This document shows positions 1 to 64,000 of a stretch of DNA of 64,000 bases, piece after piece (within the stretch, counting starts at the first letter, position 1; every line of letters begins with the position of its first letter). Made by a program: the position numbers and the translations under genes. The notes under the pieces are model-generated. The model was not told where the DNA came from, searched no databases, and was given only the letters and a program-made list of their open reading frames with translations. The DNA is from Myxococcales bacterium (GTDB lineage Bacteria; Myxococcota_A; Polyangia; Polyangiales; Polyangiaceae). Location of the stretch: positions 1 through 64,000 of the forward strand of contig CAHJWM010000031.1 of assembly GCA_903642325.1 (NCBI GenBank), written 5' to 3'.

Positions 1-1
1 C

Positions 2-115
2 GCGGTCAGGCCGCCGCCTGTGCCCACCCCGCCCGACCCCGCCACGCTGGCCGCTCCGCCGCCGGTTCCAGCCGTCAGCCCGCAAGCAACATCTGCCGAG
101 TCACACGAGCCCTGA
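2..115 (+). CDS. C-terminal fragment of an unidentified Pro/Ala-rich protein
   Basis: An open frame enters from the left edge and stops at a TGA at 113-115. The 37 visible residues are almost all proline, alanine and valine, with a VPTPPDP and an APPPVPAV segment. This looks like the disordered tail of an envelope or regulatory protein, a common ending in this kind of genome. No domain is visible, so the function is unknown. It converges on the MFS gene. The 187 bases between the two hold no hairpin or other gene that I can support. The reading frame is chosen only because it stays open and has the expected high-GC composition. Confidence 0.35.
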   Translation, partial: AVRPPPVPTPPDPATLAAPPPVPAVSPQATSAESHEP

Positions 116-302
116 GTGTGCTCTTGTTGCGCGCAGGCGGCAAGCGTTGCCAAGAGGACGAGGCCGCTGAATCTCACTTGCATAGCGCTCTATGTCCACT
201 CTGACCGAACACGACCAGAAAAGGAAATACGCACGAAATTAAGTTTCGACTGCGGTCTATTCGTACCGTGCGCCTGCCGGCGGTGGGCAATCGACTAACC
301 GT

Positions 303-1649
303 TCACGCCAACGAGCTGCTCTCGACTCCCGACTTCACGTTTCGTTGCACGTCACGCGCGGGCTTCAGCCGCACCATTAGTGCCAGCAATCCGCCCGCGA
401 ACATAGCGCCGGCCAAGATGCGAAGCCCGACGATGTAATCGCCCGTCTGGTCTTTTAAAAAGCCCATTAAGAAGGGACCGGCAAAGCCGCCCAAATTGCC
501 GACCGCATTGATCATCGCGATCGCACCGGCAGCGGCGCGCCCAGTGAGGAAGGTGGTCGTCAGCCCCCAGAACGGCGCGATCGTGCTCCAACGGCCGGAG
601 ACGGCCAGCACCAAGGCGGCAAGCCCGAAGATCGCCGGCACCGGCAGGCTGGCCAAGAGCAGGCCGAGCGCGGCCCACCACAGCGCGGTCGCCACGTGCC
701 ATCGCCGTTCGCCGCGCCGGTCCGAGGAGCGACCGTGGAGCACCATGGCCACGATTGCGAACAGCGGAGGAATCGCGCTCAGCGCGCCAACCAAGCCCGA
801 GCTGGCGCTCGGGAACGCGCGTTGAATCAATGTCGGTAAGAAGAAGTCGAGACCATAGCCGCCGATTACGTTGGCGAAATAAACCGCGCACAGCAAGACC
901 ACGCGCGGGTCCGTGATCGTCTGCAAGAAAGACAGGTCATGCGTGCCGACGGCCTGCTTTCCGTCGCGCGCGAGGCGATCAACGAGCCAAGCACGCTGCT
1001 CGGGCCGGAGAAACGCGGCTTTTTCGGGACCGCTCGGCAGACGGAAAAACACCACCACGCCCAGGATCAGCGACGGCAACGCCTCACTCACGAACAGCCA
1101 CTTCCAGCCGCGAATACCGAGCGCGCCGTCGAGCTCTAGCAAGACGCCGGAGACCGGTCCGCCGATCACATTCGAGAGCACGGCCGCGGTCATGAACAGG
1201 GCGACCGTGCGCGAGCGGTGGGTGAGCGGAAACCAGTACGTCAGATACAGGATCACGCCTGGGAAAAAGCCCGCCTCGCTGGCGCCCAGAAGGAACCGCA
1301 GAATATAAAAACCCGTGGCCGTGTGCACGAAAGCCATGCATGCCGAGACCAATCCCCAAACCACCATGATGCGGGCGATCCACAGCCGTGCGCCGACACG
1401 CACCATGATCAAATTGGACGGGATTTCGAACAAGAAGTAGCCGATGAAAAACACCCCCGCGCCGAACCCGTAAACGGCGGTCGTGAACTTGAGGTCGAGC
1501 ATCATCTGCTGCTTGGCAAAACCGACGTTCACGCGGTCCATGAACGCGGCCATAAAGCAGATGCATAGGAAGGGAACCAGCTTCCATGTCACCCGGCTCA
1601 TGGTCTCTTGCTCGAGCGGCTCGACCAGCACTGCTGAAGTGTGATTCAC
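303..1649 (-). CDS. MFS transporter, anion:cation symporter (ACS) family
   Basis: A 448-aa integral inner-membrane transporter. About twelve hydrophobic segments are visible. The N-terminal MDRVNVGFAK segment and FFIGYFLFEIPSNL in the second helix pair are typical of the ACS branch (phthalate, tartrate, glucarate and hydroxyphenylacetate permeases), so an organic acid taken up with protons is the likely substrate. The exact substrate cannot be read from sequence. The start is a GTG at 1647-1649, chosen because an exceptionally strong purine run (AGGAGGAGGAGGAG) precedes it by a few bases; an ATG 16 codons downstream has no comparable ribosome binding site. No catabolic gene is adjacent, so context does not identify the substrate. 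The 3' end faces the unidentified gene at the window start. Confidence 0.9.
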   Translation of the reverse strand: MNHTSAVLVEPLEQETMSRVTWKLVPFLCICFMAAFMDRVNVGFAKQQMMLDLKFTTAVYGFGAGVFFIGYFLFEIPSNLIMVRVGARLWIARIMVVWGLVSACMAFVHTATGFYILRFLLGASEAGFFPGVILYLTYWFPLTHRSRTVALFMTAAVLSNVIGGPVSGVLLELDGALGIRGWKWLFVSEALPSLILGVVVFFRLPSGPEKAAFLRPEQRAWLVDRLARDGKQAVGTHDLSFLQTITDPRVVLLCAVYFANVIGGYGLDFFLPTLIQRAFPSASSGLVGALSAIPPLFAIVAMVLHGRSSDRRGERRWHVATALWWAALGLLLASLPVPAIFGLAALVLAVSGRWSTIAPFWGLTTTFLTGRAAAGAIAMINAVGNLGGFAGPFLMGFLKDQTGDYIVGLRILAGAMFAGGLLALMVRLKPARDVQRNVKSGVESSSLA

Positions 1650-1650
1650 G

Positions 1651-1666
1651 TCTCCTCCTCCTCCTG
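1651..1666 (-). promoter_or_regulatory. Strong Shine-Dalgarno run of the MFS gene
   Basis: On the minus strand this reads as four tandem AGG/GAG triplets ending about 4-6 bases before the GTG start at 1649. It is the strongest ribosome binding site in the window and decides the GTG start of the transporter. Confidence 0.6.
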
Positions 1667-1769
1667 GGCCCGTCCCGTTACACTAAGTGATTGCCGAGCA
1701 TCAGCGCGAAGAAAAAATGGGCCCGAGCTCGAATGCGGTTTGTGCGGTTATCTGCGGTACGCACGCGTG

Positions 1770-1782
1770 TTGTCGCCGACAA
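1770..1782. promoter_or_regulatory. Inverted repeat, possible operator upstream of the MFS gene
   Basis: TTGTCG, one C, then CGACAA: a perfect 6+6 palindrome about 120 bases upstream of the transporter start. Size and symmetry fit a dimeric repressor site, but no regulator gene is adjacent and there is no second copy, so this is only a candidate. Confidence 0.25.
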
Positions 1783-1907
1783 TGGCGTCCAGTTTTAAAC
1801 GGAGCCCTCAGCTGTGCTGACGGCTAGCGCCGCGAGGAGCTCTGGCCCATTCTAAGCGTGGTCGGCGCCCGTAATGCCTTCTTTTGCTGCAGGAATATAG
1901 CGCCAAG

Positions 1908-1957
1908 GCTCGAGCCCTTGAACGCTCGAGCCGTTGAACGGCTCGAGCCGGTTGAGC
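1908..1957. repeat. Three tandem 16-17 bp palindromic units
   Basis: Three consecutive copies of GCTCGAGCCSTTGAAC-like sequence start at 1908, 1924 and 1941 (the last varies as GCTCGAGCCGGTTGAGC). Units two and three also form an inverted repeat: CGAGCCGTT at 1928-1936 and AACGGCTCG at 1938-1946 around a single G. A related TTCGAGCCGG lies about 30 bases further on. The cluster is about 130-175 bases before the sigma-factor start, so it may be an operator array or simply a short repeat. Confidence 0.5.
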
Positions 1958-2083
1958 GGTGCGACCCTCGGCAGCCGGTTCGGTGTCGTTCGAGCCGGAC
2001 ATTGATCCCTGATTCGTGGCCGCCCCCGCCCAGTTAACGGTTGAATCTTTTAAGCAGCCATCGCGCTGGGATCGTGACGGAGA

Positions 2084-2683
2084 TTGCTAGCGACGGACAT
2101 TAAGCCAGCGTTGTCTTCCCGCGTTTCAACTCCCCGTCGACCGGCGCTCTCGTCTGACCTTTGCGCTGAGCGCGGGCCAGGCAGTCGCCTCAGCGTCGAG
2201 GCCCTCGTTCGAGCGCAGCTGCCGTGGATCAGACGCCGCCTACGTTCAGCATTTCCGCATTTGGATCTCGATGAGCTCGAACAGAAAGTGCTCTTGATTG
2301 TGCTTCGAAGCTTGCCCAGCAACCGGGGCGAAGGCGCCCTGCAGGCCTGGGTCGAAAGCATCACGCTGCGCGTCGGGCTGACTCACGCACGCCGGCTGCG
2401 CGCGCGGGGGCGGCGCGAGCAAGCGCTAGTCGAAGGCCTGGGCGATCATCAGCAGCGTCTGACATCCGATGCGTACTTTGCGCGTCGCCAAGTGCAGGGA
2501 CTACTATCGGCCTTGCCTCCGGAGCAGGAGCGAGCCGTCGTGCTGCACCACGTCATTGGCCTGGAGGTCTCGGAGGTCGCCGAGCAGCAGGGCGTATCGA
2601 CGGAGACGGCGCGCAGCCGGTTGCGCCTAGGCATGCAAAAGCTTCGCAGCCGAGCGAAGGTCCGCGAAATCGCGCCGCGCTAG
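2084..2683 (+). CDS. ECF-like RNA polymerase sigma factor (sigma-70 family)
   Basis: A 199-aa protein. Residues about 45-110 resemble a degenerate sigma region 2 (LDELEQKVLLIVLRSL, then a basic helix). Residues about 145-190 are a clear region 4 helix-turn-helix, with LPPEQERAVVLHHVIGL, EVSEVAEQQGVS and ETARSRLRLGMQKLR. It should direct RNA polymerase to a small regulon. The start is a TTG at 2084 after ACGGAGA; no in-frame ATG lies near. No anti-sigma gene follows: the next gene is a flavoprotein on the same strand about 90 bases away. The N-terminal ~40 residues are arginine- and serine-rich and may be unstructured. Region 2 is weak enough that the exact ECF group cannot be named. The tandem repeats upstream could be part of its control region. 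Confidence 0.75.
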   Translation: MLATDIKPALSSRVSTPRRPALSSDLCAERGPGSRLSVEALVRAQLPWIRRRLRSAFPHLDLDELEQKVLLIVLRSLPSNRGEGALQAWVESITLRVGLTHARRLRARGRREQALVEGLGDHQQRLTSDAYFARRQVQGLLSALPPEQERAVVLHHVIGLEVSEVAEQQGVSTETARSRLRLGMQKLRSRAKVREIAPR

Positions 2684-2772
2684 TTACCGCACGAAAGCCC
2701 GGCGTTTGTCGGCACGCCGCGCGAGCCTCTGCAAAGCGCGAGACTAGTGATAGTTTCCGCCCGAATTTGCTA

Positions 2773-4074
2773 ATGAGCGAGCGAACACCCGTTGCCATTC
2801 TCGGCGCTGGCCTAACCGGCTTGAGCGCTGCCATCGAGCTCGGCGAACGTTCGGTTCGCCATCGCATTTTCGAGCGGCTCGCCAAGCCCGGTGGGCACGC
2901 AGTCACTATCGAAGACAACGGCTTTCGCTTCGACCGCACGGGGCACCTGCTGCATCTGAAAAGCGACGCGCTGCGCGCCCAAGTACTCGATTGGATTGGT
3001 CCCGATCACGTGCAAGTCCAGCGACGTAGCGTGATCTGGTCGAACGGCGTGTACACCCGTTACCCGTTCCAAGCCAACACGTTCGGCCTGCCCCCGGCCG
3101 TTGCTTACGAGTGCTTGAATGGCTTTATCGCCGCCCACTTCGCGGAGCACAAACCGGCGCCTCGAAATTTCGAGGAGTACTGTCTGCAACATTTCGGCGA
3201 GGGCATCAGTAAGCATTTCATGCTCCCTTACAACGCTCGGCTGTGGGGAGTGCATCCGAAAGAAATAACCAGTGATTGGTGTCAGCGTTTCGTACCCCTG
3301 CCCCGCTTGGAAGACGTGCTCGCGGGGGCCGTTGGCCTGAATGACCGGGAGCTTGGTTACAACGCGAACTTCATTTATCCCCGCCTTGGTATGGGCGAGC
3401 TCGCCGAAGGCATGGCTCGCCTCGTGCCGCACCTGGAGCTCGAGCGAAGCCCGCGCAGCATCGATCTGGCGCGAAGAAAACTGATTTTCGAGCATGAAGA
3501 AGTCGAGTTCGACGTGTTGCTCAGCTCGATCCCCCTGCCCGTTTTGCTTCGCTTGATCGATGAGCTGCCCGAGCCCGTGCAGGCAGCGGCGGCAAAGCTG
3601 CGCTGCTCTCACCTAGACTATTTGGACGTGGCCTTGCGCCGGACAGCGGGAAGGGACTTCCACTGGGCCTACGTCCCGGAGGCCAAGTATCCATTCTATC
3701 GAGTCGGGCAGTACTCGCAGTTTTCGCCAGCGCTTGCTCCTCCCGGCCGATCCTCGCTGTACGTGGAGCTCGCCTCGCGCGATCGGCCCGACATCGACCG
3801 CGTGTTGCCGCTAGTAGCGCATGGGTTGGTCGAAATGGGGTTGATCGACGCGCCGGACGACATCGAATTCGTCCGCGCCCGGCGCATCGATTTTGCATAC
3901 GTCATCTTCGACCACCAGTACTTCGCCGCGCTGTCTGTGATTCGACCGTTCTTGGAGCAGGCCCGGATCCTATCCACCGGCCGCTACGGCGGCTGGAACT
4001 ATTCGGCGATGGAGGACGCGATCTCGTTCGGCAAAAATGCGGCCGAAAAAGCCCTCGCACTGCGTCGCAGCTGA
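2773..4074 (+). CDS. FAD-dependent oxidoreductase, UDP-galactopyranose mutase-like
   Basis: A 433-aa soluble flavoprotein. Residues 6-22 carry the Rossmann dinucleotide motif AILGAGLTGLSAAIEL, followed by FERLAKPGGHA, where the FAD ribose is normally bound. The middle (YPFQANTFGLPP; PYNARLWGVHPKEIT near residue 155; NANFIYPRLGMGELAEG near residue 195) follows the plan of UDP-galactopyranose mutase and its amine-oxidase relatives. The C-terminus TGRYGGWNYSAMEDAI closes the FAD site. It probably isomerises or oxidises a nucleotide- or lipid-linked sugar, but the substrate is unknown and true mutase activity is not shown. The ATG at 2773 is preferred to an upstream TTG at 2767. The next gene, a GT2 glycosyltransferase, begins 3 bases after the stop, so the pair is probably coupled and acts in one glycoconjugate pathway. 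Confidence 0.8.
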   Translation: MSERTPVAILGAGLTGLSAAIELGERSVRHRIFERLAKPGGHAVTIEDNGFRFDRTGHLLHLKSDALRAQVLDWIGPDHVQVQRRSVIWSNGVYTRYPFQANTFGLPPAVAYECLNGFIAAHFAEHKPAPRNFEEYCLQHFGEGISKHFMLPYNARLWGVHPKEITSDWCQRFVPLPRLEDVLAGAVGLNDRELGYNANFIYPRLGMGELAEGMARLVPHLELERSPRSIDLARRKLIFEHEEVEFDVLLSSIPLPVLLRLIDELPEPVQAAAAKLRCSHLDYLDVALRRTAGRDFHWAYVPEAKYPFYRVGQYSQFSPALAPPGRSSLYVELASRDRPDIDRVLPLVAHGLVEMGLIDAPDDIEFVRARRIDFAYVIFDHQYFAALSVIRPFLEQARILSTGRYGGWNYSAMEDAISFGKNAAEKALALRRS

Positions 4075-4077
4075 ACC

Positions 4078-4788
4078 ATGCCGGCGCCCGAAATTTCGAT
4101 CGTGATCCCGGTGTACAACGAAGAAGGGATCTTGCACTCGGCGGTCGTCGACCTCCGAGAGCGGCTCACGCCCTTTGGCTGGGACTACGAAATCGTACTA
4201 GCCGAGAACGGGTCGCGGGACAGAACCATCGCCATCGCGCTCGAGCTCGAGGAGAAGTATCCGGAAGTTCGTCATATTTCCGTCGGCGAGCCCAATTACG
4301 GAAAGGCGCTGCGCATGGGCATCGTGGCCGCTCGCGGAGAGCTCGTCTTAGCCGACGAAATCGACCTGTGTGACACGGATTTTCATCGCCAGGCGATCGA
4401 CATCCTGCGCCGGGACGCCGCCGACCTCGTCATCGGCTCCAAGCTAATTGGCGGGGCGGAGGACGAACGGCCCTTGTTTCGCCATGCGGCAAGCTTGCTG
4501 TACACGGGGATGCTGCGCGCCCTGCTCGGTTTCCGCGGCACCGACAGCCACGGATTGAAGGGCTTTCGGCGCTCGCTCCTGTTGCCGGTCGCGGAGGCCT
4601 GTCTCGTCGAAAAGGACGTGTTCGCGAGCGAGCTCGTGATTCGCGCTCACCGCGCCGCGCTGCGCGTGGTCGAGATTCCTACGCGCGTGATGGAGAAACG
4701 GCCGCCCACCATCAACTTGATGAAGCGCGTGCCCAACGTGCTGAAGAGCATCGTCAAGCTCACCTGGGCAATCCGCATTCGCGGCTGA
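4078..4788 (+). CDS. Family 2 glycosyltransferase (dolichol-phosphate mannosyltransferase-like)
   Basis: A 236-aa GT-A enzyme. The start EISIVIPVYNEEG (residues 5-17) is the classic GT2 nucleotide-sugar motif. LAENGSRDRT at 41-50 and LADEIDLCDTDF at 91-102 occupy the positions of the usual acidic motifs, with DEID in place of a plain DxD. GTDSHGLKGFRR near residue 155 also matches polyprenyl-phosphate sugar transferases. It has no transmembrane tail, unlike DPM1 or GtrB with C-terminal helices. It likely transfers a sugar to a lipid carrier or envelope glycan. The ATG lies 3 bases after the stop of the UGM-like flavoprotein, which indicates translational coupling and a shared pathway. About 190 bases without a gene follow. 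Confidence 0.85.
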   Translation: MPAPEISIVIPVYNEEGILHSAVVDLRERLTPFGWDYEIVLAENGSRDRTIAIALELEEKYPEVRHISVGEPNYGKALRMGIVAARGELVLADEIDLCDTDFHRQAIDILRRDAADLVIGSKLIGGAEDERPLFRHAASLLYTGMLRALLGFRGTDSHGLKGFRRSLLLPVAEACLVEKDVFASELVIRAHRAALRVVEIPTRVMEKRPPTINLMKRVPNVLKSIVKLTWAIRIRG

Positions 4789-4981
4789 CGGCAGGCAACG
4801 AACGACCGTGCGACGGCTCCCGCGGGCGACGCCCAAAAAATGAATCCCTCTGGGCCTTTCGTCCGGCGCAGGTTGATCGTATGCAGTGAGCGTCGTTAAA
4901 GGCGAGCTGGCCAACGCGGAACGACGCAGCGACCGAAGCCCGCTCCGTATTGGCTGACCCACACCACAGGACATCACGAAC

Positions 4982-6067
4982 ATGGGCAATGATTTGAATA
5001 TCCGTGCCGAAGGCGCGCTCGATCTTGTCTCGCTCGGGGCGCTCGTGCACCGGATCGATCCGGGCATCGTGCCATTCCGGAAGGCAACGAAGGCTCACAT
5101 CCACGTCAGTGGCGGAGAATTCAACGTGGCGGCAAACCTCTCGGATTGCTTTGCCATGAAGGCTGGCGTCGTGAGCGCGATGGTGGATTACCCAATCGGG
5201 GACCTGATCGCGGAGCGCGTGCGCGCGGCAGGCGTGAAGCCGTTTTACAAGCACTTCACCCACAACGGCGTGAACGGTCCGAACATGGCCACGGTCTACA
5301 GCGACCGCGGGCAAGGCGTGCGACCGCCGGTCGTGTTCTACAATCGCTCACACGAAGCGGCGGCCAAGCTCGCGCCGGGTGACTTCGATTGGGGCTCGGT
5401 CTTCGCGGGCGGCGTGCGCTGGTTCCATAGCGGAGGCATCTTCGCGGCATTGTCGGAGACGACCGGGGAGCTGATCATCGAGGCGATGAAGGCGGCCAAA
5501 CAGGCGGGCGCTATCGTGAGCTTCGATCTGAACTTCCGCGAAAAGCTGTGGAATATTTGGGGCGGTGCAGAAAAAGCGGTGGAAGTGATTGGCCGCATCG
5601 TCGAAAATGTGGACGTCTTGGTCGGTAACGAGGAAGACCTACAGAAGGGCTTGGGGGTCTCCGGTCCAGAGGTCACGAGCCGAAGCAACAAGCTCGATGC
5701 AAGCGCCTTCGTCGGGATGATCGAGAGCGTGGTCCGGAAGCAGCCGCAGGTGAAGGTCGTCGCCACTACTTTGCGCGAGGTGCATTCGACCAACCGCCAC
5801 ACCTGGAGCGCGGTTGCGTGGGTCAACGGCAAAACCTATTCGGCACCCACCTGTGAGCTGGACGTGCTCGACCGTGTCGGCGGCGGCGACGGGTTCGCGG
5901 CGGGCCTGTTCTACGGCTTACTTTCTGGTGAAACGCCCGAGGAAGCGGTGAAGCTCGGCTGGGCCCATGGCGCGCTCGTCACGACATTCCCCGGCGATAC
6001 CACCATGGCGAGCTTGGACCAGGTGCGGGCCTTTGCCAAAGGCGGCTCAGCACGCATTCAACGCTGA
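4982..6067 (+). CDS. PfkB-family sugar kinase, probably 2-keto-3-deoxygluconate kinase-like
   Basis: A 361-aa cytoplasmic carbohydrate kinase of the ribokinase/PfkB fold. SGGEFNVAANLSDCF near residue 43 is the N-terminal substrate-binding signature. FDLNFREKLW near residue 181 and VLVGNEEDL near residue 209 are typical of KDG and fructose kinases. DRVGGGDGFAAGLFYG near residue 297 is the second PfkB signature, holding the catalytic aspartate in GGGD. The pattern is closest to 2-keto-3-deoxygluconate kinases, but other sugar acids or fructose remain possible because no dehydratase or aldolase gene is adjacent. The ATG at 4982 has only a weak upstream purine run (CAGGA). Its stop is 29 bases from the end of the convergent HAD gene, with no hairpin between. 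Confidence 0.85.
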   Translation: MGNDLNIRAEGALDLVSLGALVHRIDPGIVPFRKATKAHIHVSGGEFNVAANLSDCFAMKAGVVSAMVDYPIGDLIAERVRAAGVKPFYKHFTHNGVNGPNMATVYSDRGQGVRPPVVFYNRSHEAAAKLAPGDFDWGSVFAGGVRWFHSGGIFAALSETTGELIIEAMKAAKQAGAIVSFDLNFREKLWNIWGGAEKAVEVIGRIVENVDVLVGNEEDLQKGLGVSGPEVTSRSNKLDASAFVGMIESVVRKQPQVKVVATTLREVHSTNRHTWSAVAWVNGKTYSAPTCELDVLDRVGGGDGFAAGLFYGLLSGETPEEAVKLGWAHGALVTTFPGDTTMASLDQVRAFAKGGSARIQR

Positions 6068-6096
6068 TGCGGATGCCGGCTCCCGTGGCTCGTGCC

Positions 6097-6756
6097 TCAC
6101 CAGGTTTGAATCTGCCAGCCGCGGGCGCGAGCGGCGCGTGACAAGCGGCGGTCGGGGTTAACTGCAATCGGCACGTTCACGCGGGAAAGAAGCGGCAGAT
6201 CCGTGATGCTATCGCTGAAGAACGTAACTTGATCGAAACCCAAGCCGTGCTGTTCGAGGAGGGCTCCGGCGCGCACGATCTTGCCTTCCCCGTAACATAG
6301 AGGCTCGATCGCCTTGCCGGTGAACCGGCCCTCCGCGTCCACCTCGAGCTCAGAGCACACGACGTGATCGATACCCAACTCTCGGGCCACCGGGTGCGCC
6401 ACATACGACGTGGCGGCCGTCACTATTGCCACCAGATCGCCCGCTGCCTTGTGACTCTTCACGAGCTCTCGGCCGCGCGCTTGGATCTCGGGCAGCACGT
6501 ATTGCGGAAACCATTCATCGCAGGTGCGGATTAGCCAGGCCTCCTCTTTGCCGGCAAAGTCTTCCAGCGCCTTTCTCGCCACTCTCGGCGCATCGATGAT
6601 GCCGGCGGTGTATTGCAGCACCCACCAAGCGACCTGCAAAGAGTCGCGCCAGTTGGCGTCCCCCTTTGCTCGGCGGTAGCGCGTGTACAAGCGCGGCGTA
6701 GCCACGCGCACCAACGTGCGGTCGAGATCGAAGAAGGCGGCGCGGCGCTCGGGCAT
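6097..6756 (-). CDS. HAD-IB family phosphatase (SerB/CicA-like)
   Basis: A 219-aa soluble hydrolase. FFDLDRTLV at residues 8-16 is HAD motif I, with nucleophile D10 and acid/base D12. VTAATSYVAHPVARELG near residue 112 is motif II, GEGKIVRAGALL supplies the motif III lysine, and FFSDSITDLPLL near residue 183 is motif IV with the Mg-binding aspartates. The arrangement and a helical cap between motifs I and II fit the subfamily that includes phosphoserine phosphatase and CicA; the substrate is not defined. The frame is open further upstream, but those residues are low-quality and overlap the divergent hrpB gene, so I start at the ATG at 6756; an ATG at 6771 is possible. It is divergent from hrpB, with about 77 bases between. 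Confidence 0.85.
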   Translation of the reverse strand: MPERRAAFFDLDRTLVRVATPRLYTRYRRAKGDANWRDSLQVAWWVLQYTAGIIDAPRVARKALEDFAGKEEAWLIRTCDEWFPQYVLPEIQARGRELVKSHKAAGDLVAIVTAATSYVAHPVARELGIDHVVCSELEVDAEGRFTGKAIEPLCYGEGKIVRAGALLEQHGLGFDQVTFFSDSITDLPLLSRVNVPIAVNPDRRLSRAARARGWQIQTW

Positions 6757-6833
6757 TGCCCGAGCTAGCATAGCCCAGAAGGGGCTCGGAAAACGCCGCT
6801 GATTCGCGCTCTCGATGCTAGAGCAGAAACCGC

Positions 6834-9407
6834 ATGTTGGTGCTGCCCATCGACGCGGTCCTGTCCGAGCTCGAGCGCGCGCTGTTCCAGAGTGACGCGC
6901 GCGCCGTGGTCTTGGAAGCGCCACCCGGCGCCGGCAAAACGACGCGCGTACCCTGGGCCATCCAGAGCTTCGGCGAGACCGAGGTCGTGGTGGCCGAACC
7001 GCGCCGTTTGGCCGCGCGCATGGCGGCGCGCCGCGTCGCCGACGAGCGAGGCCTAGTGTTGGGCGACCACGTCGGCTACAGCGTGCGCTTCGAAGACGTG
7101 TCCAGCGCGCGCACGCGCATCCGTTACGTGACGGAGGGCATCTTACTCCGACGTTTGCTCGCCCAGCCAGAGTTGCCCGGCATCGGCGCCGTCATTTTGG
7201 ATGAGTTTCACGAGCGCCACCTCGCGACTGATTTGCTGCTGGTTTTAGTCGACCGCTTGCAGCGCGGCGCGAGGCCCGATTTGAAGCTCGTCGTGATGAG
7301 CGCCACCCTCGACGCCGAGCCGGTCGCGCGTTTCCTGGGTGACTGTCCACGCATTCGCAGCGAGGGCCGGATGTTCCCGGTCAGTATCGAATTTTTGGCC
7401 AAACCCGACGAACGGCCCCTCGAAAAACAAGTCGTGAGCGCGGTGCGCCGCGCGGTCAGCGAGGCGCAAAGCGGCGACGTGCTGGTCTTTCTGCCGGGCG
7501 CAGGCGAAATCCGCAAGGCGAAGAGCGCCCTCGAGCCGCTCGCGCGCGAGGCCGGCCTACTCGTGCTGCCGCTGCATGGAGATCTGCCGATCGCCGAGCA
7601 AGCGCGTGCGATCGAGCCCTGTGACGTCCGGAAGGTCGTGCTCGCGACCAATGTGGCCGAGTCATCGGTGACGGTCGACGGCGTGACGGTCGTGATCGAT
7701 TCCGGTCAGGCGCGGGTCGCGGGCTTTTCACCTTGGAGTGGTCTGCCCACGCTCGGGCTCGAACCGGTGAGTCGAGCTTCGAGCGCGCAGCGGGCGGGCC
7801 GTGCCGGTCGCACGCAGCCCGGCCGCGTCCTCCGCTTGTACACGAAGGGCGACTACGAGGGCCGCCGCGCCCACGATTCTCCGGAGCTCCTGCGCTCTGA
7901 TCTGGCCGAAGCCTTCTTGATCTTGCACGGCGCTGGCGTGGCGAAGCCAGAAGCGCTGAATTTCTTGGATGAACCGCCGCCCGCACGCGTGCATAGCGCG
8001 CGCCTCCAGCTGGAGCTGCTCGGCGCCTTGACACCCGGTGGGGAGCTGAGTGAGCGCGGCCTCCGCTTGCTGCGTTTTCCGGTCTCCCCGCGCTTGGGCC
8101 GCTTACTCGTGGAGGGGGAAAGGCGCGGTATAGCCCGGGAAGCCGCGCTCGCCGCCGCTCTGCTCGGCGAACGGGACATCGTGCTCGGCTCTCGTTCGGG
8201 TTTCGGCGGCGAGCGCGGCGCCGGCGCCGGCGTGCGCGGCCCGAGCGATGTGCTCGACCGCATCGAGCGCTACCGCGAGGCGGAAGCAGCTCGCTTCGAG
8301 CCGCACCGCTTGCGCCAGTTTGGGCTCGACGCGCGCTCCGTAGACAGCGTACGCCGCTCGGAACGCCAGCTCTTGGGCTTGCTTTCGCACGAGCGTGCGG
8401 GTCCGGGCAGTCTCGAAGACATCGAACGGGCGCTGCTTCGCTGCTTGCTTGCGGCCTTTCCAGATCGCGTGGCTCGCCGTAAACGCCGCGGCGAGCGCGA
8501 TCTGATCCTGACCACGGGCGGCGTCGCGCGGCTTTCGGAATCAAGCGTGGTGGTCGATGCCGAGCTCTTGTTGGCGATCGATGTAGACGAGCAGCGGGGC
8601 AGCAGCGGAAGCTTCACGACGGTGCGTTTGGCCAGCGCGATCGAGCCCGACTGGCTGCTCGAAGATTTTTCGTCGACCGTCGAAATTAGCGACGATCTCG
8701 AGTGGAATGCGAGCGCGGAGCGGGTGGAGCGCGTCGAGCGCATGCGGCTCGGCGCCGTCGTGTTCGAGGAAGAGCGCAGCGCGGCCGGACCGTCCGCGGC
8801 CGCGAGCGCTGTCCTTGCCAACGCGGCCCGACGTGGCACGGCGCTGTCGTTCGCAAAAAACGACGCGGTGCTGTCGCTCGACTTGCGGTTGCGGCTACTC
8901 CGCGAGCAGCTGCCAGAGCTCGGCTTGCCCGCTCTCGACGACAGCTCCGTCGATGGCACGCTCGATCTGATCTGCACCGGCCTGACCAGCTTCGCTCAAC
9001 TGTCAGCGGTCGACGTGCCGAGCGCTCTCTTGGCCGGGTTGAGTAGCGCAGAGCGGGGCCAGCTGGAGAACGAAGCACCCGAGCGCGTGCGGCTGCCCGG
9101 TGGGCGCTCGGTCGACGTCCATTACGAGGCCGATCGACCGCCATGGATCGAGTCGCGCCTGCAGGACTTCTTCGGCATGCCGGACGGACCCAGGCTATGC
9201 CGCGGCAAGGTGCCGCTCACGCTCCAGCTCCTGGCGCCGAACGGACGAGCCGTGCAAGTCACCACCGACCTCTCGGGATTTTGGCTGCGTCATTACCCAG
9301 CCGTGCGCCGGGAGCTGATGCGCCGTTATCCGCGCCACCCATGGCCGGAAGACGGTCGTAACGCGGTACCACCCGAACCGAAATCTGCGTACCGCCGCCG
9401 GCCGTAG
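6834..9407 (+). CDS. hrpB: ATP-dependent helicase HrpB (DEAH-box)
   Basis: An 857-aa superfamily 2 helicase. Walker A APPGAGKTTRVP lies at about 29-40, the DEFHERH box near residue 122 (DEFH is the usual form in HrpB), motif III SATLD near 155, the motif V region TNVAESSVTVDGV, and motif VI QRAGRAGRTQPGR near residue 320. The HrpB-specific C-terminal half (PDRVARRKRRGERDL; the C-terminal RHYPAVRRELMRRYPRHPWPED) is intact, so the length is right for the family. The family is an RNA/DNA helicase whose cellular role is poorly known. The ATG at 6834 gives the standard N-terminus LPIDAVLSELERAL. It ends 18 bases before the convergent end of mutS. Confidence 0.95.
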   Translation: MLVLPIDAVLSELERALFQSDARAVVLEAPPGAGKTTRVPWAIQSFGETEVVVAEPRRLAARMAARRVADERGLVLGDHVGYSVRFEDVSSARTRIRYVTEGILLRRLLAQPELPGIGAVILDEFHERHLATDLLLVLVDRLQRGARPDLKLVVMSATLDAEPVARFLGDCPRIRSEGRMFPVSIEFLAKPDERPLEKQVVSAVRRAVSEAQSGDVLVFLPGAGEIRKAKSALEPLAREAGLLVLPLHGDLPIAEQARAIEPCDVRKVVLATNVAESSVTVDGVTVVIDSGQARVAGFSPWSGLPTLGLEPVSRASSAQRAGRAGRTQPGRVLRLYTKGDYEGRRAHDSPELLRSDLAEAFLILHGAGVAKPEALNFLDEPPPARVHSARLQLELLGALTPGGELSERGLRLLRFPVSPRLGRLLVEGERRGIAREAALAAALLGERDIVLGSRSGFGGERGAGAGVRGPSDVLDRIERYREAEAARFEPHRLRQFGLDARSVDSVRRSERQLLGLLSHERAGPGSLEDIERALLRCLLAAFPDRVARRKRRGERDLILTTGGVARLSESSVVVDAELLLAIDVDEQRGSSGSFTTVRLASAIEPDWLLEDFSSTVEISDDLEWNASAERVERVERMRLGAVVFEEERSAAGPSAAASAVLANAARRGTALSFAKNDAVLSLDLRLRLLREQLPELGLPALDDSSVDGTLDLICTGLTSFAQLSAVDVPSALLAGLSSAERGQLENEAPERVRLPGGRSVDVHYEADRPPWIESRLQDFFGMPDGPRLCRGKVPLTLQLLAPNGRAVQVTTDLSGFWLRHYPAVRRELMRRYPRHPWPEDGRNAVPPEPKSAYRRRP

Positions 9408-9425
9408 CGCGTGCGCGATGAGCCA

Positions 9426-12029
9426 CTACAATTTCTGCTTCAGCCTGGCGAGAAACTGAAGCGCCTCGAGACCGTTCAGCCGATCGAGGTCGAGCGCACG
9501 CAGCGTTTCGATGAGCTCGGCATGGCCGCGCGTCTCGGGGGACCGACCGCCGAAGAGCGGCAACTGATCGTCATTGACGCGCGCTTTGGCGCGTGGCTTC
9601 GGACCATCTGGGGCGATCCCTCCACTCTCCAGCGTGACCAAGAGCGCTTTGGCTCGAGCCAGGACCGTCTCCGGTAAGCCGGCGAGCTTTGCCACGGCGA
9701 CGCCGTAGCTGCGGCTCGCGGCCCCTTTCAGCAAGCGGTGAAGAAAGACCACGTCTCCGTCCTGCTCGCGCGCGCTCACGCTGTAGTTCGCGGCGTTGCG
9801 ACTGCCCTCGGCGAGCGCGGTCAGCTCGTGATAATGGGTCGCAAATAGCGCCCGGCAGCACACGGCTTCGTCTAGATACTCAGCCACTGCCCAAGCGATC
9901 GCCAAGCCGTCGAACGTGCTCGTACCACGACCTATCTCGTCCAAAATGACGAGCGAGCGTCGCGTCGCCTTTCGCAAAATCTCCGCCGTTTCACGCATCT
10001 CGACCATGAACGTGCTCTCCCCGCCGGCCAGATTATCGCTCGCGCCCACGCGCGACAGAACGCGATCCACCACCCCCACGCGCGCGGAGCGCGCCGGCAC
10101 GAAGCTGCCCATCTGCGCCAGGATCACCGACAGGGCGACCTGTCGCAAGAGGGTGCTCTTGCCCGCCATGTTCGGGCCGGTGATGAGCCACAGCCGCTCG
10201 CCTTGCAGATCCAAGGTCAGGTCATTGGGCACGAAGCGGCCCTGCGCCGCCAAGCGCTCGACCACCGGGTGCCGTCCATCGCGGATCACGATTTCATCGG
10301 AGGCATCGACCACCGGCCGCGAGTAGTCGTAGCGGTGCGCGGTGTGCGCCATACTGGCGCCGACGTCCCAGCGCGCGAGCTCGCGCGCCAGGATTTTCAC
10401 TCTTTCGCTGTCACGCGCGGCCGCGGCGCCAAGCTCGCTCAGTAGCAATAGCTCACGCTCCCGGTGCAGCTCCTCGGCATGCGCGATGCGGTCGGCTAAT
10501 TCCTCGAGCTCTGGCGTAGCGTAGCGCTCGCCGGTGGCGACGGTTTGCTTCCTGCGGTAGTGCTCGGGCACGCGGCCGCTTTGCCCCCGGCTGACTTCGA
10601 TATACCAGCCGAAGACGCGGGTAAAACGAATTTTCAGGGTGGCGATACCCGTCTCTCGTTTCAGACGCGCCTCGAGCTCCACCATCCGCTCCGTGCCATT
10701 TTTACGTAGCAGAGCGAGCTCGGCGAGCTCACCGTCGAACTCGGCCTTGAAAATCTCCCCTTCTTTCGGCTGAGCGGGCGGTCGAGCCACGAGCGCGCGC
10801 TCGAGCAAGTCAGCCAGCTCTCGGACCGTGTCCAAACCGGGTTCGGTGACACCCAACGTTTCGCGCAGCCCGATGTCGGTCACGCCCTCCAAGACCGCCG
10901 CCGCAGCGCGGGCACTCGAGAGCCCGTCGCGCAACGCGCCGAGATCGCGGGGCGTAGCCGCTCTCAGCGAAGCCCGCACCGCGAGCCGCTCGATGTCACC
11001 CACATTCGCGAGCTCGCCGGTGAGCTCGTCGCGCAAACGCGCGTGAACCACGAGCGCCTCGACCAAGTCCAGCCGCCGCCTGATGCGTTCGACATCCGTC
11101 AGCGGCGCGAGCAGACGCCGCCTGAGCAAACGCGCGCCCATGGGCGTGCTCGTGGCGTCGAGCACACCCAGAAGCGTCGCCTCACGGCGTCCCGACACCG
11201 ATTCTACGAGCTCCAAATGGCTTTGTGCCACGCGATCGATGGCGAGCAGTGCCGCGGGTGACCAGCGGGCGATGCGCCGCGCGGGCAGCTGCACGCCAGG
11301 GTTACAGGCCCGTGCGAAACGCAGGACTCGCGCCACGGCGAGCCGAGCCGTGATGGGCAAGGTCTGGGCGTCGGGCCATAACTCGCCTAACGCCAGCTCG
11401 ATATCGCCATCGGCGAGCGCGGCGTCCTCGCGCAGCGCCGCGCGTCCGAGCGCGTGCAGCGCCTCCAACACGCCCGCGCGCGGCACCGCGTCCGACTCGA
11501 AGCCGACCAAGATCTCGCGCGGTCGCGCGCGGCTGAGCTCCGCGAGGGCCCCAGGCACGTCCGGAAGCTCGGCGGACAAGAGCTCGCCCGTCGAAAAATC
11601 GAGCAGCGATACGCCGACCGCGCCCGCGCCAATCTCTAGCGCCGCCAAAAAGTTGTTGGCACTCGACTCCAAGTGCTCGCGCTCGGTGACGAGGCCCGGC
11701 GTGATGACGCGCACGACCTCGCGCGGCACGATGCCCTTCACCTTCGACGGGTCGGCCATCTGTTCACAGATGGCGACCTTGTGCCCGAGCTGCAGCAAGC
11801 GCGCGATGTAGCCGGCGGCCGCGTGGTGCGGAACCCCGGCGAGCGGAATCTCGTCGGGCTTGCCTTTATTTCGGCTCGTCAACGTGAGCTCGAGCAGCGG
11901 CGCGGCCAGCACCGCATCAGCCCCGAACATCTCGTAGAAATCGCCCAGTCGAAAAAAGACGATCGCATCTGGGTGCGCGCGTTTGGCCGCCGCATGCTGC
12001 TGCATCACGGGCGTGAGACGCACGGACAT
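9426..12029 (-). CDS. mutS: DNA mismatch repair protein MutS
   Basis: An 867-aa mismatch-recognition ATPase. The N-terminal mismatch-binding domain has DFYEMF with the F31-x-E33 wedge. The connector, lever and clamp regions follow. The ATPase has Walker A TGPNMAGKST near residue 613, STFMVEMRETAEIL near 672 and Walker B LDEIGRGTSTFDG near 695, then FATHYHELTALAEG. Length and order are those of bacterial MutS1. The ATG at 12029 lies 3 bases after the stop of the large propeller lipoprotein gene, so mutS appears to be the last gene of that transcription unit and has no room for a promoter of its own outside coding DNA. mutL is not in the window. Confidence 0.97.
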   Translation of the reverse strand: MSVRLTPVMQQHAAAKRAHPDAIVFFRLGDFYEMFGADAVLAAPLLELTLTSRNKGKPDEIPLAGVPHHAAAGYIARLLQLGHKVAICEQMADPSKVKGIVPREVVRVITPGLVTEREHLESSANNFLAALEIGAGAVGVSLLDFSTGELLSAELPDVPGALAELSRARPREILVGFESDAVPRAGVLEALHALGRAALREDAALADGDIELALGELWPDAQTLPITARLAVARVLRFARACNPGVQLPARRIARWSPAALLAIDRVAQSHLELVESVSGRREATLLGVLDATSTPMGARLLRRRLLAPLTDVERIRRRLDLVEALVVHARLRDELTGELANVGDIERLAVRASLRAATPRDLGALRDGLSSARAAAAVLEGVTDIGLRETLGVTEPGLDTVRELADLLERALVARPPAQPKEGEIFKAEFDGELAELALLRKNGTERMVELEARLKRETGIATLKIRFTRVFGWYIEVSRGQSGRVPEHYRRKQTVATGERYATPELEELADRIAHAEELHRERELLLLSELGAAAARDSERVKILARELARWDVGASMAHTAHRYDYSRPVVDASDEIVIRDGRHPVVERLAAQGRFVPNDLTLDLQGERLWLITGPNMAGKSTLLRQVALSVILAQMGSFVPARSARVGVVDRVLSRVGASDNLAGGESTFMVEMRETAEILRKATRRSLVILDEIGRGTSTFDGLAIAWAVAEYLDEAVCCRALFATHYHELTALAEGSRNAANYSVSAREQDGDVVFLHRLLKGAASRSYGVAVAKLAGLPETVLARAKALLVTLESGGIAPDGPKPRAKARVNDDQLPLFGGRSPETRGHAELIETLRALDLDRLNGLEALQFLARLKQKL

Positions 12030-12032
12030 GTT

Positions 12033-15000
12033 TTAGAAATAGGGGGACGGCGAGACCACGCCCAGCGAATTCAAGTCGAACAGCGAGAGGCCGAGCGTAG
12101 AACCGTCGATCACCGCGAGGTAGCCGAGCTCCGGCAAATACGCCATCGACTGCGGGTTAACCTGGCTGGACTGGGTGGCTAGTGACAGCGTGAGGGGCAC
12201 GAAACCGCCGGTGGTTTGCCAGCTGAACGACATGCCGCGCGCGCTGCGCTGCGCGCCACGATAGACCACGAAGCGTGAGGTGAGATTTTCGAACACACAC
12301 TGGCTGCCGGCGCCACCGGGTTCGATGGGGAGGTCGGCTTGCTCGACCACGCAGCCCACGGCGGGATCGCTTGCCTTGCACGTCTGCCCCGGATCCGCGC
12401 TCGGGTCGCTGTTACAGACCTCGAAGGCGCGCGAATGAAAGTACTTCTTGCGTGGATCACAGGCCGCGGTGTGCACGCAGCGCCCGTCCTCACCCGAGGC
12501 GAGATCGTGCAAACCGGCAGCGGCGGTCAAGAGCCACTGGTGCGATGCGCGAACGGTGTAGGGCGTGCCGGCCGGGAAGCAGCAGCGTAGGTCCTTGAGT
12601 ACGACGCTAGGCACGCACTTGGGATCGGGCTTGCCTTCCACCGTTTCGCAGCGCGGCGTCACGACTAGGTGGTCGCCATAGGCCTCGACGATCGACAGAT
12701 CGCGGCCCACGCTGAGCGCGGCCGGATTGTCGATCGTGCCAAACTCGTTCACGCACGCGTCGTGGCCGCAACTTTGGCCCGCTCCCACCGTCCAATACAC
12801 GTCCTCGGCAGCCGGAAAATCCCCGGTCACTTGCACGTAGTCGGAGTGGGCTGCGGCCCACGCCTTACGTCGCGCGGCAGGGATGGCTAGCGACTCAGCC
12901 TCTTCCAAGATCGACGTATTGTCCTCGACTCCAGCGCCGCAATAGTTAGCGTCCGGATCTCGTAGCAGCGCCTGCGCTGGATCGTCGCTCGATTGCAAGA
13001 AGCCGCTCGTGCGGTCAGCGAAGACGCGGCCTTCGAACGTGAGCTCGGGCGCCTCGTCCTGAGCGTAAGAGCGCGGTTCACTCAACGGCAGAACCAGAGA
13101 ATTTTGTGGTGCCTTGCTCGGGTCGAGCTCGAGCGGCAAAAACTGGGTGTTCCCGTCACAGGGCACGCTCGGTGCTCCACCCCCCTTCGACGACGGGCAG
13201 TGAACATACAGCTGAGCGCTGATGTTCACCTGCGCGGGGATCGGCTGCGGGTTCGAGGGGTCGGTGCTGGCGAAGTCCACCGCGAGCAGGCGCGGCGGAT
13301 TATTGGCGGCGATTGCCGCAGACGGGTCCGGGTTCGAAAATTGGGGAAACGAGCGCAAAGTAGGCGCGCGCAAGCCATTCGTGGTGTTCGACAGCGAAAG
13401 CGCGGCCGACCGCGGACGGTTGGTTTCGACCACGTGGCAGCTGGACTCGTTGGTCACCGTCGGCGCCGACGCGGGCCCGCCGTCAATCGTAAAGTATTCG
13501 GGCAGCACGCTTTGATTGGGCGCCGGGCGGTCGGGAACACAGCCGCGGAAGTCCTCTGCCTGAGAGCTGGATGCGTTCGTAGTGATCGGGCGGCGGCACG
13601 AGGCGTCGAAATCTTCGACGTCGATGATCGCGATCTGACCGCTGGTCAGCATGACGAAGCCGAACACGCCGCGCAGATTGAGCGGCCGCGCGCCGTCCGA
13701 AAAATCGCTGTTCGGCCTGTACAGAGCACCTGGCGCGCTCGCTGGAGTCGTCGGATAGGGGTCGCAGGCGAGACCGAACTGCCCGACCCCCGTCGTGGGA
13801 TCGGGCGTCGGAAAGTCGCGCGCCACGAAGCTGACGTCGCGCACGGGCGCGCTGAAGCGCAGGCGATCAGGCGGCAAATACGGCTGACGAGGGGCGCCTG
13901 GAAACACAATCGGCGTACGCTGGCTGGCCGCGGGCCGGCCGCCTCCGGCCGGGCTGACGTCGAACGCCATCACGCTCGCCGCGGGTTGATCGCTGTCGTC
14001 GACGGCGTACACATACTGTTTGCCGGCGGGGGTGACCGGGCTCACCGCAAGGCGTGAAGTGGTGACCACGCGGCCCGGGTCCAAATAAGAATGGGGCAAG
14101 AGCGGAGGCAGCTCGCGCGCGTCGCATGGGCTTGCGACGTCGAGCACGTGCACCACCGGCAGCGTACGGTCAGCGACGTACAAGCGATCCCCTGAAAGCG
14201 CGAAGCCGCCCGGCGTCGAGGCCGTCGAGGCCGCCGGCGGATAACGCGTGAGCTGACATGCATTGTCCGCGGCAACGTCGCTCGGCACCTTTAGGTCTTC
14301 CGGCAGAACCGGCTCGAGTGCGTCTTTGGGCAACGCCGTGTCGAGCGGGTATTCACGCTCTAGGTTGCATGGTGCAAACTCTCCAGGATTGCGATCGAGC
14401 AATGCCTGCGCGTCCAGCAACACTAGCTTGTGCTCTTCTGGGAGCGCCACGAGCAGCTTGCGCCGCCCCGACGGGCCGGCCTCCCGATCTAAATCGGCCG
14501 GGCAATCCCGGCCGGCCTGACGTGAGGTCGCGGGCGTGCCGCCGTCACAAGTTGCGCGGGTCACGCTCGAGCCAGCCGCGGGCGGATCGACGACCACGGT
14601 GATATCGCCAGGAGCCGACGACAGCGCGCAGGCCGACCAAGTCGTCAGATCACGTGCCGCTTGCCCTTGGCTGGGCGCGCTCAGGCAGGTCGTAGGCAGA
14701 GCAAACACGCCATTTTTTTGCAGGCCCGTCACCCCCACGAAGCTCGCGGCGCCGCCCGGCGTACTGACGATTGCTCCGGGCCGCGCGCCCACGCGCAAGA
14801 ACGTGTAGCCCGGCGTCGCTGGATCGACGTCAACCACCGCTTGTGTGTAGAGATCGACGATCGCCACTTCGTCGGTAGCAGTTTGGGTAACCAAGCCGAG
14901 CAAGTGGCGCGACCCGTGCTCGTAGTCCGGGCATTCGTCGAGCCGATGCCCGGCCGCACTGCCGTCGTCCGCGCGGCACACGAAGCTGACGTTACCGCTT

Positions 15001-15107
15001 GATTGAAGCGAGTGCAGATCGACCTTGACTGGATTCTGGGAGCACGCGCCGAGCGCCAAGGCCCACGCCGAAGCCGCCAGCAAGCGCCAAGTGAAGGGCA
15101 ATGGCAT
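12033..15107 (-). CDS. Large cysteine-containing lipoprotein with YncE-like propeller repeats
   Basis: About 1024 aa. The start MPLPFTWRLLAASAWALA leads into the lipobox ALGACSQ, so a lipid-anchored, probably surface-exposed protein is predicted. The start at 15107 was chosen because of this signal; the open frame runs further upstream only through the neighbouring gene. The body has repeated beta-strand segments of the type DEVAIVDLYTQAVVDVDPAT, FALSGDRLYVADRTLPVV and GQIAIIDVEDFD, typical of YncE/beta-propeller proteins that track values along a strand. Paired cysteines (for example CVVEQADLP, SCGHDACVNEFG, DLRCCFPAG) suggest disulfides. The C-terminus LPELGYLAVIDGSTLG is another blade. Function is unknown. 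It lies between a second propeller lipoprotein (upstream, 17 bases) and mutS (downstream, 3 bases). Confidence 0.8.
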   Translation of the reverse strand: MPLPFTWRLLAASAWALALGACSQNPVKVDLHSLQSSGNVSFVCRADDGSAAGHRLDECPDYEHGSRHLLGLVTQTATDEVAIVDLYTQAVVDVDPATPGYTFLRVGARPGAIVSTPGGAASFVGVTGLQKNGVFALPTTCLSAPSQGQAARDLTTWSACALSSAPGDITVVVDPPAAGSSVTRATCDGGTPATSRQAGRDCPADLDREAGPSGRRKLLVALPEEHKLVLLDAQALLDRNPGEFAPCNLEREYPLDTALPKDALEPVLPEDLKVPSDVAADNACQLTRYPPAASTASTPGGFALSGDRLYVADRTLPVVHVLDVASPCDARELPPLLPHSYLDPGRVVTTSRLAVSPVTPAGKQYVYAVDDSDQPAASVMAFDVSPAGGGRPAASQRTPIVFPGAPRQPYLPPDRLRFSAPVRDVSFVARDFPTPDPTTGVGQFGLACDPYPTTPASAPGALYRPNSDFSDGARPLNLRGVFGFVMLTSGQIAIIDVEDFDASCRRPITTNASSSQAEDFRGCVPDRPAPNQSVLPEYFTIDGGPASAPTVTNESSCHVVETNRPRSAALSLSNTTNGLRAPTLRSFPQFSNPDPSAAIAANNPPRLLAVDFASTDPSNPQPIPAQVNISAQLYVHCPSSKGGGAPSVPCDGNTQFLPLELDPSKAPQNSLVLPLSEPRSYAQDEAPELTFEGRVFADRTSGFLQSSDDPAQALLRDPDANYCGAGVEDNTSILEEAESLAIPAARRKAWAAAHSDYVQVTGDFPAAEDVYWTVGAGQSCGHDACVNEFGTIDNPAALSVGRDLSIVEAYGDHLVVTPRCETVEGKPDPKCVPSVVLKDLRCCFPAGTPYTVRASHQWLLTAAAGLHDLASGEDGRCVHTAACDPRKKYFHSRAFEVCNSDPSADPGQTCKASDPAVGCVVEQADLPIEPGGAGSQCVFENLTSRFVVYRGAQRSARGMSFSWQTTGGFVPLTLSLATQSSQVNPQSMAYLPELGYLAVIDGSTLGLSLFDLNSLGVVSPSPYF

Positions 15108-15124
15108 GCAGAGAAACGATGGCT

Positions 15125-16843
15125 TCACTTGGAGGCCCGCGGTGGCGAAGGCACGCCAATGCTCGCAACGACGCTCGCGTAGGTTTGCGGAAAACGCTGA
15201 TCCAAGCTGATGACTCCCAGATATGAATCCGTGAAGTGGGCGACGTAGCCGAGACCGCGCTGCCCGTCGATCGCGAGCGCAAATGGGCCACGGCCCGTTT
15301 CGACGATGGCCTCGACCACGCGGCGTTTCGGGTCGTACACGAAGATACGCCTCGAATCGAAGCAAACCACGAACACGCGCCGCTCGAAGCGATACGGCCC
15401 TCCATTTTTTCCGTCATCCCCGACCGCGTTCGATGCGGTGGCGGGAACTTTGACGTTGCCCAACGCGACCCGAGACGGGCCGGAGGTGAGCGCGACCGAG
15501 TCGATGAACGCCGGCAGCTCGCTGCTGCCGGCTAGGTACGAGAAATCGGGCGTCAGGCCGCCGACGAGCAGCGAGGACGGCGCGCGATTGGCGATGTAAA
15601 CACTCGGCTGAGGCGCGCTCTGGGCGCAGGCGGTATCGCAAGCCGGCCGATCCGCATGGGCCAAGTTTGCGCAGCCCTGGGCCTGCCGACACGCGGCGTA
15701 GTCCTGCGAGCGCTCGCTGTTGTCGATGGCGAGCCCGCGCGAATCGAAGCCGAGTGAGTTTGCGCTGATGGCGGTGGACCCTGCCCTGGTCAAGACGTAG
15801 CGCGGGTAAGCGCTGATGGCCGAATCTGGTGTGTCCGCGAGGTCGGAACGCACGCGCAAAAGGTCGACCTGTGCGGCGTTGCGGTACGCAACCAGAAAAC
15901 CCGGAGAGGCGGTTTCGTTCGCGGGTACGGGCGTCGGCAAGGCCGCGAGGGCCACCGGCGCCGACGGCAATCCACCCAAGATGCTCTCGAGCCGGGGTCC
16001 GCCGTTCGGGCTCCAGTCGTTGGAAAACAACGACACGCTGCCAGTCGTCTGGTTGGTGACGGCGATGTATTGGCCGTCTGCCGTGGCATCGACGCCAAAT
16101 GGCTCCGCGGGTAGACGCAGCTGGTTGGTGTTGTCGAACACCGAATTTCCGGCGCGATGCTGAGCGTTGCAACTGCCGTCGTCCGTGTCGGACTGCCCAC
16201 ATACGAATTTGCCGTCGTTCAAGTCGATCCAATGCAACGTGGCGTCACCGCGCACGGGCACGAAGAGCCTACCGGGATAGCTCGTCGCGTCCTTGACCTG
16301 AGCGGCCGCGGTCAGCGTTGGGTTATTGCGGATGACGATATCGGTCGCAAACGCTCCAATGCCCACCATGTCGACGAATAAGCTCGGCGAACGGTCCTGC
16401 GGAGCCGCAGGGTCGATCGACCCGCAGCGCCCGGGATAGAGCAACTTGTCTGCGCCGCTGTGCTCCGGAAAAGCGCCGCAAGGGCGATCATCGCCGGCCG
16501 TCAAACAAAGGTAACTAGGGACTTGGCCGTTGCCGCGCGTTGGGTCGTCGTCGCACGCGCCCGAGTCGCAGTCGGCGTCCGTAGAGCAGCTGCGTGGGAC
16601 CACGCTGCGAATACGATCGAGATCGTAGGAAATCAGTGACGAAGAGCGAAACTGAAGATCGAAGTCGCTGCTCGCCACGTACAGGAACCTGGGCTCTCCG
16701 CGCTCGTTCTGCGCGCTGCTGTCGAGCGCTAAGCCCGTGGGGAAGTACAGGCGATCGAGGGGCGGCGCTTGACCGTCGCCGGGAGAAAAGCACGAGCTCA
16801 GAGCCAACCCAAAAGTTGCCGCGATAACTGCCAGGGGTCGCAT
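15125..16843 (-). CDS. Cysteine-rich YncE-like propeller lipoprotein
   Basis: About 572 aa. MRPLAVIAATFGLALSSC gives a signal peptide and lipobox (LSSC), so a lipoprotein is predicted. The ATG at 16843 was chosen for this; the frame extends 28 codons upstream without a signal. After the lipobox comes PPLDRLYFPTGLALD, a recognisable opening of myxobacterial propeller lipoproteins, then a CSTDADCDSGACDDD motif like those in many cysteine-rich lipoproteins of this phylum. Later blades include GRLFVPVRGDATLHWIDLN, DATADGQYIAVTNQTTGSV and FALAIDGQRGLGYVAHFTD. The ligand or role is unknown. It is followed after 17 bases by the larger propeller lipoprotein, with which it shares architecture, so the two probably work together. 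A 58-aa gene lies about 100 bases upstream on the same strand. Confidence 0.8.
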   Translation of the reverse strand: MRPLAVIAATFGLALSSCFSPGDGQAPPLDRLYFPTGLALDSSAQNERGEPRFLYVASSDFDLQFRSSSLISYDLDRIRSVVPRSCSTDADCDSGACDDDPTRGNGQVPSYLCLTAGDDRPCGAFPEHSGADKLLYPGRCGSIDPAAPQDRSPSLFVDMVGIGAFATDIVIRNNPTLTAAAQVKDATSYPGRLFVPVRGDATLHWIDLNDGKFVCGQSDTDDGSCNAQHRAGNSVFDNTNQLRLPAEPFGVDATADGQYIAVTNQTTGSVSLFSNDWSPNGGPRLESILGGLPSAPVALAALPTPVPANETASPGFLVAYRNAAQVDLLRVRSDLADTPDSAISAYPRYVLTRAGSTAISANSLGFDSRGLAIDNSERSQDYAACRQAQGCANLAHADRPACDTACAQSAPQPSVYIANRAPSSLLVGGLTPDFSYLAGSSELPAFIDSVALTSGPSRVALGNVKVPATASNAVGDDGKNGGPYRFERRVFVVCFDSRRIFVYDPKRRVVEAIVETGRGPFALAIDGQRGLGYVAHFTDSYLGVISLDQRFPQTYASVVASIGVPSPPRASK

Positions 16844-16945
16844 GCGCGGCGGGAGCCTAGTGTCGTGCAGCGAAAGTAACAATCGCTTCCGACCGATGCG
16901 GCGGCGACGCGAGCCGAGGCGCGCCACCGCTTTCGAAGCGTTGGC

Positions 16946-17122
16946 TCAGCCGAGATCGAGGATGATCACGCCCCGCTCGGCCGCGTCGTCATCGCTCGGC
17001 TTGGATTCGGGCGCAGGATGATAAACGTCCATCGGCAGCTCGAGGCGCGGGCGATCCAACTCCTGGCGGAGCGCGTCTTCTTCCCGCCGCCGGATCTGAT
17101 CGATAATGAATGGAGGAAGCAT
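16946..17122 (-). CDS. Small conserved-looking protein of unknown function (58 aa)
   Basis: A short gene: ATG at 17122, TGA at 16946-16948. It is preceded by GCGAGGACTCGAGCG, which gives a good GAGGA ribosome binding site 8 bases from the ATG. The protein starts with MLPPFIIDQIRRREEDALRQ, a hydrophobic patch leading into a charged amphipathic helix. Then come RPRLELPMDVYHP, an acidic linker, and GVIILDLG at the end. Codon use is normal for the genome. I have an impression of similar MLPPFII-type short proteins in other myxobacteria but cannot verify it. It could be a peptide that docks through its two hydrophobic ends. It lies upstream of the propeller lipoprotein genes on the same strand and may be the first gene of that operon. 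Confidence 0.7.
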   Translation of the reverse strand: MLPPFIIDQIRRREEDALRQELDRPRLELPMDVYHPAPESKPSDDDAAERGVIILDLG

Positions 17123-17426
17123 CGCTCGAGTCCTCGCTTTCTGTCTGGCTTATGCCGGGAGAGTCACGTTTTAACTGTAGCCACCCCGCGACGCGGGTCA
17201 AGTCACGGAAGCTCATGGGAAGCTTGAGCTTTTGGTCCCATGGTGGGATAAAGCCGGAGCTCGGCCGAGTTGTTCGATTGGCGCGGGCCCCGCGCTGGCG
17301 CCGGGGTCATCATAGAGTACGGCCCTGACCGCACATTGGTTAGTACCTAGGCCTCCAAATCGGCCATTCGGCGGGCTCAGAACCGCATCGGGTCTCGCAC
17401 GCGCCCGGACTCTGGTCGCGGTTCTG
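17123..17426. other. Intergenic region before the DUF4350 gene
   Basis: About 300 bases between divergent genes. It contains a 6+6 inverted repeat CCCGCG-A-CGCGGG at 17185-17197 and a weaker AAGCTC/GAGCTT pair at 17209-17231. Neither has the T-run of a terminator. No promoter hexamers stand out. The frame of the following gene is open back to about 17316 without an ATG, so part of this stretch could be coding if that gene uses an unusual start. Confidence 0.4.
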
Positions 17427-18716
17427 ATGTTCTTCGTGGTTGGCGCGCCCAAGCTTTTGACGGCGAAGGGCTTCGAGGTCTCGGATCCGAGCTGGGAAGG
17501 GACGAGCCAACTCTATGCGCTTGCCCAGCAGCAACTCGGCAAGCCTCGCGTTCAAGTACTGGCATCCCTCGATTACGAGCGGCTCCGAAAAGAGGACGCC
17601 GTTGTCGTACTGCATCCCGAGGTCGAGCTGGATTACAACGAGCTGTCGGCATTTCTGCGCGCGGGCGGGCGCATGGCCGTGCTCGACGATCGCGGTGAGG
17701 CAGACCATTTTTTGGGGCGTTTTCAGATTCAGCGCGTTGAAGCGCCCCGCCAGCCGGCGGAACGCTTGCGCGACAATCCCGACTTGGCGATCGCCGTCCC
17801 GGCGGTCGAGCTGGTCGCGGGTCAAGAACAGAATCGGCACCCCGTGGTGGTGGGGGTGGACCGCGTCGTCACCAACCACCCGACGGCCTTGGTGCATCCG
17901 AACTTGACTCAGGTTTTGAAAATTCCCGCGCTTGGGGAACCGGACGCGACGCTCGCCGTAACTGGCATCATCGCCAAGAGCGGTCGCTTGTTTGCGATGG
18001 GCGATCCGTCCGTGGTGATCAACGAGATGCTGCGTTATCCCGGCAATCGCGGCTTCGCCAATGGTCTTATCAAGTACTTAGTCGAGAACGACGCGGGCGC
18101 GAGTCGCGGGGGCAAGCTTTATATCGTGACCAACGAGTTCGGTCAGCGCGGGCACTTCGGTGGCACGCACGGCGCATTCGGGGAACTCTCGAGCCTGTCC
18201 GAGGCGTTCGCGCAGCTCGTGACTGAGCTCGATAAAAACGGGATGCCGGGCGCGCTTGCCCTGCTCCTGGCAGTGGCGGCGGCCGTCGGCGCGGTCGCGT
18301 GGGTGATGACTTATAGCTCGCGTCTGTACCGGCGCTCCGTGCCCCACTATGCAGCGGCGCCGCTCGCCTTGACCTTCGGCGGACTTGCCGGCCGCGCGGC
18401 CGTGCTCTCGGCGCCGAGCACGGACCCGGCCCTCCTCCTGCTCGAGCTGCGCGCAGCGCTGAGCGAGGCACTTTCCGTCGCGCTCGGCCTGCCGCGGCTG
18501 AGCTCGCCCGAACAAATTCTGAGCGAGCTTGCCCAAAGAAACCTGTTGCCGGCGGAGCGAGTTCGGCAAGTTGCCGCGGTTTATCGGCGGTTGAGCCACG
18601 GTCAAAGAGCGCTCCTCTCGCGCAAACGCCTGAAAATGCCGCGCGAGACCAGGCACGAGCTGACGCGAAAGGTGATGGAGATCCTCACCGAAATCGAGGA
18701 GCGTACGCGTCATTGA
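17427..18716 (+). CDS. DUF4350-type membrane protein, partner of MoxR
   Basis: A 429-aa protein with one N-terminal hydrophobic segment (MFFVVGAPKLL) and a second membrane segment near residues 275-295 (GALALLLAVAAAVGAVAWVM). Between them is a Rossmann-like periplasmic domain (DAVVVLHPEVELDYNELSAF, then GRMAVLDDRGEADHFLG; GIIAKSGRLFAMGDPSVVIN) typical of DUF4350. The C-terminal cytoplasmic part is helical and charged. Such proteins are usually encoded with MoxR ATPases and DUF58 proteins in assemblies thought to mature envelope or metal-dependent enzymes. The stop overlaps the MoxR start by one base. The ATG at 17427 is the first available but has no clear ribosome binding site, and about 28 codons upstream look coding (an ARARTLVAVL stretch), so the true start may lie upstream. 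Confidence 0.7.
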   Translation: MFFVVGAPKLLTAKGFEVSDPSWEGTSQLYALAQQQLGKPRVQVLASLDYERLRKEDAVVVLHPEVELDYNELSAFLRAGGRMAVLDDRGEADHFLGRFQIQRVEAPRQPAERLRDNPDLAIAVPAVELVAGQEQNRHPVVVGVDRVVTNHPTALVHPNLTQVLKIPALGEPDATLAVTGIIAKSGRLFAMGDPSVVINEMLRYPGNRGFANGLIKYLVENDAGASRGGKLYIVTNEFGQRGHFGGTHGAFGELSSLSEAFAQLVTELDKNGMPGALALLLAVAAAVGAVAWVMTYSSRLYRRSVPHYAAAPLALTFGGLAGRAAVLSAPSTDPALLLLELRAALSEALSVALGLPRLSSPEQILSELAQRNLLPAERVRQVAAVYRRLSHGQRALLSRKRLKMPRETRHELTRKVMEILTEIEERTRH

Positions 18717-19684
18717 TGCAAGCGTTGGACGTCACTGAGATCGAGGTCGCGCGCGAACGACTGGCCGAGGTCCGGCGGCAGGTGAGCCGTGTGTACATCG
18801 GAGACATGGCGGCGGTCGACCTAATGGTGGTCGCGCTGCTCGCGCGCGGCCATGTGCTTTTGGAGGGCGTGCCCGGCATCGCCAAAACCACGTTGGTCAA
18901 GGCATTCGCGGTGACGCTCGGCTGCACGATTCGGCGCGTGCAATTCACGCCCGATCTGTTGCCCGCCGACATCACTGGAACGTACGTGCTGAACCCCAAG
19001 GACGGCACGTTCTCGCTCCGCCCCGGTCCGATCTTTGCCAACGTGCTGCTTGCGGACGAGATCAATCGAGCGCCGGCCAAGACGCAGTCTGCGCTCTTGG
19101 AAGCAATGCAGGAGCGGCAAGTCACGATCGAAGGGGATCGCTTCGAGCTGCCCGATCCATTCTTCGTCCTGGCGACTCAGAATCCCATCGACCTCGAAGG
19201 CACCTATCCCCTGCCCGAGGCGCAAATCGACCGCTTCCTAGTACGGGTGAACATGGGCTATCCGAGCGAACGTGACGAGGTGCACATGCTGCGCACGCAC
19301 GGCATCATCGCGCCCGAGCCGTTCGTCGTGCTGTCCGGCGCGGACGTGCTGCAGCTGCAGTCGATCGCGGCCCGTGTGCACGTCGAGGATGATCTGTTCG
19401 ACTACGCCGTCGCTCTGAGCGGCTTCACCCGCGCTCATGCTCGCGTCTTGCTCGGTGCCTCACCGCGTGCCTCGCTCGGGCTCCTGCGAGCGGCGAAATC
19501 CCACGCGGTGCTGGCGGGGCGCCCGTTCGTGACCCCTGACGACGTCCGCTTCGTGGCTTCGCCCGTGCTCGCTCATCGGCTGATCATGATTCCCGAGCTC
19601 GAAGGCGATCCGCGCGCCCGCACTGCCCTCGTGGAGGAAGCCTTGGTAAAAGTGAGCTACCGCCGCGCCGTGCGGCCCGCGTGA
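18716..19684 (+). CDS. MoxR-family AAA+ ATPase
   Basis: A 322-aa ATPase. Walker A GVPGIAKTTL lies at residues 51-60, Walker B VLLADEINRAP near 118, sensor 1 VLATQNPIDLEG near 155, and the arginine-finger region PLPEAQIDRFLVR near 170. The C-terminal lid domain is present. The length is standard for MoxR. The family acts as chaperone-like ATPases that activate partner enzymes or assemble envelope complexes. The start is the ATG at 18716, which overlaps the TGA of the DUF4350 gene by one base; a TTG one codon earlier is unlikely. The expected DUF58 partner is encoded 3 kb downstream on the same strand, after two minus-strand genes. Confidence 0.92.
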   Translation: MQALDVTEIEVARERLAEVRRQVSRVYIGDMAAVDLMVVALLARGHVLLEGVPGIAKTTLVKAFAVTLGCTIRRVQFTPDLLPADITGTYVLNPKDGTFSLRPGPIFANVLLADEINRAPAKTQSALLEAMQERQVTIEGDRFELPDPFFVLATQNPIDLEGTYPLPEAQIDRFLVRVNMGYPSERDEVHMLRTHGIIAPEPFVVLSGADVLQLQSIAARVHVEDDLFDYAVALSGFTRAHARVLLGASPRASLGLLRAAKSHAVLAGRPFVTPDDVRFVASPVLAHRLIMIPELEGDPRARTALVEEALVKVSYRRAVRPA

Positions 19685-19706
19685 GCGGACGCAAGGGAGG
19701 CTTGCC

Positions 19707-20654
19707 TCAGGCCGCGACTTCCAAACCCGGTCCAACCCTCGAGCCACGTCGATACGCGCCCGGCGCACTGCCGACGGCACGTTTGAACGCCTTGCTGAAC
19801 GCGGCCTCGGAATCGTAGCCCACTTGGGCTGCCACCTCGGCCAGCGTTTGCTTGCCCTCGCGCAGCATGCCGGCGGCTTTTTGCATCCGCCAGCGGGTGA
19901 CGTAGGAGAGCGGCGGCTCGCCCACGAGGCGCATGAACCGCGAAGCGAAGGCCGAGCGGGACATCGCCACTTTGGAGGCAAGCGACTGCACGGTCCAGTC
20001 CTGCTCGGGGCTCTGGTGGATGTGGCCGAGCGCCGCGCCGATCTGAGAATCGGCGAGCGCGCTGAGCCAGCCGCTACCGTTGGCTGGCAAGCTTGCCAAG
20101 TGCCCGCGAACGATCTGGATGAACAGCACGTCGGCCAAACGAGCGATCACGGTTTGCGAGCCCGGCCGGCCCGACGCGGCTTCACAGGCAATGAACTTCA
20201 ATGTGGGCTCGAGCCAGCGCACGGATTTGCCCATCTCCCCGGGCAGCGTGATAACGGGCGGCAACACCGAGAGCAAGGGGTTGTTACGGCGATCTTCGAA
20301 GCGGAAGCGACCGCTGACGACCGTCGACGCCTCGCCCCCACCGCCAATTTCGATGCTGCCCTCGTCGCGTGCACGACAACCGAGCAGCTCTTCGAGCGGC
20401 TGGGGCGCGACGCTCAGGTCGTCCACCAGGGAGTGCGCGTGGCCATGAGGTAATGCGACGATGTCGCCTTCGCGAAGATCAATGGGCTCGTCCGCGCCGT
20501 CCACTAGCAGCCTAGCGTGCCCGGATAACACGACATGAAATTTTGCGTCCTCACTGGCTTGCACCCGGATGCCCCAGGGCGCACTGGCCTCCAGGCGTCC
20601 ATAACAGGCGGCGACAACGCGAACTGTATCCAGCACATCCGTGAGAACATCCAT
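19707..20654 (-). CDS. AraC-family transcriptional regulator with cupin N-terminus
   Basis: A 315-aa regulator. Residues 1-170 are a cupin-like sensor (KFHVVLSGHARLLVDG, LREGDIVALPHGHAHSL) of the AraC_binding/cupin_6 type. Residues about 205-305 carry two helix-turn-helix units (LASKVAMSRSAFASRFMRLV and LAEVAAQVGYDSEAAFSKAF, then KRAVGSAPGAYRR, the AraC signature). It is likely a ligand-responsive regulator of nearby genes; the ligand is unknown. The ATG at 20654 is clear. Two copies of a 14-bp TGAC-N6-GTCA sequence lie about 55 and 100 bases upstream of the start and may be its own operator or that of another repressor. It is convergent with MoxR. Confidence 0.9.
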   Translation of the reverse strand: MDVLTDVLDTVRVVAACYGRLEASAPWGIRVQASEDAKFHVVLSGHARLLVDGADEPIDLREGDIVALPHGHAHSLVDDLSVAPQPLEELLGCRARDEGSIEIGGGGEASTVVSGRFRFEDRRNNPLLSVLPPVITLPGEMGKSVRWLEPTLKFIACEAASGRPGSQTVIARLADVLFIQIVRGHLASLPANGSGWLSALADSQIGAALGHIHQSPEQDWTVQSLASKVAMSRSAFASRFMRLVGEPPLSYVTRWRMQKAAGMLREGKQTLAEVAAQVGYDSEAAFSKAFKRAVGSAPGAYRRGSRVGPGLEVAA

Positions 20655-20707
20655 TGATTTGCCTCGCGCAACGAACGATCAGACAACTCAGAGCCGAGAA
20701 ATTACTG

Positions 20708-20721
20708 TGACCGTCCAGTCA
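20708..20721. repeat. TGAC-N6-GTCA site, copy 1
   Basis: First copy of the exact 14-bp direct repeat upstream of the AraC-family gene. The TGAC and GTCA arms are mutually inverted, as in a dimer binding site. Confidence 0.55.
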
Positions 20722-20755
20722 GACGAACACACATGCAAGGTACCGAAAGATAGCC

Positions 20756-20769
20756 TGACCGTCCAGTCA
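20756..20769. repeat. TGAC-N6-GTCA site, copy 2
   Basis: Second exact copy of the 14-bp sequence, 48 bases from the first. Identity over all 14 positions, including the unpaired centre, argues for a bound site rather than chance. Confidence 0.55.
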
Positions 20770-20860
20770 CTTCGCCGACGTCGCGATGTTGCAAGAATTT
20801 CGAGCGGTTACCGTCAGGCCCGAGAACTTGCACGTTGAACGTGCGAGCGCGGTCCTGCAT

Positions 20861-22666
20861 CTAAAGCGACTCACTGAGCACGTTGGGCACGTCCACCGCC
20901 GGCATGGCGAAAGCCTGGCCGAACGAGACGAACAGCGCGCCAGGCAGCGTCTTGTAGCCTGAGCTCAGCGGGAGACCCCAGTCGGCACGAAGCACGATCC
21001 GATCGAACTCGGGGAACAGCACGCGTAGTCCCAAGCCTGCGCCCTGTTTCAGCTGAAAGCGGCGCACCTCGTCATTGGCGTCGCCCGCATCGTAGAAGGC
21101 CGCCGCGCCTAGCTGCGCCGAGAAAAGGTCGATCGAGGTCGTGCGCAGCTCCGCGCTCAGGGCCAGCTCACTCGCACCTTGAAATGCCCCCACGGCATAC
21201 CCGCGCAGCCGGCTGTCACCGCCCAGCACGAAGCGTCGATTCAAGTAGTTGCGATAGCGATCCAGAAAGATTCCGTCCAACACCAAACGGCCGAGCCCAA
21301 AGCGCGGCGACACGAACCGGAGCGCGCCCTCCAACAGCGCATCGTCACGACCATGCGCCGCGTATTGCATCTGCGAGGCGACTAGCGGGCGGAGTAGGCC
21401 GTCGCCAATCGAGACCGTGTAGGAAAGCTCGGCGAGGGACCCGAGCAGGGAACGCGTCGAACCGAGCGAGCTACTCGCTGGATACAAGCGCAGCACCAGA
21501 TCGTGTCCGCGCCGATAGTTTTCCTGGAGCCCGAGGGTCTCGACCTCGATCAGCGCGCTATAGTCGGTGCGGTGGGCGTGCAACTGCGCGAAGGGGCTGA
21601 TGCGTTGGTCGGAAACAGGGAGCTCGTGCTGCGCGAATTCGGCGGCCGCGCGGCGATCGAGCCCGGACAGCTGGGCGGCGACATACGCGCGACGCTCGGC
21701 TTCCATGCCTAGCGATAAATCGTACTTGAAGCGCTGACCGAACGAGCGCACGAGCTGGTAGCCGCCGTACAAGCGATCACGGTCGTATTGCTCTGGTATG
21801 CGGTCGTCGCCAGGCGTGGCCACGGCGTCGTAGGTCGCTACCCGCACACCCACGAATCGGCGCGCGACATCGCGCCGCCACAGGAAAGAAGTACCCCAGG
21901 ACCATTCCGTGCCGAGTGAGTAAAGCGGCTGTCCATATCGAAACTCGCCGAACGAGCCCTCCGCCGCGCCCGTTTGGCGGTTGCGAACGAAGCTTGCGGA
22001 CAACGCAGCCTGCTCGTGAGAGCCCAATAGCCGCCGATGAGCGAGCGTCAATCCGAGCGAATAACTAGCCGGGTCGAGCACGAAGAGCGCGCCAACGATG
22101 GCGTGCAGGCCAAGCAAATTCTCCTCGCTCGGGTTCAACACGAGGTAATTCAAGTGTCCGTTGGCGGACTGCACCTGCCAATTCAGGCGCAAGCTCCAGA
22201 CGTCTTTCGTGATCACGAGCAAGCGAACGCGATCTGGCGCACTGCCCCTCGCCGCAACGATGAGCACGATCGACAACTGGGGAATGCCGCGCAGGTTCCG
22301 GGCGCTCTCATCGACCAGGGTCGCGCGGTATGGAGTCCCCGCCTCGAACAAGAGCTCGCGACGGATGACGTGCTCACGCGTGGTGGCATGAAACACGTTC
22401 ACGAAATCGGGCACCGGATCCCGCTGGTCGAACACATCGACCGTAGCAATCTCGATCGCTTCGATGTGCTTGCCTTCCGGGCGCGTCTCGAGCCTGAGGC
22501 CGCGCCGCCCGAGTTGCTCTGCGATCACGCTTTGCTCGAGCGTGGAATAACCGGCGAGCTCCGCTTCGGCTTGGTGTGTCGGGCCTAAAATCGCAGCCAA
22601 GACGAACAACTTGACGGCGGCGAGCGCCGCGGAGCGCGCAGAAAAAAGGCCGAGCCGGCGGTTCAA
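20861..22666 (-). CDS. Omp85/BamA-family outer-membrane protein with a single POTRA domain
   Basis: About 601 aa. The N-terminal hydrophobic stretch AAVKLFVLAAILG ending at HQAEA is a signal peptide. Next is one POTRA-like unit (TREHVIRRELLFEAGTPYRA, then DESARNLRGIP, then RLLVITKDVWSL). The rest alternates in beta-strand fashion, and RRFVLGGDSRLRGYAVG near residue 505 contains the LRGY motif diagnostic of Omp85 barrels. It is therefore predicted to insert or export proteins or lipids at the outer membrane. True BamA has five POTRAs, so this is a short relative. The start is a TTG at 22666 preceded by CGAGGT; upstream frame starts would overlap the divergent DUF58 gene, which begins 33 bases away. 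Its partner is unknown. Confidence 0.8.
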   Translation of the reverse strand: MNRRLGLFSARSAALAAVKLFVLAAILGPTHQAEAELAGYSTLEQSVIAEQLGRRGLRLETRPEGKHIEAIEIATVDVFDQRDPVPDFVNVFHATTREHVIRRELLFEAGTPYRATLVDESARNLRGIPQLSIVLIVAARGSAPDRVRLLVITKDVWSLRLNWQVQSANGHLNYLVLNPSEENLLGLHAIVGALFVLDPASYSLGLTLAHRRLLGSHEQAALSASFVRNRQTGAAEGSFGEFRYGQPLYSLGTEWSWGTSFLWRRDVARRFVGVRVATYDAVATPGDDRIPEQYDRDRLYGGYQLVRSFGQRFKYDLSLGMEAERRAYVAAQLSGLDRRAAAEFAQHELPVSDQRISPFAQLHAHRTDYSALIEVETLGLQENYRRGHDLVLRLYPASSSLGSTRSLLGSLAELSYTVSIGDGLLRPLVASQMQYAAHGRDDALLEGALRFVSPRFGLGRLVLDGIFLDRYRNYLNRRFVLGGDSRLRGYAVGAFQGASELALSAELRTTSIDLFSAQLGAAAFYDAGDANDEVRRFQLKQGAGLGLRVLFPEFDRIVLRADWGLPLSSGYKTLPGALFVSFGQAFAMPAVDVPNVLSESL

Positions 22667-22699
22667 GTCTACCTCGGACCAGGATAGTCTCGGCCCTCC

Positions 22700-24367
22700 G
22701 TGCAGGTCCACCCCACTCGCACCAGCGTCGATCTGGCGGCTACGGCGCTCGTCGCCATCGCGGCCGGGCTCGTCCTGCAAAGCGGACCGGTGGTGGCCTG
22801 GGCCGGCGCGCTGTTGGTTGGGCTAGCGCTGGCGCGCGGAGTGACCGAGGTCAGTGTGCATCGCATCCGCAGCGCGGGCTTCGAGATGCTCTGGCGCGGC
22901 GATGCGCGAAGCGCGCGCGGCGCCCGAGGAGACGTGATCGAGATTCAAGCCGAAGTCCGCAATCGCGACTCGCGTGCCGCACGCTTCTTCGGCTTGCGCG
23001 CGGTGTTCGCGCCGGAGCTCTCGGTTGAAATCGTTCCGACCCAAGGCGAGGTGCCGGCGAGCGGCCGGTTAGCGGTCACGCTCCGCGTCTCGGGCCGGCG
23101 AGTTGGCCGCTTCGGAATTCATGGCTTGTCGCTCGAGGTGCAGGGCAACCCAGGGCTCTACGAGGTGCCTCTAACGTTCGCCAATCCGTACGGCATCGAA
23201 GTTTTACCGCGCGCCTATGCGGCGTTCGCGCAGGCCGCGCGGGGCGGGCGCAGTCATCGAGGCGCCGAGCGCGGCCTGCCGGGCCCCGTGGCGGGCGACG
23301 GCGAGCAACTTCGAGAGCTCCGCGAGCACCGCGCCGGCGACGCCTTGCGACGCGTCGCGTGGAAGGCGACGGCCAAGCGCGGGCAACTCATGGTGCGCGA
23401 ATACGAACGTGAAGAGCGAGACATCGTCTGGCTCGTGCTCGACGCGTCCGTCGAGCTCGCGGCCGGTGATGCGGGCCATACCCCACTCGACCGTGCAATC
23501 GACGAGGTATCGGCTTACGTCACTCGCCACGCCGCGCGCGGTGACCGCGTCGGGCTCGTGGTCGTGGCGGCGCGCACGTTGAGCTTGCTCAAACCCGACC
23601 GTGGCACGGCTCACACCACGCGCCTTCTGCAAGCGCTCAGTCAATCGGCAAGCTTCGTCGACTCCGACCGCTCTGGGCTCGATGAAGCCGACGTCGCGGC
23701 GCGCGTGCTCGAGCACATGCGACCGCTCGACCCCCAAGCGTCCGACCGCGTTCGTTCGGGGGAGCTCGATCGAATCGCTCGCCGCGCCGATCGCTTGCGC
23801 ACGCGGGCGCCATTCGAAGCCCGCGACGTTCTGGCGGGCTCGCGCCGCGAGCGCAGCTTGCGCCAATATTTGCTGGCCTTTGGCCTGAGCGCGCCAGCGC
23901 GCCTGGAGCCCGATCGGCCTCGGACCGATCAAGAGCTGATGCGGGTGCTGATCGAGATCGGTCGCGCTAAGCCCCGCGCGAGCTTGATCTACGTATGGTC
24001 GCCCACCCCCGATCCGACCAGCCGAGGCGGGCTCGAACGTGCCTTGGCAACCCAGCTAAAACGTCGCCACGAGCTGCGTTGGGTGCCCATGCGCCCCGAT
24101 CAGGAGCTCGAGCTCGCGGCCCCGGGCGCGTCGCCCGGCGTGCTCAGCGCGCTCGGCGCTCAGGCCAAGGCCGCGCACGCGCGTGGCGCGCAAGCCCTGT
24201 CACGCTTGGGCATTCGCGTCGAGCGGTCGCGGTCAGGTTCCCCCACCGCGCTCACGCGCGGGCAGCGCGCGCACGTCGAACACCTGCACGTCGCGCTCGA
24301 GGACGACTCGCGCATCGACCTTGACCCGCACGTGCCAGGCGCCGAGCGCCTGCCCTCGCCGAAGTAA
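22700..24367 (+). CDS. DUF58 domain protein (MoxR-associated, vWA-like)
   Basis: A 555-aa protein. Two membrane helices lie at about residues 11-48 (LAATALVAIAAGLVL, ALLVGLALARGV). A beta-rich segment (VSGRRVGRFGIHGLSLEVQG) follows, then the DUF58 core GDGEQLRELREHRAGDALRR and VAWKATAKRGQLMVREYERE near residues 195-235, then DIVWLVLDASVEL, which starts a vWA-like fold. DUF58 proteins are the usual partners of MoxR ATPases, and one lies 3 kb upstream. The start is the GTG at 22700. The last ~45 residues, from about 24233, overlap the 3' end of a lipoprotein gene on the other strand and look less constrained, so the functional domain may end earlier. Confidence 0.85.
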   Translation: MQVHPTRTSVDLAATALVAIAAGLVLQSGPVVAWAGALLVGLALARGVTEVSVHRIRSAGFEMLWRGDARSARGARGDVIEIQAEVRNRDSRAARFFGLRAVFAPELSVEIVPTQGEVPASGRLAVTLRVSGRRVGRFGIHGLSLEVQGNPGLYEVPLTFANPYGIEVLPRAYAAFAQAARGGRSHRGAERGLPGPVAGDGEQLRELREHRAGDALRRVAWKATAKRGQLMVREYEREERDIVWLVLDASVELAAGDAGHTPLDRAIDEVSAYVTRHAARGDRVGLVVVAARTLSLLKPDRGTAHTTRLLQALSQSASFVDSDRSGLDEADVAARVLEHMRPLDPQASDRVRSGELDRIARRADRLRTRAPFEARDVLAGSRRERSLRQYLLAFGLSAPARLEPDRPRTDQELMRVLIEIGRAKPRASLIYVWSPTPDPTSRGGLERALATQLKRRHELRWVPMRPDQELELAAPGASPGVLSALGAQAKAAHARGAQALSRLGIRVERSRSGSPTALTRGQRAHVEHLHVALEDDSRIDLDPHVPGAERLPSPK

Positions 24368-24718
24368 CACCGGTACGTCCAGGCGCGTCTCGCCCACCCG
24401 GGCCACCACCTGACCCACTTCCACGACTTGGTCTGCGCCCGCGTCCGCAGGGCGGGCGTGGGCGCCGAGCGGCCGCGCGATCTCCCACGAGACCTGAACC
24501 GCGCGTTTCAGTGGGGCGCGAAAATCGATGCGAAAGCCAGTGCTTTGCTGGGCCGGATCGAGCTCGAACGCTAACTGTTTGCGATCTTGAATTTGGCCCC
24601 CGAAAAAGACGCCAAAAGCTGCCCGCTCGACCAGCGGATCGGGGTCACTCTTGGCCGAGCAACGGAGCGCGCCGAGTCCAATCATGAGCACCATGAGGGA
24701 CGCGCGCGTCGCGGTCAC
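24233..24718 (-). CDS. Small lipoprotein of unknown function
   Basis: A 161-aa protein. ASLMVLMIGLGALRCS gives a signal peptide with the lipobox GALRC. The mature part starts KSDPDPLVERAAFGVFFGG and ends with strands of the type WHVRVKVDARVVLERDVQVF, suggesting a small all-beta domain. No family is recognised. It begins with a GTG at 24718 that overlaps the rsmA stop by four bases (GTGA), so it is translated from the atpD-atpC-rsmA message. Its last 135 bases lie opposite the end of the DUF58 gene. The strand pattern continues into the overlap, so I regard this as the genuine reading there. Confidence 0.7.
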   Translation of the reverse strand: MTATRASLMVLMIGLGALRCSAKSDPDPLVERAAFGVFFGGQIQDRKQLAFELDPAQQSTGFRIDFRAPLKRAVQVSWEIARPLGAHARPADAGADQVVEVGQVVARVGETRLDVPVLLRRGQALGAWHVRVKVDARVVLERDVQVFDVRALPARERGGGT

Positions 24719-25545
24719 GACTCGAGCTCCGCGGCCATACGAGCGAAATCAGCGACCGACAGTGTCTCACCGCGGGCGTCGAGATTGATGCCCGCGCGGT
24801 CGGCCGCGGCCGTGAGCTCCTCCCGGCTCCTGCCGCACGCGCCCTGCCACGCGTTACTGAGCTTCTTTCGCCGCTTGCCGAAGGCCCCTTTCACGAGCGC
24901 CCGGAACGCGCTGGTCTCGGCGATGCGCGACGCCCGTGGCGTAAGCACCACGACGGCCGAATCGACCTCGGGCTGTGGGTAGAACGCGCCGCGGCGGATG
25001 ACCAGCGCCCGTTCGACGACGAACGCCGCTTGGACGAACACCGACAGCGCACCGTAGTGATCGCTGTTCGGCGGAGCGATCAGGCGATCGACGACCTCCA
25101 GTTGCAACAAAAAAATCACGCGCTCGACCTCGCCAGCCATTTGAACGGCGGCCTCGAGCAGCGGTCCCGAGATTTGGTACGGCAGATTTCCGGCCAAAAC
25201 ATAGGGTCTGGGCGCGCCCAGCAAAAGCTCACTCACGCTCACGGCCTTCGCGTCCGCTTCCTCGATGCGGAGGCGGCCCTCGGCGATTTCGACCTCGAAC
25301 AGCTCGCGCAGCGCGGGGACGAGATCACGGTCGCGCTCCACCGCGACCAGCAGCCCAGCTCGCGTGAGCAAAGGCCGAGTGAGCGCGCCGAGCCCCGCGC
25401 CCAACTCCACCACGCTCGCGCCGTGCGGCACTAGGTCGGCGATGCGCTGCGCCAGATGCTCGTCGGCTAAAAAATTCTGACCGAAGTGCTTTTTGGGACG
25501 GAGCCCGCGGCTTTGCAGCTGGGCTTTGGGGTTCCACTCACTCAA
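24715..25545 (-). CDS. rsmA: 16S rRNA adenine dimethyltransferase RsmA (KsgA)
   Basis: A 276-aa methyltransferase that modifies the two adjacent adenines near the 3' end of 16S rRNA. PKKHFGQNFLAD at about 18-29 is the family N-terminal motif. VVELGAGLGALTRPL at about 46-60 is the SAM-binding loop, and AGNLPYQISGPLL near residue 120 has the NLPY catalytic motif. FYPQPEVDSAVVVL is present in the C-terminal half, which has the expected length. The start is a TTG at 25545 overlapping the atpC stop by four bases (TTGA), so it is probably translated by coupling. It is followed by a lipoprotein gene whose GTG start overlaps the rsmA stop. Linkage of rsmA to ATP synthase genes is unusual. Confidence 0.95.
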   Translation of the reverse strand: MSEWNPKAQLQSRGLRPKKHFGQNFLADEHLAQRIADLVPHGASVVELGAGLGALTRPLLTRAGLLVAVERDRDLVPALRELFEVEIAEGRLRIEEADAKAVSVSELLLGAPRPYVLAGNLPYQISGPLLEAAVQMAGEVERVIFLLQLEVVDRLIAPPNSDHYGALSVFVQAAFVVERALVIRRGAFYPQPEVDSAVVVLTPRASRIAETSAFRALVKGAFGKRRKKLSNAWQGACGRSREELTAAADRAGINLDARGETLSVADFARMAAELES

Positions 25546-26101
25546 TGGGCCGCTTTGTCGTCAGCGCCCGGGGCAAGCTCCTCCGGGTCACGCCCCGCGG
25601 AGTCGGCTGACTCGTCCTTCTTGCCGAGCCCGGTGTAGCTTTCATGTAAGCCGAAGGAGAGCTCGTTCATGGTTTTCATGCGCGGCGGCGGGGGGTCGCC
25701 GTAGAGCTCGAGCTCGGCGGCCGCCCACAGCTCGCGTGCGACGAGGTCGCCGTACTCGGGGCCTTGCAGGTCACCGTCGAATTTGTCGAGGGCCTCGTCC
25801 GCTTCCTTCAAATTTAGGCGAACGACCACAGGGTCGATGTCCTCCTTCTTCATGAAGCGATCGGTGATGAGCAGCGCTTTGTCCTCCGAGACTTCGGCAA
25901 AACCTGGGCCGACCGCCACCGCGTGTTTCTCGCCGTTCAGCACGTAACTGACGATGCCGGTGGTCAGCGCGGCCAAAAGTGGAACGTGGCCCGGGAGCAC
26001 GCCGAATTCGCCCTCGACACTGGGCGCTGTGAATTCGCTCACGTCCGCGGCGAGCTTCAAACCGTCCGGCGTCACGACCTCTAAATGGATCGTGTCAGCC
26101 A

Positions 26102-26102
<1 letters not shown>
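25542..26102 (-). CDS. atpC: ATP synthase F1 epsilon subunit, with C-terminal extension
   Basis: A 186-aa subunit of the F1 sector. Residues 1-85 are the N-terminal beta sandwich (HLEVVTPDGLKLAADVSEF, APSVEGEFGVLPGHVPLL, GPGFAEVSEDKALLITD), matching the family. The helical hairpin follows. The usual epsilon length is about 130-140 aa. The extra ~45 residues are acidic and alanine-rich (DESADSAGRDPEELAPGADD) and look disordered. The ATG at 26102 is chosen; a GTG one codon upstream would overlap the atpD stop by four bases. atpD ends at 26102, so the two genes overlap in the form TGATG. It binds beside gamma and regulates ATP hydrolysis. Confidence 0.93.
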
Positions 26103-27637
<1,535 letters not shown>

Positions 27638-27687
27638 CTACCACGACCCGCACGACCTGCCAACGGCGAGCTCCGCGGGTGCAGGCT

Positions 27688-28758
27688 TCAAAATAGGCGC
27701 AGTTGCCCGCCCTTGTCCGTTGGGCGCAGGAAAGTGGTTTCACCGGTGGCACGCCGCGGCCGTTCGTCGTTGATGCCCATTTCGCGCGTGGATAGGCCGA
27801 GGCGACGCGCGCTCTGCTCGAACAGGCGGCGCACGGCCTCGATGTACGGCCCGTCACCCTGCATGCGCGCTCCGAAGCTTGGATCATTGAGCTTGCCACC
27901 GCGCATCTCGCGCACCCGCGCGAGCACTTTTTCCGCGAGCAACGGGAAGGATTCGCGCAAGCGCTCGACGAACACGGCTTGCACGCTGCCCGGTAGCCGC
28001 AGCGGAATCATCGCGACGGAAACCGCTCCCGCCGCCTGTGCGGCCTCGAGCACAGGCACGATGTCGCGATCACTGAGGCCCGGAATCAGCGGCGCGATGT
28101 TCACGGAGACCGGAATGCCGCGCTCGCTCAGGCGGCGCACGGTTTCCATACGACGCTGGGGCGTCGGTACGAGCGGCTCGATGGCCCGCGCCACGCTCGG
28201 ATCCCAGAACGGGACCGTCACCGTGACCGACGCGCTGCCGAGCAAAGCCAACGCCGCCAGCACGTCCGCGTCCCGTTCCACCAGGCTCGACTTGGTGATC
28301 ACATGCAGCGGATTTCGATACTCGAGACATACCTGTAAGCAGCCGCGGGTCAGCTCGTATTTGGACTCGAGCGGTTGATAACAATCCGTATTGCCGCTGA
28401 ACAAGATCAACTCGCCCTGCCAGCCGCGCTTTTCGAACGCCTCTCGCAGCAGCTCCGGCGCGCGCCGCTTGATCACGATCTTGCGCTCGAAATCGACGCC
28501 CGCGCCGAAGCCGAGGTACTCATGCGAGGGCCGTGCGTAGCAATACGAGCAGCCATGCACGCAGCCACGGTATGGATTGATACTGTACCGAAAGCCCAGA
28601 TCCGGACTGTCGTTGTCGGACAGGATTTCGCGCGTTTCATCTTCGTAGACGGTCAGCTCGACGCGCGGCGAGTCGCAGAGTTCGCCCTCGAAGCTCAGGA
28701 CCTCTTTGCGCCACGGGTTCGGCGGGTTTCTGACGAGTAACGAGCGCATTGCCGGCAT
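27688..28758 (-). CDS. PA0069-family radical SAM protein
   Basis: About 356 aa. INPYRGCVHGCSYCYARPSH near residue 60 contains the CxxxCxxC cluster motif that holds the 4Fe-4S used to cleave SAM. LILFSGNTDCYQPLESKY, TRGCLQVCLEYRNPLHVITK and NIAPLIPGLSDRDIVPVLE continue a TIM-barrel as in the PA0069 subfamily, distantly like spore photoproduct lyase. The target of the radical chemistry is unknown in the family. Two in-frame ATGs (28758 and 28749) are possible starts and neither has a good ribosome binding site. It is divergent from dnaG. The atpD promoter must lie in the ~128 bases after its stop, or transcription may run through. Confidence 0.88.
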   Translation of the reverse strand: MPAMRSLLVRNPPNPWRKEVLSFEGELCDSPRVELTVYEDETREILSDNDSPDLGFRYSINPYRGCVHGCSYCYARPSHEYLGFGAGVDFERKIVIKRRAPELLREAFEKRGWQGELILFSGNTDCYQPLESKYELTRGCLQVCLEYRNPLHVITKSSLVERDADVLAALALLGSASVTVTVPFWDPSVARAIEPLVPTPQRRMETVRRLSERGIPVSVNIAPLIPGLSDRDIVPVLEAAQAAGAVSVAMIPLRLPGSVQAVFVERLRESFPLLAEKVLARVREMRGGKLNDPSFGARMQGDGPYIEAVRRLFEQSARRLGLSTREMGINDERPRRATGETTFLRPTDKGGQLRLF

Positions 28759-28762
28759 TCAC

Positions 28763-28790
28763 TGTATACTGCTCGCGTGTTCAGTCAATC
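28763..28790. promoter_or_regulatory. AT-rich promoter-like element between the radical SAM and dnaG genes
   Basis: AGTATACAGT-type palindrome at 28761-28770 (TATACT on plus, TATACA on minus) is the only AT-rich hexamer in this divergent gap. An AGTCAA (TTGACT on the minus strand) lies at 28783-28788, but only 14 bases from the TATACA, shorter than a normal spacer. Treat it as a weak candidate. Confidence 0.25.
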
Positions 28791-28858
28791 ACGATGACTC
28801 GTTTAAACGGCGCTACAAATTGCCTCGCTGGCCTGTCATCGCTCTCGAATTAGGGTAT

Positions 28859-30772
28859 GTGAGTCCCGTGATCGGACAGGAGACCCTCGACCGCGTGCGG
28901 CGGGAGATTGGGATCGTTGAGCTGATCGGCCAGACCGTGAAGCTCCAGAAGCGTGGCAGGAGCCACGTGGGCGTATGTCCGTTTCACAAGGAAAAGACGC
29001 CCAGCTTTCACGTCAATGCCGAGCGCGGCTTCTACTATTGCTTCGGCTGCCATGAGTCCGGCGACGCGATCAAGTTCGTGCAGCGTATCGAGGGGCTCGA
29101 GTTCAGCGAAGCCGTCCGTGAGCTCGCGCACCGCGCCGGTATCGAAGTGATGGAGACGAGCTCGGAGCCCGAACGACGGCAGCAGGCGGAGGTTCGTCGC
29201 AGGCAACAAGAGTTGTACGAGCTCGGCAACGCGGCAGCGCATTACTTCGAGCTCATGCTGCGCGAGCATCCGCTCGCTGGACACGGGCTCGCGGAGCTCG
29301 ACCGTCGCGGGCTTGCTGCGGACGTGGCGACGGGCCCCATCGCCGATGCGCTACAGTCCTTTCGCATCGGCTACGCGCCGTACGGCTGGGACGGCTTGGC
29401 CAAGTACCTCGCGTCGGCCGGGCTCAGCGCGGGGGCCGCCGAGCGCATCGGGGTGCTCGTGCCACGCAAACAGGGCGTGGGGTATTATGACCGCTTCCGC
29501 CATCGCTTGATGTTCGCGGTCTTGGATCTGCAGGGTCGCGTGGTCGCATTCAGCGGTCGTTCACTCCCCGAGCCAGAGTCGATTGAGCTTGCCGAGCTCG
29601 GCATCGAGTCTACGGCGCAGGCCGGCGCCGAGCTGCCGGCAAAGTATTTGAACTCACCGGAATCGCCAATCTATAAAAAACGCGAGACGGTGTTCGGCCT
29701 GTACCAGGCGCGCCAAGCGCTGCGCTCAGGCGACAGCTGCGTGGTCGTGGAAGGCAATTTCGACGTCATGAGCTTGCACGCGCGCGGCATCAAGAACGTC
29801 GTTGCACCGCTCGGCACCGCCTTTACCGAGGAGCAGGCGCGCGCAATTTGCCGCTTCTCCAAGGACGTGACGTTGCTGTTCGATGGTGACTCCGCGGGCC
29901 GGCGGGCAGTGCACGCGTCGCGCGAGCCGTGCCGGGTCGCGGGCTTGACGGCGAAGGTGGCATCGCTTCCGGACAAGATGGATCCGGACGAGCTTGCGCG
30001 GACCCGCGGGCCGGAGGCCGTACAGCGAGTCTTGAAGGCGGCGCGCCCCATGCTCGAACATTTGATCTCAGCGGCGCTCGACAAGGAGTTCGCCAAAGCG
30101 GACGCCCTGGAGCGAGCAAGCCGAGTGCGAGAAGTCGTGCAACTGATCCGTGAAGAGGACAATCCGTCGGTGCGCTTGATGGCCCAGCTTTTCGCCGATC
30201 AGGTCGCGGGCGTCCTGCACGCCGAAAACTTCAAGCAGCTTCTCGATGCGAACGCGCGCGAGATCCAGCGCGGCATCGGGCCGAGCAACGACGCCCCGGC
30301 CAATCAACCGGCCCCCCCCAGCCGCGCTCGCTCGCGCGATCAACGGAACGAAATCGGGCAGCAGATTTTGGGCATCATGCTCGACTTCCCTGAGCTTTTG
30401 AGCTCCGACGAGGCCTTCGAGGCAGTGGCATTGCTCGACGGCGACGTGGCGTTGGCGCTTGCTGCGGTGCGTCAGAGTCGGGTCGGAAATAACATAGATC
30501 CGGAACAAGTGCTTGCGAAGCTCGCTCCCTCGATCCATCCATTCGCCCTCGCTCGCCTGGCAGCCCCTCGGCACGAACAGCTGGAGGCCGCGCGAACCGA
30601 GCTACTAGGGAACATCAAGCAGTTGAGAAAGCTCGAGCTCACGCAACAGACATCCGTCGTAATCGGAGAGCTCGCGCAGGCTGACAGGCTAGGCAACATC
30701 GAGGCGCAGAACAACCTGCTCCACGACATTCAAGAAAAAGCGCGCCGCAAGCTACAACGCGGCAGCGCATAG
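28859..30772 (+). CDS. dnaG: DNA primase DnaG
   Basis: A 637-aa primase. The N-terminal zinc-binding domain has C40, H43, C61 and C64 in GVCPFHKEKTPSF and YYCFGCHESGD. The catalytic TOPRIM part includes VVVEGNFDVMSLHARG near residue 296 and TLLFDGDSAGRRAV near residue 338, with the acidic Mg-binding residues. A helicase-binding C-terminal domain follows (from about residue 490). It makes RNA primers for replication. The frame is open far upstream, but those codons overlap the radical SAM gene, so the GTG at 28859 is chosen; a GTG at 28868 is also possible. rpoD starts 12 bases after its stop, giving dnaG-rpoD as in other bacteria, but rpsU is not beside them. Confidence 0.96.
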   Translation: MSPVIGQETLDRVRREIGIVELIGQTVKLQKRGRSHVGVCPFHKEKTPSFHVNAERGFYYCFGCHESGDAIKFVQRIEGLEFSEAVRELAHRAGIEVMETSSEPERRQQAEVRRRQQELYELGNAAAHYFELMLREHPLAGHGLAELDRRGLAADVATGPIADALQSFRIGYAPYGWDGLAKYLASAGLSAGAAERIGVLVPRKQGVGYYDRFRHRLMFAVLDLQGRVVAFSGRSLPEPESIELAELGIESTAQAGAELPAKYLNSPESPIYKKRETVFGLYQARQALRSGDSCVVVEGNFDVMSLHARGIKNVVAPLGTAFTEEQARAICRFSKDVTLLFDGDSAGRRAVHASREPCRVAGLTAKVASLPDKMDPDELARTRGPEAVQRVLKAARPMLEHLISAALDKEFAKADALERASRVREVVQLIREEDNPSVRLMAQLFADQVAGVLHAENFKQLLDANAREIQRGIGPSNDAPANQPAPPSRARSRDQRNEIGQQILGIMLDFPELLSSDEAFEAVALLDGDVALALAAVRQSRVGNNIDPEQVLAKLAPSIHPFALARLAAPRHEQLEAARTELLGNIKQLRKLELTQQTSVVIGELAQADRLGNIEAQNNLLHDIQEKARRKLQRGSA

Positions 30773-30784
30773 AGAGAGGTTCTT

Positions 30785-32806
<2,022 letters not shown>

Positions 32807-32832
32807 ACGGCTCGAACCCTAGACACGCTCGG

Positions 32833-32870
32833 CTTCGGATTGCCCGAAGGCCGGGCGTCGTCGTTTTGTG
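32833..32870 (+). terminator. Possible weak terminator after rpoD
   Basis: CTTCGG at 32833-32838 pairs with CCGAAG at 32844-32849 over a 5-base loop, with more G/C pairs around it. The short T-run (GTTTTG) comes about a dozen bases later, so this is weak as an intrinsic terminator. Confidence 0.3.
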
Positions 32871-33033
32871 CGGTGCCTAGCGCGCCTTTCGAGCGCTGGC
32901 CCTGGGGCCGTCACGCGATCTCGGAGTGAGGCAAAACCGTTCGGCGACCCTTGACGACGGCTGGGTAACGGTGGGAAAAGGAGCGCTCGCTAGGGTTTCC
33001 CCCCTCGAGCGGTGCTTACCAGGGGAGTCGACG

Positions 33034-33864
33034 ATGAGGATTGGCATGAGCAAGAAGTATCTCGCGCGCTTGATTCTGCTCTCCGGAGCGGTCGTGGTTG
33101 CCGGCTGCGGAGGCACGGTGGCCTTCCAGGGCAAAGAAGCTCTATCGGTCACGGGCACCCCGCCCCCTCCTGCGCCGCCCCCTCCTGCACCGGCGCCGCC
33201 TCCGCCCCCCGCCCCGCCGCCCCGGGTGGAAGTCCGCGACAATAAGATCGAAATCCACGAGAAGATTCAGTTTGCCGTAAACAAGGCCACCATTTTGGAA
33301 GCCTCGTTCAGCCTGTTGGATGAGATCGCGAGCGTCATCAAAGGCGCTCCGCACATCAAGAAGATCGCCATCGAGGGCCACGCTAGCGCCGAGGGCAACA
33401 AGGCCGTGAACCTCAAGCTGTCCGATGACCGCGCGAAATCGGTCATGAAATACCTGACGGACAAAGGTATCGAAAAAGACCGCCTGACCGCCAAGGGGTT
33501 CGGATCGAGTAAGCCGATCGCCGACAACGATACGGAAGAAGGTCGCGAAAAGAACCGCCGCGTCGAGTTCAACATCGTCGAGCAAGACGTCACGGAGAAG
33601 AAGGTCCAGATCGACACCACGACGGGTAAAGAAAAGGTCTTGGAAGAGAGAAAGTCGGTCGAAAAGAAAGACGAGGCTCCCGCCGCGACCGACGCCGGCG
33701 ACAAGAAGACCACCGACAAGAAGGCGGACAAGAAGGCCGCCGACAAGAAGGCGGCTCCCACGACTACCTTGAAACCGCCGGTCAAGTCCGACTCCGCGCC
33801 TGCCATGTCCGCGTCTCCCAAGGCACCCGTCCCACCCCCCGCGCCCGCCACTTCGGCCAAGTGA
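33034..33864 (+). CDS. OmpA-family peptidoglycan-associated lipoprotein
   Basis: A 276-aa outer-membrane lipoprotein. RLILLSGAVVVAGCGG is the signal with lipobox VAGC25. A proline-rich spacer (TPPPPAPPPP type) spans about 42-64. The OmpA domain spans about 75-190 (EIHEKIQFAVNKATILE; IAIEGHASAEGNKAVN; LSDDRAKSVMKYL; RLTAKGFGSSKPIADN; GREKNRRVEF), including the residues that hold peptidoglycan. A lysine-rich tail with repeated DKKxxDKK units follows. It should tether the outer membrane to the wall. The ATG at 33034 is preceded by AGGGGAG six bases away; an ATG four codons later also has a usable site. It is followed after about 48 bases by a small lipoprotein on the same strand. Confidence 0.9.
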   Translation: MRIGMSKKYLARLILLSGAVVVAGCGGTVAFQGKEALSVTGTPPPPAPPPPAPAPPPPPAPPPRVEVRDNKIEIHEKIQFAVNKATILEASFSLLDEIASVIKGAPHIKKIAIEGHASAEGNKAVNLKLSDDRAKSVMKYLTDKGIEKDRLTAKGFGSSKPIADNDTEEGREKNRRVEFNIVEQDVTEKKVQIDTTTGKEKVLEERKSVEKKDEAPAATDAGDKKTTDKKADKKAADKKAAPTTTLKPPVKSDSAPAMSASPKAPVPPPAPATSAK

Positions 33865-33912
33865 TCGCGAGAACGAGACCCAACTTCTAAGCTTTAGATT
33901 CGGAGAAACCAG

Positions 33913-34293
33913 ATGGCGAAGTCTTTCGGTATGCTCATGTTGCTCGCGCTCGGCGCGGGCTGCTCGTTTCACGCGCGTAGCCCCGACGAGTACCGAGATG
34001 CGACTCAGGCGCTGCTCGACACGAAGAGCGCGGACATCAAGACGTGCTACGATGAAGCCCTCAAGGGGAAGTCCGACCTTGCCGGCACCGTGACGGTCCA
34101 TTTCAGCGTGGAAGCCGAGACCGGTAAGATTGGTAATGTCTCCGCCGACGCCGCGAAGACCCAAGCCCCTGACGTGCTCACGCAATGCGTCGTGAAGTCA
34201 CTCGACGGTTTGGCTCTCAATCCCCCGGATGCCAATCCGGGTGACGGGACGTTCGAATACAACTTCGTCGTTGGGCCCACACCGAAGGGCTGA
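33913..34293 (+). CDS. Small lipoprotein resembling the AgmX/PglI C-terminal domain
   Basis: A 126-aa lipoprotein. MLMLLALGAGC ends in a lipobox at C17. The mature part, IKTCYDEALKGKSDLAGTVT, then HFSVEAETGKIGNVSAD, then VLTQCVVKSLDGLALNPP and FEYNFVVG, follows the pattern of the AgmX/PglI C-terminal (TonB-like) domain: a CY helix, a V-x-V strand and a second cysteine. This domain is usually the tail of larger gliding or secretion proteins in myxobacteria; here it stands alone. A CGGAGA ribosome binding site lies seven bases before the ATG. It probably shares a transcript with the OmpA lipoprotein and ends at the hairpin at 34318. The partner is not known. Confidence 0.7.
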   Translation: MAKSFGMLMLLALGAGCSFHARSPDEYRDATQALLDTKSADIKTCYDEALKGKSDLAGTVTVHFSVEAETGKIGNVSADAAKTQAPDVLTQCVVKSLDGLALNPPDANPGDGTFEYNFVVGPTPKG

Positions 34294-34317
34294 TTCGTCC
34301 GGTTGTGCGTGGTGCAA

Positions 34318-34346
34318 GGCCGTCCGGGGCAACCCGGGCGGCCTTA
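34318..34346 (+). terminator. GNRA-loop intrinsic terminator-like hairpin
   Basis: An 11-base stem (34318-34328 with 34333-34343; one T-G wobble) closes a GCAA tetraloop and is followed by TTAG. It lies between the small lipoprotein (plus) and the end of the zinc-ribbon TPR gene (minus) and can serve both strands. The T-run is short, but the stem is the strongest in the window. Confidence 0.7.
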
Positions 34347-34370
34347 GTCGATCCCGGTCGATCTTCTGGC

Positions 34371-37300
34371 TCAGTCGCCGGACCAGGGCTTGCCGAGCCT
34401 TGCGAGTGACGCCTTGGCCTCGGCTCGATAAGGAGAGTCGCGCGGGCCAAGCCTGAGGAATTCTTCCCAATGCTTGATGGCCTCGGGCTTCAAGCCGATG
34501 GCGTGGGCCAGGAGGTTATGTGCTTCCCAGGCCCACCGTGGCGCCGGATCGTCGTTGGCCGTGAGCTCCAACGCCTTTTCGAGCTGTTCGTGGGCTGCGT
34601 CCGTCTGGTGGTTCGCGGACAGCAACTTTCCGTAGCGGAAGCGCCACGTGCCGTTGTCTGGCTGCGCTTGAATAGCGAGCTGCCATTCGCCGAGCGCTTG
34701 CTGTTCTTTTCCGAGGTCATAGTAGGCGTCGGCCAGTGACGCGTGTGCTTCGTAGCGCGACGGACGTAGCTCCAGCGCCTTCGTGAGATCAGCAATCGCA
34801 TCCTTGGCTGCGCCCTGGCGTTGGCGCAGTACGCCTCGTTGCCAATAAGCGTCGGCCAAGCCCTGGTCTAGGCGGAGCGCCTCCGCCAAAGCGTGCTCCG
34901 CTTTTGGTACGTTGCCCGCCTCATTGGCAGCCCAACCGGCGTACAACTGATACTCGGCGCGGTTGGCGTCGAGCTCCACCGCCCGCTCGAGCAAGCGCAG
35001 AGCTTCAGCCAGGCGGGTGCCCTCGATCAATAGCGCCCGTCCCAGGCAATGGTTGGTTTCTGCCGAATTGGGTCGATCGATGAGCACTTTCCGCAGCAGA
35101 TCCTCGGCATCCTTGGGGTGCCCTGCGGAGACCTTGCCGCAACCGACGCGCAGCATCAGGTCGGGATCTTTCGGGGCCTTGGCCAAGGCGCCTTCGTATT
35201 CCTTCAATGCTTCTTCGGTGCGACCGGAGGTTTCGTAAAGCAAGCCGCGCTCGAGCGCGAGCCCCGGATAATCCTTATCGACCGACCCGACTTCATCGAA
35301 CGCCTTACTCGCATCGTCGAACTTGGCGTCGCGTCGAAGCGCCACTCCCAGCTTGAACTTTGCGCCCAAGTCCTCGGAGTCGAGCGACACCGCTTGCCGG
35401 AGCTCACTCGTCGCTTCCTGATAGCGACCCTGGGACAAGGCAACCTCACCGAGGGCTTTATGGATCGCCGGTTGGTCGGGCAGCTTCGATCGAGCGTCCG
35501 CCAGCGTCTTTTGCGCGTCGTCATTGCGCCCTTGCTGGCTCTGCAAGAGCGCAAGCGCGATGTAGACGTCCACCGCCTGCGGATCGTCGCCGGGCGCCTT
35601 CAGCGCGTCGCGATACACGGTTTCGGCCTGCGCCCGGTTGCCAGAGGCCTCGAGCACGCGGCCATACCAATAAGCGACGGGTACGGCTTGCGGGTAAGTT
35701 TCGCGTAGCTTCTTAAGCATCGAGGCCGCATCCTCGGTGCGCTCGAGCGCGAGCTTCGAGCGAGCGACGCCGATCTTGGCCGACAGATCGTCGGGGTCGG
35801 CTTGGGTGCTGGCTTCGAAACGCGCTTGCGCTTCGGAATAACGCCCAGCGCGATAAAGCGCGTCCCCCAAGCCGTTCAGCGCGCGCGCGGCCTTCGGGTT
35901 GATCTTCAACGCCTCGGTGTACGCGGCTTCCGCTTGCGACATGCGCGAGCGCGCCAGGTGGATGTCGCCGAGCAAGGTCAGCGCACTCACGAGCTCGTCC
36001 GGACTCGCGGCCCCCGGGCTCGCCGTGACCGAGGCGAGCAAGCGCAACGCCTCGGCCTCGCCGGTGCGCGTCGCGCCACTCAGTCGCGCGAGCAAAATGC
36101 GCGCGCCCACGTGGTCGGGGTTCTGAAGTAGGGCATCGCGAGCGGCGCTCGCCGCCGCTTTGACGTCGCCAGCGGCGTAAGCGGCGCGCGCCACGCCGTA
36201 GGCGCTGCGTGGGCTCTTCTGAGCTGTCGCTGCGGCTTGCCAAACGGCCGCAACCGCCTTTGGGTCACCGGCTCGCAACGCGATCTCGCCGCGCAGAAAA
36301 TCGCGGTCGGGATCTTCGGGCGAGGGCGGCGGAAGCCCGTCGAAGAGCTGCTTGGCCCGCGCGATCTGACCCTCCGCCGCGGCGCGGGCGCACCTCGCAA
36401 GCAGCACATAAGCCGTATCCGAGTGGTTGGTCAGCTCGTCGAGCAATACCGAGGCCCGGGCGTGGATCTCCGGATCCGAGCCGAAGCGGAGCTCCTCGGC
36501 GTAAGCGGTGAAGGCCGCATACGCAGGCAGCTCGCGAACGCGCTTGGCGGAGGCGCGTGCCGCTTCGATGCCAGCCAATGCCTCCTTTGCCGCGGGATAG
36601 GTGTCCTTGGCCATGTCGGCGCGCGCGGCGGAGACGGTGCGGGCGACGAGCGCCGCATAATCACCCGCTTTCAGATGATCGACGATGACGTAAAAGCCGA
36701 ACGGACCTACCGTGGGCAGCAGCGCGAGTGCGGCTCCGCCGACGAACAGCACGAAGAGTCCGCCGAATAGCTGCGCGCGAGAGGCGCGTTTGCGCGGCAC
36801 GACCTCGGCCGTGTTACGGCCCGCGGGCTTCGACACGCGCGTGGGTCCGGCGCCTGCGCGAGGCTGATCTTCTTGCGGGATCGCGCCAAATTCCATGTCC
36901 TCGTCGCGTCGGGGCGCGGGCGGCGCGCCGGCTTCGATCGGCGCCTCCGCCTCGCTGCCGTCGTCGCCGAGATTGACTTCGCCATACGCGGTGCCCCCAC
37001 CACTTTGCCGCACGATGGCCGGATCGGGGGCGAAGCGAGCGCGCTCCGCGCCGCTCACCGGACTCGGATTGTCGGGTCCGGGGCCGAATAAGTCGGCTTC
37101 CTCCGCATCGGTTCCAAAGCCAGGGAGCGAAAAGCTCGGCGCGGCGCCAACCGGCAGCTCGAGGTCACCGAAGTCTCCGCCGGTGGCCGTGGGCGCCGGA
37201 GCGTTCTCCGCGGCGAGCCCGAAGTCGGGCGGAAAGCTCGGCATCTGGGAAAGCTCGAAGCCGGGCGGGGGGGGTTCCGACGGCGCGCCCGGCGCAACCG

Positions 37301-38492
37301 AGCCCGGCCGATACGAAAGGTTGGGCAGCCCGGTCGCCGAGTACGAGGGCAAGCCCGCCCCGAGCGCTGGCAGGCCCACTTGGTGCCGCTCCGGCAGAGC
37401 GACGCTGCCGTGCACGGGCGACTTATCGCCCACGAGGGGCAACCCATCATCCAAATCGAATCCCGCGTTCGAGGCCCGATGTCGGCTGTTCCCTAGAGAA
37501 GGTAACTCGATCTCGCTGCTCGCGGCGGCGCCCTGGCGCACCTCGGGCAAGCTCGCAGAAACCGACGGCAAACCGACCTCACCAAAGCGCGCGGCTGGGC
37601 TGCGGTTCTGAGCCGACGGGCTGACGCCCGTGGGGGAAAGGCTCGAGGCGCTTCCGAATGGCGGGCTCGCTACGCGCGCGCCCACCGAAGGCAGATCTAC
37701 CCCGTCCCCCGGACGGCCACCCACAATGGGCAAGTCCAATTCGAACCCGGAGCCGGCAGCGGCGGACGCGGGACGAATGGCCGCACCGGCGCGACCACCG
37801 AGCGACGGTAAGTCGAGCTCGAGCGCGGGCGTCGAACCACGTACGGCGGCGGGTAGATCGTCGAAGCCCGCGCTTGGCGGATCGGCGAAAGGCTGGGGCG
37901 CTTGCGGTGCGGGCAGGTTCGAGTCGCTCACCTCTTGCGCGCGCGGCTGAACGGCGGGCGGCGTGACGGGCGATGGCAAATCCAAATCCTCGAACGGGTC
38001 GGCGACTGAGGCCTTCTCCATCGCGCGGCGAGCCGGCATAGGCGGGGGTTTGCCAAGCGGCGCCCGTGCCTGAGGAGGAGCGGGCGCGTCGCCAAGAGCT
38101 GTCCCTTGGCGATCTTGCAAGCGAGGCCGGGGTTCGGCAGCGGGGACCAAGAACGAGCCCGGCGCAACTCCCATCATCGTGCCTTTGAGATTGACCGGGG
38201 CGGTTGGGCGCGGGGGGCCGGGAGCCGGGGCCACGCCGACCATCGTGCCTCGCATATCGGCCTTGGGCCGGGGCGCAGCCAGCGCGGGCGGCGGCGCGGA
38301 TTCCTTCTCCGCTGCGAGACCGAAAACGCCGCCGAGCACCGGGTTCGGACCGGTGCTGCGCCCATCACTCGGTGGGTCGACTTTGAATGACGTGCCGCAC
38401 TTCGGGCAGCGCATCTTCAGCCCGCTGGAAGGAATACGTCGCTCGTCGACCTGATACGGGGCCTTGCAGCCCGGGCACTCGACTTTAAACAT
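34371..38492 (-). CDS. Zinc-ribbon (MJ0042), single-TM, TPR protein
   Basis: A 1373-aa protein. Residues 1-38 are a zinc ribbon (VECPGCKAPYQ, then MRCPKCGTSFKV) with C6, C9, C29 and C32. About 45-560 is proline-, glycine- and serine-rich, with two families of short repeats: GTMVGVAP/GTMMGVAP/GTALGDAP at 82, 104 and 130, and many copies of LPSLG, LPSVG, LPIVG and LPALG between about 225 and 390. A single membrane helix lies near 573-600 (LFVLFVGGAALALLP). The last ~720 residues are tandem TPRs (for example AARALNGLGDALYRAGRYSE and ADAYYDLGKEQQALGEW). The zinc ribbon and linker are probably cytoplasmic and the TPRs periplasmic. It resembles in layout AgmX/GltJ-type myxobacterial proteins, with TPRs replacing the TonB tail. 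It is divergent from a parvulin-like gene and convergent with the OmpA/AgmX-tail pair. Confidence 0.85.
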   Translation of the reverse strand: MFKVECPGCKAPYQVDERRIPSSGLKMRCPKCGTSFKVDPPSDGRSTGPNPVLGGVFGLAAEKESAPPPALAAPRPKADMRGTMVGVAPAPGPPRPTAPVNLKGTMMGVAPGSFLVPAAEPRPRLQDRQGTALGDAPAPPQARAPLGKPPPMPARRAMEKASVADPFEDLDLPSPVTPPAVQPRAQEVSDSNLPAPQAPQPFADPPSAGFDDLPAAVRGSTPALELDLPSLGGRAGAAIRPASAAAGSGFELDLPIVGGRPGDGVDLPSVGARVASPPFGSASSLSPTGVSPSAQNRSPAARFGEVGLPSVSASLPEVRQGAAASSEIELPSLGNSRHRASNAGFDLDDGLPLVGDKSPVHGSVALPERHQVGLPALGAGLPSYSATGLPNLSYRPGSVAPGAPSEPPPPGFELSQMPSFPPDFGLAAENAPAPTATGGDFGDLELPVGAAPSFSLPGFGTDAEEADLFGPGPDNPSPVSGAERARFAPDPAIVRQSGGGTAYGEVNLGDDGSEAEAPIEAGAPPAPRRDEDMEFGAIPQEDQPRAGAGPTRVSKPAGRNTAEVVPRKRASRAQLFGGLFVLFVGGAALALLPTVGPFGFYVIVDHLKAGDYAALVARTVSAARADMAKDTYPAAKEALAGIEAARASAKRVRELPAYAAFTAYAEELRFGSDPEIHARASVLLDELTNHSDTAYVLLARCARAAAEGQIARAKQLFDGLPPPSPEDPDRDFLRGEIALRAGDPKAVAAVWQAAATAQKSPRSAYGVARAAYAAGDVKAAASAARDALLQNPDHVGARILLARLSGATRTGEAEALRLLASVTASPGAASPDELVSALTLLGDIHLARSRMSQAEAAYTEALKINPKAARALNGLGDALYRAGRYSEAQARFEASTQADPDDLSAKIGVARSKLALERTEDAASMLKKLRETYPQAVPVAYWYGRVLEASGNRAQAETVYRDALKAPGDDPQAVDVYIALALLQSQQGRNDDAQKTLADARSKLPDQPAIHKALGEVALSQGRYQEATSELRQAVSLDSEDLGAKFKLGVALRRDAKFDDASKAFDEVGSVDKDYPGLALERGLLYETSGRTEEALKEYEGALAKAPKDPDLMLRVGCGKVSAGHPKDAEDLLRKVLIDRPNSAETNHCLGRALLIEGTRLAEALRLLERAVELDANRAEYQLYAGWAANEAGNVPKAEHALAEALRLDQGLADAYWQRGVLRQRQGAAKDAIADLTKALELRPSRYEAHASLADAYYDLGKEQQALGEWQLAIQAQPDNGTWRFRYGKLLSANHQTDAAHEQLEKALELTANDDPAPRWAWEAHNLLAHAIGLKPEAIKHWEEFLRLGPRDSPYRAEAKASLARLGKPWSGD

Positions 38493-38724
38493 ACCTGTGA
38501 ACTCTTATCAGCACTGCTTGGAAGTTACGAATAGCCCGGCGTTCGAGCTCGAGGCCGACCTGATGCCCCGCACTTGGTAGCAGCCCGCAGCCCGCGAAAA
38601 GCCGGGACGTTCCGCTCAGCCGCTCGTCAGTGTTAGCAGCAAGAGCCGCCGGTTGTCGCGACCCAAAGCCGGTTCCGGAATCCGCGCCGCTCGGGCGGAA
38701 TTTCGTGCTACGGCGCGACGCAGC

Positions 38725-39309
38725 ATGCAGCGCTCGACGGCGGCACTTCTGGGGCTCGGATTCATGGCGGCTTTGCTCGGGATAATCCTGATCGCGCACG
38801 ACAGCCCGAAGAAGCCAGAGCACGCGGCTGCGTCCGTCTCCAAGTCCGCGCCCAGTGCGCTTGCCTCCGCACCGCTCACCGCCGGCCGAGCGCCATTAGC
38901 TCTCGACGCGGGGGGAGCCGACGACGCCGGCGCATTGCCTTTCACCGAGGGTTTCGAGACCTTCCCAGACGGTGGTAAAGTGCCCGATCTGCCGGATTCT
39001 GCGCCGTCAGAGGTCAGCTTCGGCGTCGTACAATTTGCTTATCAGGGTTCGCAGTTTGCCGGCTCGGATGCGCGTCCAAAGGAACAAGCCAAACAGAAGG
39101 CCAACGAAATCCTGGAGCTGGCCAAGCACGATTTCGTGGCCGCGGTCGCCAAAGGGGACCGCGGCTCATCGTCGGACGCGGGGCGTATCCCACGCGGCGT
39201 GCTCGAGCCACCCATTGAATATGTTCTGTTCATGCTGGACAAAGGCGCGCTCAGCCCAAGCGTGCTCGATACTCCACGCGGGTTCTGGATCGTGCGTCGC
39301 AACGACTGA
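38725..39309 (+). CDS. Membrane-anchored parvulin-like (PpiC) protein, probably degenerate
   Basis: A 194-aa protein. LLGLGFMAALLGIILIAHD near residues 8-26 is an N-terminal membrane anchor. Then comes a proline- and alanine-rich linker. The C-terminal ~95 residues follow parvulin order: FGVVQFAYQG (first strand), RPKEQAKQKANEILELAKHD (first helix), VAAVAKGDRGSSSDAGRIPR (the DP-x-GG/PRG loop) and ALSPSVLDTPRGFWIVRR (final strands). Family members act as periplasmic peptidyl-prolyl isomerases or chaperones. The histidine-rich entry of typical parvulins is replaced by Val-Val-Gln, so activity is doubtful. The ATG at 38725 is preferred to the earlier, arginine-rich starts. It is divergent from the zinc-ribbon protein and followed by two giant TPR genes on the same strand. 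Confidence 0.6.
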   Translation: MQRSTAALLGLGFMAALLGIILIAHDSPKKPEHAAASVSKSAPSALASAPLTAGRAPLALDAGGADDAGALPFTEGFETFPDGGKVPDLPDSAPSEVSFGVVQFAYQGSQFAGSDARPKEQAKQKANEILELAKHDFVAAVAKGDRGSSSDAGRIPRGVLEPPIEYVLFMLDKGALSPSVLDTPRGFWIVRRND

Positions 39310-39430
39310 AAACGGATCTGCGAACGCCCGCGGGCCCGGGCTGGGCAAGACGGACACCTGGCCGGACTCAAATCCAAGCTAGGCATGCTTGCGGAGGTCC
39401 CCTAAAGTCTAAGCGATTTCGCCGGATTCA

Positions 39431-42400
39431 ATGTCGACTAATAGCCGGTTGCACATCTCCCAGGTCCACTCGTCGGCGCCCGATCCGACGGTGGTCGCAG
39501 CGGCGGTTGGCCGCTTGCGAGCCGAGCACGATGCCGCTGTCGATGGCAAAACCCGCGCGCTTTTACGACACGAGATCGGCGTGCTCGAAGAGCGATTGGA
39601 CGACGCAACCGAGAGTGCACGCGACCAGTTGGCCGCGGTCAGCGCCGAGCCCAATTTTCAGGAGCCACTCGAGCGCCTGATCGGGATCCTCGAACGCCGT
39701 CAATCGCACAAGAATCTGGGCCGTCTGCTGGAGCGCTTGGTGAGCCTCGCGACGCGACCCGAGGAGCGCGCCCGTGCGCTGCTGGACGAGGCCTTTTACC
39801 TGTTGGAGCACGAGGACGACATCGGCAATGCGCGCACGCGGCTCGAACAGGCCGTGGAAGACATGCCGCGGGACGCGAGCCTGTGGCTCGCCCTCGAGCT
39901 CGTGGCGACTAAGCTCGGCGACGCGGAGTTGCGCGAGCGTGCTCTTTTATCTCGAGCCGCGCTGACCAACGATGTTCACTGGAAGGGCCTCTTACTTCTC
40001 TCGCTGGCCGAGCAGCGCAGCAGCTCCGGTGACCACGAAGCCGCCGAGCGTGTGCTCGAGGAAGCCCTGAGACTCGGCAGCCCGGCGACCTTCGACTGCC
40101 TCGTCGCGCTGAGCGAGCTCAGCCGAAAAACAGGCGATAACGCGCTTGGAATGCGGGCCGAGTCGCGAATCGGCGATGCGATTTCGGCGTCTTTGGCGGA
40201 TTCTGTTCACGGGGACGCGCTCGGGATACCCGAGCACCGCCGCACGCTCGCTCACGCCGCCGAGGCATGGCTGACTGCCGCTGAGCATGCGCGTCAAGGT
40301 GGCGAGCACGCCCGGGCCGTCGAGCTGCTGGAGCGCTCGCTACTGGCTGCGCCCAGCGACGCCTTGTCGCTGTATGCCCGCTTGCACGCCGCCGACGCCG
40401 CCGGCGATACTGCGAGCGCTGCGCGCATTGCTCGAGCGGAGCTCGACCGAGGAGTCACCGGGCAAGCGGCCGCTTCACTCTGGCTTCGCATCGCCGAAGC
40501 GGCCGCCAGTGAAGGCGATGGCGCGGCCGCCTTGGCGGCCGCCAACCAGGCCCTCGCCCACGACGCAACGAGCATCGCGGGGCGGGCCCTGCAGCTCGAT
40601 TTACTGAGTACGGCCGACGATCCGCAGGGCTATGCCTCGGCCCTGGAGGCCGCGGCCGAGACATTTCCGAGCGAGAACGCGAAAGCCCGATTTTACCTGC
40701 TCAGCGCCGATGTCTGGGCAAGACAATGCCAGGACTCGCAAGGGGCGCGCGCCGCGCTCTCGCAGGCTGGCATGTATGGCGCCTCGCCGGAGGTCGTCGC
40801 GCGCTTGGCGCGCTCGCTCTCGGCGCTCTTGAACGACGGCGCTTGGTACGAAGAGGCCACTCGTCGGCTGATCGCCCAAGGCGCAACCGAAGCCGAATAC
40901 AGCGGGCTGTGGTTCGAATTGGCTCGCGCTCGAGCGCTCCGTGGCGAACGCCTGACGACCGCGCAGGCCTTGAGCGGGCTGGCTGCCGCACCCGAAGGTC
41001 ACTGGCTCGGCAACGCTCTAGCGGCGTACTCGCTCGACCTATTACCCGAGGGGGCGGCAAATCATGGCCAGGGGCCGGACAGAGAAGCGCCCAGCGACGT
41101 AGCGCTGTCGGCATTGGCAGGCGAAGAGAGCGACCCGGTGACGGCCGGGGCGATACGCACGATCTTGGCGCTGCGCGCGATCGGTAGGGCTGACGAAGCG
41201 TTTGCTCGGCGAGAGCTCGCACAGCTCCATGGCGAAGATCCCTCGAACGTCGTCGTGGCGCGAGCGCTGGTCGCGCTGGAGAGGAGGGCCGACAATCAGA
41301 CCGCCGCCGCAGGCGCGCTCGCGGCGACGGCAGGGGTGGTGGCTGACGTCGAGCTCGCCGCCTCGCTCGAAATCGAGGCAGGCATCGCCTTCTGGCAGGC
41401 GGGCGCTCAGCAAGCGGGCCTGGAACGCTTCAAGGCGGCCGCGAGCCAGAGCCGTGCCGGCACTGCATTGCTCGGCTGGGCGCTCGCGGGGGCCGAGTCG
41501 AGCGACCTTTCCGGGCGCCGCCGAGCATTGGAAGCGGCCTCCGAGAGCGCTCCTGACCTCGCGGCCTTAGACCGCTTTTCACTCGAGCTCGGGCGCGGCG
41601 GTGATTTAGACGTCGCGCGCGAGGCGCTGACCACGGCGCTCGAACAACCGGGCAGTGAGTTGCACGAGGCGGCGCTGCTCGCTCGCGCCCTGTGGAGTCC
41701 GAGCGGCAGCGAAGAACAGGAACGCGGGCTCGCTCTGCAAGGGCTAGCTGAGCTCGAAGGCGCCGCCGCGTTGGTCCGCGGCGCCGCCTATGGCATTGAG
41801 CTCGCACGCACCCCGAACGGCGCAGACCGCACCCTGTCGGAAGCGGCGCGCAGCTGGGCGCTGGTCGATCTAGACCTAGCTCCTGCGTTGGAATGGTTGG
41901 GCGCGGCCATGCACAGCGGGGATGTGGACGACGAAATCGCAGCGCGCTTGGCGCTCGCGGAGCGGCTGTCCGCGCCGCTCGCCGCGACCTTCGAAGCATC
42001 GGCGGCGCTCGTTGCGCTGCTCTCGGGCCATGGCACTAGAAAGGCGCTTGCGGGCGGCGAGCCTGCGGCCAAGCTCGCCAACCTCGAGTTGGCGGCCCCT
42101 GGCGGCGACCCGCGTCGGCGCGCGCGTGCGCTGCTCGATGCGAGCCAGAGCCTCGGCGACGATAGTCTAGGCGTGGTGACGGCCTTGGCCGGTTACAATC
42201 AGCTGGCGTACGGGGATTTTGCCGCGGCGCTCTCCTCGTTCCGGCAAGTCGTCGCGGCACACGCTGAAGACGTGTTTGGCTGGGAGGGTCTGCGCGCCGC
42301 GGCGGACGCCACTGGGGATCGCGGCTTGCTCGCCGAAGCGTACGCGGCGCTCGGTGATGCGGTGAGCGACCCGGCCCGCGGCAGCGACTTCTGGGAGCAA

Positions 42401-44194
42401 GCAGCCGGCATTTTACTGGACGAATTTGGAGACACGACACGCGGCGAGTTTGCGTTGACGCGCGCGGTCGAGCGCGACGTTCGGCGATTTGCGGCCTTTG
42501 ATCGACTCTTCCGTCTGGTCCGTGAGCGCAAGGACGGGTCGCGTCTACTGGAGCTCATCGCTCGCCGGCTAGAGGTAGCCGAAGACGCGGATGAAATCGC
42601 CAAGCTGTTCTGGGAACGCGCCCGCGCGCTGCGCACGGCGGGTGACCGCGATGGCGCGCTGTCTGCACTCGAGAATGTACAGTTGCTGGAGCCGGACCAC
42701 GTGGGCGCTCTCGCGCTCTCGGGCGAAATTTACATCACGCTCGGGCGCTTCGCAGAAGCTGCGGAGAACCTGGCCCGGCTGGGTGCACTCGAGGAGGCGC
42801 CGGCCCAGCAGCGCCTGATGAGCGGCATTGCCGCCGTCGATTTGTACGAGCATAAGCTGGATGACGCGTACGCGGCGCTCGAGGTGCTCGCCAATCTGCA
42901 TCGCGCGAATCTCAGCACGCTCGCGGTTCGCGAACGATTGGCGCGAGCGGCCGCGCGCGCAGAGTCTTGGCTGCAAGCGACCGAAGCCCTCGAGCTGTTG
43001 ATGAACGAGCGCGACAGCTCGGCCGGCCGCGTCCAAGCCGCCCGATTGGCGATGGTGATTCACCGCGATCGACTGCACGATGTCGCACGTGCCGAGGCCG
43101 CCGCGACGCGCCTACTCGAGGAGCTGCCGGAAGACGGAGAGGCGCTCGATTTGGTCTTGAGCGACGCATTTCCGAAAAGCGCCACGCGCTCACTGCTGGA
43201 AAATGGGCTGTCCCGTCTGACGGAAATGCTCGAGCAAAATCCCATGAAACCCGAGCGCGTCGAACGCCTGGCACGGATCGCGGGCTACCTGGGTCAGGCC
43301 CCTTTGCGGCAAGCTGCGCTCGGTGCGCTGATCGCCCTCGGGGTGTCGTCGGAAGGCGTCGAGCAGGAGCTCGCGCGCATCGATCAACGCGTGGCCAACG
43401 TGCCACGCATCGCGATCCACGACCGCGCGCTACCTGATCTCGCTGACCCCGAAGACCGTGGCCCGATCGCCGAGCTCATGCGCGTCATGGCCACGACCAT
43501 CTCCGAGGAGCTCGGTCCAAGCCTGAGCGCTTTTGGCGTGGGCAAGAAGGAACGCGTCGACGCCCGTGCCGGGCTGCCCGTGCGCAATGAGATAGCGGCC
43601 TGGGCCGGCGCGCTCGGCATCGGCGAATTCGAGCTGTATATCGGCGGCACCGACGCGGATGCGATTGTCGCGGTCGCGAGTGAGACCCCGGCGCTGGTAC
43701 TGGGCTCCGCCGTCACGGCGCCGCTCTCGCCACGGCATCGCCAGGCTGTCGCACGCGAGCTGTTTGCGCTGCGGCGCGGTACGACCGTGCTCAGGCACCG
43801 AGATTCGACCGAAATCGGAGCGCTGGTGGTCGCTACGTGTCGCATCGCCGAGGTCACCATACCCTCCCCGGCGTACGCGATGCTGCCCGAGTTTCAGCGG
43901 TCACTCGGCAAAGCGCCGCGCAAAGTCAGAAAACTTTTACCGAACCTGGCCCAAGCCGTGCTCGCCTCCGCTCAAGATCCGATCGCCTGGTCACGCGCCG
44001 CGGTTTCGAGCCTGGACCGTATGGCCGCACTGGCGGCCGGCGATGTCTCGTGGGTGCTTGCATCGGGTGGGCGCGAGCGCGGGGCTCTCGACCTGTCCAA
44101 TGAAGCGGCCGGGCGCGCGCGGCGCTTGCTCGCGTTCGTGCTTTCGCCGACCTACCTCGAGCTTCGAGAACAACTCGGGATGGGCGTCAAATGA
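39431..44194 (+). CDS. Giant TPR protein 1 of a coupled pair (1587 aa)
   Basis: An alanine-rich helical protein with no signal peptide or membrane helix, so cytoplasmic. The bulk (about 60-1330) consists of degenerate TPRs, for example EAAERVLEEALRLGSPATFD, HARAVELLERSLLAAPSDAL, DGALSALENVQLLEPDHVGA and ARAEAAATRLLEELPEDGE. The last ~230 residues are a separate domain (NEIAAWAGALGIGEFELYIG, LSPRHRQAVARELFALRRGT, SLGKAPRKVRKLLPNLAQAV) that resembles the C-terminus of the next protein. No enzyme motif is visible. The ATG at 39431 follows a 121-base gap after the parvulin-like gene. The stop overlaps the next start (ATGA), so the two proteins are made together and may form one scaffold. Function is unknown. 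Confidence 0.8.
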   Translation: MSTNSRLHISQVHSSAPDPTVVAAAVGRLRAEHDAAVDGKTRALLRHEIGVLEERLDDATESARDQLAAVSAEPNFQEPLERLIGILERRQSHKNLGRLLERLVSLATRPEERARALLDEAFYLLEHEDDIGNARTRLEQAVEDMPRDASLWLALELVATKLGDAELRERALLSRAALTNDVHWKGLLLLSLAEQRSSSGDHEAAERVLEEALRLGSPATFDCLVALSELSRKTGDNALGMRAESRIGDAISASLADSVHGDALGIPEHRRTLAHAAEAWLTAAEHARQGGEHARAVELLERSLLAAPSDALSLYARLHAADAAGDTASAARIARAELDRGVTGQAAASLWLRIAEAAASEGDGAAALAAANQALAHDATSIAGRALQLDLLSTADDPQGYASALEAAAETFPSENAKARFYLLSADVWARQCQDSQGARAALSQAGMYGASPEVVARLARSLSALLNDGAWYEEATRRLIAQGATEAEYSGLWFELARARALRGERLTTAQALSGLAAAPEGHWLGNALAAYSLDLLPEGAANHGQGPDREAPSDVALSALAGEESDPVTAGAIRTILALRAIGRADEAFARRELAQLHGEDPSNVVVARALVALERRADNQTAAAGALAATAGVVADVELAASLEIEAGIAFWQAGAQQAGLERFKAAASQSRAGTALLGWALAGAESSDLSGRRRALEAASESAPDLAALDRFSLELGRGGDLDVAREALTTALEQPGSELHEAALLARALWSPSGSEEQERGLALQGLAELEGAAALVRGAAYGIELARTPNGADRTLSEAARSWALVDLDLAPALEWLGAAMHSGDVDDEIAARLALAERLSAPLAATFEASAALVALLSGHGTRKALAGGEPAAKLANLELAAPGGDPRRRARALLDASQSLGDDSLGVVTALAGYNQLAYGDFAAALSSFRQVVAAHAEDVFGWEGLRAAADATGDRGLLAEAYAALGDAVSDPARGSDFWEQAAGILLDEFGDTTRGEFALTRAVERDVRRFAAFDRLFRLVRERKDGSRLLELIARRLEVAEDADEIAKLFWERARALRTAGDRDGALSALENVQLLEPDHVGALALSGEIYITLGRFAEAAENLARLGALEEAPAQQRLMSGIAAVDLYEHKLDDAYAALEVLANLHRANLSTLAVRERLARAAARAESWLQATEALELLMNERDSSAGRVQAARLAMVIHRDRLHDVARAEAAATRLLEELPEDGEALDLVLSDAFPKSATRSLLENGLSRLTEMLEQNPMKPERVERLARIAGYLGQAPLRQAALGALIALGVSSEGVEQELARIDQRVANVPRIAIHDRALPDLADPEDRGPIAELMRVMATTISEELGPSLSAFGVGKKERVDARAGLPVRNEIAAWAGALGIGEFELYIGGTDADAIVAVASETPALVLGSAVTAPLSPRHRQAVARELFALRRGTTVLRHRDSTEIGALVVATCRIAEVTIPSPAYAMLPEFQRSLGKAPRKVRKLLPNLAQAVLASAQDPIAWSRAAVSSLDRMAALAAGDVSWVLASGGRERGALDLSNEAAGRARRLLAFVLSPTYLELREQLGMGVK

Positions 44195-47100
44195 GCGACC
44201 CGACGGAACCCAACCGACCGGCGAGCGGCACGGGTCGCGCCGCTCAGACCGCCGAAGAGCGCGCAGCCGAGCAAGAGTTGGAAAACGACGCGCTGCTCGA
44301 CTCGTTGCTGTTCGAGGATGCGGCCGCATTGCCGGCACCGGCTGAGCCGGAGCTGCCGTCGAACATCGCCAAGCTGCATCAGCCGTCGAACCACCAGTAC
44401 TCGGAAGACGACGTGACGGTGGTCGGCCGAGGCGAGGACCTGTTCGCGGAAGTGTCGAGCGACGATGGCACGACCGGCCTCGAAGATTTAGCAAGCTCCG
44501 ACATCGACGAGCTTCTGTCCAGCATGCCGGCGAGCCCGATCGAGAATGTGGATGCGTGGCCGTATGACGCGCCCGTGCAGCCGAGCGCGCGCTTGCCCGA
44601 CGTCTCGGCAGGGCTGCGCTTACCTGCCCCGCCACGCCCGATCGCCCGCAGCACGTCGGGCGCTCCGAGACCGGAGGCGGTTGCCACGTCGACAGAAGCG
44701 CCACCTGCGTCAGCAGGCCCCGGCTCTCTGCTTGAATCGTTAGAGCCTGATCCGGCGAGCAAGCCGAACGAAGACGAAGAAGAACAAACGCGTTTCTTCC
44801 TCAGGGACAGCCCCGTCAGCGTGATCGCGCCCGGCGGGCCGCGGCCCGAAACAGACGAAGAGCACACGGTACTGCTCCATCCGTTACAAGTGGAGCAGGG
44901 ATCCGGCCGCGAGGGACCCGAACCCAGCCGCATGCCAGAGGTCGAGCGGGCCAGTCGAGTTTCCGCGCATTCGGAAGCCGAGCCGACCCCTGGCTGGACA
45001 GCCCCCCCCGCAACGTCGCTGTTGGACGCTGAATTCGAGCTGTTCTCGGGGCTGCCGAACGGCTTTAGCGCGGCGGATCACAAGCTACTCGACGAGCCCG
45101 CGCAGGCGAGCGATGAAGTGGCGCAGGGTTTGCTCGAGACGCAATCTTCGCCTTTGGATTGGCCCGACGAGCGCCCTGCACGCGCGCACTTAGGCGGCAA
45201 TAGAGAGGCCTTCGCCATGCGCGCCGAGTGGCTGGAGCGTGAGGCACATGCGGCCAGCAATCCTCAAGCCCGCGCGCGTGCCCTGACCATCGCCAGTGAG
45301 CTGTGGGCTCTGACCGGTGATCTGCCTCGGGCTCGAGATGCGGCCGGTGAAGCCAGCGCAATTCCGCGCGCGCAGGGCATGGCGGCGCGGCAAATGCGCG
45401 CGCTGGCGGCTGCCGAAGGTGACTTCAAAGCCGTCGCGCCGGCGCTCGAGATGGAGATTCGCGGAGCGGCCACGGCTGAAGCACGCGTGCACGCGGCCTA
45501 CCTTAGCGCAGAGGTGTATCGACTGGCATTGAACGACGAAGCGACGGGCAAAAAGAAGCTCGACCTCGCCGTTCGAGCCCAGCAAGACGATCCGCGCGCC
45601 CATGTCGCCAAATTAAGCGAGCTGCTCGGCAAAGGGAGCGGCCCGGTGCGGATGCGTTTCCCCGATTCCGAGCCGCTGAGTGAGCTCAGCCATGCCTGCG
45701 AAGAGCTGCTGCGCCTGCGCGGAGGCGCACCCTCCGCCGGGAGCGCGCAGGCGGTCGGCCCACGCGCTGCTTTCGAGGAAGCGCGGCGCGCGCTATCGAC
45801 TGGTGATCGCCGGAGGGCGGCGGACGCGCTCGCAACGCTTGCCGTCGTGCCGGGGCTCGGTCACGCTTGCGCTTGGCTGTCGGCGTCGCTGCTTGGAGCA
45901 GACCCCAGCACCAGAGCCCGGGCAATCCTAGAGCTCGGAGCGCTGGCGGAACGGGGCGGCGGCCGCCTTGCCCGTCGCGCCCTCGTGGCTCGCGCCCTGG
46001 AGGAGGGCAACGCACAGGTGATCCGTGAGGCTGTCTCCGGCGCGGTAGGCGCGCAAACCTTTGCCGCGTCGGACCGGCTGGCACTCGCCGCGCTCATCGG
46101 GCTCACTCCGCAGGGGCTCGAAACGACGATCGAAGACGTCGCCGCCGACCCGGCGCTCCGGCCCTTAGCGGCCGCATTCGTTGCGGCAGCTCCGAGCTCG
46201 ACGCTCGATGTCCGGTCCGGAAGCGAAGCCAGCCGTGCCGAACAACACCTGGGGCATGCCCTGGTCTCGCCGCCTGCGGGTGGGAGCGGGCTCGAGCACC
46301 TGCTTGGCTATGCGCAGGCGTTCCGGGCCAGCCATCCGGAGAGTCCTCTCGCGCGGTTTCTTTCGCTGGAGCTTGCGCGTGTCTCACGGAGCGCGAGCCA
46401 GGTGGCGCTGGCCCTGAGCGAGTGGCCCCGAACAGACGAAGGCCCGCAGCGGACGCGGGATGAGCGGCTGGCGGTCGCGCTCGTGCATGAGCTCGCCGGC
46501 GAGCAAGCTTCCGCGGTTCGGGCATATCGACAAGCCCTCGACCTGGACCCAAGCAACGAGCCCGCGGTGCGCGCGCTCTCGAAGGCCGTGCCCGAAGAGA
46601 CCGCGGATCTGCTCTTACGGCTCGCCGATCACGTGCAGACGTCGGAGCGGGGCGCGCTGATCTTACTGGAGGCCGCCCTTCGCCTCGGTTTAGAGCCGCG
46701 GGAAGCGTACGATTCCCTCGTCGAGCGCGCGCGGCTGGCCGCTCCGGACTTGCCGCTCAGCTACCGCATGGCGGAGGATGCCGCACGTCGACGAGCCGAT
46801 CACGGCGAGCTACTCGTCGCCGTCCGTGCGCGTCGAGAAGCCGCTGATGACCCGGTCGAGCGCTCGCTCGACCTGGTCAGGGAAGCCTTGCTCCTGGCCG
46901 ACACGGATTTGACCTCGACGGAGCGCCTGCTGAACGAGGCCCGAAAGGCACGTCCCGACGATCTCGCCCTGCAGGAGCTTGCAGAGCGCACGGTCCCAAC
47001 CGAAGACGTGGAACGCGCCGCCTGGCGCGAGGCAATCGCCGAAACCAGCCAGGGAGCGCTGCGCGGCCGGCTGTTCGCAGAAGCGGCGCTGGAGCGCGCA

Positions 47101-49725
47101 CGCGCTTTCGATCCGGAAGGCGCGGCGCGTGACGCCTACTTGGCCGTCGAACACGGGGCCGGCGGGCTCACCCCCATTGCCGCTGAGCGCTTCGCGGCGG
47201 CGGGACCTGGCGCAGCGCGGCTCGCGTCATCTCTGCTCGACCGGGCGCGGGCCAGCGAGGAGCCCGCTGAACAGCGGCAATTATACGAGCGCCTGAGCCA
47301 CATCGATCGCTCTCGGGGCGACACTTCGAGCGCGCTTTTGTGGCAGATCGCGATTTTGGAACAATCGCCCGACAATCTGCCAGCCCTCCGTCGTTTGGAG
47401 CACGCGTACATCAACGCCGATCGCCTCGATGAGCTCGAGTCGATCGCGGCAAGCTTGGCCCGCACACTCGACGCTTCCGAGGCCAACGCCCACGCACGCC
47501 TGACCGCGCATTTGCGGGTGAGGCGCGGCGCGTGGCTCGAGACGCGTGACATGGCGGAGATCGCGATTGCGCATGCGCCGAGCGAGCTCTGGGCGCTGCG
47601 CACACTCAGCGCGCACGCGCGCGTCACCTTTGACAGCGAGCTCGGGCTGCGCTGTGACGAGCGGCTATTCGAGCTCTCTGAGCGCCCGCTCGATAAGGGC
47701 ACGCTTGCGTTACGGGCCGCCGAAGCCGCCGTTCTGCTGGAGCGAGGGCCAGATACGAAGCGGCTGTTGGCGGCGGCGCTGGAACAAGTGCCGGATCACT
47801 GGCTCGCGCTCAGCACGCTTGCGGAGGTCTTGGAAGCAAGCGAAGAATATCCGGCTGCCGCTCGAGCGCTGGAGCGCGCGGCCCAGGCTAGCAACGTGCC
47901 GGCGCACCAGGTCAGCGCCTGGTATCGAGCGGCCGTGCTCTGGCTGGACCGGGTCGGGGACGGCGAACGCGGACGCGCCGCGCTCGAATGCGCGGTGACG
48001 GTAGATTTTGGTCACGAAGACGCGGTCGTGCGCCTGCAGGCGTTGTACGCAGCCGTCGGCGAGCGTCAAAAACTCGCTGAGCTCTTGCAGCGTCGACTCG
48101 AGCGCACGACCGATCCGGAGGAGCGGATCGCGATCGAAGTCGCCCGCGGCCGCGCGCTCGCGGAGGCCGGCGAACGGGACGCAGCCAAAGCCGCCCTCTC
48201 ATCGGCGCTCGACGCAAATCCAGACCACGCCGAGGCGCTCGAGGCTTTCGCCGGTCTTTGCTTGGCTGAAGGCGATTGGGGCTCGGCGGAGCGTGCCCTG
48301 ATTCGCCTCGCTCGTCACACCGGTGACCCTGAACGCCAGGCGCAAATTTATCGCCGCCTGGGTGAGCTTTACGACACTGCTCTGCCGAACCCAGAGCGCG
48401 CCGAGCTCGCCTACAAGGAGGTTCTGAAGCGCGCGCCGGAGGACGGCGACACGGTAGCGCGCTTGGTTCAAGTTCATGGTCGGCTCGGCGACACGACGAC
48501 TGCGCTGTCGCTGCAGACGGATCTATTGGCGCGCGCCCACACGCCGGAAGAAAAGCGCGCGCGGACGCTGGCTTTGGCGATCGTCGAGGAACAAATCGTC
48601 GGGGACCGTAAGCGCGCCGAGCTCACTTTCGACAGGGCACGCAAAGAGTGGCCGCACGACAGCACCGTGCTGCGCGCCATCGCAGAGTTCCAACGGCGCG
48701 GCGGAGAGACGCGCTCCACGCAAATGATGCTCGACCGCGCGGCCATGGACGCCCGCCGAGCACTCGCCACCGGGCGCTTCGAGCCGAGCTTCTTCGAAGT
48801 ACTGGCGACCGTGGCGGAGCTTAAAAATACCGACGACTCCTGGCTCGTGGCCCGCGCCACGCTCGCCGCCCTGCACGGTGAGGAGCTGCCGGTCCCGGCG
48901 GCGGGTCCGGTTGCCGGAGATCCCCGGCTCGATGACCTGCTTACGCCCGACCTAGTCAGTCCGCCGCTCCGCGCGCTCTTGAAAAAAAGCGGCGATATCT
49001 TGGATGCGGCTTATCCGGTCGACCTGGGCGCTTTGAACGCCGCGCCGCTGCCGGCGTCGTCGGCCGCCTTCGAAAGCTACGTGCAGCAGGTCGCTGCCGC
49101 CTTCGGCCTTCGTGGCCTAGAAGTGCTTGCCTCGCGCACGCTTGGACCGGTGTGTGTGCCCGTGAGCACCGCGCCACCGCAGATCGTGTTCGGGCAGGCG
49201 CTCTTGGACAGCGAGGACGACGCCGCCCGTTACTTCCTGCTCATCCGTAGCCTGAAGATCCTGCAGGGGAGCGCCGCCGCGTTGTCGCGCACCGCGGCGG
49301 TCGAGCTCTGGCCCGTGCTGGCAGGCTTTCTGAATCTGCTTGCGCCCAGTTGGATCCCCCAGGGCGTAGACGCCAAAAAGCTCGCCGAGACGCAGAGCCG
49401 AATCTCGGCGGTGATGCGTAGGAACTTGGACGACGACGTCCCGGTGCTGGCCCTCGAAGTGATCGGTGCCATTGGCAACCGCGCGAGCTTGCTGGCTACG
49501 GCCCTTTATCAATGGGGCAATCGCTGCGCGCTTTTGTCAGCGGGCTCACTGGTCGCTTCCTTGCGCGGCGTCGCGCTAGCCAGCGGCCAGCCGGGCCCGC
49601 CACCGCCCGAAGGCGCCGAGCGCGTTAAATGGATCGTGCGGAATGCGGAAGCGCGGGACCTTGCGACGTTCGCCGTCAGCGAGCAATACGCGGAGGCGCG
49701 CTCGCGTTTGGGCTTGAGCCGTTAG
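44191..49725 (+). CDS. Giant TPR protein 2 of a coupled pair (1844 aa)
   Basis: Residues 1-320 are acidic and proline-rich, with three acidic-Thr sites: EDDVTVVGR (T76), DEEEQTRFF (T200) and DEEHTVLLH (T226). About 330-1540 are TPR-like helices (ASAVRAYRQALDLDPSNEPA, AALERAAQASNVPA-type, LIRLARHTGDPERQAQIYRR, NPERAELAYKEVLKRAPEDG). The last ~280 residues form a domain like that of the preceding protein (AAFGLRGLEVLASRTLGPVC, RYFLLIRSLKILQGSAAALS, SRISAVMRRNLDDDVPVLAL). No signal peptide. Its ATG overlaps the stop of the first gene by four bases, showing translational coupling. It ends 22 bases before the convergent end of the PBP1C gene. Function is unknown; a multi-partner cytoplasmic scaffold is likely. 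Confidence 0.8.
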   Translation: MSDPTEPNRPASGTGRAAQTAEERAAEQELENDALLDSLLFEDAAALPAPAEPELPSNIAKLHQPSNHQYSEDDVTVVGRGEDLFAEVSSDDGTTGLEDLASSDIDELLSSMPASPIENVDAWPYDAPVQPSARLPDVSAGLRLPAPPRPIARSTSGAPRPEAVATSTEAPPASAGPGSLLESLEPDPASKPNEDEEEQTRFFLRDSPVSVIAPGGPRPETDEEHTVLLHPLQVEQGSGREGPEPSRMPEVERASRVSAHSEAEPTPGWTAPPATSLLDAEFELFSGLPNGFSAADHKLLDEPAQASDEVAQGLLETQSSPLDWPDERPARAHLGGNREAFAMRAEWLEREAHAASNPQARARALTIASELWALTGDLPRARDAAGEASAIPRAQGMAARQMRALAAAEGDFKAVAPALEMEIRGAATAEARVHAAYLSAEVYRLALNDEATGKKKLDLAVRAQQDDPRAHVAKLSELLGKGSGPVRMRFPDSEPLSELSHACEELLRLRGGAPSAGSAQAVGPRAAFEEARRALSTGDRRRAADALATLAVVPGLGHACAWLSASLLGADPSTRARAILELGALAERGGGRLARRALVARALEEGNAQVIREAVSGAVGAQTFAASDRLALAALIGLTPQGLETTIEDVAADPALRPLAAAFVAAAPSSTLDVRSGSEASRAEQHLGHALVSPPAGGSGLEHLLGYAQAFRASHPESPLARFLSLELARVSRSASQVALALSEWPRTDEGPQRTRDERLAVALVHELAGEQASAVRAYRQALDLDPSNEPAVRALSKAVPEETADLLLRLADHVQTSERGALILLEAALRLGLEPREAYDSLVERARLAAPDLPLSYRMAEDAARRRADHGELLVAVRARREAADDPVERSLDLVREALLLADTDLTSTERLLNEARKARPDDLALQELAERTVPTEDVERAAWREAIAETSQGALRGRLFAEAALERARAFDPEGAARDAYLAVEHGAGGLTPIAAERFAAAGPGAARLASSLLDRARASEEPAEQRQLYERLSHIDRSRGDTSSALLWQIAILEQSPDNLPALRRLEHAYINADRLDELESIAASLARTLDASEANAHARLTAHLRVRRGAWLETRDMAEIAIAHAPSELWALRTLSAHARVTFDSELGLRCDERLFELSERPLDKGTLALRAAEAAVLLERGPDTKRLLAAALEQVPDHWLALSTLAEVLEASEEYPAAARALERAAQASNVPAHQVSAWYRAAVLWLDRVGDGERGRAALECAVTVDFGHEDAVVRLQALYAAVGERQKLAELLQRRLERTTDPEERIAIEVARGRALAEAGERDAAKAALSSALDANPDHAEALEAFAGLCLAEGDWGSAERALIRLARHTGDPERQAQIYRRLGELYDTALPNPERAELAYKEVLKRAPEDGDTVARLVQVHGRLGDTTTALSLQTDLLARAHTPEEKRARTLALAIVEEQIVGDRKRAELTFDRARKEWPHDSTVLRAIAEFQRRGGETRSTQMMLDRAAMDARRALATGRFEPSFFEVLATVAELKNTDDSWLVARATLAALHGEELPVPAAGPVAGDPRLDDLLTPDLVSPPLRALLKKSGDILDAAYPVDLGALNAAPLPASSAAFESYVQQVAAAFGLRGLEVLASRTLGPVCVPVSTAPPQIVFGQALLDSEDDAARYFLLIRSLKILQGSAAALSRTAAVELWPVLAGFLNLLAPSWIPQGVDAKKLAETQSRISAVMRRNLDDDVPVLALEVIGAIGNRASLLATALYQWGNRCALLSAGSLVASLRGVALASGQPGPPPPEGAERVKWIVRNAEARDLATFAVSEQYAEARSRLGLSR

Positions 49726-49747
49726 CGCAGCGCGGAGGACACGCGCG

Positions 49748-52189
49748 CTAGTCACTGGAACCATCGCTTGCGATGCTTCCGCTCACGTCACGAACGCGCT
49801 CGCGTACCTCGAACGCGATAAGCTCGCTCGAGGCGCCACTGGCCGCGGCCACACGCACGCGGTGCGAGCCGGGCGACAGTCGCCAGGGTAAGCGGAAGGG
49901 GGCGGCTAGGGTTGCGAGCTCGTGTTCGTCGACGAAGAACGTCAGGTGGTCACTTGCCGCGCGCGCTTCGAGTACGATTTCCTGCTCAGCGCGCCGCCCG
50001 GACTCGATCACGAAGGTTGCGCGCGGGCTCGGAAAAATCAGCTCTGGAGCGGCATTTGCTGACAACTTTGACGGCTCCGGGCAGCGTGCCGAGAACTCCT
50101 CGGGGGCGATCGGCCGCAGCGCCTGGCGCGCGAAATTCCGATACTCGCGCGGATAGCGCTCGAACGTGCGGACAATCGTCGTCTTGCAGGCCGGCCCCGC
50201 GCGCAGCATCGTCTCGGGATCCAGCGCCACGAGCTCGTGCATGTCACAGGCATGGCGCGGCTCACGCCCCGGGACGAACCACTCCTTTCGCCGATGAGGA
50301 CAAAGGTCCGAGGCGAGGTCTCCGCTCAGCTGGCATACCTCGGCCGTGATCAAGCCCGTATAATCGAGGAGCGGCGCGTGTTCCCGACCGCGCATGGCCG
50401 CCAGCATGACCTCGTGAAAGAGCGGTCCGGCCCCCGTGACTCCGGTCGAATTGATCATGGGCGTACCGTCGAAATTCCCGGCCCACACCGCCACCGTCAC
50501 CTCGCGCGTGAAACCGACCGTCCAATTGTCGCGAAAACCCTTGGAAGTACCGGTTTTCGCTGCCACTCGGAATGGGAAGGCGAGTGGGCCGCCAATGCCG
50601 AATTCGGGCGAGCGCGCCAAATCATCGGCCAAAATGTCGGTCAAAATGCGCGCAATGCGCGGGTCGATCACGGACGTCACGCGCTCGGCGGCGCGCGAAA
50701 GCTCCGCTCCATTGCCGAGCAGCGCGCGACGATAAAAGCGGAGGGGCAGAAAATCACCGCCCCGCGCGAGCATGGCGTAGGCCTGCGCGAGCTCGCTGAG
50801 CCTCACCTCCCCGTCGCCGAGCGCGAGCGCGGCGCCGTAGTGCTGGGCGCTGTTTCGCAGGGAGCTAAAGCCGGCGCGATGCAGCAGCGCGAGCACTTGC
50901 TCCGGACCGACTCGCGAGGCCGTATACACCGCGGGCACATTCAAGGAGTTGGCCAACGCGTCGCGCAGCAGCACGGGACCATGAAACCTGCCATCGTAGT
51001 TCTTCGGGGAGTACACGCCGTCGGACGTAGGAAGCCCGAGCTCCAAATCCGGTAGGCGCGTGGCGGCCGTCATGCCCAGGCTCGCCATGGCGGCGGCGTA
51101 CACGAAAGGCTTGAGCGCCGAGCCCGGCTGCCGCAGGGCCCTCGCGCCGTCGTTTTGGCCCAAAGCCTCGACCGCGTAAAAATCCGGAGACCCGACGTAA
51201 GACAGCACCTCACCGCTGACATTTTCCACGACCACCACGGACATGGCGCTGGCGCCGTGATCGGCGGCGGAGCGGACCGCCCGGCGCGATAGCTCCGACA
51301 CCTCTCGTTGCAGCCCAGAATCGATGGTGGTCGTGAGCCGCTGCACGCGCTCCCCGCGCAGCTCGGGCGCCAGCGCCCCGGAGACGAGCCCTTGCATCAG
51401 ATGCTCGGTCCCACCTTGCGCCAAAGCGCGCATCAAGTGCAGCGGTTCGAGCTCTGCGTTACGGACCGCCTCCGCCGGAGCCGAGCCGTGCGCGAGCATG
51501 CGGCGGAGCACGCGATCCCGCCGCCTGAGTAGGGCATACGTGCCACGTGCCGGGTCGTACAGGGTCGGCCCGCGCGGGATCGAGACCAATAGCGCCGCCT
51601 CGGCTAGGTCCAACTTTGCGGCGGGCTTGTCTAAGTAATAGCGACTCGCCGCCTCGATGCCTCGCACATTGGGCCCGAATTCCACCCGATTCAGGTACGC
51701 CTCGAGCACTTGCGATTTGCTCAAGCTGTGTTCGATGCGGAGGGCAATCGCAAGCTCCCGCCACTTGCCCCAAAAGGTGCGCGGGCGCGGCACGACCGAA
51801 CGCGCCAGCTGCTGGGTCAAGGTGCTGGCGCCCGACACGAGCTTGCGTTGCCAGAGCGCCTGCCCCGCCGCGCGGAGCATGGCCAGCGGATCGATGCCCG
51901 GGTGCTGATAGAAGCGCGCGTCCTCGGCAGCGAGCAACGCCGGCACCACGAGCTCGGACAGCTCGCCGAGGCTCACTCGGCTAGACAATTGACCGTCTTT
52001 GCTGCGGAGCTCACGAATCAGCTGACCATCGCGGTCCAGCACCTGGGTGCTGGTGTCTGATCCAGGCTCGAGCAACGCGCTCGGCATGTCCTCGCGCGCC
52101 GCACACGAAATCAGGGCCAAGAGCGGCACGAAATAAACGGTAATTGCGACCAATAGCAGACGCTTTCCGGCCTTTTTCCGGGTACGCAT
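49748..52189 (-). CDS. pbpC: Penicillin-binding protein 1C (bifunctional)
   Basis: About 813 aa. One N-terminal membrane helix (RLLLVAITVYFVPLLALISC). The GT51 glycosyltransferase spans about 60-240, with AAEDARFYQHPGIDPLAMLR, GASTLTQQLARSV and AYLNRVEFGPNVRG. The transpeptidase has SALK (S357, K360) in RQPGSALKPFVYA, SLNVP and the KTGTS box. The C-terminal beta domain (from about 700; VLEARAASDHLTFFVDEHEL) is the BiPBP_C module of class 1C. It polymerises and crosslinks murein in the periplasm and probably repairs it. The ATG at 52189 overlaps the stop of the alpha-2-macroglobulin gene; a GTG one codon upstream is also possible. As in E. coli, PBP1C is paired with the macroglobulin. Confidence 0.95.
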   Translation of the reverse strand: MRTRKKAGKRLLLVAITVYFVPLLALISCAAREDMPSALLEPGSDTSTQVLDRDGQLIRELRSKDGQLSSRVSLGELSELVVPALLAAEDARFYQHPGIDPLAMLRAAGQALWQRKLVSGASTLTQQLARSVVPRPRTFWGKWRELAIALRIEHSLSKSQVLEAYLNRVEFGPNVRGIEAASRYYLDKPAAKLDLAEAALLVSIPRGPTLYDPARGTYALLRRRDRVLRRMLAHGSAPAEAVRNAELEPLHLMRALAQGGTEHLMQGLVSGALAPELRGERVQRLTTTIDSGLQREVSELSRRAVRSAADHGASAMSVVVVENVSGEVLSYVGSPDFYAVEALGQNDGARALRQPGSALKPFVYAAAMASLGMTAATRLPDLELGLPTSDGVYSPKNYDGRFHGPVLLRDALANSLNVPAVYTASRVGPEQVLALLHRAGFSSLRNSAQHYGAALALGDGEVRLSELAQAYAMLARGGDFLPLRFYRRALLGNGAELSRAAERVTSVIDPRIARILTDILADDLARSPEFGIGGPLAFPFRVAAKTGTSKGFRDNWTVGFTREVTVAVWAGNFDGTPMINSTGVTGAGPLFHEVMLAAMRGREHAPLLDYTGLITAEVCQLSGDLASDLCPHRRKEWFVPGREPRHACDMHELVALDPETMLRAGPACKTTIVRTFERYPREYRNFARQALRPIAPEEFSARCPEPSKLSANAAPELIFPSPRATFVIESGRRAEQEIVLEARAASDHLTFFVDEHELATLAAPFRLPWRLSPGSHRVRVAAASGASSELIAFEVRERVRDVSGSIASDGSSD

Positions 52190-55100
52190 CACTCTACGCT
52201 CACTAACGTCGCGCCGTTACGGCCGAAGGTCTCGGGCGTATACATCTCCTCCACGCGCGTCGAGGGCAGCACGAATTTCCCGATGGTCGTGGCGCGCGCC
52301 AAGTAGCGGAAGTGGTACATGCCAGCCGCCATGTGGTCGATGAAGAAGAGTACGCGGTCATCGCGCAGCTCGCGCTCGCTGTAGTCCTCGAAGAAAGTGC
52401 GTCCGGCGGCGAGGTCGTCTCGCGACTCTTCATCATCGCACCCCGGGCAGGGCACCCCAGACGATTCACCGACCGCGAGCGCGGCCGAGCTCGTGGCTAG
52501 GTGGCTATCTACCGCTTCCAAGCCCGCTGGCAGCGGATCATCCACCACTACGAAATCGCGCGGGCTGGGCGTCACGATGACCAGATCGGCGAGCACCAGC
52601 TCGCCGCCCGAAAAGCGCGCCGTGGATACATCGGCAATGCTGGCGAGCGCTTGCGGCAAAGCTTCCGGCGTGACCGCCCTCAGCGCTTTCTGCACGAAAA
52701 ATCCCTGATCGAGCGTGTCCGCCGGCAAGGTGCGGCGCGCGTAACGGAGGCGCGCCTGGTAAAACATCGTTCCGGAGCCGCGTTTTTCGAAGAGCAACGA
52801 GGCCCCCGGCCGCCCCACCACTTGGTTCATGTCGACCCGCGCCTGCTGACTGCTCGAGCTGCGACCGCGCAGGTCCGCCGAGAGCACGGCGTTTTGCCCC
52901 AGCAAAGCTCGGACTTGAAAGTCAGGCACGATCTTCTCTTGGGCTTTGCGATACGCATCGAGCGCGAGCAGCGCGTAGCTCGTCTCTTGCGTGCTGCGCC
53001 AGGTTCCGTTTATACGCTGCAACAGAAGACCGCGTGCAAGGCTCGCCGCCAGCGGGTGGTCGGGCTTGGCGATCAGCAGCGCCCGCAGCACGAGCGCCGC
53101 CGTGCGAGCCTTCGAATCCATCAAAACTGCGTATTCGTCCGCGGTGTTCTCGGACACGAAGGCTGCGTCATTCTCGATCCGGAGCGCGTTCTCCAGGTCC
53201 GGCAGCAGCGCCGAGACCAGCTGCTGCTGACCTTTGCTGACGCCGAGCGCGTGCACGAGCAGCGCCTTGGCAAACAAAGGCAGCTCCTTTCTGTGCTCGA
53301 ATAGACGCTGCATGTAGCCCACGTCCGGGGCCCCCATGTCGGCCAGCACGTCCAAGACGAAGGCCACCGTCGCCAACCGATACGGCGAATCCGTGGTCTC
53401 CGCCAGGTAGCGGCGGAGGTAGTCGCGTCCGCGTTCGAAGACGGGCTTTGGCACGCTCGCGCCATGCAGATTGGCTTGGCCGAGCACGAAGAGCGCATAA
53501 GCACCCACCCACGGATAGCTCTCGCTCGAGTCTGGCCACAGCCCAAACCCGCCGTCGCTGTGTTGCCGCGACACGATCTCTGCGATGGTGTGCGGGACCA
53601 CTTGGTCCAAATCGAGCGGCAACGGGATCTGAAAGTCTTTGGCAAGATCACGCAAAGGCACGAGGGGTATCAGCATGCTGGAGAGCTGCTCGGTGCACCC
53701 GTACGGGTACTGAACCAGCTGCTCGACGCCGGCGCCGAGGCCCACCAGAGCCGTAGAAGAAACGCTGATGTCGAGCTGTCCTACGTCTGCACGGACCGCG
53801 GACAGATCGCCCAAGCTCTCCGCCACCGAGTCCTCGGACGTGCCGTAAAGCGCGACGGCCTCCAGCGTCGCCGGCGAGACGACTTTCCGGGTCACGAGCA
53901 CGGCGTCCCGCTCCCCACCAGCGCTGACATCGAAGCGAAAGCTCGCGGTTCCCGCGCTATCTGCCCGAAACGGAAAGCGCACCTCGATTGATTCATCCCG
54001 CTTCAGGCTCACTGTGCGCGTGCCCTCAGAGGTCAACGCGATGCCCGTAGCCCGGGCCTGGACGGTGACCGGCCCCGGCTCGAAGCTCTTCGCGGAAACC
54101 ACGATCCCAGCCTGAAGCACGTCGCCCGCGCGCAAGAAGCGCGGCAGCGCGGGCCGTGCCATCAAGCGTTTGCTAGTCGTGATGGACGTTGCGCCGAAGC
54201 CGTAGTTGTCCACAGCGCCGACCGCCACCGCCATGATCCGATATGTGGTCAGACTCTCGGGCAGCTTGAACGACACGCGCGCTTTGCCGCTGGCGTCGGT
54301 GATCACACTCGGGTTGAAGTACGCCGTCTGTCGGAAATCACGGCGCGCCGGGCTCAGGCCACCCCCGCCGCCATCACGCCCCTTTTCGGCGCCCAGCGCG
54401 CCATCCAACGCCTCCAATCCAATGTGCGCCAGGGCATCGCGCGACTCCAGCGTGGCGACGCCCAATGGGCGCGGAGCGCTGAATACGGGCAGCGGATCCG
54501 GAGTCTTGTAGCCAATCAAGGACAACACGCCTTCGTCGACCGCGTACACGGTCACCTCGGTCGCCTGTGCCTTGCCTGCGCGATCGGACACGTTTAGATC
54601 AACGTGGATCTCGGCGCCCGGCCTGTAATCCGCCTTATCCGCGGAGACGGCGACCGAAAGGCGACGCGCCTCGGGGTCGATGCGCAACTCCGAATAGCCA
54701 ACGCGGTAGGGGGCGCCGAGGCCAGCCTTGTCTTGCCGGCCTCGCGCGCGCACCAAATGCACGGCCACGAAGGCATTCGGCCGCATGTCCTCGCTGATCG
54801 GCAGATCAAAAGTGGGCGTCGGGCCGTGCAAGTGCACTCGCTGCGCACGATAAATGCCCGCACGTTCCACGGTGACGAGCGCGTCGGCCTCCGGGAACGG
54901 AGATTTCACGAGCACCCGAGCCGTGTCACCGATCTGATAAGCTTGCTTATTGGTCTTCAGCTCCACGCTCAGGGCATCGTTGTCGCCGAAGCCCGTACCC
55001 GATTCGCCAATCGCGTAAACGCCCAGCGCCGACTCGGCCAGATTGCCGCGGCTGTCCTTGGCGGTGGCGTGCAGCACTACATAGCCGGCCGCCGGAATAT

Positions 55101-57882
55101 CGAGAGCGCAGGTTACCGGCGCCCCGCCGGTCAGCACCGTGCAGGACGAAATCACGCGATCGACGACTTTACTCAGCAACCGTGAATCCCCACCCGCCTG
55201 GGCCTCGCGGGCGTACGTCCAGCGCCGCGAGATCAGCTCGACTTTCACGGATTTACCCGGCAGGCGCTGACCGCTTGGAGACAGCGCCAGCACCGTCGTC
55301 GACAACTTGCCGGGAGCTTTGGCAAAATAGTCTTCTGGCTCCTTCAGGGCCACGTAAAAGTCGGCCGGGTGCACGATGGCGGAGGTGCTGCCCGCAATGC
55401 TCTGACGCGACACATCGCTTACCTCCGCCTCCGCAGTGATGAGCTCCGGACCACGCTGGCCGGGCAGCTCGAGCTTGTGCGCAAAGGTAAGCGCGCCGTG
55501 CGCATCGAGCTTGCCGTGCTGAGAGGCGAGCTCGCCCGCGTCGAGCGCGACTTCCTCGAGATCGGCGTGGAAGGCAGAGGCGCTCGTGACGAAGCCGGAA
55601 GAGCCTGGTACTTCGAAGCTGCTCGCGGCGCGCGAGAGGGTGTAGTGGGCTTCGGCCCCCGCCATGGGCGCCCCGAACAAGTAATCGCCGTGCCCCGTCC
55701 AACGTGCCGTATCCCCGCGGACGTAGCTCGAGTGCTCGCTCTCGACACCCACCTTGAACTCCGCCGGCCGGTATTCCGATACGTCGAACGACTCGTACAC
55801 GACGTCATCGAGCCCGGTCGCGCGGAGTTGCCACGCGCCCAGGTGGGCTGTCTCGGGCACCTTGAAATGCGTTGCGAACGTTCCGAATCGGCTCAGCTTC
55901 AAGCGCTGACTCTGGACTCGTTCGGCGTCGGGTGAGTAAAGCTCGACGGCAAGCTCGTCTCCCGCCGGGGTTAGGTTGCCGCTCGGCAACTCGCGGCGCA
56001 GGATCCCTTTCACCTGCACGTCATCGCCGGGCCGATAAATCCCTCGCTCGGTGAAGATCAGACCATAGGTGTGTCGCTTGCCCGAGCCGTCGAAGGGCAC
56101 GGACATGCGCCAAGGCGACAAGTAATCGCGCGTGTTCTCGAACGTCCAATCATCCCCACTCCGCACCACCAGGAGCGAGTCGGGGTCGCCCTCACTCGGC
56201 TCGAGCCTGGGCTTGAAGTCCGCGGCTGGAATGCGCGCTATGCCTTGCAAGTCGGTCTGGTACTCGCGCGCCGAGCCGGCCGAGCCGACCGACCCGACGA
56301 TGCGCACGGAGGCCTGCGCCACGGGCTCGCCGGAGGAGATGCGAGTAACCCAGACCAACGAGCCATCGGTGGAGAGCTTGGCCGTCACGCCCAGGTCGGT
56401 GACCTTGACGATCTTGAAGGTCTCGAGGGAGCGGTAATCTTTTGGGTGGCGCTCGTAATCGACGGCGATCGCCAGCGCCCCGTGACTCTGACCGCTCAAA
56501 ATGTTGCTCAGGTTCAGGCTTTCCCTGTGGGTTTCGTTCAGCGGTGCGCCCGAGACGACGCTCTGCTGATGCGCGGCGGGCAAGCCACGAAGGAGCTCCA
56601 AACGGGCGAGCGGGTTGGTTTCGTGGACCAGCAAAAGTGCGGTCTCAGGCGTCAGTGCAGCGCTGGTCAGTCCGTAGCGCGCCACGTTCACCGAGCCGAT
56701 GGGCAGCGCCGCCGCGTCGCGCGCATCCAACGTTTGACCTTGCACGCCGATTTCGACGGCCGGAAAGAAATCGTCGATCTCGAGCTCTTTCGCCACGGAA
56801 CGACCCAAACTTTGACCGTACACGTCGTGCAGCTCGCCGTTCACGCGCAGGGCGTATTTTTGCCCGGGCCGAAAGGGCGCCGCGATGCTGAGGTAGGAGA
56901 CGGGCGTCGACTCGTCGGTCCAATTCTCGAAACGCATGGGTACGGGCGGCGTAAACGACAGAGCGCGCTTCAAATTTCTGAGCAACACCGGGTTGCTGAG
57001 CTCGAGTGACCACGCGCCCCCGGGGCGGCAGTGCTCGTGCGGCGTTTCACGATCGCAATTGACGCTCGCGATCGCCAGCGGCCCGTACGTTTCGACCGAA
57101 AGCTCAATGGCGGAGGCCATGGGCAACGGTCCCTCCAAACTGGTCAACGCCGCGGCCACGCTCAGCTGGATCTGCGCGTGAACGGGCAGTGGTTTGCGCG
57201 GGCGCAACTCGAGCCGTTTGCTTTCGCTCGGATCGGGACGCACGACGGTGAAGTCGAGCGCCTCGCTCTTTCCCGCGCTCAGCGCGCTCAGCGTGCTCAG
57301 GGCGCGGAGCTTTTCGGGGTCTAGGCCCTGATTGAAATGCAGAGTGAAGAAGGCGCTCGGCTCGAGACTACGTGAGCCCCCGGCCGGCATGCTGTCGACC
57401 AGCTTCAAGCGCGGGGTCGAAAACTCGAACGTGTACGCGCGACCGAGGGTCGCGCCATCCAGCGCGCGTAGGTCCGCGGGCGCGGTCACCTCATACTCGG
57501 TCGCACCGGGCAGGTGCGGCGTGTCGGGCACGAAGCGCAGGGCGTGAGTTCCGACCCATTGCCAACGCCCAGCGATCGGCGGCGCGATGGCGAGAGCAGG
57601 GGTCGGCGCCCCCGCGAGCTCCAGCTTGCGAAGCGGGCGGCTAAACACCAAACTGAGCTCGCTGACCTCGCTGGCGTCGCCTCGAGGGCCAGCGAAAACC
57701 ACTCGAAATGGCTCATCGCCTGCTTGCTTCGCGCCGGCAACCCCCGGTGCCAGCGCTCCGTTCGCCGACCTCACCGTCGCCTTCGCGCCCTCCATGCACG
57801 CCGCGCCGAAGATGAATAGCCCGCCCAGAGTGAGGCACAACAAAAGTAGCCGAAAGCGCTGGAGCTGCGAGTGGGTTGTCAT
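52189..57882 (-). CDS. Bacterial alpha-2-macroglobulin lipoprotein (thioester type)
   Basis: An 1897-aa envelope lipoprotein. LCLTLGGLFIFGAAC at the N-terminus is a signal with lipobox FGAAC. About ten macroglobulin (beta sandwich) domains follow. The thioester motif YPYGCTEQLSS is intact, with C1396 and Q1399, so protease trapping by thioester chemistry is predicted. The alpha-helical thioester-domain repeats follow (EIVSRQHSDGGFGLWPDSSE), then the C-terminal receptor-like domains. It is the YfhM type, which protects the periplasm against foreign proteases when wall damage exposes it. It sits just upstream of pbpC with overlapping stop/start, as in many proteobacteria. The ATG at 57882 is followed by a normal signal peptide. 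Its start codon touches that of a divergent TPR gene. Confidence 0.95.
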   Translation of the reverse strand: MTTHSQLQRFRLLLLCLTLGGLFIFGAACMEGAKATVRSANGALAPGVAGAKQAGDEPFRVVFAGPRGDASEVSELSLVFSRPLRKLELAGAPTPALAIAPPIAGRWQWVGTHALRFVPDTPHLPGATEYEVTAPADLRALDGATLGRAYTFEFSTPRLKLVDSMPAGGSRSLEPSAFFTLHFNQGLDPEKLRALSTLSALSAGKSEALDFTVVRPDPSESKRLELRPRKPLPVHAQIQLSVAAALTSLEGPLPMASAIELSVETYGPLAIASVNCDRETPHEHCRPGGAWSLELSNPVLLRNLKRALSFTPPVPMRFENWTDESTPVSYLSIAAPFRPGQKYALRVNGELHDVYGQSLGRSVAKELEIDDFFPAVEIGVQGQTLDARDAAALPIGSVNVARYGLTSAALTPETALLLVHETNPLARLELLRGLPAAHQQSVVSGAPLNETHRESLNLSNILSGQSHGALAIAVDYERHPKDYRSLETFKIVKVTDLGVTAKLSTDGSLVWVTRISSGEPVAQASVRIVGSVGSAGSAREYQTDLQGIARIPAADFKPRLEPSEGDPDSLLVVRSGDDWTFENTRDYLSPWRMSVPFDGSGKRHTYGLIFTERGIYRPGDDVQVKGILRRELPSGNLTPAGDELAVELYSPDAERVQSQRLKLSRFGTFATHFKVPETAHLGAWQLRATGLDDVVYESFDVSEYRPAEFKVGVESEHSSYVRGDTARWTGHGDYLFGAPMAGAEAHYTLSRAASSFEVPGSSGFVTSASAFHADLEEVALDAGELASQHGKLDAHGALTFAHKLELPGQRGPELITAEAEVSDVSRQSIAGSTSAIVHPADFYVALKEPEDYFAKAPGKLSTTVLALSPSGQRLPGKSVKVELISRRWTYAREAQAGGDSRLLSKVVDRVISSCTVLTGGAPVTCALDIPAAGYVVLHATAKDSRGNLAESALGVYAIGESGTGFGDNDALSVELKTNKQAYQIGDTARVLVKSPFPEADALVTVERAGIYRAQRVHLHGPTPTFDLPISEDMRPNAFVAVHLVRARGRQDKAGLGAPYRVGYSELRIDPEARRLSVAVSADKADYRPGAEIHVDLNVSDRAGKAQATEVTVYAVDEGVLSLIGYKTPDPLPVFSAPRPLGVATLESRDALAHIGLEALDGALGAEKGRDGGGGGLSPARRDFRQTAYFNPSVITDASGKARVSFKLPESLTTYRIMAVAVGAVDNYGFGATSITTSKRLMARPALPRFLRAGDVLQAGIVVSAKSFEPGPVTVQARATGIALTSEGTRTVSLKRDESIEVRFPFRADSAGTASFRFDVSAGGERDAVLVTRKVVSPATLEAVALYGTSEDSVAESLGDLSAVRADVGQLDISVSSTALVGLGAGVEQLVQYPYGCTEQLSSMLIPLVPLRDLAKDFQIPLPLDLDQVVPHTIAEIVSRQHSDGGFGLWPDSSESYPWVGAYALFVLGQANLHGASVPKPVFERGRDYLRRYLAETTDSPYRLATVAFVLDVLADMGAPDVGYMQRLFEHRKELPLFAKALLVHALGVSKGQQQLVSALLPDLENALRIENDAAFVSENTADEYAVLMDSKARTAALVLRALLIAKPDHPLAASLARGLLLQRINGTWRSTQETSYALLALDAYRKAQEKIVPDFQVRALLGQNAVLSADLRGRSSSSQQARVDMNQVVGRPGASLLFEKRGSGTMFYQARLRYARRTLPADTLDQGFFVQKALRAVTPEALPQALASIADVSTARFSGGELVLADLVIVTPSPRDFVVVDDPLPAGLEAVDSHLATSSAALAVGESSGVPCPGCDDEESRDDLAAGRTFFEDYSERELRDDRVLFFIDHMAAGMYHFRYLARATTIGKFVLPSTRVEEMYTPETFGRNGATLVSVE

Positions 57883-57910
57883 GAGATTCAGGCCGGAGTC
57901 AGCAACAGGC

Positions 57911-58765
57911 GTGCCGCGGCGGCAACGCGCGAATTTGCCGGTAATTCAGCGGTCCGCGTGGTCACCGGGACGCACGCTTCGCGGCTGGCCGACCACAGCG
58001 CTGCTCGCCTGGCTACTGCTCGGGCAGAGCCCGGCGGCGCTCGCGCAGCCCACCGCCCGCTTTTCAGACGCGTCCACCGACAGCGCCAGCAGGACGTCAG
58101 GCTCCGGGCGCCCAGCCGCGCCCGAAAGCCCGATGAGCGCCCCGACCGCCACACCGCCGACCGCCACACCGCCGACCGCCACGCCGCCGCCTCCAAGTGA
58201 GGGCTGGTCACGCCGTCTCGCGTTGACCCACTTCGAGCGTGGCGCCCGAGAAGAACGGAGCGGAGACATCACGCAGGCCTTGCGCGAGTACACCGAGAGC
58301 CTGGCCATCGACTCGACGCTCGGGGAGGCCTACCTACGGCTAGGCGCTCTCCGCGAGCGCATGGGCGACCCGCGCGAGGCAGAGCTTGTGTACACGGAAG
58401 CGACTCGGCGGGGTGATGCGCGCGCTCGCGCTTTCTGGCAACGTTCTCGCTTATTGCGTGCGGAGGGTCGTAGCGACGACGCCATCCGCGATCTGGAAAA
58501 TGCCGTCGCGCTCGAGGCGGACGCCGACTCGCTGGCGGAGCTCGCCCATCACTACGTCGAGGCGCACGCCTTTGCCGCGGCTCTGTTCACTTTCCGCCGC
58601 ATCCTCGCCTACGCCCAAAACACGGGAAACCACGACGCAATCGAGACGGCGCGGCTAGAAGTGCGAGCGCTGAGCGTCCTCGCCGCCGAGACCGACCTTA
58701 CCGGAGCTCGAGTCCCGAAGCATGATTGGGTGGGGCGATCCTTGGTCAGCATCGCGCGTCACTGA
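57911..58765 (+). CDS. Secreted TPR protein with TATPP repeats
   Basis: About 284 aa. TALLAWLLLGQSPAALAQ is a signal peptide, so it is exported. A low-complexity part with TATPPTATPPTATPPPP follows, then about four TPR units (ALREYTESLAIDSTLGEAYL, DPREAELVYTEATRRGDARA, SDDAIRDLENAVALEADADS, AAALFTFRRILAYAQ). It should be a periplasmic scaffold; the partner is not known. The start is uncertain. The GTG at 57911 is chosen because the ATG at 57881 would share bases with the start of the divergent macroglobulin gene; the open frame runs further upstream inside that gene. It converges on the Asp-box gene. Confidence 0.7.
   Translation: MPRRQRANLPVIQRSAWSPGRTLRGWPTTALLAWLLLGQSPAALAQPTARFSDASTDSASRTSGSGRPAAPESPMSAPTATPPTATPPTATPPPPSEGWSRRLALTHFERGAREERSGDITQALREYTESLAIDSTLGEAYLRLGALRERMGDPREAELVYTEATRRGDARARAFWQRSRLLRAEGRSDDAIRDLENAVALEADADSLAELAHHYVEAHAFAAALFTFRRILAYAQNTGNHDAIETARLEVRALSVLAAETDLTGARVPKHDWVGRSLVSIARH
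58145..58189 (+). repeat. Three tandem 15-bp units encoding TATPP repeats
   Basis: Three copies of ACCGCCACACCGCCG in phase, the last with one base changed, within the linker of the secreted TPR protein. In-frame copies can change number by slippage, altering linker length. Confidence 0.85.
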
Positions 58766-58859
58766 GCGCGGGTTACCCGTGGGCGAATGGCGCGAGCGCG
58801 CCGCAGGCGAAGCCGCAGGTCCCCGCCCTCGGCGTGAGCCGCCGCTCATCGGCTGAGCC

Positions 58860-60128
58860 TCAGGGCGTCCGGAAGCTCGCGCCGTGATCGTCCGAGACGA
58901 GCACGCTATACGACTGCGCGCTGCGATTGCCGCCGCCATATAGGAGCAAGCGGTTGTCGACGGTGAGCAGCCGCGAAGGCGTGCGCACGTCGACCCGCAC
59001 CTCAGGGTGCTCGGTGACGTCGAAGGCGACGTAGAACGGCGACCAGGTTCGGCCTTCGTCGCGGCTCGAGCTCACGCGCACGATGTCTTTGGCCGTGACG
59101 GCGAGCACGGTCGTGCCGTGCACGCGCGCGATGTCCAGCGTCTGCTCGGCAAATGCGGGTAAGGCCTCGGCGCGCGGCGGGCTCAGCACGCTGCAGCGGC
59201 CGCCGAAGGGGCAGTCGTAGATCTCGCTTGTCCTGGCCCCCTGGGCGCGCAAGAGCACGACCAGCGCGCGCTCGTCGCACGCCACCGCGTACGCGCTGCT
59301 AGTCAGCGGCCCGAGCGGGGTCGCGTGCGCCGTGCCATCCAAATCGATAGAGCTCGCTTCGAGCACGTCGTGATCGACGCTCAGCCCGACCTCGTACGCG
59401 CGGCCGTCCCCGGTCAGGCAGCGCTCCGCGAAATCGCCCGAGGCGACGCTCGGGGCGGGGCGCCAGGTGAGCCCGTTGTCCGTGCTCTTGTGCAGTGAAA
59501 GATGCGCGCCCTTGCCGAACGCCAGCAGCAGCGCCTCGGGCGTGCGCTTCAGCGAGCGATACACGCCGCGATAAGCGGGGATGCCGCGCCCCACGCCCGG
59601 GCGCGGCAGCTGCACGGGATGCATGGCTTCGAACGCGCCGAGCGAAGGCTTGACGAGCGCGCTGTAGCCCCGCACGAAGGGCCAGGCCGCGTGCGCCGCG
59701 GCCACCAGCGGCTCGCTGCTGACGGCCAAGCTCGACGCGCTCTCCGTGCCAGAAAGGCCGTACTCGAAGAAGCTCGCGGCGGAGAGCGCGTGTTTACGGG
59801 CGACCTCCGCGGAGCCGCTAATGCTCAGCGCGTGCCGCGCGCACTTTTCGAACGGGCGCTCGCCAGGCGCGGCCGCCACGATCCGGCGATGCACCAGGCG
59901 CGCGAGCTCGGCCGGGTTATCGCGAAAGAGCGCCGGCCCCGTCGGGCCCACCATGCACACGGCATAATCGGCGCCGGTGGTGGCCAGCGTGTGGACCCGG
60001 TATCCAGCAAGGGCGCGCGGCACTAGGCTGCACACGAGCCAGGCACATACGCCGAGTGCGAGCAGACTCCGGATGCGAATGGGGGGTCGGGGAAAGGCTG
60101 ACGCCTGGCCAACCGGCGCTGAGGCCAT
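58860..60128 (-). CDS. Secreted Asp-box (BNR, sialidase-like) protein
   Basis: About 422 aa. SLLALGVCAWLVCSLVPRAL, then AGY, is a signal peptide after a positively charged start. Three Asp-box-like turns (STDNGLTW, SRDEGRTW, SDDHGASF) lie within a beta-propeller-type body, as in BNR/sialidase folds. The sialidase arginine triad cannot be assigned, so catalytic activity is not claimed; it could bind sugars or be a structural propeller. Two cysteines near CPFGGRCS may form a disulfide. The ATG at 60128 is chosen over a TTG at 60146. It is convergent with the TPR gene. About 210 bases, with nothing I can support, lie between it and rpsU. Confidence 0.7.
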   Translation of the reverse strand: MASAPVGQASAFPRPPIRIRSLLALGVCAWLVCSLVPRALAGYRVHTLATTGADYAVCMVGPTGPALFRDNPAELARLVHRRIVAAAPGERPFEKCARHALSISGSAEVARKHALSAASFFEYGLSGTESASSLAVSSEPLVAAAHAAWPFVRGYSALVKPSLGAFEAMHPVQLPRPGVGRGIPAYRGVYRSLKRTPEALLLAFGKGAHLSLHKSTDNGLTWRPAPSVASGDFAERCLTGDGRAYEVGLSVDHDVLEASSIDLDGTAHATPLGPLTSSAYAVACDERALVVLLRAQGARTSEIYDCPFGGRCSVLSPPRAEALPAFAEQTLDIARVHGTTVLAVTAKDIVRVSSSRDEGRTWSPFYVAFDVTEHPEVRVDVRTPSRLLTVDNRLLLYGGGNRSAQSYSVLVSDDHGASFRTP

Positions 60129-60338
60129 GCGTTCCACACTCAGCAATTTCAGTCACTTGGGCCAAGTTTCAGCGCGACGCAAGCGGCCCGGCGTGCGCGG
60201 ACGACCGCGCCCGCTTCAGCAAGAGAACGGCCGCGACGCCGAAGGCTGCGCCGGAGTTGACCGAGGCGCGTGACCATCAACGTTTGAGCTCAATTCGCCC
60301 ATCGAACACCGACACGGCGCAGGCCAGCGGCCCCTGCA

Positions 60339-60581
60339 TCAACCCATCGTGCGCGGGATCTCGTCCGTCTTCAGGCGCTTACGGCGGCGACGAGCGGCCT
60401 CGCTCATCTTCTTGCGCTTCTTGATCGAGGGTTTCATGTAGTGTCGACGGCGTTTTAGCTCGCGCAAAATGCCCTCCGCCGCCATCTTCCGCTTGAGGTG
60501 CTTGATCGCACGCTCGATGCCTTTGTCGCCGACTTGGACCTCGAGGGGCCTGCACTGAACCGATTCGCTGGTATTCGCCAA
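60339..60581 (-). CDS. rpsU: 30S ribosomal protein bS21
   Basis: About 80 aa, small and very basic. PLEVQVGDKGIERAIKHLKR, then RRHYMKPSIKKRKKMSEAAR and RRRRKRLK, is the bS21 pattern of this phylum. It binds the 30S subunit near the anti-Shine-Dalgarno helix and helps initiation. The expected start, just before PLEV, has no ATG, GTG or TTG in frame; the nearest allowed start is the TTG at 60581, about 11 residues upstream, so I use it with caution. The frame is open back to an ATG at 60665, which would share bases with the DUF971 start on the other strand. It is not linked to dnaG-rpoD here. Confidence 0.8.
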   Translation of the reverse strand: MANTSESVQCRPLEVQVGDKGIERAIKHLKRKMAAEGILRELKRRRHYMKPSIKKRKKMSEAARRRRKRLKTDEIPRTMG

Positions 60582-60663
60582 GGGACGGCGGATATGGCAG
60601 ACCCGGCCGCCCAATGCAAGCCCCGACCTCGACCTCTGCCGCCCGATTCTGACGAATAACCGC

Positions 60664-61011
60664 ATGGAACCTCGCTATCGGCCAACCGCCATCAAAGCCC
60701 CGCACGGCGCGCGCGTCCTCGAAGTCACGTGGGCGGACGGGCTTGGCACGAGCTATGAACATGAAATCTTGAGGGGATATTGCCCGTGCGCGGGTTGCCA
60801 AGGGCACTCCGGCGCGATTCGCTTTCAAGCGGGCGGCAATTTGGAGCTGCGCGAGATCGGCCGAGTCGGCAACTACGCCCTCTCGTTCACGTGGGGCGAC
60901 AGCCACAGCTCGGGTATCTATAGCTTCCGCTACCTGCGAATGCTGGGTGAGCTATTGGCCGCTCAAGGGGCTGACGCGGTAAAGGCGCTCGCTGAGCTGC
61001 CGCGCTCGTGA
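60664..61011 (+). CDS. DUF971 protein (gamma-butyrobetaine hydroxylase-like N-terminal domain)
   Basis: A 115-aa single-domain protein. VLEVTWADGLGTSYEHEILR, then GYCPCAGCQGHSG with a CxCxxC cluster, then LREIGRVGNYALSFTWGDSH and SGIYSFRYLR match DUF971. The cysteines suggest Fe-S or zinc binding; the family is often linked with Fe-S or ATPase functions, but the role is not known. The ATG at 60664 lies on a CATG shared with the possible upstream start of rpsU. Its TGA overlaps the GTG of the glycosyltransferase gene (GTGA), suggesting coupling. Confidence 0.85.
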   Translation: MEPRYRPTAIKAPHGARVLEVTWADGLGTSYEHEILRGYCPCAGCQGHSGAIRFQAGGNLELREIGRVGNYALSFTWGDSHSSGIYSFRYLRMLGELLAAQGADAVKALAELPRS

Positions 61012-61994
61012 GCGAGCGCATCGCGGTCGTCACCACCAGCTACCCGCGGAGCCCCGGAGACCCCGCCGGCCACTTCGTGGCCGCCGAAGTGAGACGCCTC
61101 ACTCAGGCCGGTCACGAGGTGCACGTGTTCGCGCCCGGAGTGGGAGCGCGAAGCAGCGAGGGTGCGCGCGTGCACTGGATCGCGGACTACGGCGCGTTTG
61201 GCTTCCCGGGGGCGCTCGCGCGACTGAAGAGCAACCCGGCCCGGGCGCTTGGCGCGGGCGCGTTCAGTGTGCGGGCCATCCGCGCCCTGCGCGGCGCCGC
61301 ACCGTTCACGCGCGTGCAAGCGCATTTCCTGCTGCCCGCCGCCTGGCCCATTGCGGCACGCGCCTTCGCGCCGCCAAGCGCGCTCGAGCTCGAGCTCGTC
61401 GGGCACGGCTCGGACGTGCGATTGTTCTGCGCTTTGCCGGCGGCCCTGCGCGCGTCCATCGCGCGCCGCTGGCTCGCGCAGCGCGCTTCGCTGCGCCTGA
61501 CGAGTCGCGAGCTCGCCGCGCGGCTCAGTCGCGCGAACCCCGAGCTTGACGCCGCCATTCGCGTCCAGCAGAGCCCCATCGACGTCGAGGGCGTGCCCCA
61601 CCGCGAAGTCACACGCGCGGAGCTCGGCCTGGCCACGACCCTTCGCGTCGCGGCGATCGTGTCGCGATTGGTCCCCGCCAAGCGCGTGGCGAGCGCGCTG
61701 CACGCCCTGAGCTTATGCGACGACTTGACCGTGATCGTGGTCGGGGATGGCCCAGAGCTCGCCCGGCTTCAGGCGCGCTTTCCACACGTGCATTTCACGG
61801 GTCGACTCCCCCGTCCGCGGGCCCTGGCTTTGATCGCGGCGGCCGACGTGCTCGTCAGCGCGTCCCCCGAAGAAGGCGCACCCAGCGTCGTTCGCGAAGC
61901 CCGCGCCCTCGGAGTGCCCGTGGTCTCGGTTCCAGCAGGGGATCTCGCGTTGTGGGCCGCCTGCGATCCGGGCTTGCTGCTGACGCGCGCTTGA
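61008..61994 (+). CDS. Family 4 glycosyltransferase
   Basis: A 328-aa GT-B enzyme. The N-terminal half has the acceptor side (SPGDPAGHFVAAEVRRLTQA, GHEVHVFAPG). The C-terminal half has the nucleotide-sugar side (VAAIVSRLVPAKRVASALHA, VVGDGPELARLQARF, ADVLVSASPEEGAPSVVREA), where the E-x7-E motif of GT4 is clear. It transfers a sugar from a nucleotide donor to an envelope or secreted glycan; the sugar is not defined. No membrane helix. The GTG at 61008 overlaps the DUF971 stop by four bases. It converges on the moaB gene with a 63-base gap. Confidence 0.9.
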   Translation: MSERIAVVTTSYPRSPGDPAGHFVAAEVRRLTQAGHEVHVFAPGVGARSSEGARVHWIADYGAFGFPGALARLKSNPARALGAGAFSVRAIRALRGAAPFTRVQAHFLLPAAWPIAARAFAPPSALELELVGHGSDVRLFCALPAALRASIARRWLAQRASLRLTSRELAARLSRANPELDAAIRVQQSPIDVEGVPHREVTRAELGLATTLRVAAIVSRLVPAKRVASALHALSLCDDLTVIVVGDGPELARLQARFPHVHFTGRLPRPRALALIAAADVLVSASPEEGAPSVVREARALGVPVVSVPAGDLALWAACDPGLLLTRA

Positions 61995-62057
61995 GCGCGA
62001 AATCCGGGCCACACTGACGCCCCCCGCTCGAGAGCGCAAAGCCGCGAGAAGACCGCC

Positions 62058-62582
62058 TCAGCGCGCCGGCTCGGCGTGCACGCGCGGCAGCAGCTCCACG
62101 AAGTTGCAGGGCTTCGTGCGCGCATCGAGCTGGGGCAGGAGGATCTTTTCGAGGGCGAGCCGCACTGCACCGGTCGAGCCGGGTAACATGAATACCAAGG
62201 TGGTGCCGCACAAGCCGGCCTCCGCCCTTGATTGGATCGTAGAAGCGCCGATGTCGGCGAAGCTCAAAAAGCGAAATAGCTCACCGAAGCCGGGAATCGC
62301 TTTGGTAACGAGCGGCGCGAACGCCTCCGGCGTCACGTCCCGCTGGGTGATTCCGGTGCCGCCCGTGCTGATCACGACGTCGACCGCCGGGTCGTCGATG
62401 CCCGCGGATAACGCGCTACGAATAGCGTCCAAGTCGTCCTTGACGATCCGTCGCTGACCGATCACGTGACCGGCCGCCAACAATTGCTCCATGAGTAAGC
62501 CGCCGCTCTTGTCGGTCTCGAGCGTCCGCGTATCACTGACGGTGATGAGCGCTATTCTGAGCGGGGTCGGCACGGGATTCAT
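62058..62582 (-). CDS. moaB: Molybdenum cofactor biosynthesis protein B (MoaB/Mog family)
   Basis: A 174-aa protein. [20 protein letters not shown], then [20 protein letters not shown], the molybdopterin-binding/adenylation motif, and [20 protein letters not shown], are the family signatures. It acts on molybdopterin before or at Mo insertion. The length is that of MoaB rather than a MogA-MoeA fusion. The ATG at 62582 is clear. It is divergent from the gamma-glutamyltransferase gene and convergent with GT4. No other moa gene is in the window. Confidence 0.9.
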
Positions 62583-62628
62583 GGCTCGACCCTAGCGCGT
62601 TTTTTCGCGGCGCGTGTATGCTCGGGGC

Positions 62629-64000
62629 GTGTGCCGTGCGCTCTGCCTGATACTTTTAGGGGCGATCGCCTGCTCACGCGCGCCCGTCGCTTCGCTCGAA
62701 GCAGACCGCTCGCCTCGGCCAGAAGCAACGCGGGCGGCGCAGAGCCCGAACACGGGGGCGGCGCTTCATTTCGAGGGCGGCCCAGGCTCCGTGCGCGCGG
62801 AGCTCGGCGCTGTCACCAGCGTGGAAGCCAACGCCACGCGGGCGGGGGTCGCGATGTTGGAGCGCGGCGGCAACGCGATGGACGCCGCGGTCGCGGTCGC
62901 CTATGCGCTCGCGGTCACCCACCCGAGCGCAGGCAATATCGGCGGCGGCGGCTTTCTTTTAGTGCGACCGAAGGGCGGCCCCACCGCCGCGCTCGATTTC
63001 CGTGAGAGCGCGCCGCAAGCCCTGACTGCCGCACAGTTCGACGCCATGGAAAAAGCGGGCGGCATGGGGCCCGTAGCGGTGGGCGTGCCGGGCAGTGTCG
63101 CGGGGCTCGAGCTGGCACACGATCGCTTCGGCAAGCTGTCTCGAGCGCAAGTCCTCGCACCGGCGATCGCGCTCGCGCGCGGCTACACGTTGGGCGCGCA
63201 TCAAGCGGCGTTGCTGGCCAGCAGCTTTCCGGCGCTGTCGAAAGACCGCGCCGCGCGCGACGTATTCGGCAAGGGCCAGCAGCCGCTTGCCGCGGGCGCG
63301 CGCCTCGTGCAGCTGGATCTCGCGCTGAGCTTACAGCGCATCGCCGATCACGGGCGCGACGGCTTTTATCTCGGCCGCACCGCGGAAGCACTGATCGGCC
63401 TACAGCGCGGCTTGATCAGCGGCGCCGATCTGGCTTCGTACCAAGCCAAGTGGCGCGCTCCGCTCGGCTTCGAGTATGAAGGCTTCCAGGTCGAGACGAT
63501 GCCTCCGCCGTCGGCAGGCGGTATTGCCGTCACCCAGACTCTGCTCATGTTGCAGTCCTTACATGCGAGCGCAGAACCGCACGACTCTGCCGCCGAGCTC
63601 CACTTGTTCGCGGAGGCCTCACGCCGCGCGCAGGCCGAGCGACGCTTTGGCGTAGTGGACCCGGACGCGTTGAGCGATGCGGAAAACGCCCGCAAGCTGG
63701 CGCGCTGGCTCGACCCCGACACCTGGCTCGTGGCGGCCCCGATTGTGGCGTCGCGCGCAACCCCCTCCGCGGAGCTGCGCACGCCCAAAAATACCGCTGA
63801 GGAACCGGAGCACACGACGCATTTTGCGGTCGTCGATCGGCAAGGCATGGTCGTCACCTGCACCACCACTCTGTCCGGGTCGTACGGAGCGAAGCTGATG
63901 CTGCCGGGTACAGGTATCGTACTAAATAACTCCGTCGCTTCTTTCTCGTCGCTGGGTGAGAACCGAGCCGTGGGTGGCCGGCGCACGGTGAGCTCAATGG
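62629..64000 (+). CDS. ggt: Gamma-glutamyltransferase, probable lipoprotein (3' truncated by window end)
   Basis: At least 457 residues to the window edge with no stop. ALCLILLGAIAC gives a signal with possible lipobox (GAIAC), so a lipid-anchored periplasmic or surface enzyme is likely. VTSVEANATRAGVAMLERGG and NAMDAAVAVAYALAVTHPSA, then GNIGGGGF, begin the large-subunit fold. EEPEHTTHFAVVD holds the threonine that becomes the N-terminus of the small subunit after self-cleavage and is the nucleophile. TLSGSYGAKLMLPGTGIVLN follows. It cleaves gamma-glutamyl bonds such as in glutathione. The GTG at 62629 is the best start; another at 62614 is possible. Confidence 0.9.
   Translation, partial: MCRALCLILLGAIACSRAPVASLEADRSPRPEATRAAQSPNTGAALHFEGGPGSVRAELGAVTSVEANATRAGVAMLERGGNAMDAAVAVAYALAVTHPSAGNIGGGGFLLVRPKGGPTAALDFRESAPQALTAAQFDAMEKAGGMGPVAVGVPGSVAGLELAHDRFGKLSRAQVLAPAIALARGYTLGAHQAALLASSFPALSKDRAARDVFGKGQQPLAAGARLVQLDLALSLQRIADHGRDGFYLGRTAEALIGLQRGLISGADLASYQAKWRAPLGFEYEGFQVETMPPPSAGGIAVTQTLLMLQSLHASAEPHDSAAELHLFAEASRRAQAERRFGVVDPDALSDAENARKLARWLDPDTWLVAAPIVASRATPSAELRTPKNTAEEPEHTTHFAVVDRQGMVVTCTTTLSGSYGAKLMLPGTGIVLNNSVASFSSLGENRAVGGRRTVSSM

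Follow-up and report, generated by a model that had tools for sequence, protein, structure and literature searches.

Organisation of the locus and predicted topology

The window (the whole 64,000-nucleotide stretch of DNA that was analysed) contains, at positions 34371-38492 of the minus strand, an open reading frame of 1373 amino acids whose translation was checked. Its product joins a zinc ribbon to a TPR array through a long linker and a transmembrane (TM) helix, and two lipoprotein genes lie beside it on the opposite strand.

32926..33864, plus strand: OmpA-like lipoprotein, probably peptidoglycan-binding (PF00691, 82 bits; synteny)
33913..34293, plus strand: small lipoprotein with an AgmX/PglI C-terminal domain, the convergent neighbour (NF033768, 43.6 bits, cut-off 40; synteny)
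34374..36701, minus strand: TPR superhelix, predicted to be periplasmic, residues 598-1373 (Pfam TPR families; AF2)
36714..36770, minus strand: predicted transmembrane helix, residues 575-593 (hydropathy maximum and positive-inside charge bias)
38373..38492, minus strand: N-terminal zinc ribbon (MJ0042/Zn_ribbon_4), residues 1-40 (PF13717, 46.5 bits; AF2; Foldseek; phmmer)

The zinc ribbon also matches TIGR02098 (33.8 bits against a cut-off of 20.9), and the zinc-finger block is modelled by AF2 with a pLDDT of 82-84. The TPR part comprises about 20 TPRs in 44 helices with a mean pLDDT of 91.6, and a fold search with this model returned generic TPR superhelices (Ctr9, OGT and Ski3). Between the zinc finger and the TM helix runs a disordered, predicted cytoplasmic linker of about 530 residues (534 as used in the shuffle tests below).

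Across 17 proteins of the family, the 15 residues on the N-terminal side of the TM helix hold 72 Lys/Arg and 13 Asp/Glu, against 13 Lys/Arg and 23 Asp/Glu in the 15 residues on the C-terminal side. This charge bias therefore predicts that the linker lies inside and the TPRs outside, in agreement with the original prediction, which had placed them on opposite sides of the membrane. The assignment as a bitopic inner-membrane protein with a cytoplasmic N-terminus and periplasmic TPRs is thus supported at the level of sequence.

Short motifs in the linker

The linker carries two kinds of short repeated element, together with two conserved islands close to the membrane.

38226..38252, minus strand: threonine motif copy 1, RGTMVGVAP, residues 81-89 (relaxed form in 18/18 proteins; T83 and G86 invariant)
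38160..38186, minus strand: threonine motif copy 2, KGTMMGVAP, residues 103-111 (otherwise only in orthologues L011 and L022)
38082..38105, minus strand: degenerate third copy, GTALGDAP, residues 130-137 (unconserved; in no other orthologue)
37083..37820, minus strand: LP-unit region of [DE]LP[SA]/FGE[IVL]DLPSxGG type, about residues 225-470 (16 LP against 6.7 expected; six LPx[LV]G)
36966..37001, minus strand: membrane-proximal island GGGTAYGEVNLG, residues 498-509 (ranks second among linker blocks in conservation)
36867..36902, minus strand: membrane-proximal island EDMEFGAIPQED, residues 531-542 (ranks first among linker blocks in conservation, at 4.13 bits per column)

As originally predicted, the linker holds GTMVGVAP from residue 82, GTMMGVAP from residue 104 and GTALGDAP from residue 130. 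Three GT[MA]xGxAP strings in the 534-residue linker compare with a mean of 0.0007 after shuffling, a count never reached in 20,000 shuffles. A search for a DNA tandem repeat beneath the window linker found none.

Conservation was assessed in 18 proteins, namely the window protein and 17 syntenic orthologues that were collected through other peptides and not through the threonine motif. Thirty-seven loci matched, of which 20 (L023, L025, L028 and L031-L047) were set aside as TPR-only matches or, in the case of L043, as a 20-residue stub. The 18 include the truncated L027, which is absent from the block-conservation ranking, and L015, whose start is cut off and which is absent from the 17-sequence invariance alignment. 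The pattern T-[MQVH]-[LIVM]-G-[VL] is kept in 18/18 proteins and is nearly always preceded by Lys or Arg in the orthologues. Within residues 1-115 of the alignment, T83 and G86 are the sole invariant columns outside the zinc finger. RGTMVGVA ranks third among 8-residue linker blocks at 2.95 bits per column, against a linker mean of 1.54, and stands below MEFGAIPQ and GTAYGEVN; copy 1 is therefore conserved above the linker background, whereas GTALGDAP and LPx[LV]G are not conserved.

The LP units behave differently. About eight LPx[LV]G units had been claimed; six are present, at residues 228, 254, 267, 330, 351 and 374, with an additional LPGFG at residue 456. Six copies exceed a shuffle mean of 0.11 and were never reached in 20,000 shuffles of the 534-residue linker, and the enrichment in LP is real: in 17 of 18 linkers the dipeptide exceeds its compositional expectation 2- to 4.4-fold, the truncated L027 having 3 against 1.8. 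However, LPx[LV]G is missing from 5 of the 18 linkers (one of them that of L027), and it was rejected as a conserved docking motif on this ground. The conserved form is [DE]LP[SA] inside FGE[IVL]DLPSxGG, of which LPx[LV]G is a part with variable copy number. This looser repeat is more like a set of multivalent low-complexity stickers than a series of defined docking sites, and probably does no more than tune the arm's length, stickiness or multivalency. Of the docking sites originally proposed for both motif families, those in the threonine motif are supported by conservation and by recurrence elsewhere, while the case for the LP repeats is weak. Among the fetched loci, FGE[IVL]DLP, YGEVNL and MEFGAIPQE were not seen outside the family and were discarded as motifs common to other proteins.

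Recurrence of the threonine motif in unrelated proteins

In 39 relatives, KxTM[LIV]GVA matches 41 times, against 5 matches for a reversed-pattern control. Thirty-three of the 41 sit behind an in-frame zinc-ribbon signature, in 24 open reading frames of 17 genomes; the same signature is found in 11 of 894 background reading frames. The carriers belong to three non-homologous families (Zn_ribbon_4 with TPRs, Zn_Ribbon_1 with DUF4234, and Zn_ribbon_3 with an Ig-like domain), and broader sampling adds PilZ, GAF, kinase, TPR and GltJ-like (zinc ribbon plus GYF_2) carriers. The original prediction had pointed to other zinc-ribbon or kinase proteins as possible carriers, and further zinc-ribbon proteins, as well as one kinase-like protein, do carry the motif.

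The 41 matches are held by few protein families and are not independent of one another. In the window's own genome, strict GTMxGVAP occurs twice, both times in the 34371-38492 protein, and one further protein (L169) carries a convincing relaxed motif. Beyond the family Polyangiaceae, matches in the phylum are mostly background (48 against 22 for the control, as sums over the table). String matching with six forms of the motif found no counterpart in the literature searched.

Residue preferences were tallied over motif-bearing reading frames, of which 58 remained after a filter on linker composition and removal of duplicates. Threonine occupies 80 of 80 sites, a tally that is biased because Thr was required when these frames were collected. 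Position +3 from the Thr is always Gly, in this tally and in the orthologue alignment alike, and a basic residue mostly stands at -1 or -2. There is a strong preference for Met and hydrophobic residues, and G86 is as invariant as T83. A Ser version of the motif, searched through TCN codons (4 of the 6 Ser codons), gave 6 matches against 3 for its control, which is background level, and none of them in a zinc-ribbon reading frame. Across 28 distinct match sequences the codons for Thr, Gly and Val differ in their third base; the constraint therefore acts on the protein, and a DNA-level element was rejected.

A candidate docking motif and its alternatives

It is proposed, with a probability of about 0.58, that the protein is a bitopic scaffold of the inner membrane whose linker docks onto a shared cytoplasmic partner through a Thr-specific short linear motif. 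The ZitP/GltJ-type zinc finger and the disordered linker would face the cytoplasm, and the TPRs, about 20 in a rigid superhelix, the periplasm. Within the linker, [KR]-x-T-M-(L/V/I)-G-(V/M)-A would bind one common partner, and the same motif would serve many other membrane proteins of Polyangia that act in signalling, zinc-ribbon proteins among them. The Thr would be recognised either unmodified or, once phosphorylated, by an FHA-type domain. The presence of the motif in many membrane-signalling proteins that are otherwise unrelated suggests the same putative partner for all of them, and we read it as an undescribed docking motif.

This shared-partner docking could take either of two forms. 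In the first, which is possible but doubtful, the Thr is a Ser/Thr-kinase site whose phosphorylated form is read in trans by FHA domains, as in the tails of DgcB, GarA and OdhI. The conserved Thr that is never Ser, the basic residue at -1 or -2, the disordered, multi-copy sites, the number of kinase and FHA matches in the window's genome (86 and 38), and the DgcB precedent (PMC6733907) are all consistent with it. A mere kinase site would not need an invariant Gly, however, and what an FHA reader usually selects is the residue at +3, which is V17 in DgcB (PMC6733907), whereas here +3 is always Gly. Moreover, among 10 FHA rows parsed from 30 loci fetched (of the 38 matches), just KTVMGQ and YTVIGD are at all close to the motif; an FHA-GGDEF protein of this genome has the tail EKTRVTQVV, a motif unlike TMxG. 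In the second form, which we hold to be about as doubtful, an extended T-M-L-G-V-A segment adds as a strand to the groove of one abundant partner, such as a polarity, chaperone or motility factor, with Thr and Gly selected for shape. The equal invariance of G86, the preference for Met and hydrophobic residues and the presence of the motif in many membrane proteins favour such docking, but Ser or Val in place of Thr would then be expected more often than observed.

Three further readings are less probable. The usual position of the motif, some tens of residues after the zinc ribbon, would suit a cis latch folding back onto it, but in the AF2 model of residues 1-115 the motif lies unpacked (pLDDT about 55) and no such latch is present, and L121, L129 and L135 carry the motif without a zinc ribbon; the latch was rejected as improbable. 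Pro/Ala/Gly linkers in GC-rich genomes could also yield functionless strings by low-complexity drift. This is a plausible origin for the LP units, which differ in number and position between orthologues and are expanded in tandem in L013 and L024, but a highly improbable one for TMxG, given its Thr/Gly invariance, its recurrence in unrelated families and the reversed-pattern and shuffle controls, by which chance and composition were rejected. Mimicry of the activation loops of the genome's kinases is hardly credible: both are Thr/Gly-rich with basic residues, but the loops (recovered from 26 of the 30 kinase loci that were fetched out of 86 matches; 25 aligned) read about [RK]xG-x-V-[FM]-G-T-P, a spacing unlike T-M-L-G-V-A-P, and this candidate too was rejected.

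A wider and more tentative proposal, at less than even odds, is an undescribed lineage-wide Thr code in polyangial myxobacteria. One to seven copies of [KR]xTM(L/V/I)G(V/M/I)A in their cytoplasmic arms would route many membrane receptors that are unrelated to each other, of zinc-ribbon, PilZ, GAF, kinase and GltJ-like type, to a single reader, possibly by phosphothreonine. In myxobacteria, kinases, FHA proteins and membrane proteins with zinc ribbons are all very numerous, and to our knowledge little is known of the wiring among them. A motif common to many such proteins offers a direct handle on that wiring, and one peptide pull-down could reveal the common reader.

The Myxococcus gliding protein GltJ/AgmX is built as zinc finger, GYF, TM helix and TonB-like domain, and its zinc finger binds MglA. 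The window protein resembles it in having a related zinc finger (phmmer against 7zok, E = 7e-6) and a long linker, and the adjoining gene encodes the AgmX/PglI C-terminal domain lipoprotein. In contrast, it is without GYF, and TPRs replace the TonB-like domain: GYF_2 is absent among the best 25 of 28 Pfam families, the corresponding region being disordered linker, and NF033761 (cut-off 450 bits) is absent among the best 25 of 31 NCBIfam families, the last of which scores 22 bits. The top Foldseek match of the zinc finger is that of Caulobacter ZitP (2nb9; probability 1.00, E = 0.016), a protein built as zinc finger, TM helix and DUF3426 (PMC5182065). Both are bitopic and share the fold of a cytoplasmic N-terminal zinc finger (topology predicted for the window protein), and F36 aligns with ZitP W35, which that paper gives as PopZ-binding; the window protein differs in its 530-residue motif-bearing linker and in having the TPR superhelix where ZitP has its C-terminal DUF3426. 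In Bdellovibrio DgcB (PMC6733907), an FHA domain is paired in cis with a phosphothreonine tail of motif EKpTSIVA, with Val at +3. Here the motif is KxTMLGVA, lies in the linkers of other proteins and has Gly at +3, but DgcB, whose disordered tail likewise has a conserved Thr in a short motif, offers a possible mode of action.

Architecture and gene neighbourhood of the zinc ribbon–TPR protein

34371-38492, (-) strand: zinc ribbon–TPR (ZnR-TPR) protein, ORF of 1373 aa
Residues 575-593 of the same protein: single hydrophobic helix
33913-34293, (+) strand: small lipoprotein with an AgmX/PglI C-terminal domain (43.6 bits; cut-off 40)

The N-terminal MJ0042-type zinc ribbon (PF13717, 46.5 bits) is followed by a Pro/Ala/Gly-rich linker of ~530 residues, and TPRs fill the protein from the hydrophobic helix to the C-terminus. 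In the AF2 model, the zinc finger is ordered (blocks at pLDDT 82–84) and the TPRs form a superhelix of 44 helices (mean pLDDT 91.6); the stretch behind the zinc finger, including the GTMxGVAP-type (TMxG) motif, has low confidence. Across 17 proteins, the helix is flanked by 72 K/R and 13 D/E on its N side, and by 13 K/R and 23 D/E on its C side. This charge bias predicts a cytoplasmic linker and periplasmic TPRs.

A single scan covering 84,980 species genomes yielded 37 loci; 17 of these, from Polyangiaceae or Polyangia, are orthologues. Parts of the gene order dnaG–rpoD–(OmpA-like lipoprotein–small lipoprotein)–ZnR/TPR–PPIC–TPR1587–TPR1844 recur in most orthologue loci, within reach of the fetched DNA, and a search of 18 loci for the lipoprotein pair found it in 6. 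The small lipoprotein adjoins the OmpA-like lipoprotein, and both are recurrent neighbours of the ZnR-TPR gene. Judging from the family name, its AgmX/PglI domain otherwise presumably sits at the periplasmic end of GltJ-like proteins. This neighbourhood marks the setting as a trans-envelope module, parts of which resemble the gliding proteins. Elsewhere in the window (49748-57882, (-) strand), a transglycosylase/transpeptidase penicillin-binding protein with a BiPBP_C domain adjoins a bacterial alpha-2-macroglobulin, a familiar gene pair.

Conservation of the linker motifs

Each of the 18 proteins (that of the window and its 17 orthologues) has the pattern T[MVQH][LIVM]G[VL], and the window protein, L011 and L022 have two copies of it. 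In an alignment of residues 1-115 from 17 of the 18 proteins, T83 and G86 are the sole invariant residues outside the zinc finger. Among the three copies originally described, GTMVGVAP and GTMMGVAP are good ones, but GTALGDAP is not conserved in orthologues. RGTMVGVA ranks third among the conservation peaks along the linker, with MEFGAIPQ and GTAYGEVN scoring higher. These two peaks near the membrane had escaped the original prediction; the best-conserved linker parts, exceeding GTMxGVAP, are the juxtamembrane islands:

36966-37001, (-) strand: GGG[TV]x[YF]GEVNL
36867-36902, (-) strand: EDMEFGAIPQE

The second family put forward as docking sites, LPx[LV]G, has six copies in the window linker, far over shuffle, but is absent from 5 of the 18 linkers, one of which is truncated. 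The number of LP dipeptides stays high (16–31 per full linker versus 6–12 expected), mostly with D, E or G before and S or A after, inside repeats like FGEIDLPSLGG that are tandemly expanded in some orthologues. Variable LPx[LV]G, persisting LP number and tandem expansion favour a variable element that is multivalent or acts as a spacer over discrete docking sites. Within the fetched loci, FGE[IVL]DLP turned up in this family only.

The threonine motif in other proteins

The strict GTMxGVAP pattern is confined to the ZnR-TPR protein in the window's genome. A relaxed pattern matched 9 places there versus 2 in the control, with one further convincing protein, a zinc-ribbon protein carrying QRTIMGLAPPP and RKTILGFGP (L169). 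A second ZnR-TM-TPR protein of this genome (L050, C20) has RQTLQGVAPP in its linker, possibly a divergent motif copy.

KxTM[LIV]GVA gave 41 matches across 39 genomes, the own genome and those of relatives, versus 5 in the reversed-pattern control, counts that are not independent because the ORFs are related within families. A zinc-ribbon signature lies upstream in the same frame for 33 of the 41 (24 ORFs, 17 genomes); of 894 background ORFs drawn from the own genome, 11 carry the signature. As sorted here, the 24 ORFs fall into three unrelated families.

Table. Families of zinc-ribbon ORFs carrying the motif
Family 1: ZnR_4-TPR orthologues; n = 8
Family 2: Zn_Ribbon_1/DUF4234 type; n = 13 (Pfam run on 4 of 13; DUF4234 in 3)
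Family 3: Zn_ribbon_3/Ig-like type; n = 3; up to seven motif copies

The zinc-ribbon/Ig-like protein L070 carries the KTMLG[VM]A-type motif seven times, with a spacing of 32 residues between the last four copies, and reads as a natural multivalent version of the motif.

A wider pattern gave 76 matches versus 23 in the control across 140 genomes of the phylum; by our sums, 28 versus 1 fall in 14 sampled Polyangiaceae genomes and 48 versus 22 outside Polyangiaceae. Linker matches include a PilZ protein (L121), a GAF protein (L120), a TPR protein (L129), a GltJ-like ZnR+GYF_2 protein (L141) and a kinase-like protein (L135); KKTMLGMA occurs in zinc-ribbon proteins outside the class (L099, L100, L123). 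A search for the motif in other zinc-ribbon or kinase proteins had been suggested as a check, and the motif does recur in zinc-ribbon ORFs and in L135.

A serine version (TCN codons) gave 6 matches versus 3 in the control, none of the six within a zinc-ribbon ORF. With either position freed within the motif ORFs, Thr and Gly were each found in 80/80, tallies biased by collection with patterns already holding both residues. Third codon positions vary, so TMxG is a motif at the protein level. The new point is a threonine-specific, lineage-wide linear motif common to unrelated membrane proteins. The original observation is partly confirmed and its interpretation partly supported: the TMxG threonine motif recurs, but GTALGDAP and LPx[LV]G are not conserved.

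TMxG is best described as a putative motif for docking a cytoplasmic partner common to these proteins, and its recognition may or may not involve phosphorylation of the threonine. FHA readers require Thr-only conservation, the pattern seen here, and the 5.8 Mb own genome holds 86 kinase-domain and 38 FHA matches; however, the constant Gly at +3 is unlike the usual FHA choice, and the FHA-GGDEF protein of this genome has a different tail. With these points on its two sides, phospho recognition is kept alongside non-phospho recognition, both as forms of docking to a shared partner.

Relation to ZitP and GltJ/AgmX

Two different motifs recur in the linkers of the GltJ-like zinc-finger paralogues of the own genome (L049, L051, L053): DLFGxIDxAGxEDE, which is looser in L053, and GARNE[NS]SVLFSL. 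Residue F36 of the ZnR-TPR protein (38385-38387, (-) strand) is invariant in the alignment of residues 1-115.

By domain content, the ZnR-TPR protein is neither ZitP nor GltJ. The nearest Foldseek match to its zinc finger is that of ZitP (2nb9; prob 1.00, E 0.016), and the solved AgmX/GltJ zinc finger (7zok) is akin in sequence (E 7e-6). F36 aligns with ZitP W35, which is required for PopZ binding, whereas AgmX has Ile at this position.

Follow-up and report, generated by a model that had tools for sequence, protein, structure and literature searches.

Within the window, the whole stretch of 64,000 nucleotides that was analysed, two very large genes lie in tandem on the forward strand, where T1 (39431..44194, 1587 aa) is followed by its paralogue T2 (44191..49725, 1844 aa), and the stop codon of the first overlaps the start codon of the second in the tetranucleotide ATGA (44191..44194, +). 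Each gene encodes a giant protein with a TPR array and a C-terminal domain that is referred to below as the pseudo-M48 domain. A preliminary description of this DNA had reported the two gene lengths and the ATGA overlap and had characterised both proteins as mostly degenerate TPRs; the open reading frames were confirmed at 39431-44194 and 44191-49725, and the TPRs detected by Pfam in T1 and T2 are indeed scarce and low-scoring. It is most likely that T1 and T2 are translated together off one transcript, and, judged from the ATGA coupling alone, they may be produced at a fixed stoichiometry. No signal peptide or transmembrane segment was seen in either protein by hydropathy scan only, in which no 19-residue window exceeded 1.65. 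Pfam matches besides TPR (RE_XamI, Xin, Sirohm_synth_C and others) occurred as scattered singles and were taken as noise, and NCBIfam matches to MamA, PilW and PrsT, mostly under cut-off, were treated as generic TPR cross-matches. The N-terminus of T2 (approximately residues 1-335; 44191-45200, +) is acidic and weakly conserved, and contains DDVTVV, EEQTRF and EEHTVL. The pattern [DE][DE]xTx[VLIFMR], which was picked post hoc from the window's own T2 N-terminus, has 30 occurrences in 45 T2 N-termini as opposed to 3.7 in shuffles, a count that includes near-duplicate rows and comes from fewer than half of the sequences. It is possible that these motifs are phospho-Thr/FHA sites.

Divergent from T1 is a gene (34371..38492, -) for a protein of 1373 aa with an N-terminal Zn-ribbon, an apparent single transmembrane segment and TPRs, which lies close to T1 in 12 of 38 loci and whose product is a possible candidate for a membrane partner of T1 and T2. 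Directly upstream of T1 (38653..39309, +), and present in 16 of the 38 loci, is a gene whose product appears to be anchored in the membrane by its N-terminus and matches PPIC-type rotamases; this product may possibly be an accessory or membrane partner. Convergent to T2 are two genes (49748-57882) that, on reading of the sequence, resemble those for PBP1C, a penicillin-binding protein of class C type, and for alpha-2-macroglobulin; this gene pair was seen beside T2 in near relatives only.

From two motif pairs aligned by eye, it had been proposed that T1 and T2 share a C-terminal domain of approximately 230-280 aa, and pairwise comparison of orthologue profiles with hhalign bears this out. The T1 and T2 C-termini match over the entire length of both profiles (E 9.6e-21, 252 columns, 21% identity), and a second orthologue set, taken from genome-record loci, gave E 9.1e-16 and a score of 113, whereas 20 column shuffles scored no higher than 21. 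Both by-eye motif pairs lie within the hhalign alignment, the second with a doubt of one residue in register. The orthologues were drawn from relatives of the window's genome and from 39 further loci, mostly Polyangiaceae and Myxococcales MAGs together with two Polyangium isolates; a contig search with the T1 sequence alone gave no match, and the 39 loci were obtained with the orthologue alignment as query. The refined bounds of the end domain are residues ~1334-1587 in T1 and ~1577-1844 in T2 (255-270 aa). The homology extends further than the terminal domain first described, to a block of ~650 aa that comprises a conserved TPR stretch and the end domain, starting at residue ~919 of T1 (42185..44191, +) and ~1175 of T2 (47713..49722, +). 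The two copies of this block are collinear in a single register (E 8e-44, score 357, with the next-best register at 111), and conservation in T1 peaks inside it, in the TPR stretch at residues 950-1170. BLASTP between T1 and T2 misses the C-terminal match and finds the adjoining TPR stretch (T1 981-1127, T2 1237-1383, E 2e-10).

The end domains of T1 (~254 aa; 43430..44191, +) and T2 (~270 aa; 48898..49722, +) were modelled by AlphaFold with mean pLDDT values of 94.4 and 96.8, where the T1 model used 68 rows from T1 and T2, and the T2 model 32 rows from T2 only. Prior to any fold search, it had been noticed that 'PALVLGSAVTAPLSPRHRQAVARELFALRRG' resembles the strand-loop-helix of M48 peptidases with a broken HExxH. 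In VIA-align, the lists for both models are topped by M48/M56 zinc peptidases, including BlaR1, at Z 6-8.6, bearing in mind that Z values of 7-8 are also met with models without clear relatives. The T1 model matched HtpX (Z 7.7, 87 aligned, 3.2 A), 3c37 (6.6), Ste24 (6.3) and BepA (6.1), and the T2 model matched 3c37 (Z 8.6, 176 aligned, 4.9 A), ZMPSTE24, Ste24 and BepA (8.3 each) and HtpX (7.9, 94 aligned, 2.5 A). Foldseek gave no significant match with either model (E >0.2), and its matches to nuclear receptors, terpene synthases and other helical folds were dropped, since the top ranks in VIA-align are held by metallopeptidases only. When the domain profile was compared by hhalign with 19 M48 peptidases from the window's class, it matched with E 3.7e-4 and a score of 35.2 over 176 columns, as opposed to scores of at most 16.1 in 20 shuffles and 11.4 for the reversed profile; singly, the profiles of GltI, T2 and T1 gave E values of 2.1e-4, 1.4e-3 and just 0.065, respectively. 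This alignment places RELFA on HELGH and SSLDR on RQADR. The end of T1 and T2 is therefore, on the predicted models and the profile match, a degenerate M48 (gluzincin-fold) peptidase domain, as opposed to the new fold that the preliminary description had suggested. It resembles the M48 peptidases HtpX, Ste24/ZMPSTE24, BepA and 3c37 in its predicted fold, in the position of the former active-site helix and in keeping the (A)DR, and differs from them in that HExxH and the third Glu ligand are gone, in lying below Pfam detection and in being fused to the ends of TPR giants. Among 68 domain sequences, no Pfam family covers the T1/T2 ends, and PF01435 (M48) is absent from the matches at E up to 1; a sequence search of the PDB gave nothing better than E 0.03, and literature searches did not find the domain described.

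In T1, RELFA (43754..43768, +) replaces HExxH, the first His being Arg and the second Ala with the Glu kept, and VSSLDR (44003..44020, +) replaces the M48 ExxADR, so that the third zinc ligand is gone and DR is retained. In T2, the corresponding replacements are IRSLK (49243..49257, +), with Arg for Glu and Lys for the second His, and YQWGNR (49507..49524, +). At the His, Glu and His positions, Arg, Glu and Ala or Gly are found in 31 of 36 T1 rows, and any residue, Arg and Lys in 30 of 32 T2 rows (the Arg alone in 32 of 32), the register of T1 against T2 at this helix being uncertain by one residue; in GltI rows, the first of these positions is Lys or Arg. The residues listed for the third-ligand position in T1 and T2 rows do not include Glu, and the Asp/Asn-Arg that follows is mostly kept. 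It could be argued that the domain is still an active metallopeptidase whose metal site has diverged, given the M48-like fold, the HExxH Glu retained in most T1 rows and the His at the first position in 8 T2 rows. This reading is highly improbable and was rejected because the metal ligands are lost: HExxH occurs in 0 of 122 aligned domain copies, the second His is Ala, Gly or Lys in nearly all rows, and the residues listed for the third ligand do not include Glu in either set. Since HExxH and the third Glu have been lost and conserved basic residues, R1442 in T1 and R1686 and K1689 in T2, stand where metal ligands were, the domain is best read as a pseudopeptidase, in which these basic residues may make up a pocket that binds an acidic ligand.

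The tandem arrangement of T1 and T2 is retained in relatives, as had been anticipated. In a first set of relatives, T2 comes immediately after T1 wherever enough DNA is present, and 31 loci of the genome-record set have T2 following T1, of which 27 show, by reading, a short overlap such as ATGA or GTGA. Beyond the order, a T1-like gene followed by a T2-like gene is found in three members of the class (L183-L185), and further genomes in the class sample have two copies of the domain on the same strand, separated by 5-7 kb. In genome G130, T1 and T2 are on different contigs and T2 is truncated by a contig end, so that this genome was not counted as a case of unlinked genes. The whole neighbourhood of the window (Zn-ribbon TPR gene, T1, T2 and the next genes) also appears on a 287-kb contig of a genome labelled only as belonging to the same phylum (L088, G229:C1:238000-257999), a contig that is likely misbinned or mislabelled.

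The end domain is also found well beyond the pair. It is present in all 116 genomes sampled from the window's class, at 1 to 15 copies per genome, and in 75 of 141 genomes sampled from the phylum (46 of 112 outside the class, by our own count). The copies that were read form the extreme C-terminus of TPR proteins from ~740 to 4100 aa in length. Searching the window's genome with a combined domain profile (A3) gave six copies at E <1e-6, namely T1, T2, a giant of 3818 aa and open frames of ~1889, ~1778 and ~787 aa. The domain is thus not a module peculiar to the pair and absent from ordinary TPR proteins, as had been supposed, and is carried throughout the phylum by giants of the GltI type and by further TPR proteins. 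Short carriers of ~740-790 aa recur across several families, and one of 743 aa (L085:6221-8449) is encoded immediately downstream of a Ser/Thr kinase gene. The window's genome also encodes another giant TPR protein, of 3780 aa, without the pseudo-M48 end (L041:1374-12716, G000:C7), and a 715-aa protein with no obvious TPR origin (L053:8012-10159, G000:C2), which ends in ALLEFYASEDFISLRRALVG and matches the end of the domain weakly (E 0.009).

GltI is the largest component of the myxobacterial gliding machine. Several of the giants that carry the domain lie among homologues of gliding genes. At one locus (L179), the gene order is an FHA protein (NCBIfam GltG, E 9e-150), a TPR lipoprotein, a 3919-aa giant with the domain at residues 3714-3915, and a Zn-ribbon gene (GltJ, E 3e-37); at another (L180), a 4076-aa giant with the domain is followed by a GltJ-like gene; and in the window's genome, the 3818-aa giant (L042/L136) is preceded by matches to GltC (E 2e-88), GltE (E 7e-24) and GltG (E 1e-94). 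All of these neighbours score under the NCBIfam equivalog cut-off, and are therefore homologues and not certified equivalogs. A genome near M. xanthus was sought in the sample by GltJ above the curated cut-off and none was found, so that the identity of the giants is drawn from synteny in relatives. In M. xanthus, the gene order is gltD-E-F-G-H-I-J, and GltI, a TPR protein of 4132 aa, lacks a signal peptide (PMC3169522). On this gene order, the domain-bearing giant of 3,800-4,100 residues between gltG and gltJ homologues is the gliding scaffold GltI. It has been described that GltI is a large scaffold which, with GltG, couples the Agl motors to the MreB track (PMC13104615), and another review terms GltI (as AgmK, 3812 aa) transmembrane (PMC9120999).

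GltI (AgmK; MXAN_4863 in M. xanthus) is like T1 and T2 in having TPRs and no signal peptide, and its last ~650 aa, including the pseudo-M48 end, are collinear with the block of T1 (E 8e-33) and of T2 (E 1.7e-38) by hhalign. The pseudo-M48 end as a feature of GltI was found in this analysis and is not taken from the literature. GltI differs from the pair in its length, of ~3.4-4.2 thousand aa as opposed to 1.6-1.8 thousand, and in being a single gene among glt genes with a clade of its own in the domain tree, whereas T1 and T2 are a coupled pair with no glt or agl genes among the neighbours of their locus. The GltJ (AgmX)-like genes found here open with a Zn-ribbon, as does the divergent neighbour of T1, which also has an apparent transmembrane segment; unlike GltJ, this neighbour contains TPRs, and its 25 best-matching families do not include GltJ.

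In an unrooted tree of 89 domain copies, T1 forms one clade (96/90), T2 of the order forms one clade (100/99), and GltI forms a separate clade (100/99) with one 743-aa protein within it. A branch (98/95) places T1 with GltI and an 1887-aa paralogue on one side, and T2 with T2-like proteins from other orders on the other. Since both T1 and T2 group more closely with other proteins than with one another, the duplicated pair of the preliminary description stands as a case of ancient paralogy and not as a simple local duplication.

Taken together, we propose that T1 and T2, translated together, form a GltI-type scaffold in the cytoplasm, probably as a heteromer, with the pseudo-M48 end as docking module, a reading to which we give a probability of about one in two. 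Computation directly shows the gene linkage, the predicted fold, the loss of the active site, the homology of T1 with T2 and their relation to GltI, whereas the role as a cytoplasmic scaffold, the heteromer, the docking and the machine served are inferred. Here, T1 and T2 would be ancient paralogues of the GltI family, each with a long TPR solenoid and a catalytically dead M48-type end, which would assemble together or act at a fixed ratio on one target. A scaffold of T1 and T2 in the cytoplasm is the most likely arrangement because of the homology to GltI and the coupling of the genes, and it may hold an envelope-associated machine together, in the way described for GltI, which connects GltG and the Agl motors with MreB. 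The pseudo-peptidase end would serve as the docking module, in which the former active-site region keeps its shape and basic residues take the place of metal ligands (in T1 and GltI, the first His is replaced by Arg or Lys; in T2, the Glu is replaced by Arg and the second His by Lys), an arrangement that would suit an acidic or phosphorylated peptide. Against a scaffold of this kind are the putative partner genes, retained in just 12 and 16 of the 38 loci, and the differences from GltI in gene neighbourhood and length noted above.

It is also possible, if not favoured, that T1 and T2 serve as a general hub for protein-protein contacts and are not tied to any one machine, where the end domain is a solenoid cap or dimerisation element spread by repeated duplication. 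Such a role would agree with the widely varying length of the TPR proteins that end in the domain and with its numerous copies per genome, whereas the clade-specific conserved residues at the former active site and the single collinear block of 650 aa suggest something more, and the linkage of T1 and T2 is retained across the order and found elsewhere in the class. That T1 and T2 act in quality control of the envelope as a pair of adaptors or chaperones, by analogy with BepA, appears unlikely; here, the TPRs would bind clients and the dead M48 domain would present or withhold them. BepA, a periplasmic protease/chaperone, likewise combines an M48-type domain with TPRs, and its TPR pocket cups the protease and contacts BamA/LptD (PMC7950410). 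BepA is among the best fold matches of the T1 and T2 ends, and PBP1C- and alpha-2-macroglobulin-like genes are the next downstream in the window. However, BepA is active and exported, with few TPRs and the reversed domain order (PMC7950410), and it works outside the cytoplasm, whereas T1 and T2 show no signal peptide; the downstream gene pair is confined to near relatives, and the entire block is present in GltI, a motility scaffold.

Beyond the proposed GltI-type scaffold, a broader and doubtful extension is that the pseudo-M48 domain acts as a reader that docks many giant TPR scaffolds of the phylum on a cytoskeleton or motor, its dead active site having become a basic pocket that accepts an acidic or phosphorylated tail. 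T1 and T2 would then be the core of a second, class-wide and undescribed envelope machine parallel to Glt/Nfs.

While the GltI-like kind of scaffold and the M48 fold are known, what is new is a pair of genes, probably co-translated, that has been retained throughout the order and also outside it, and the unannotated pseudopeptidase end that this pair has in common with GltI. The end of GltI would accordingly be a dead zinc-peptidase domain, relatives of which are found in every genome sampled from the class, two of them in a conserved pair that is probably co-translated. As a folded domain of ~260 aa, this module may provide a small target for structural, binding and point-mutant tests of how such scaffolds are attached.
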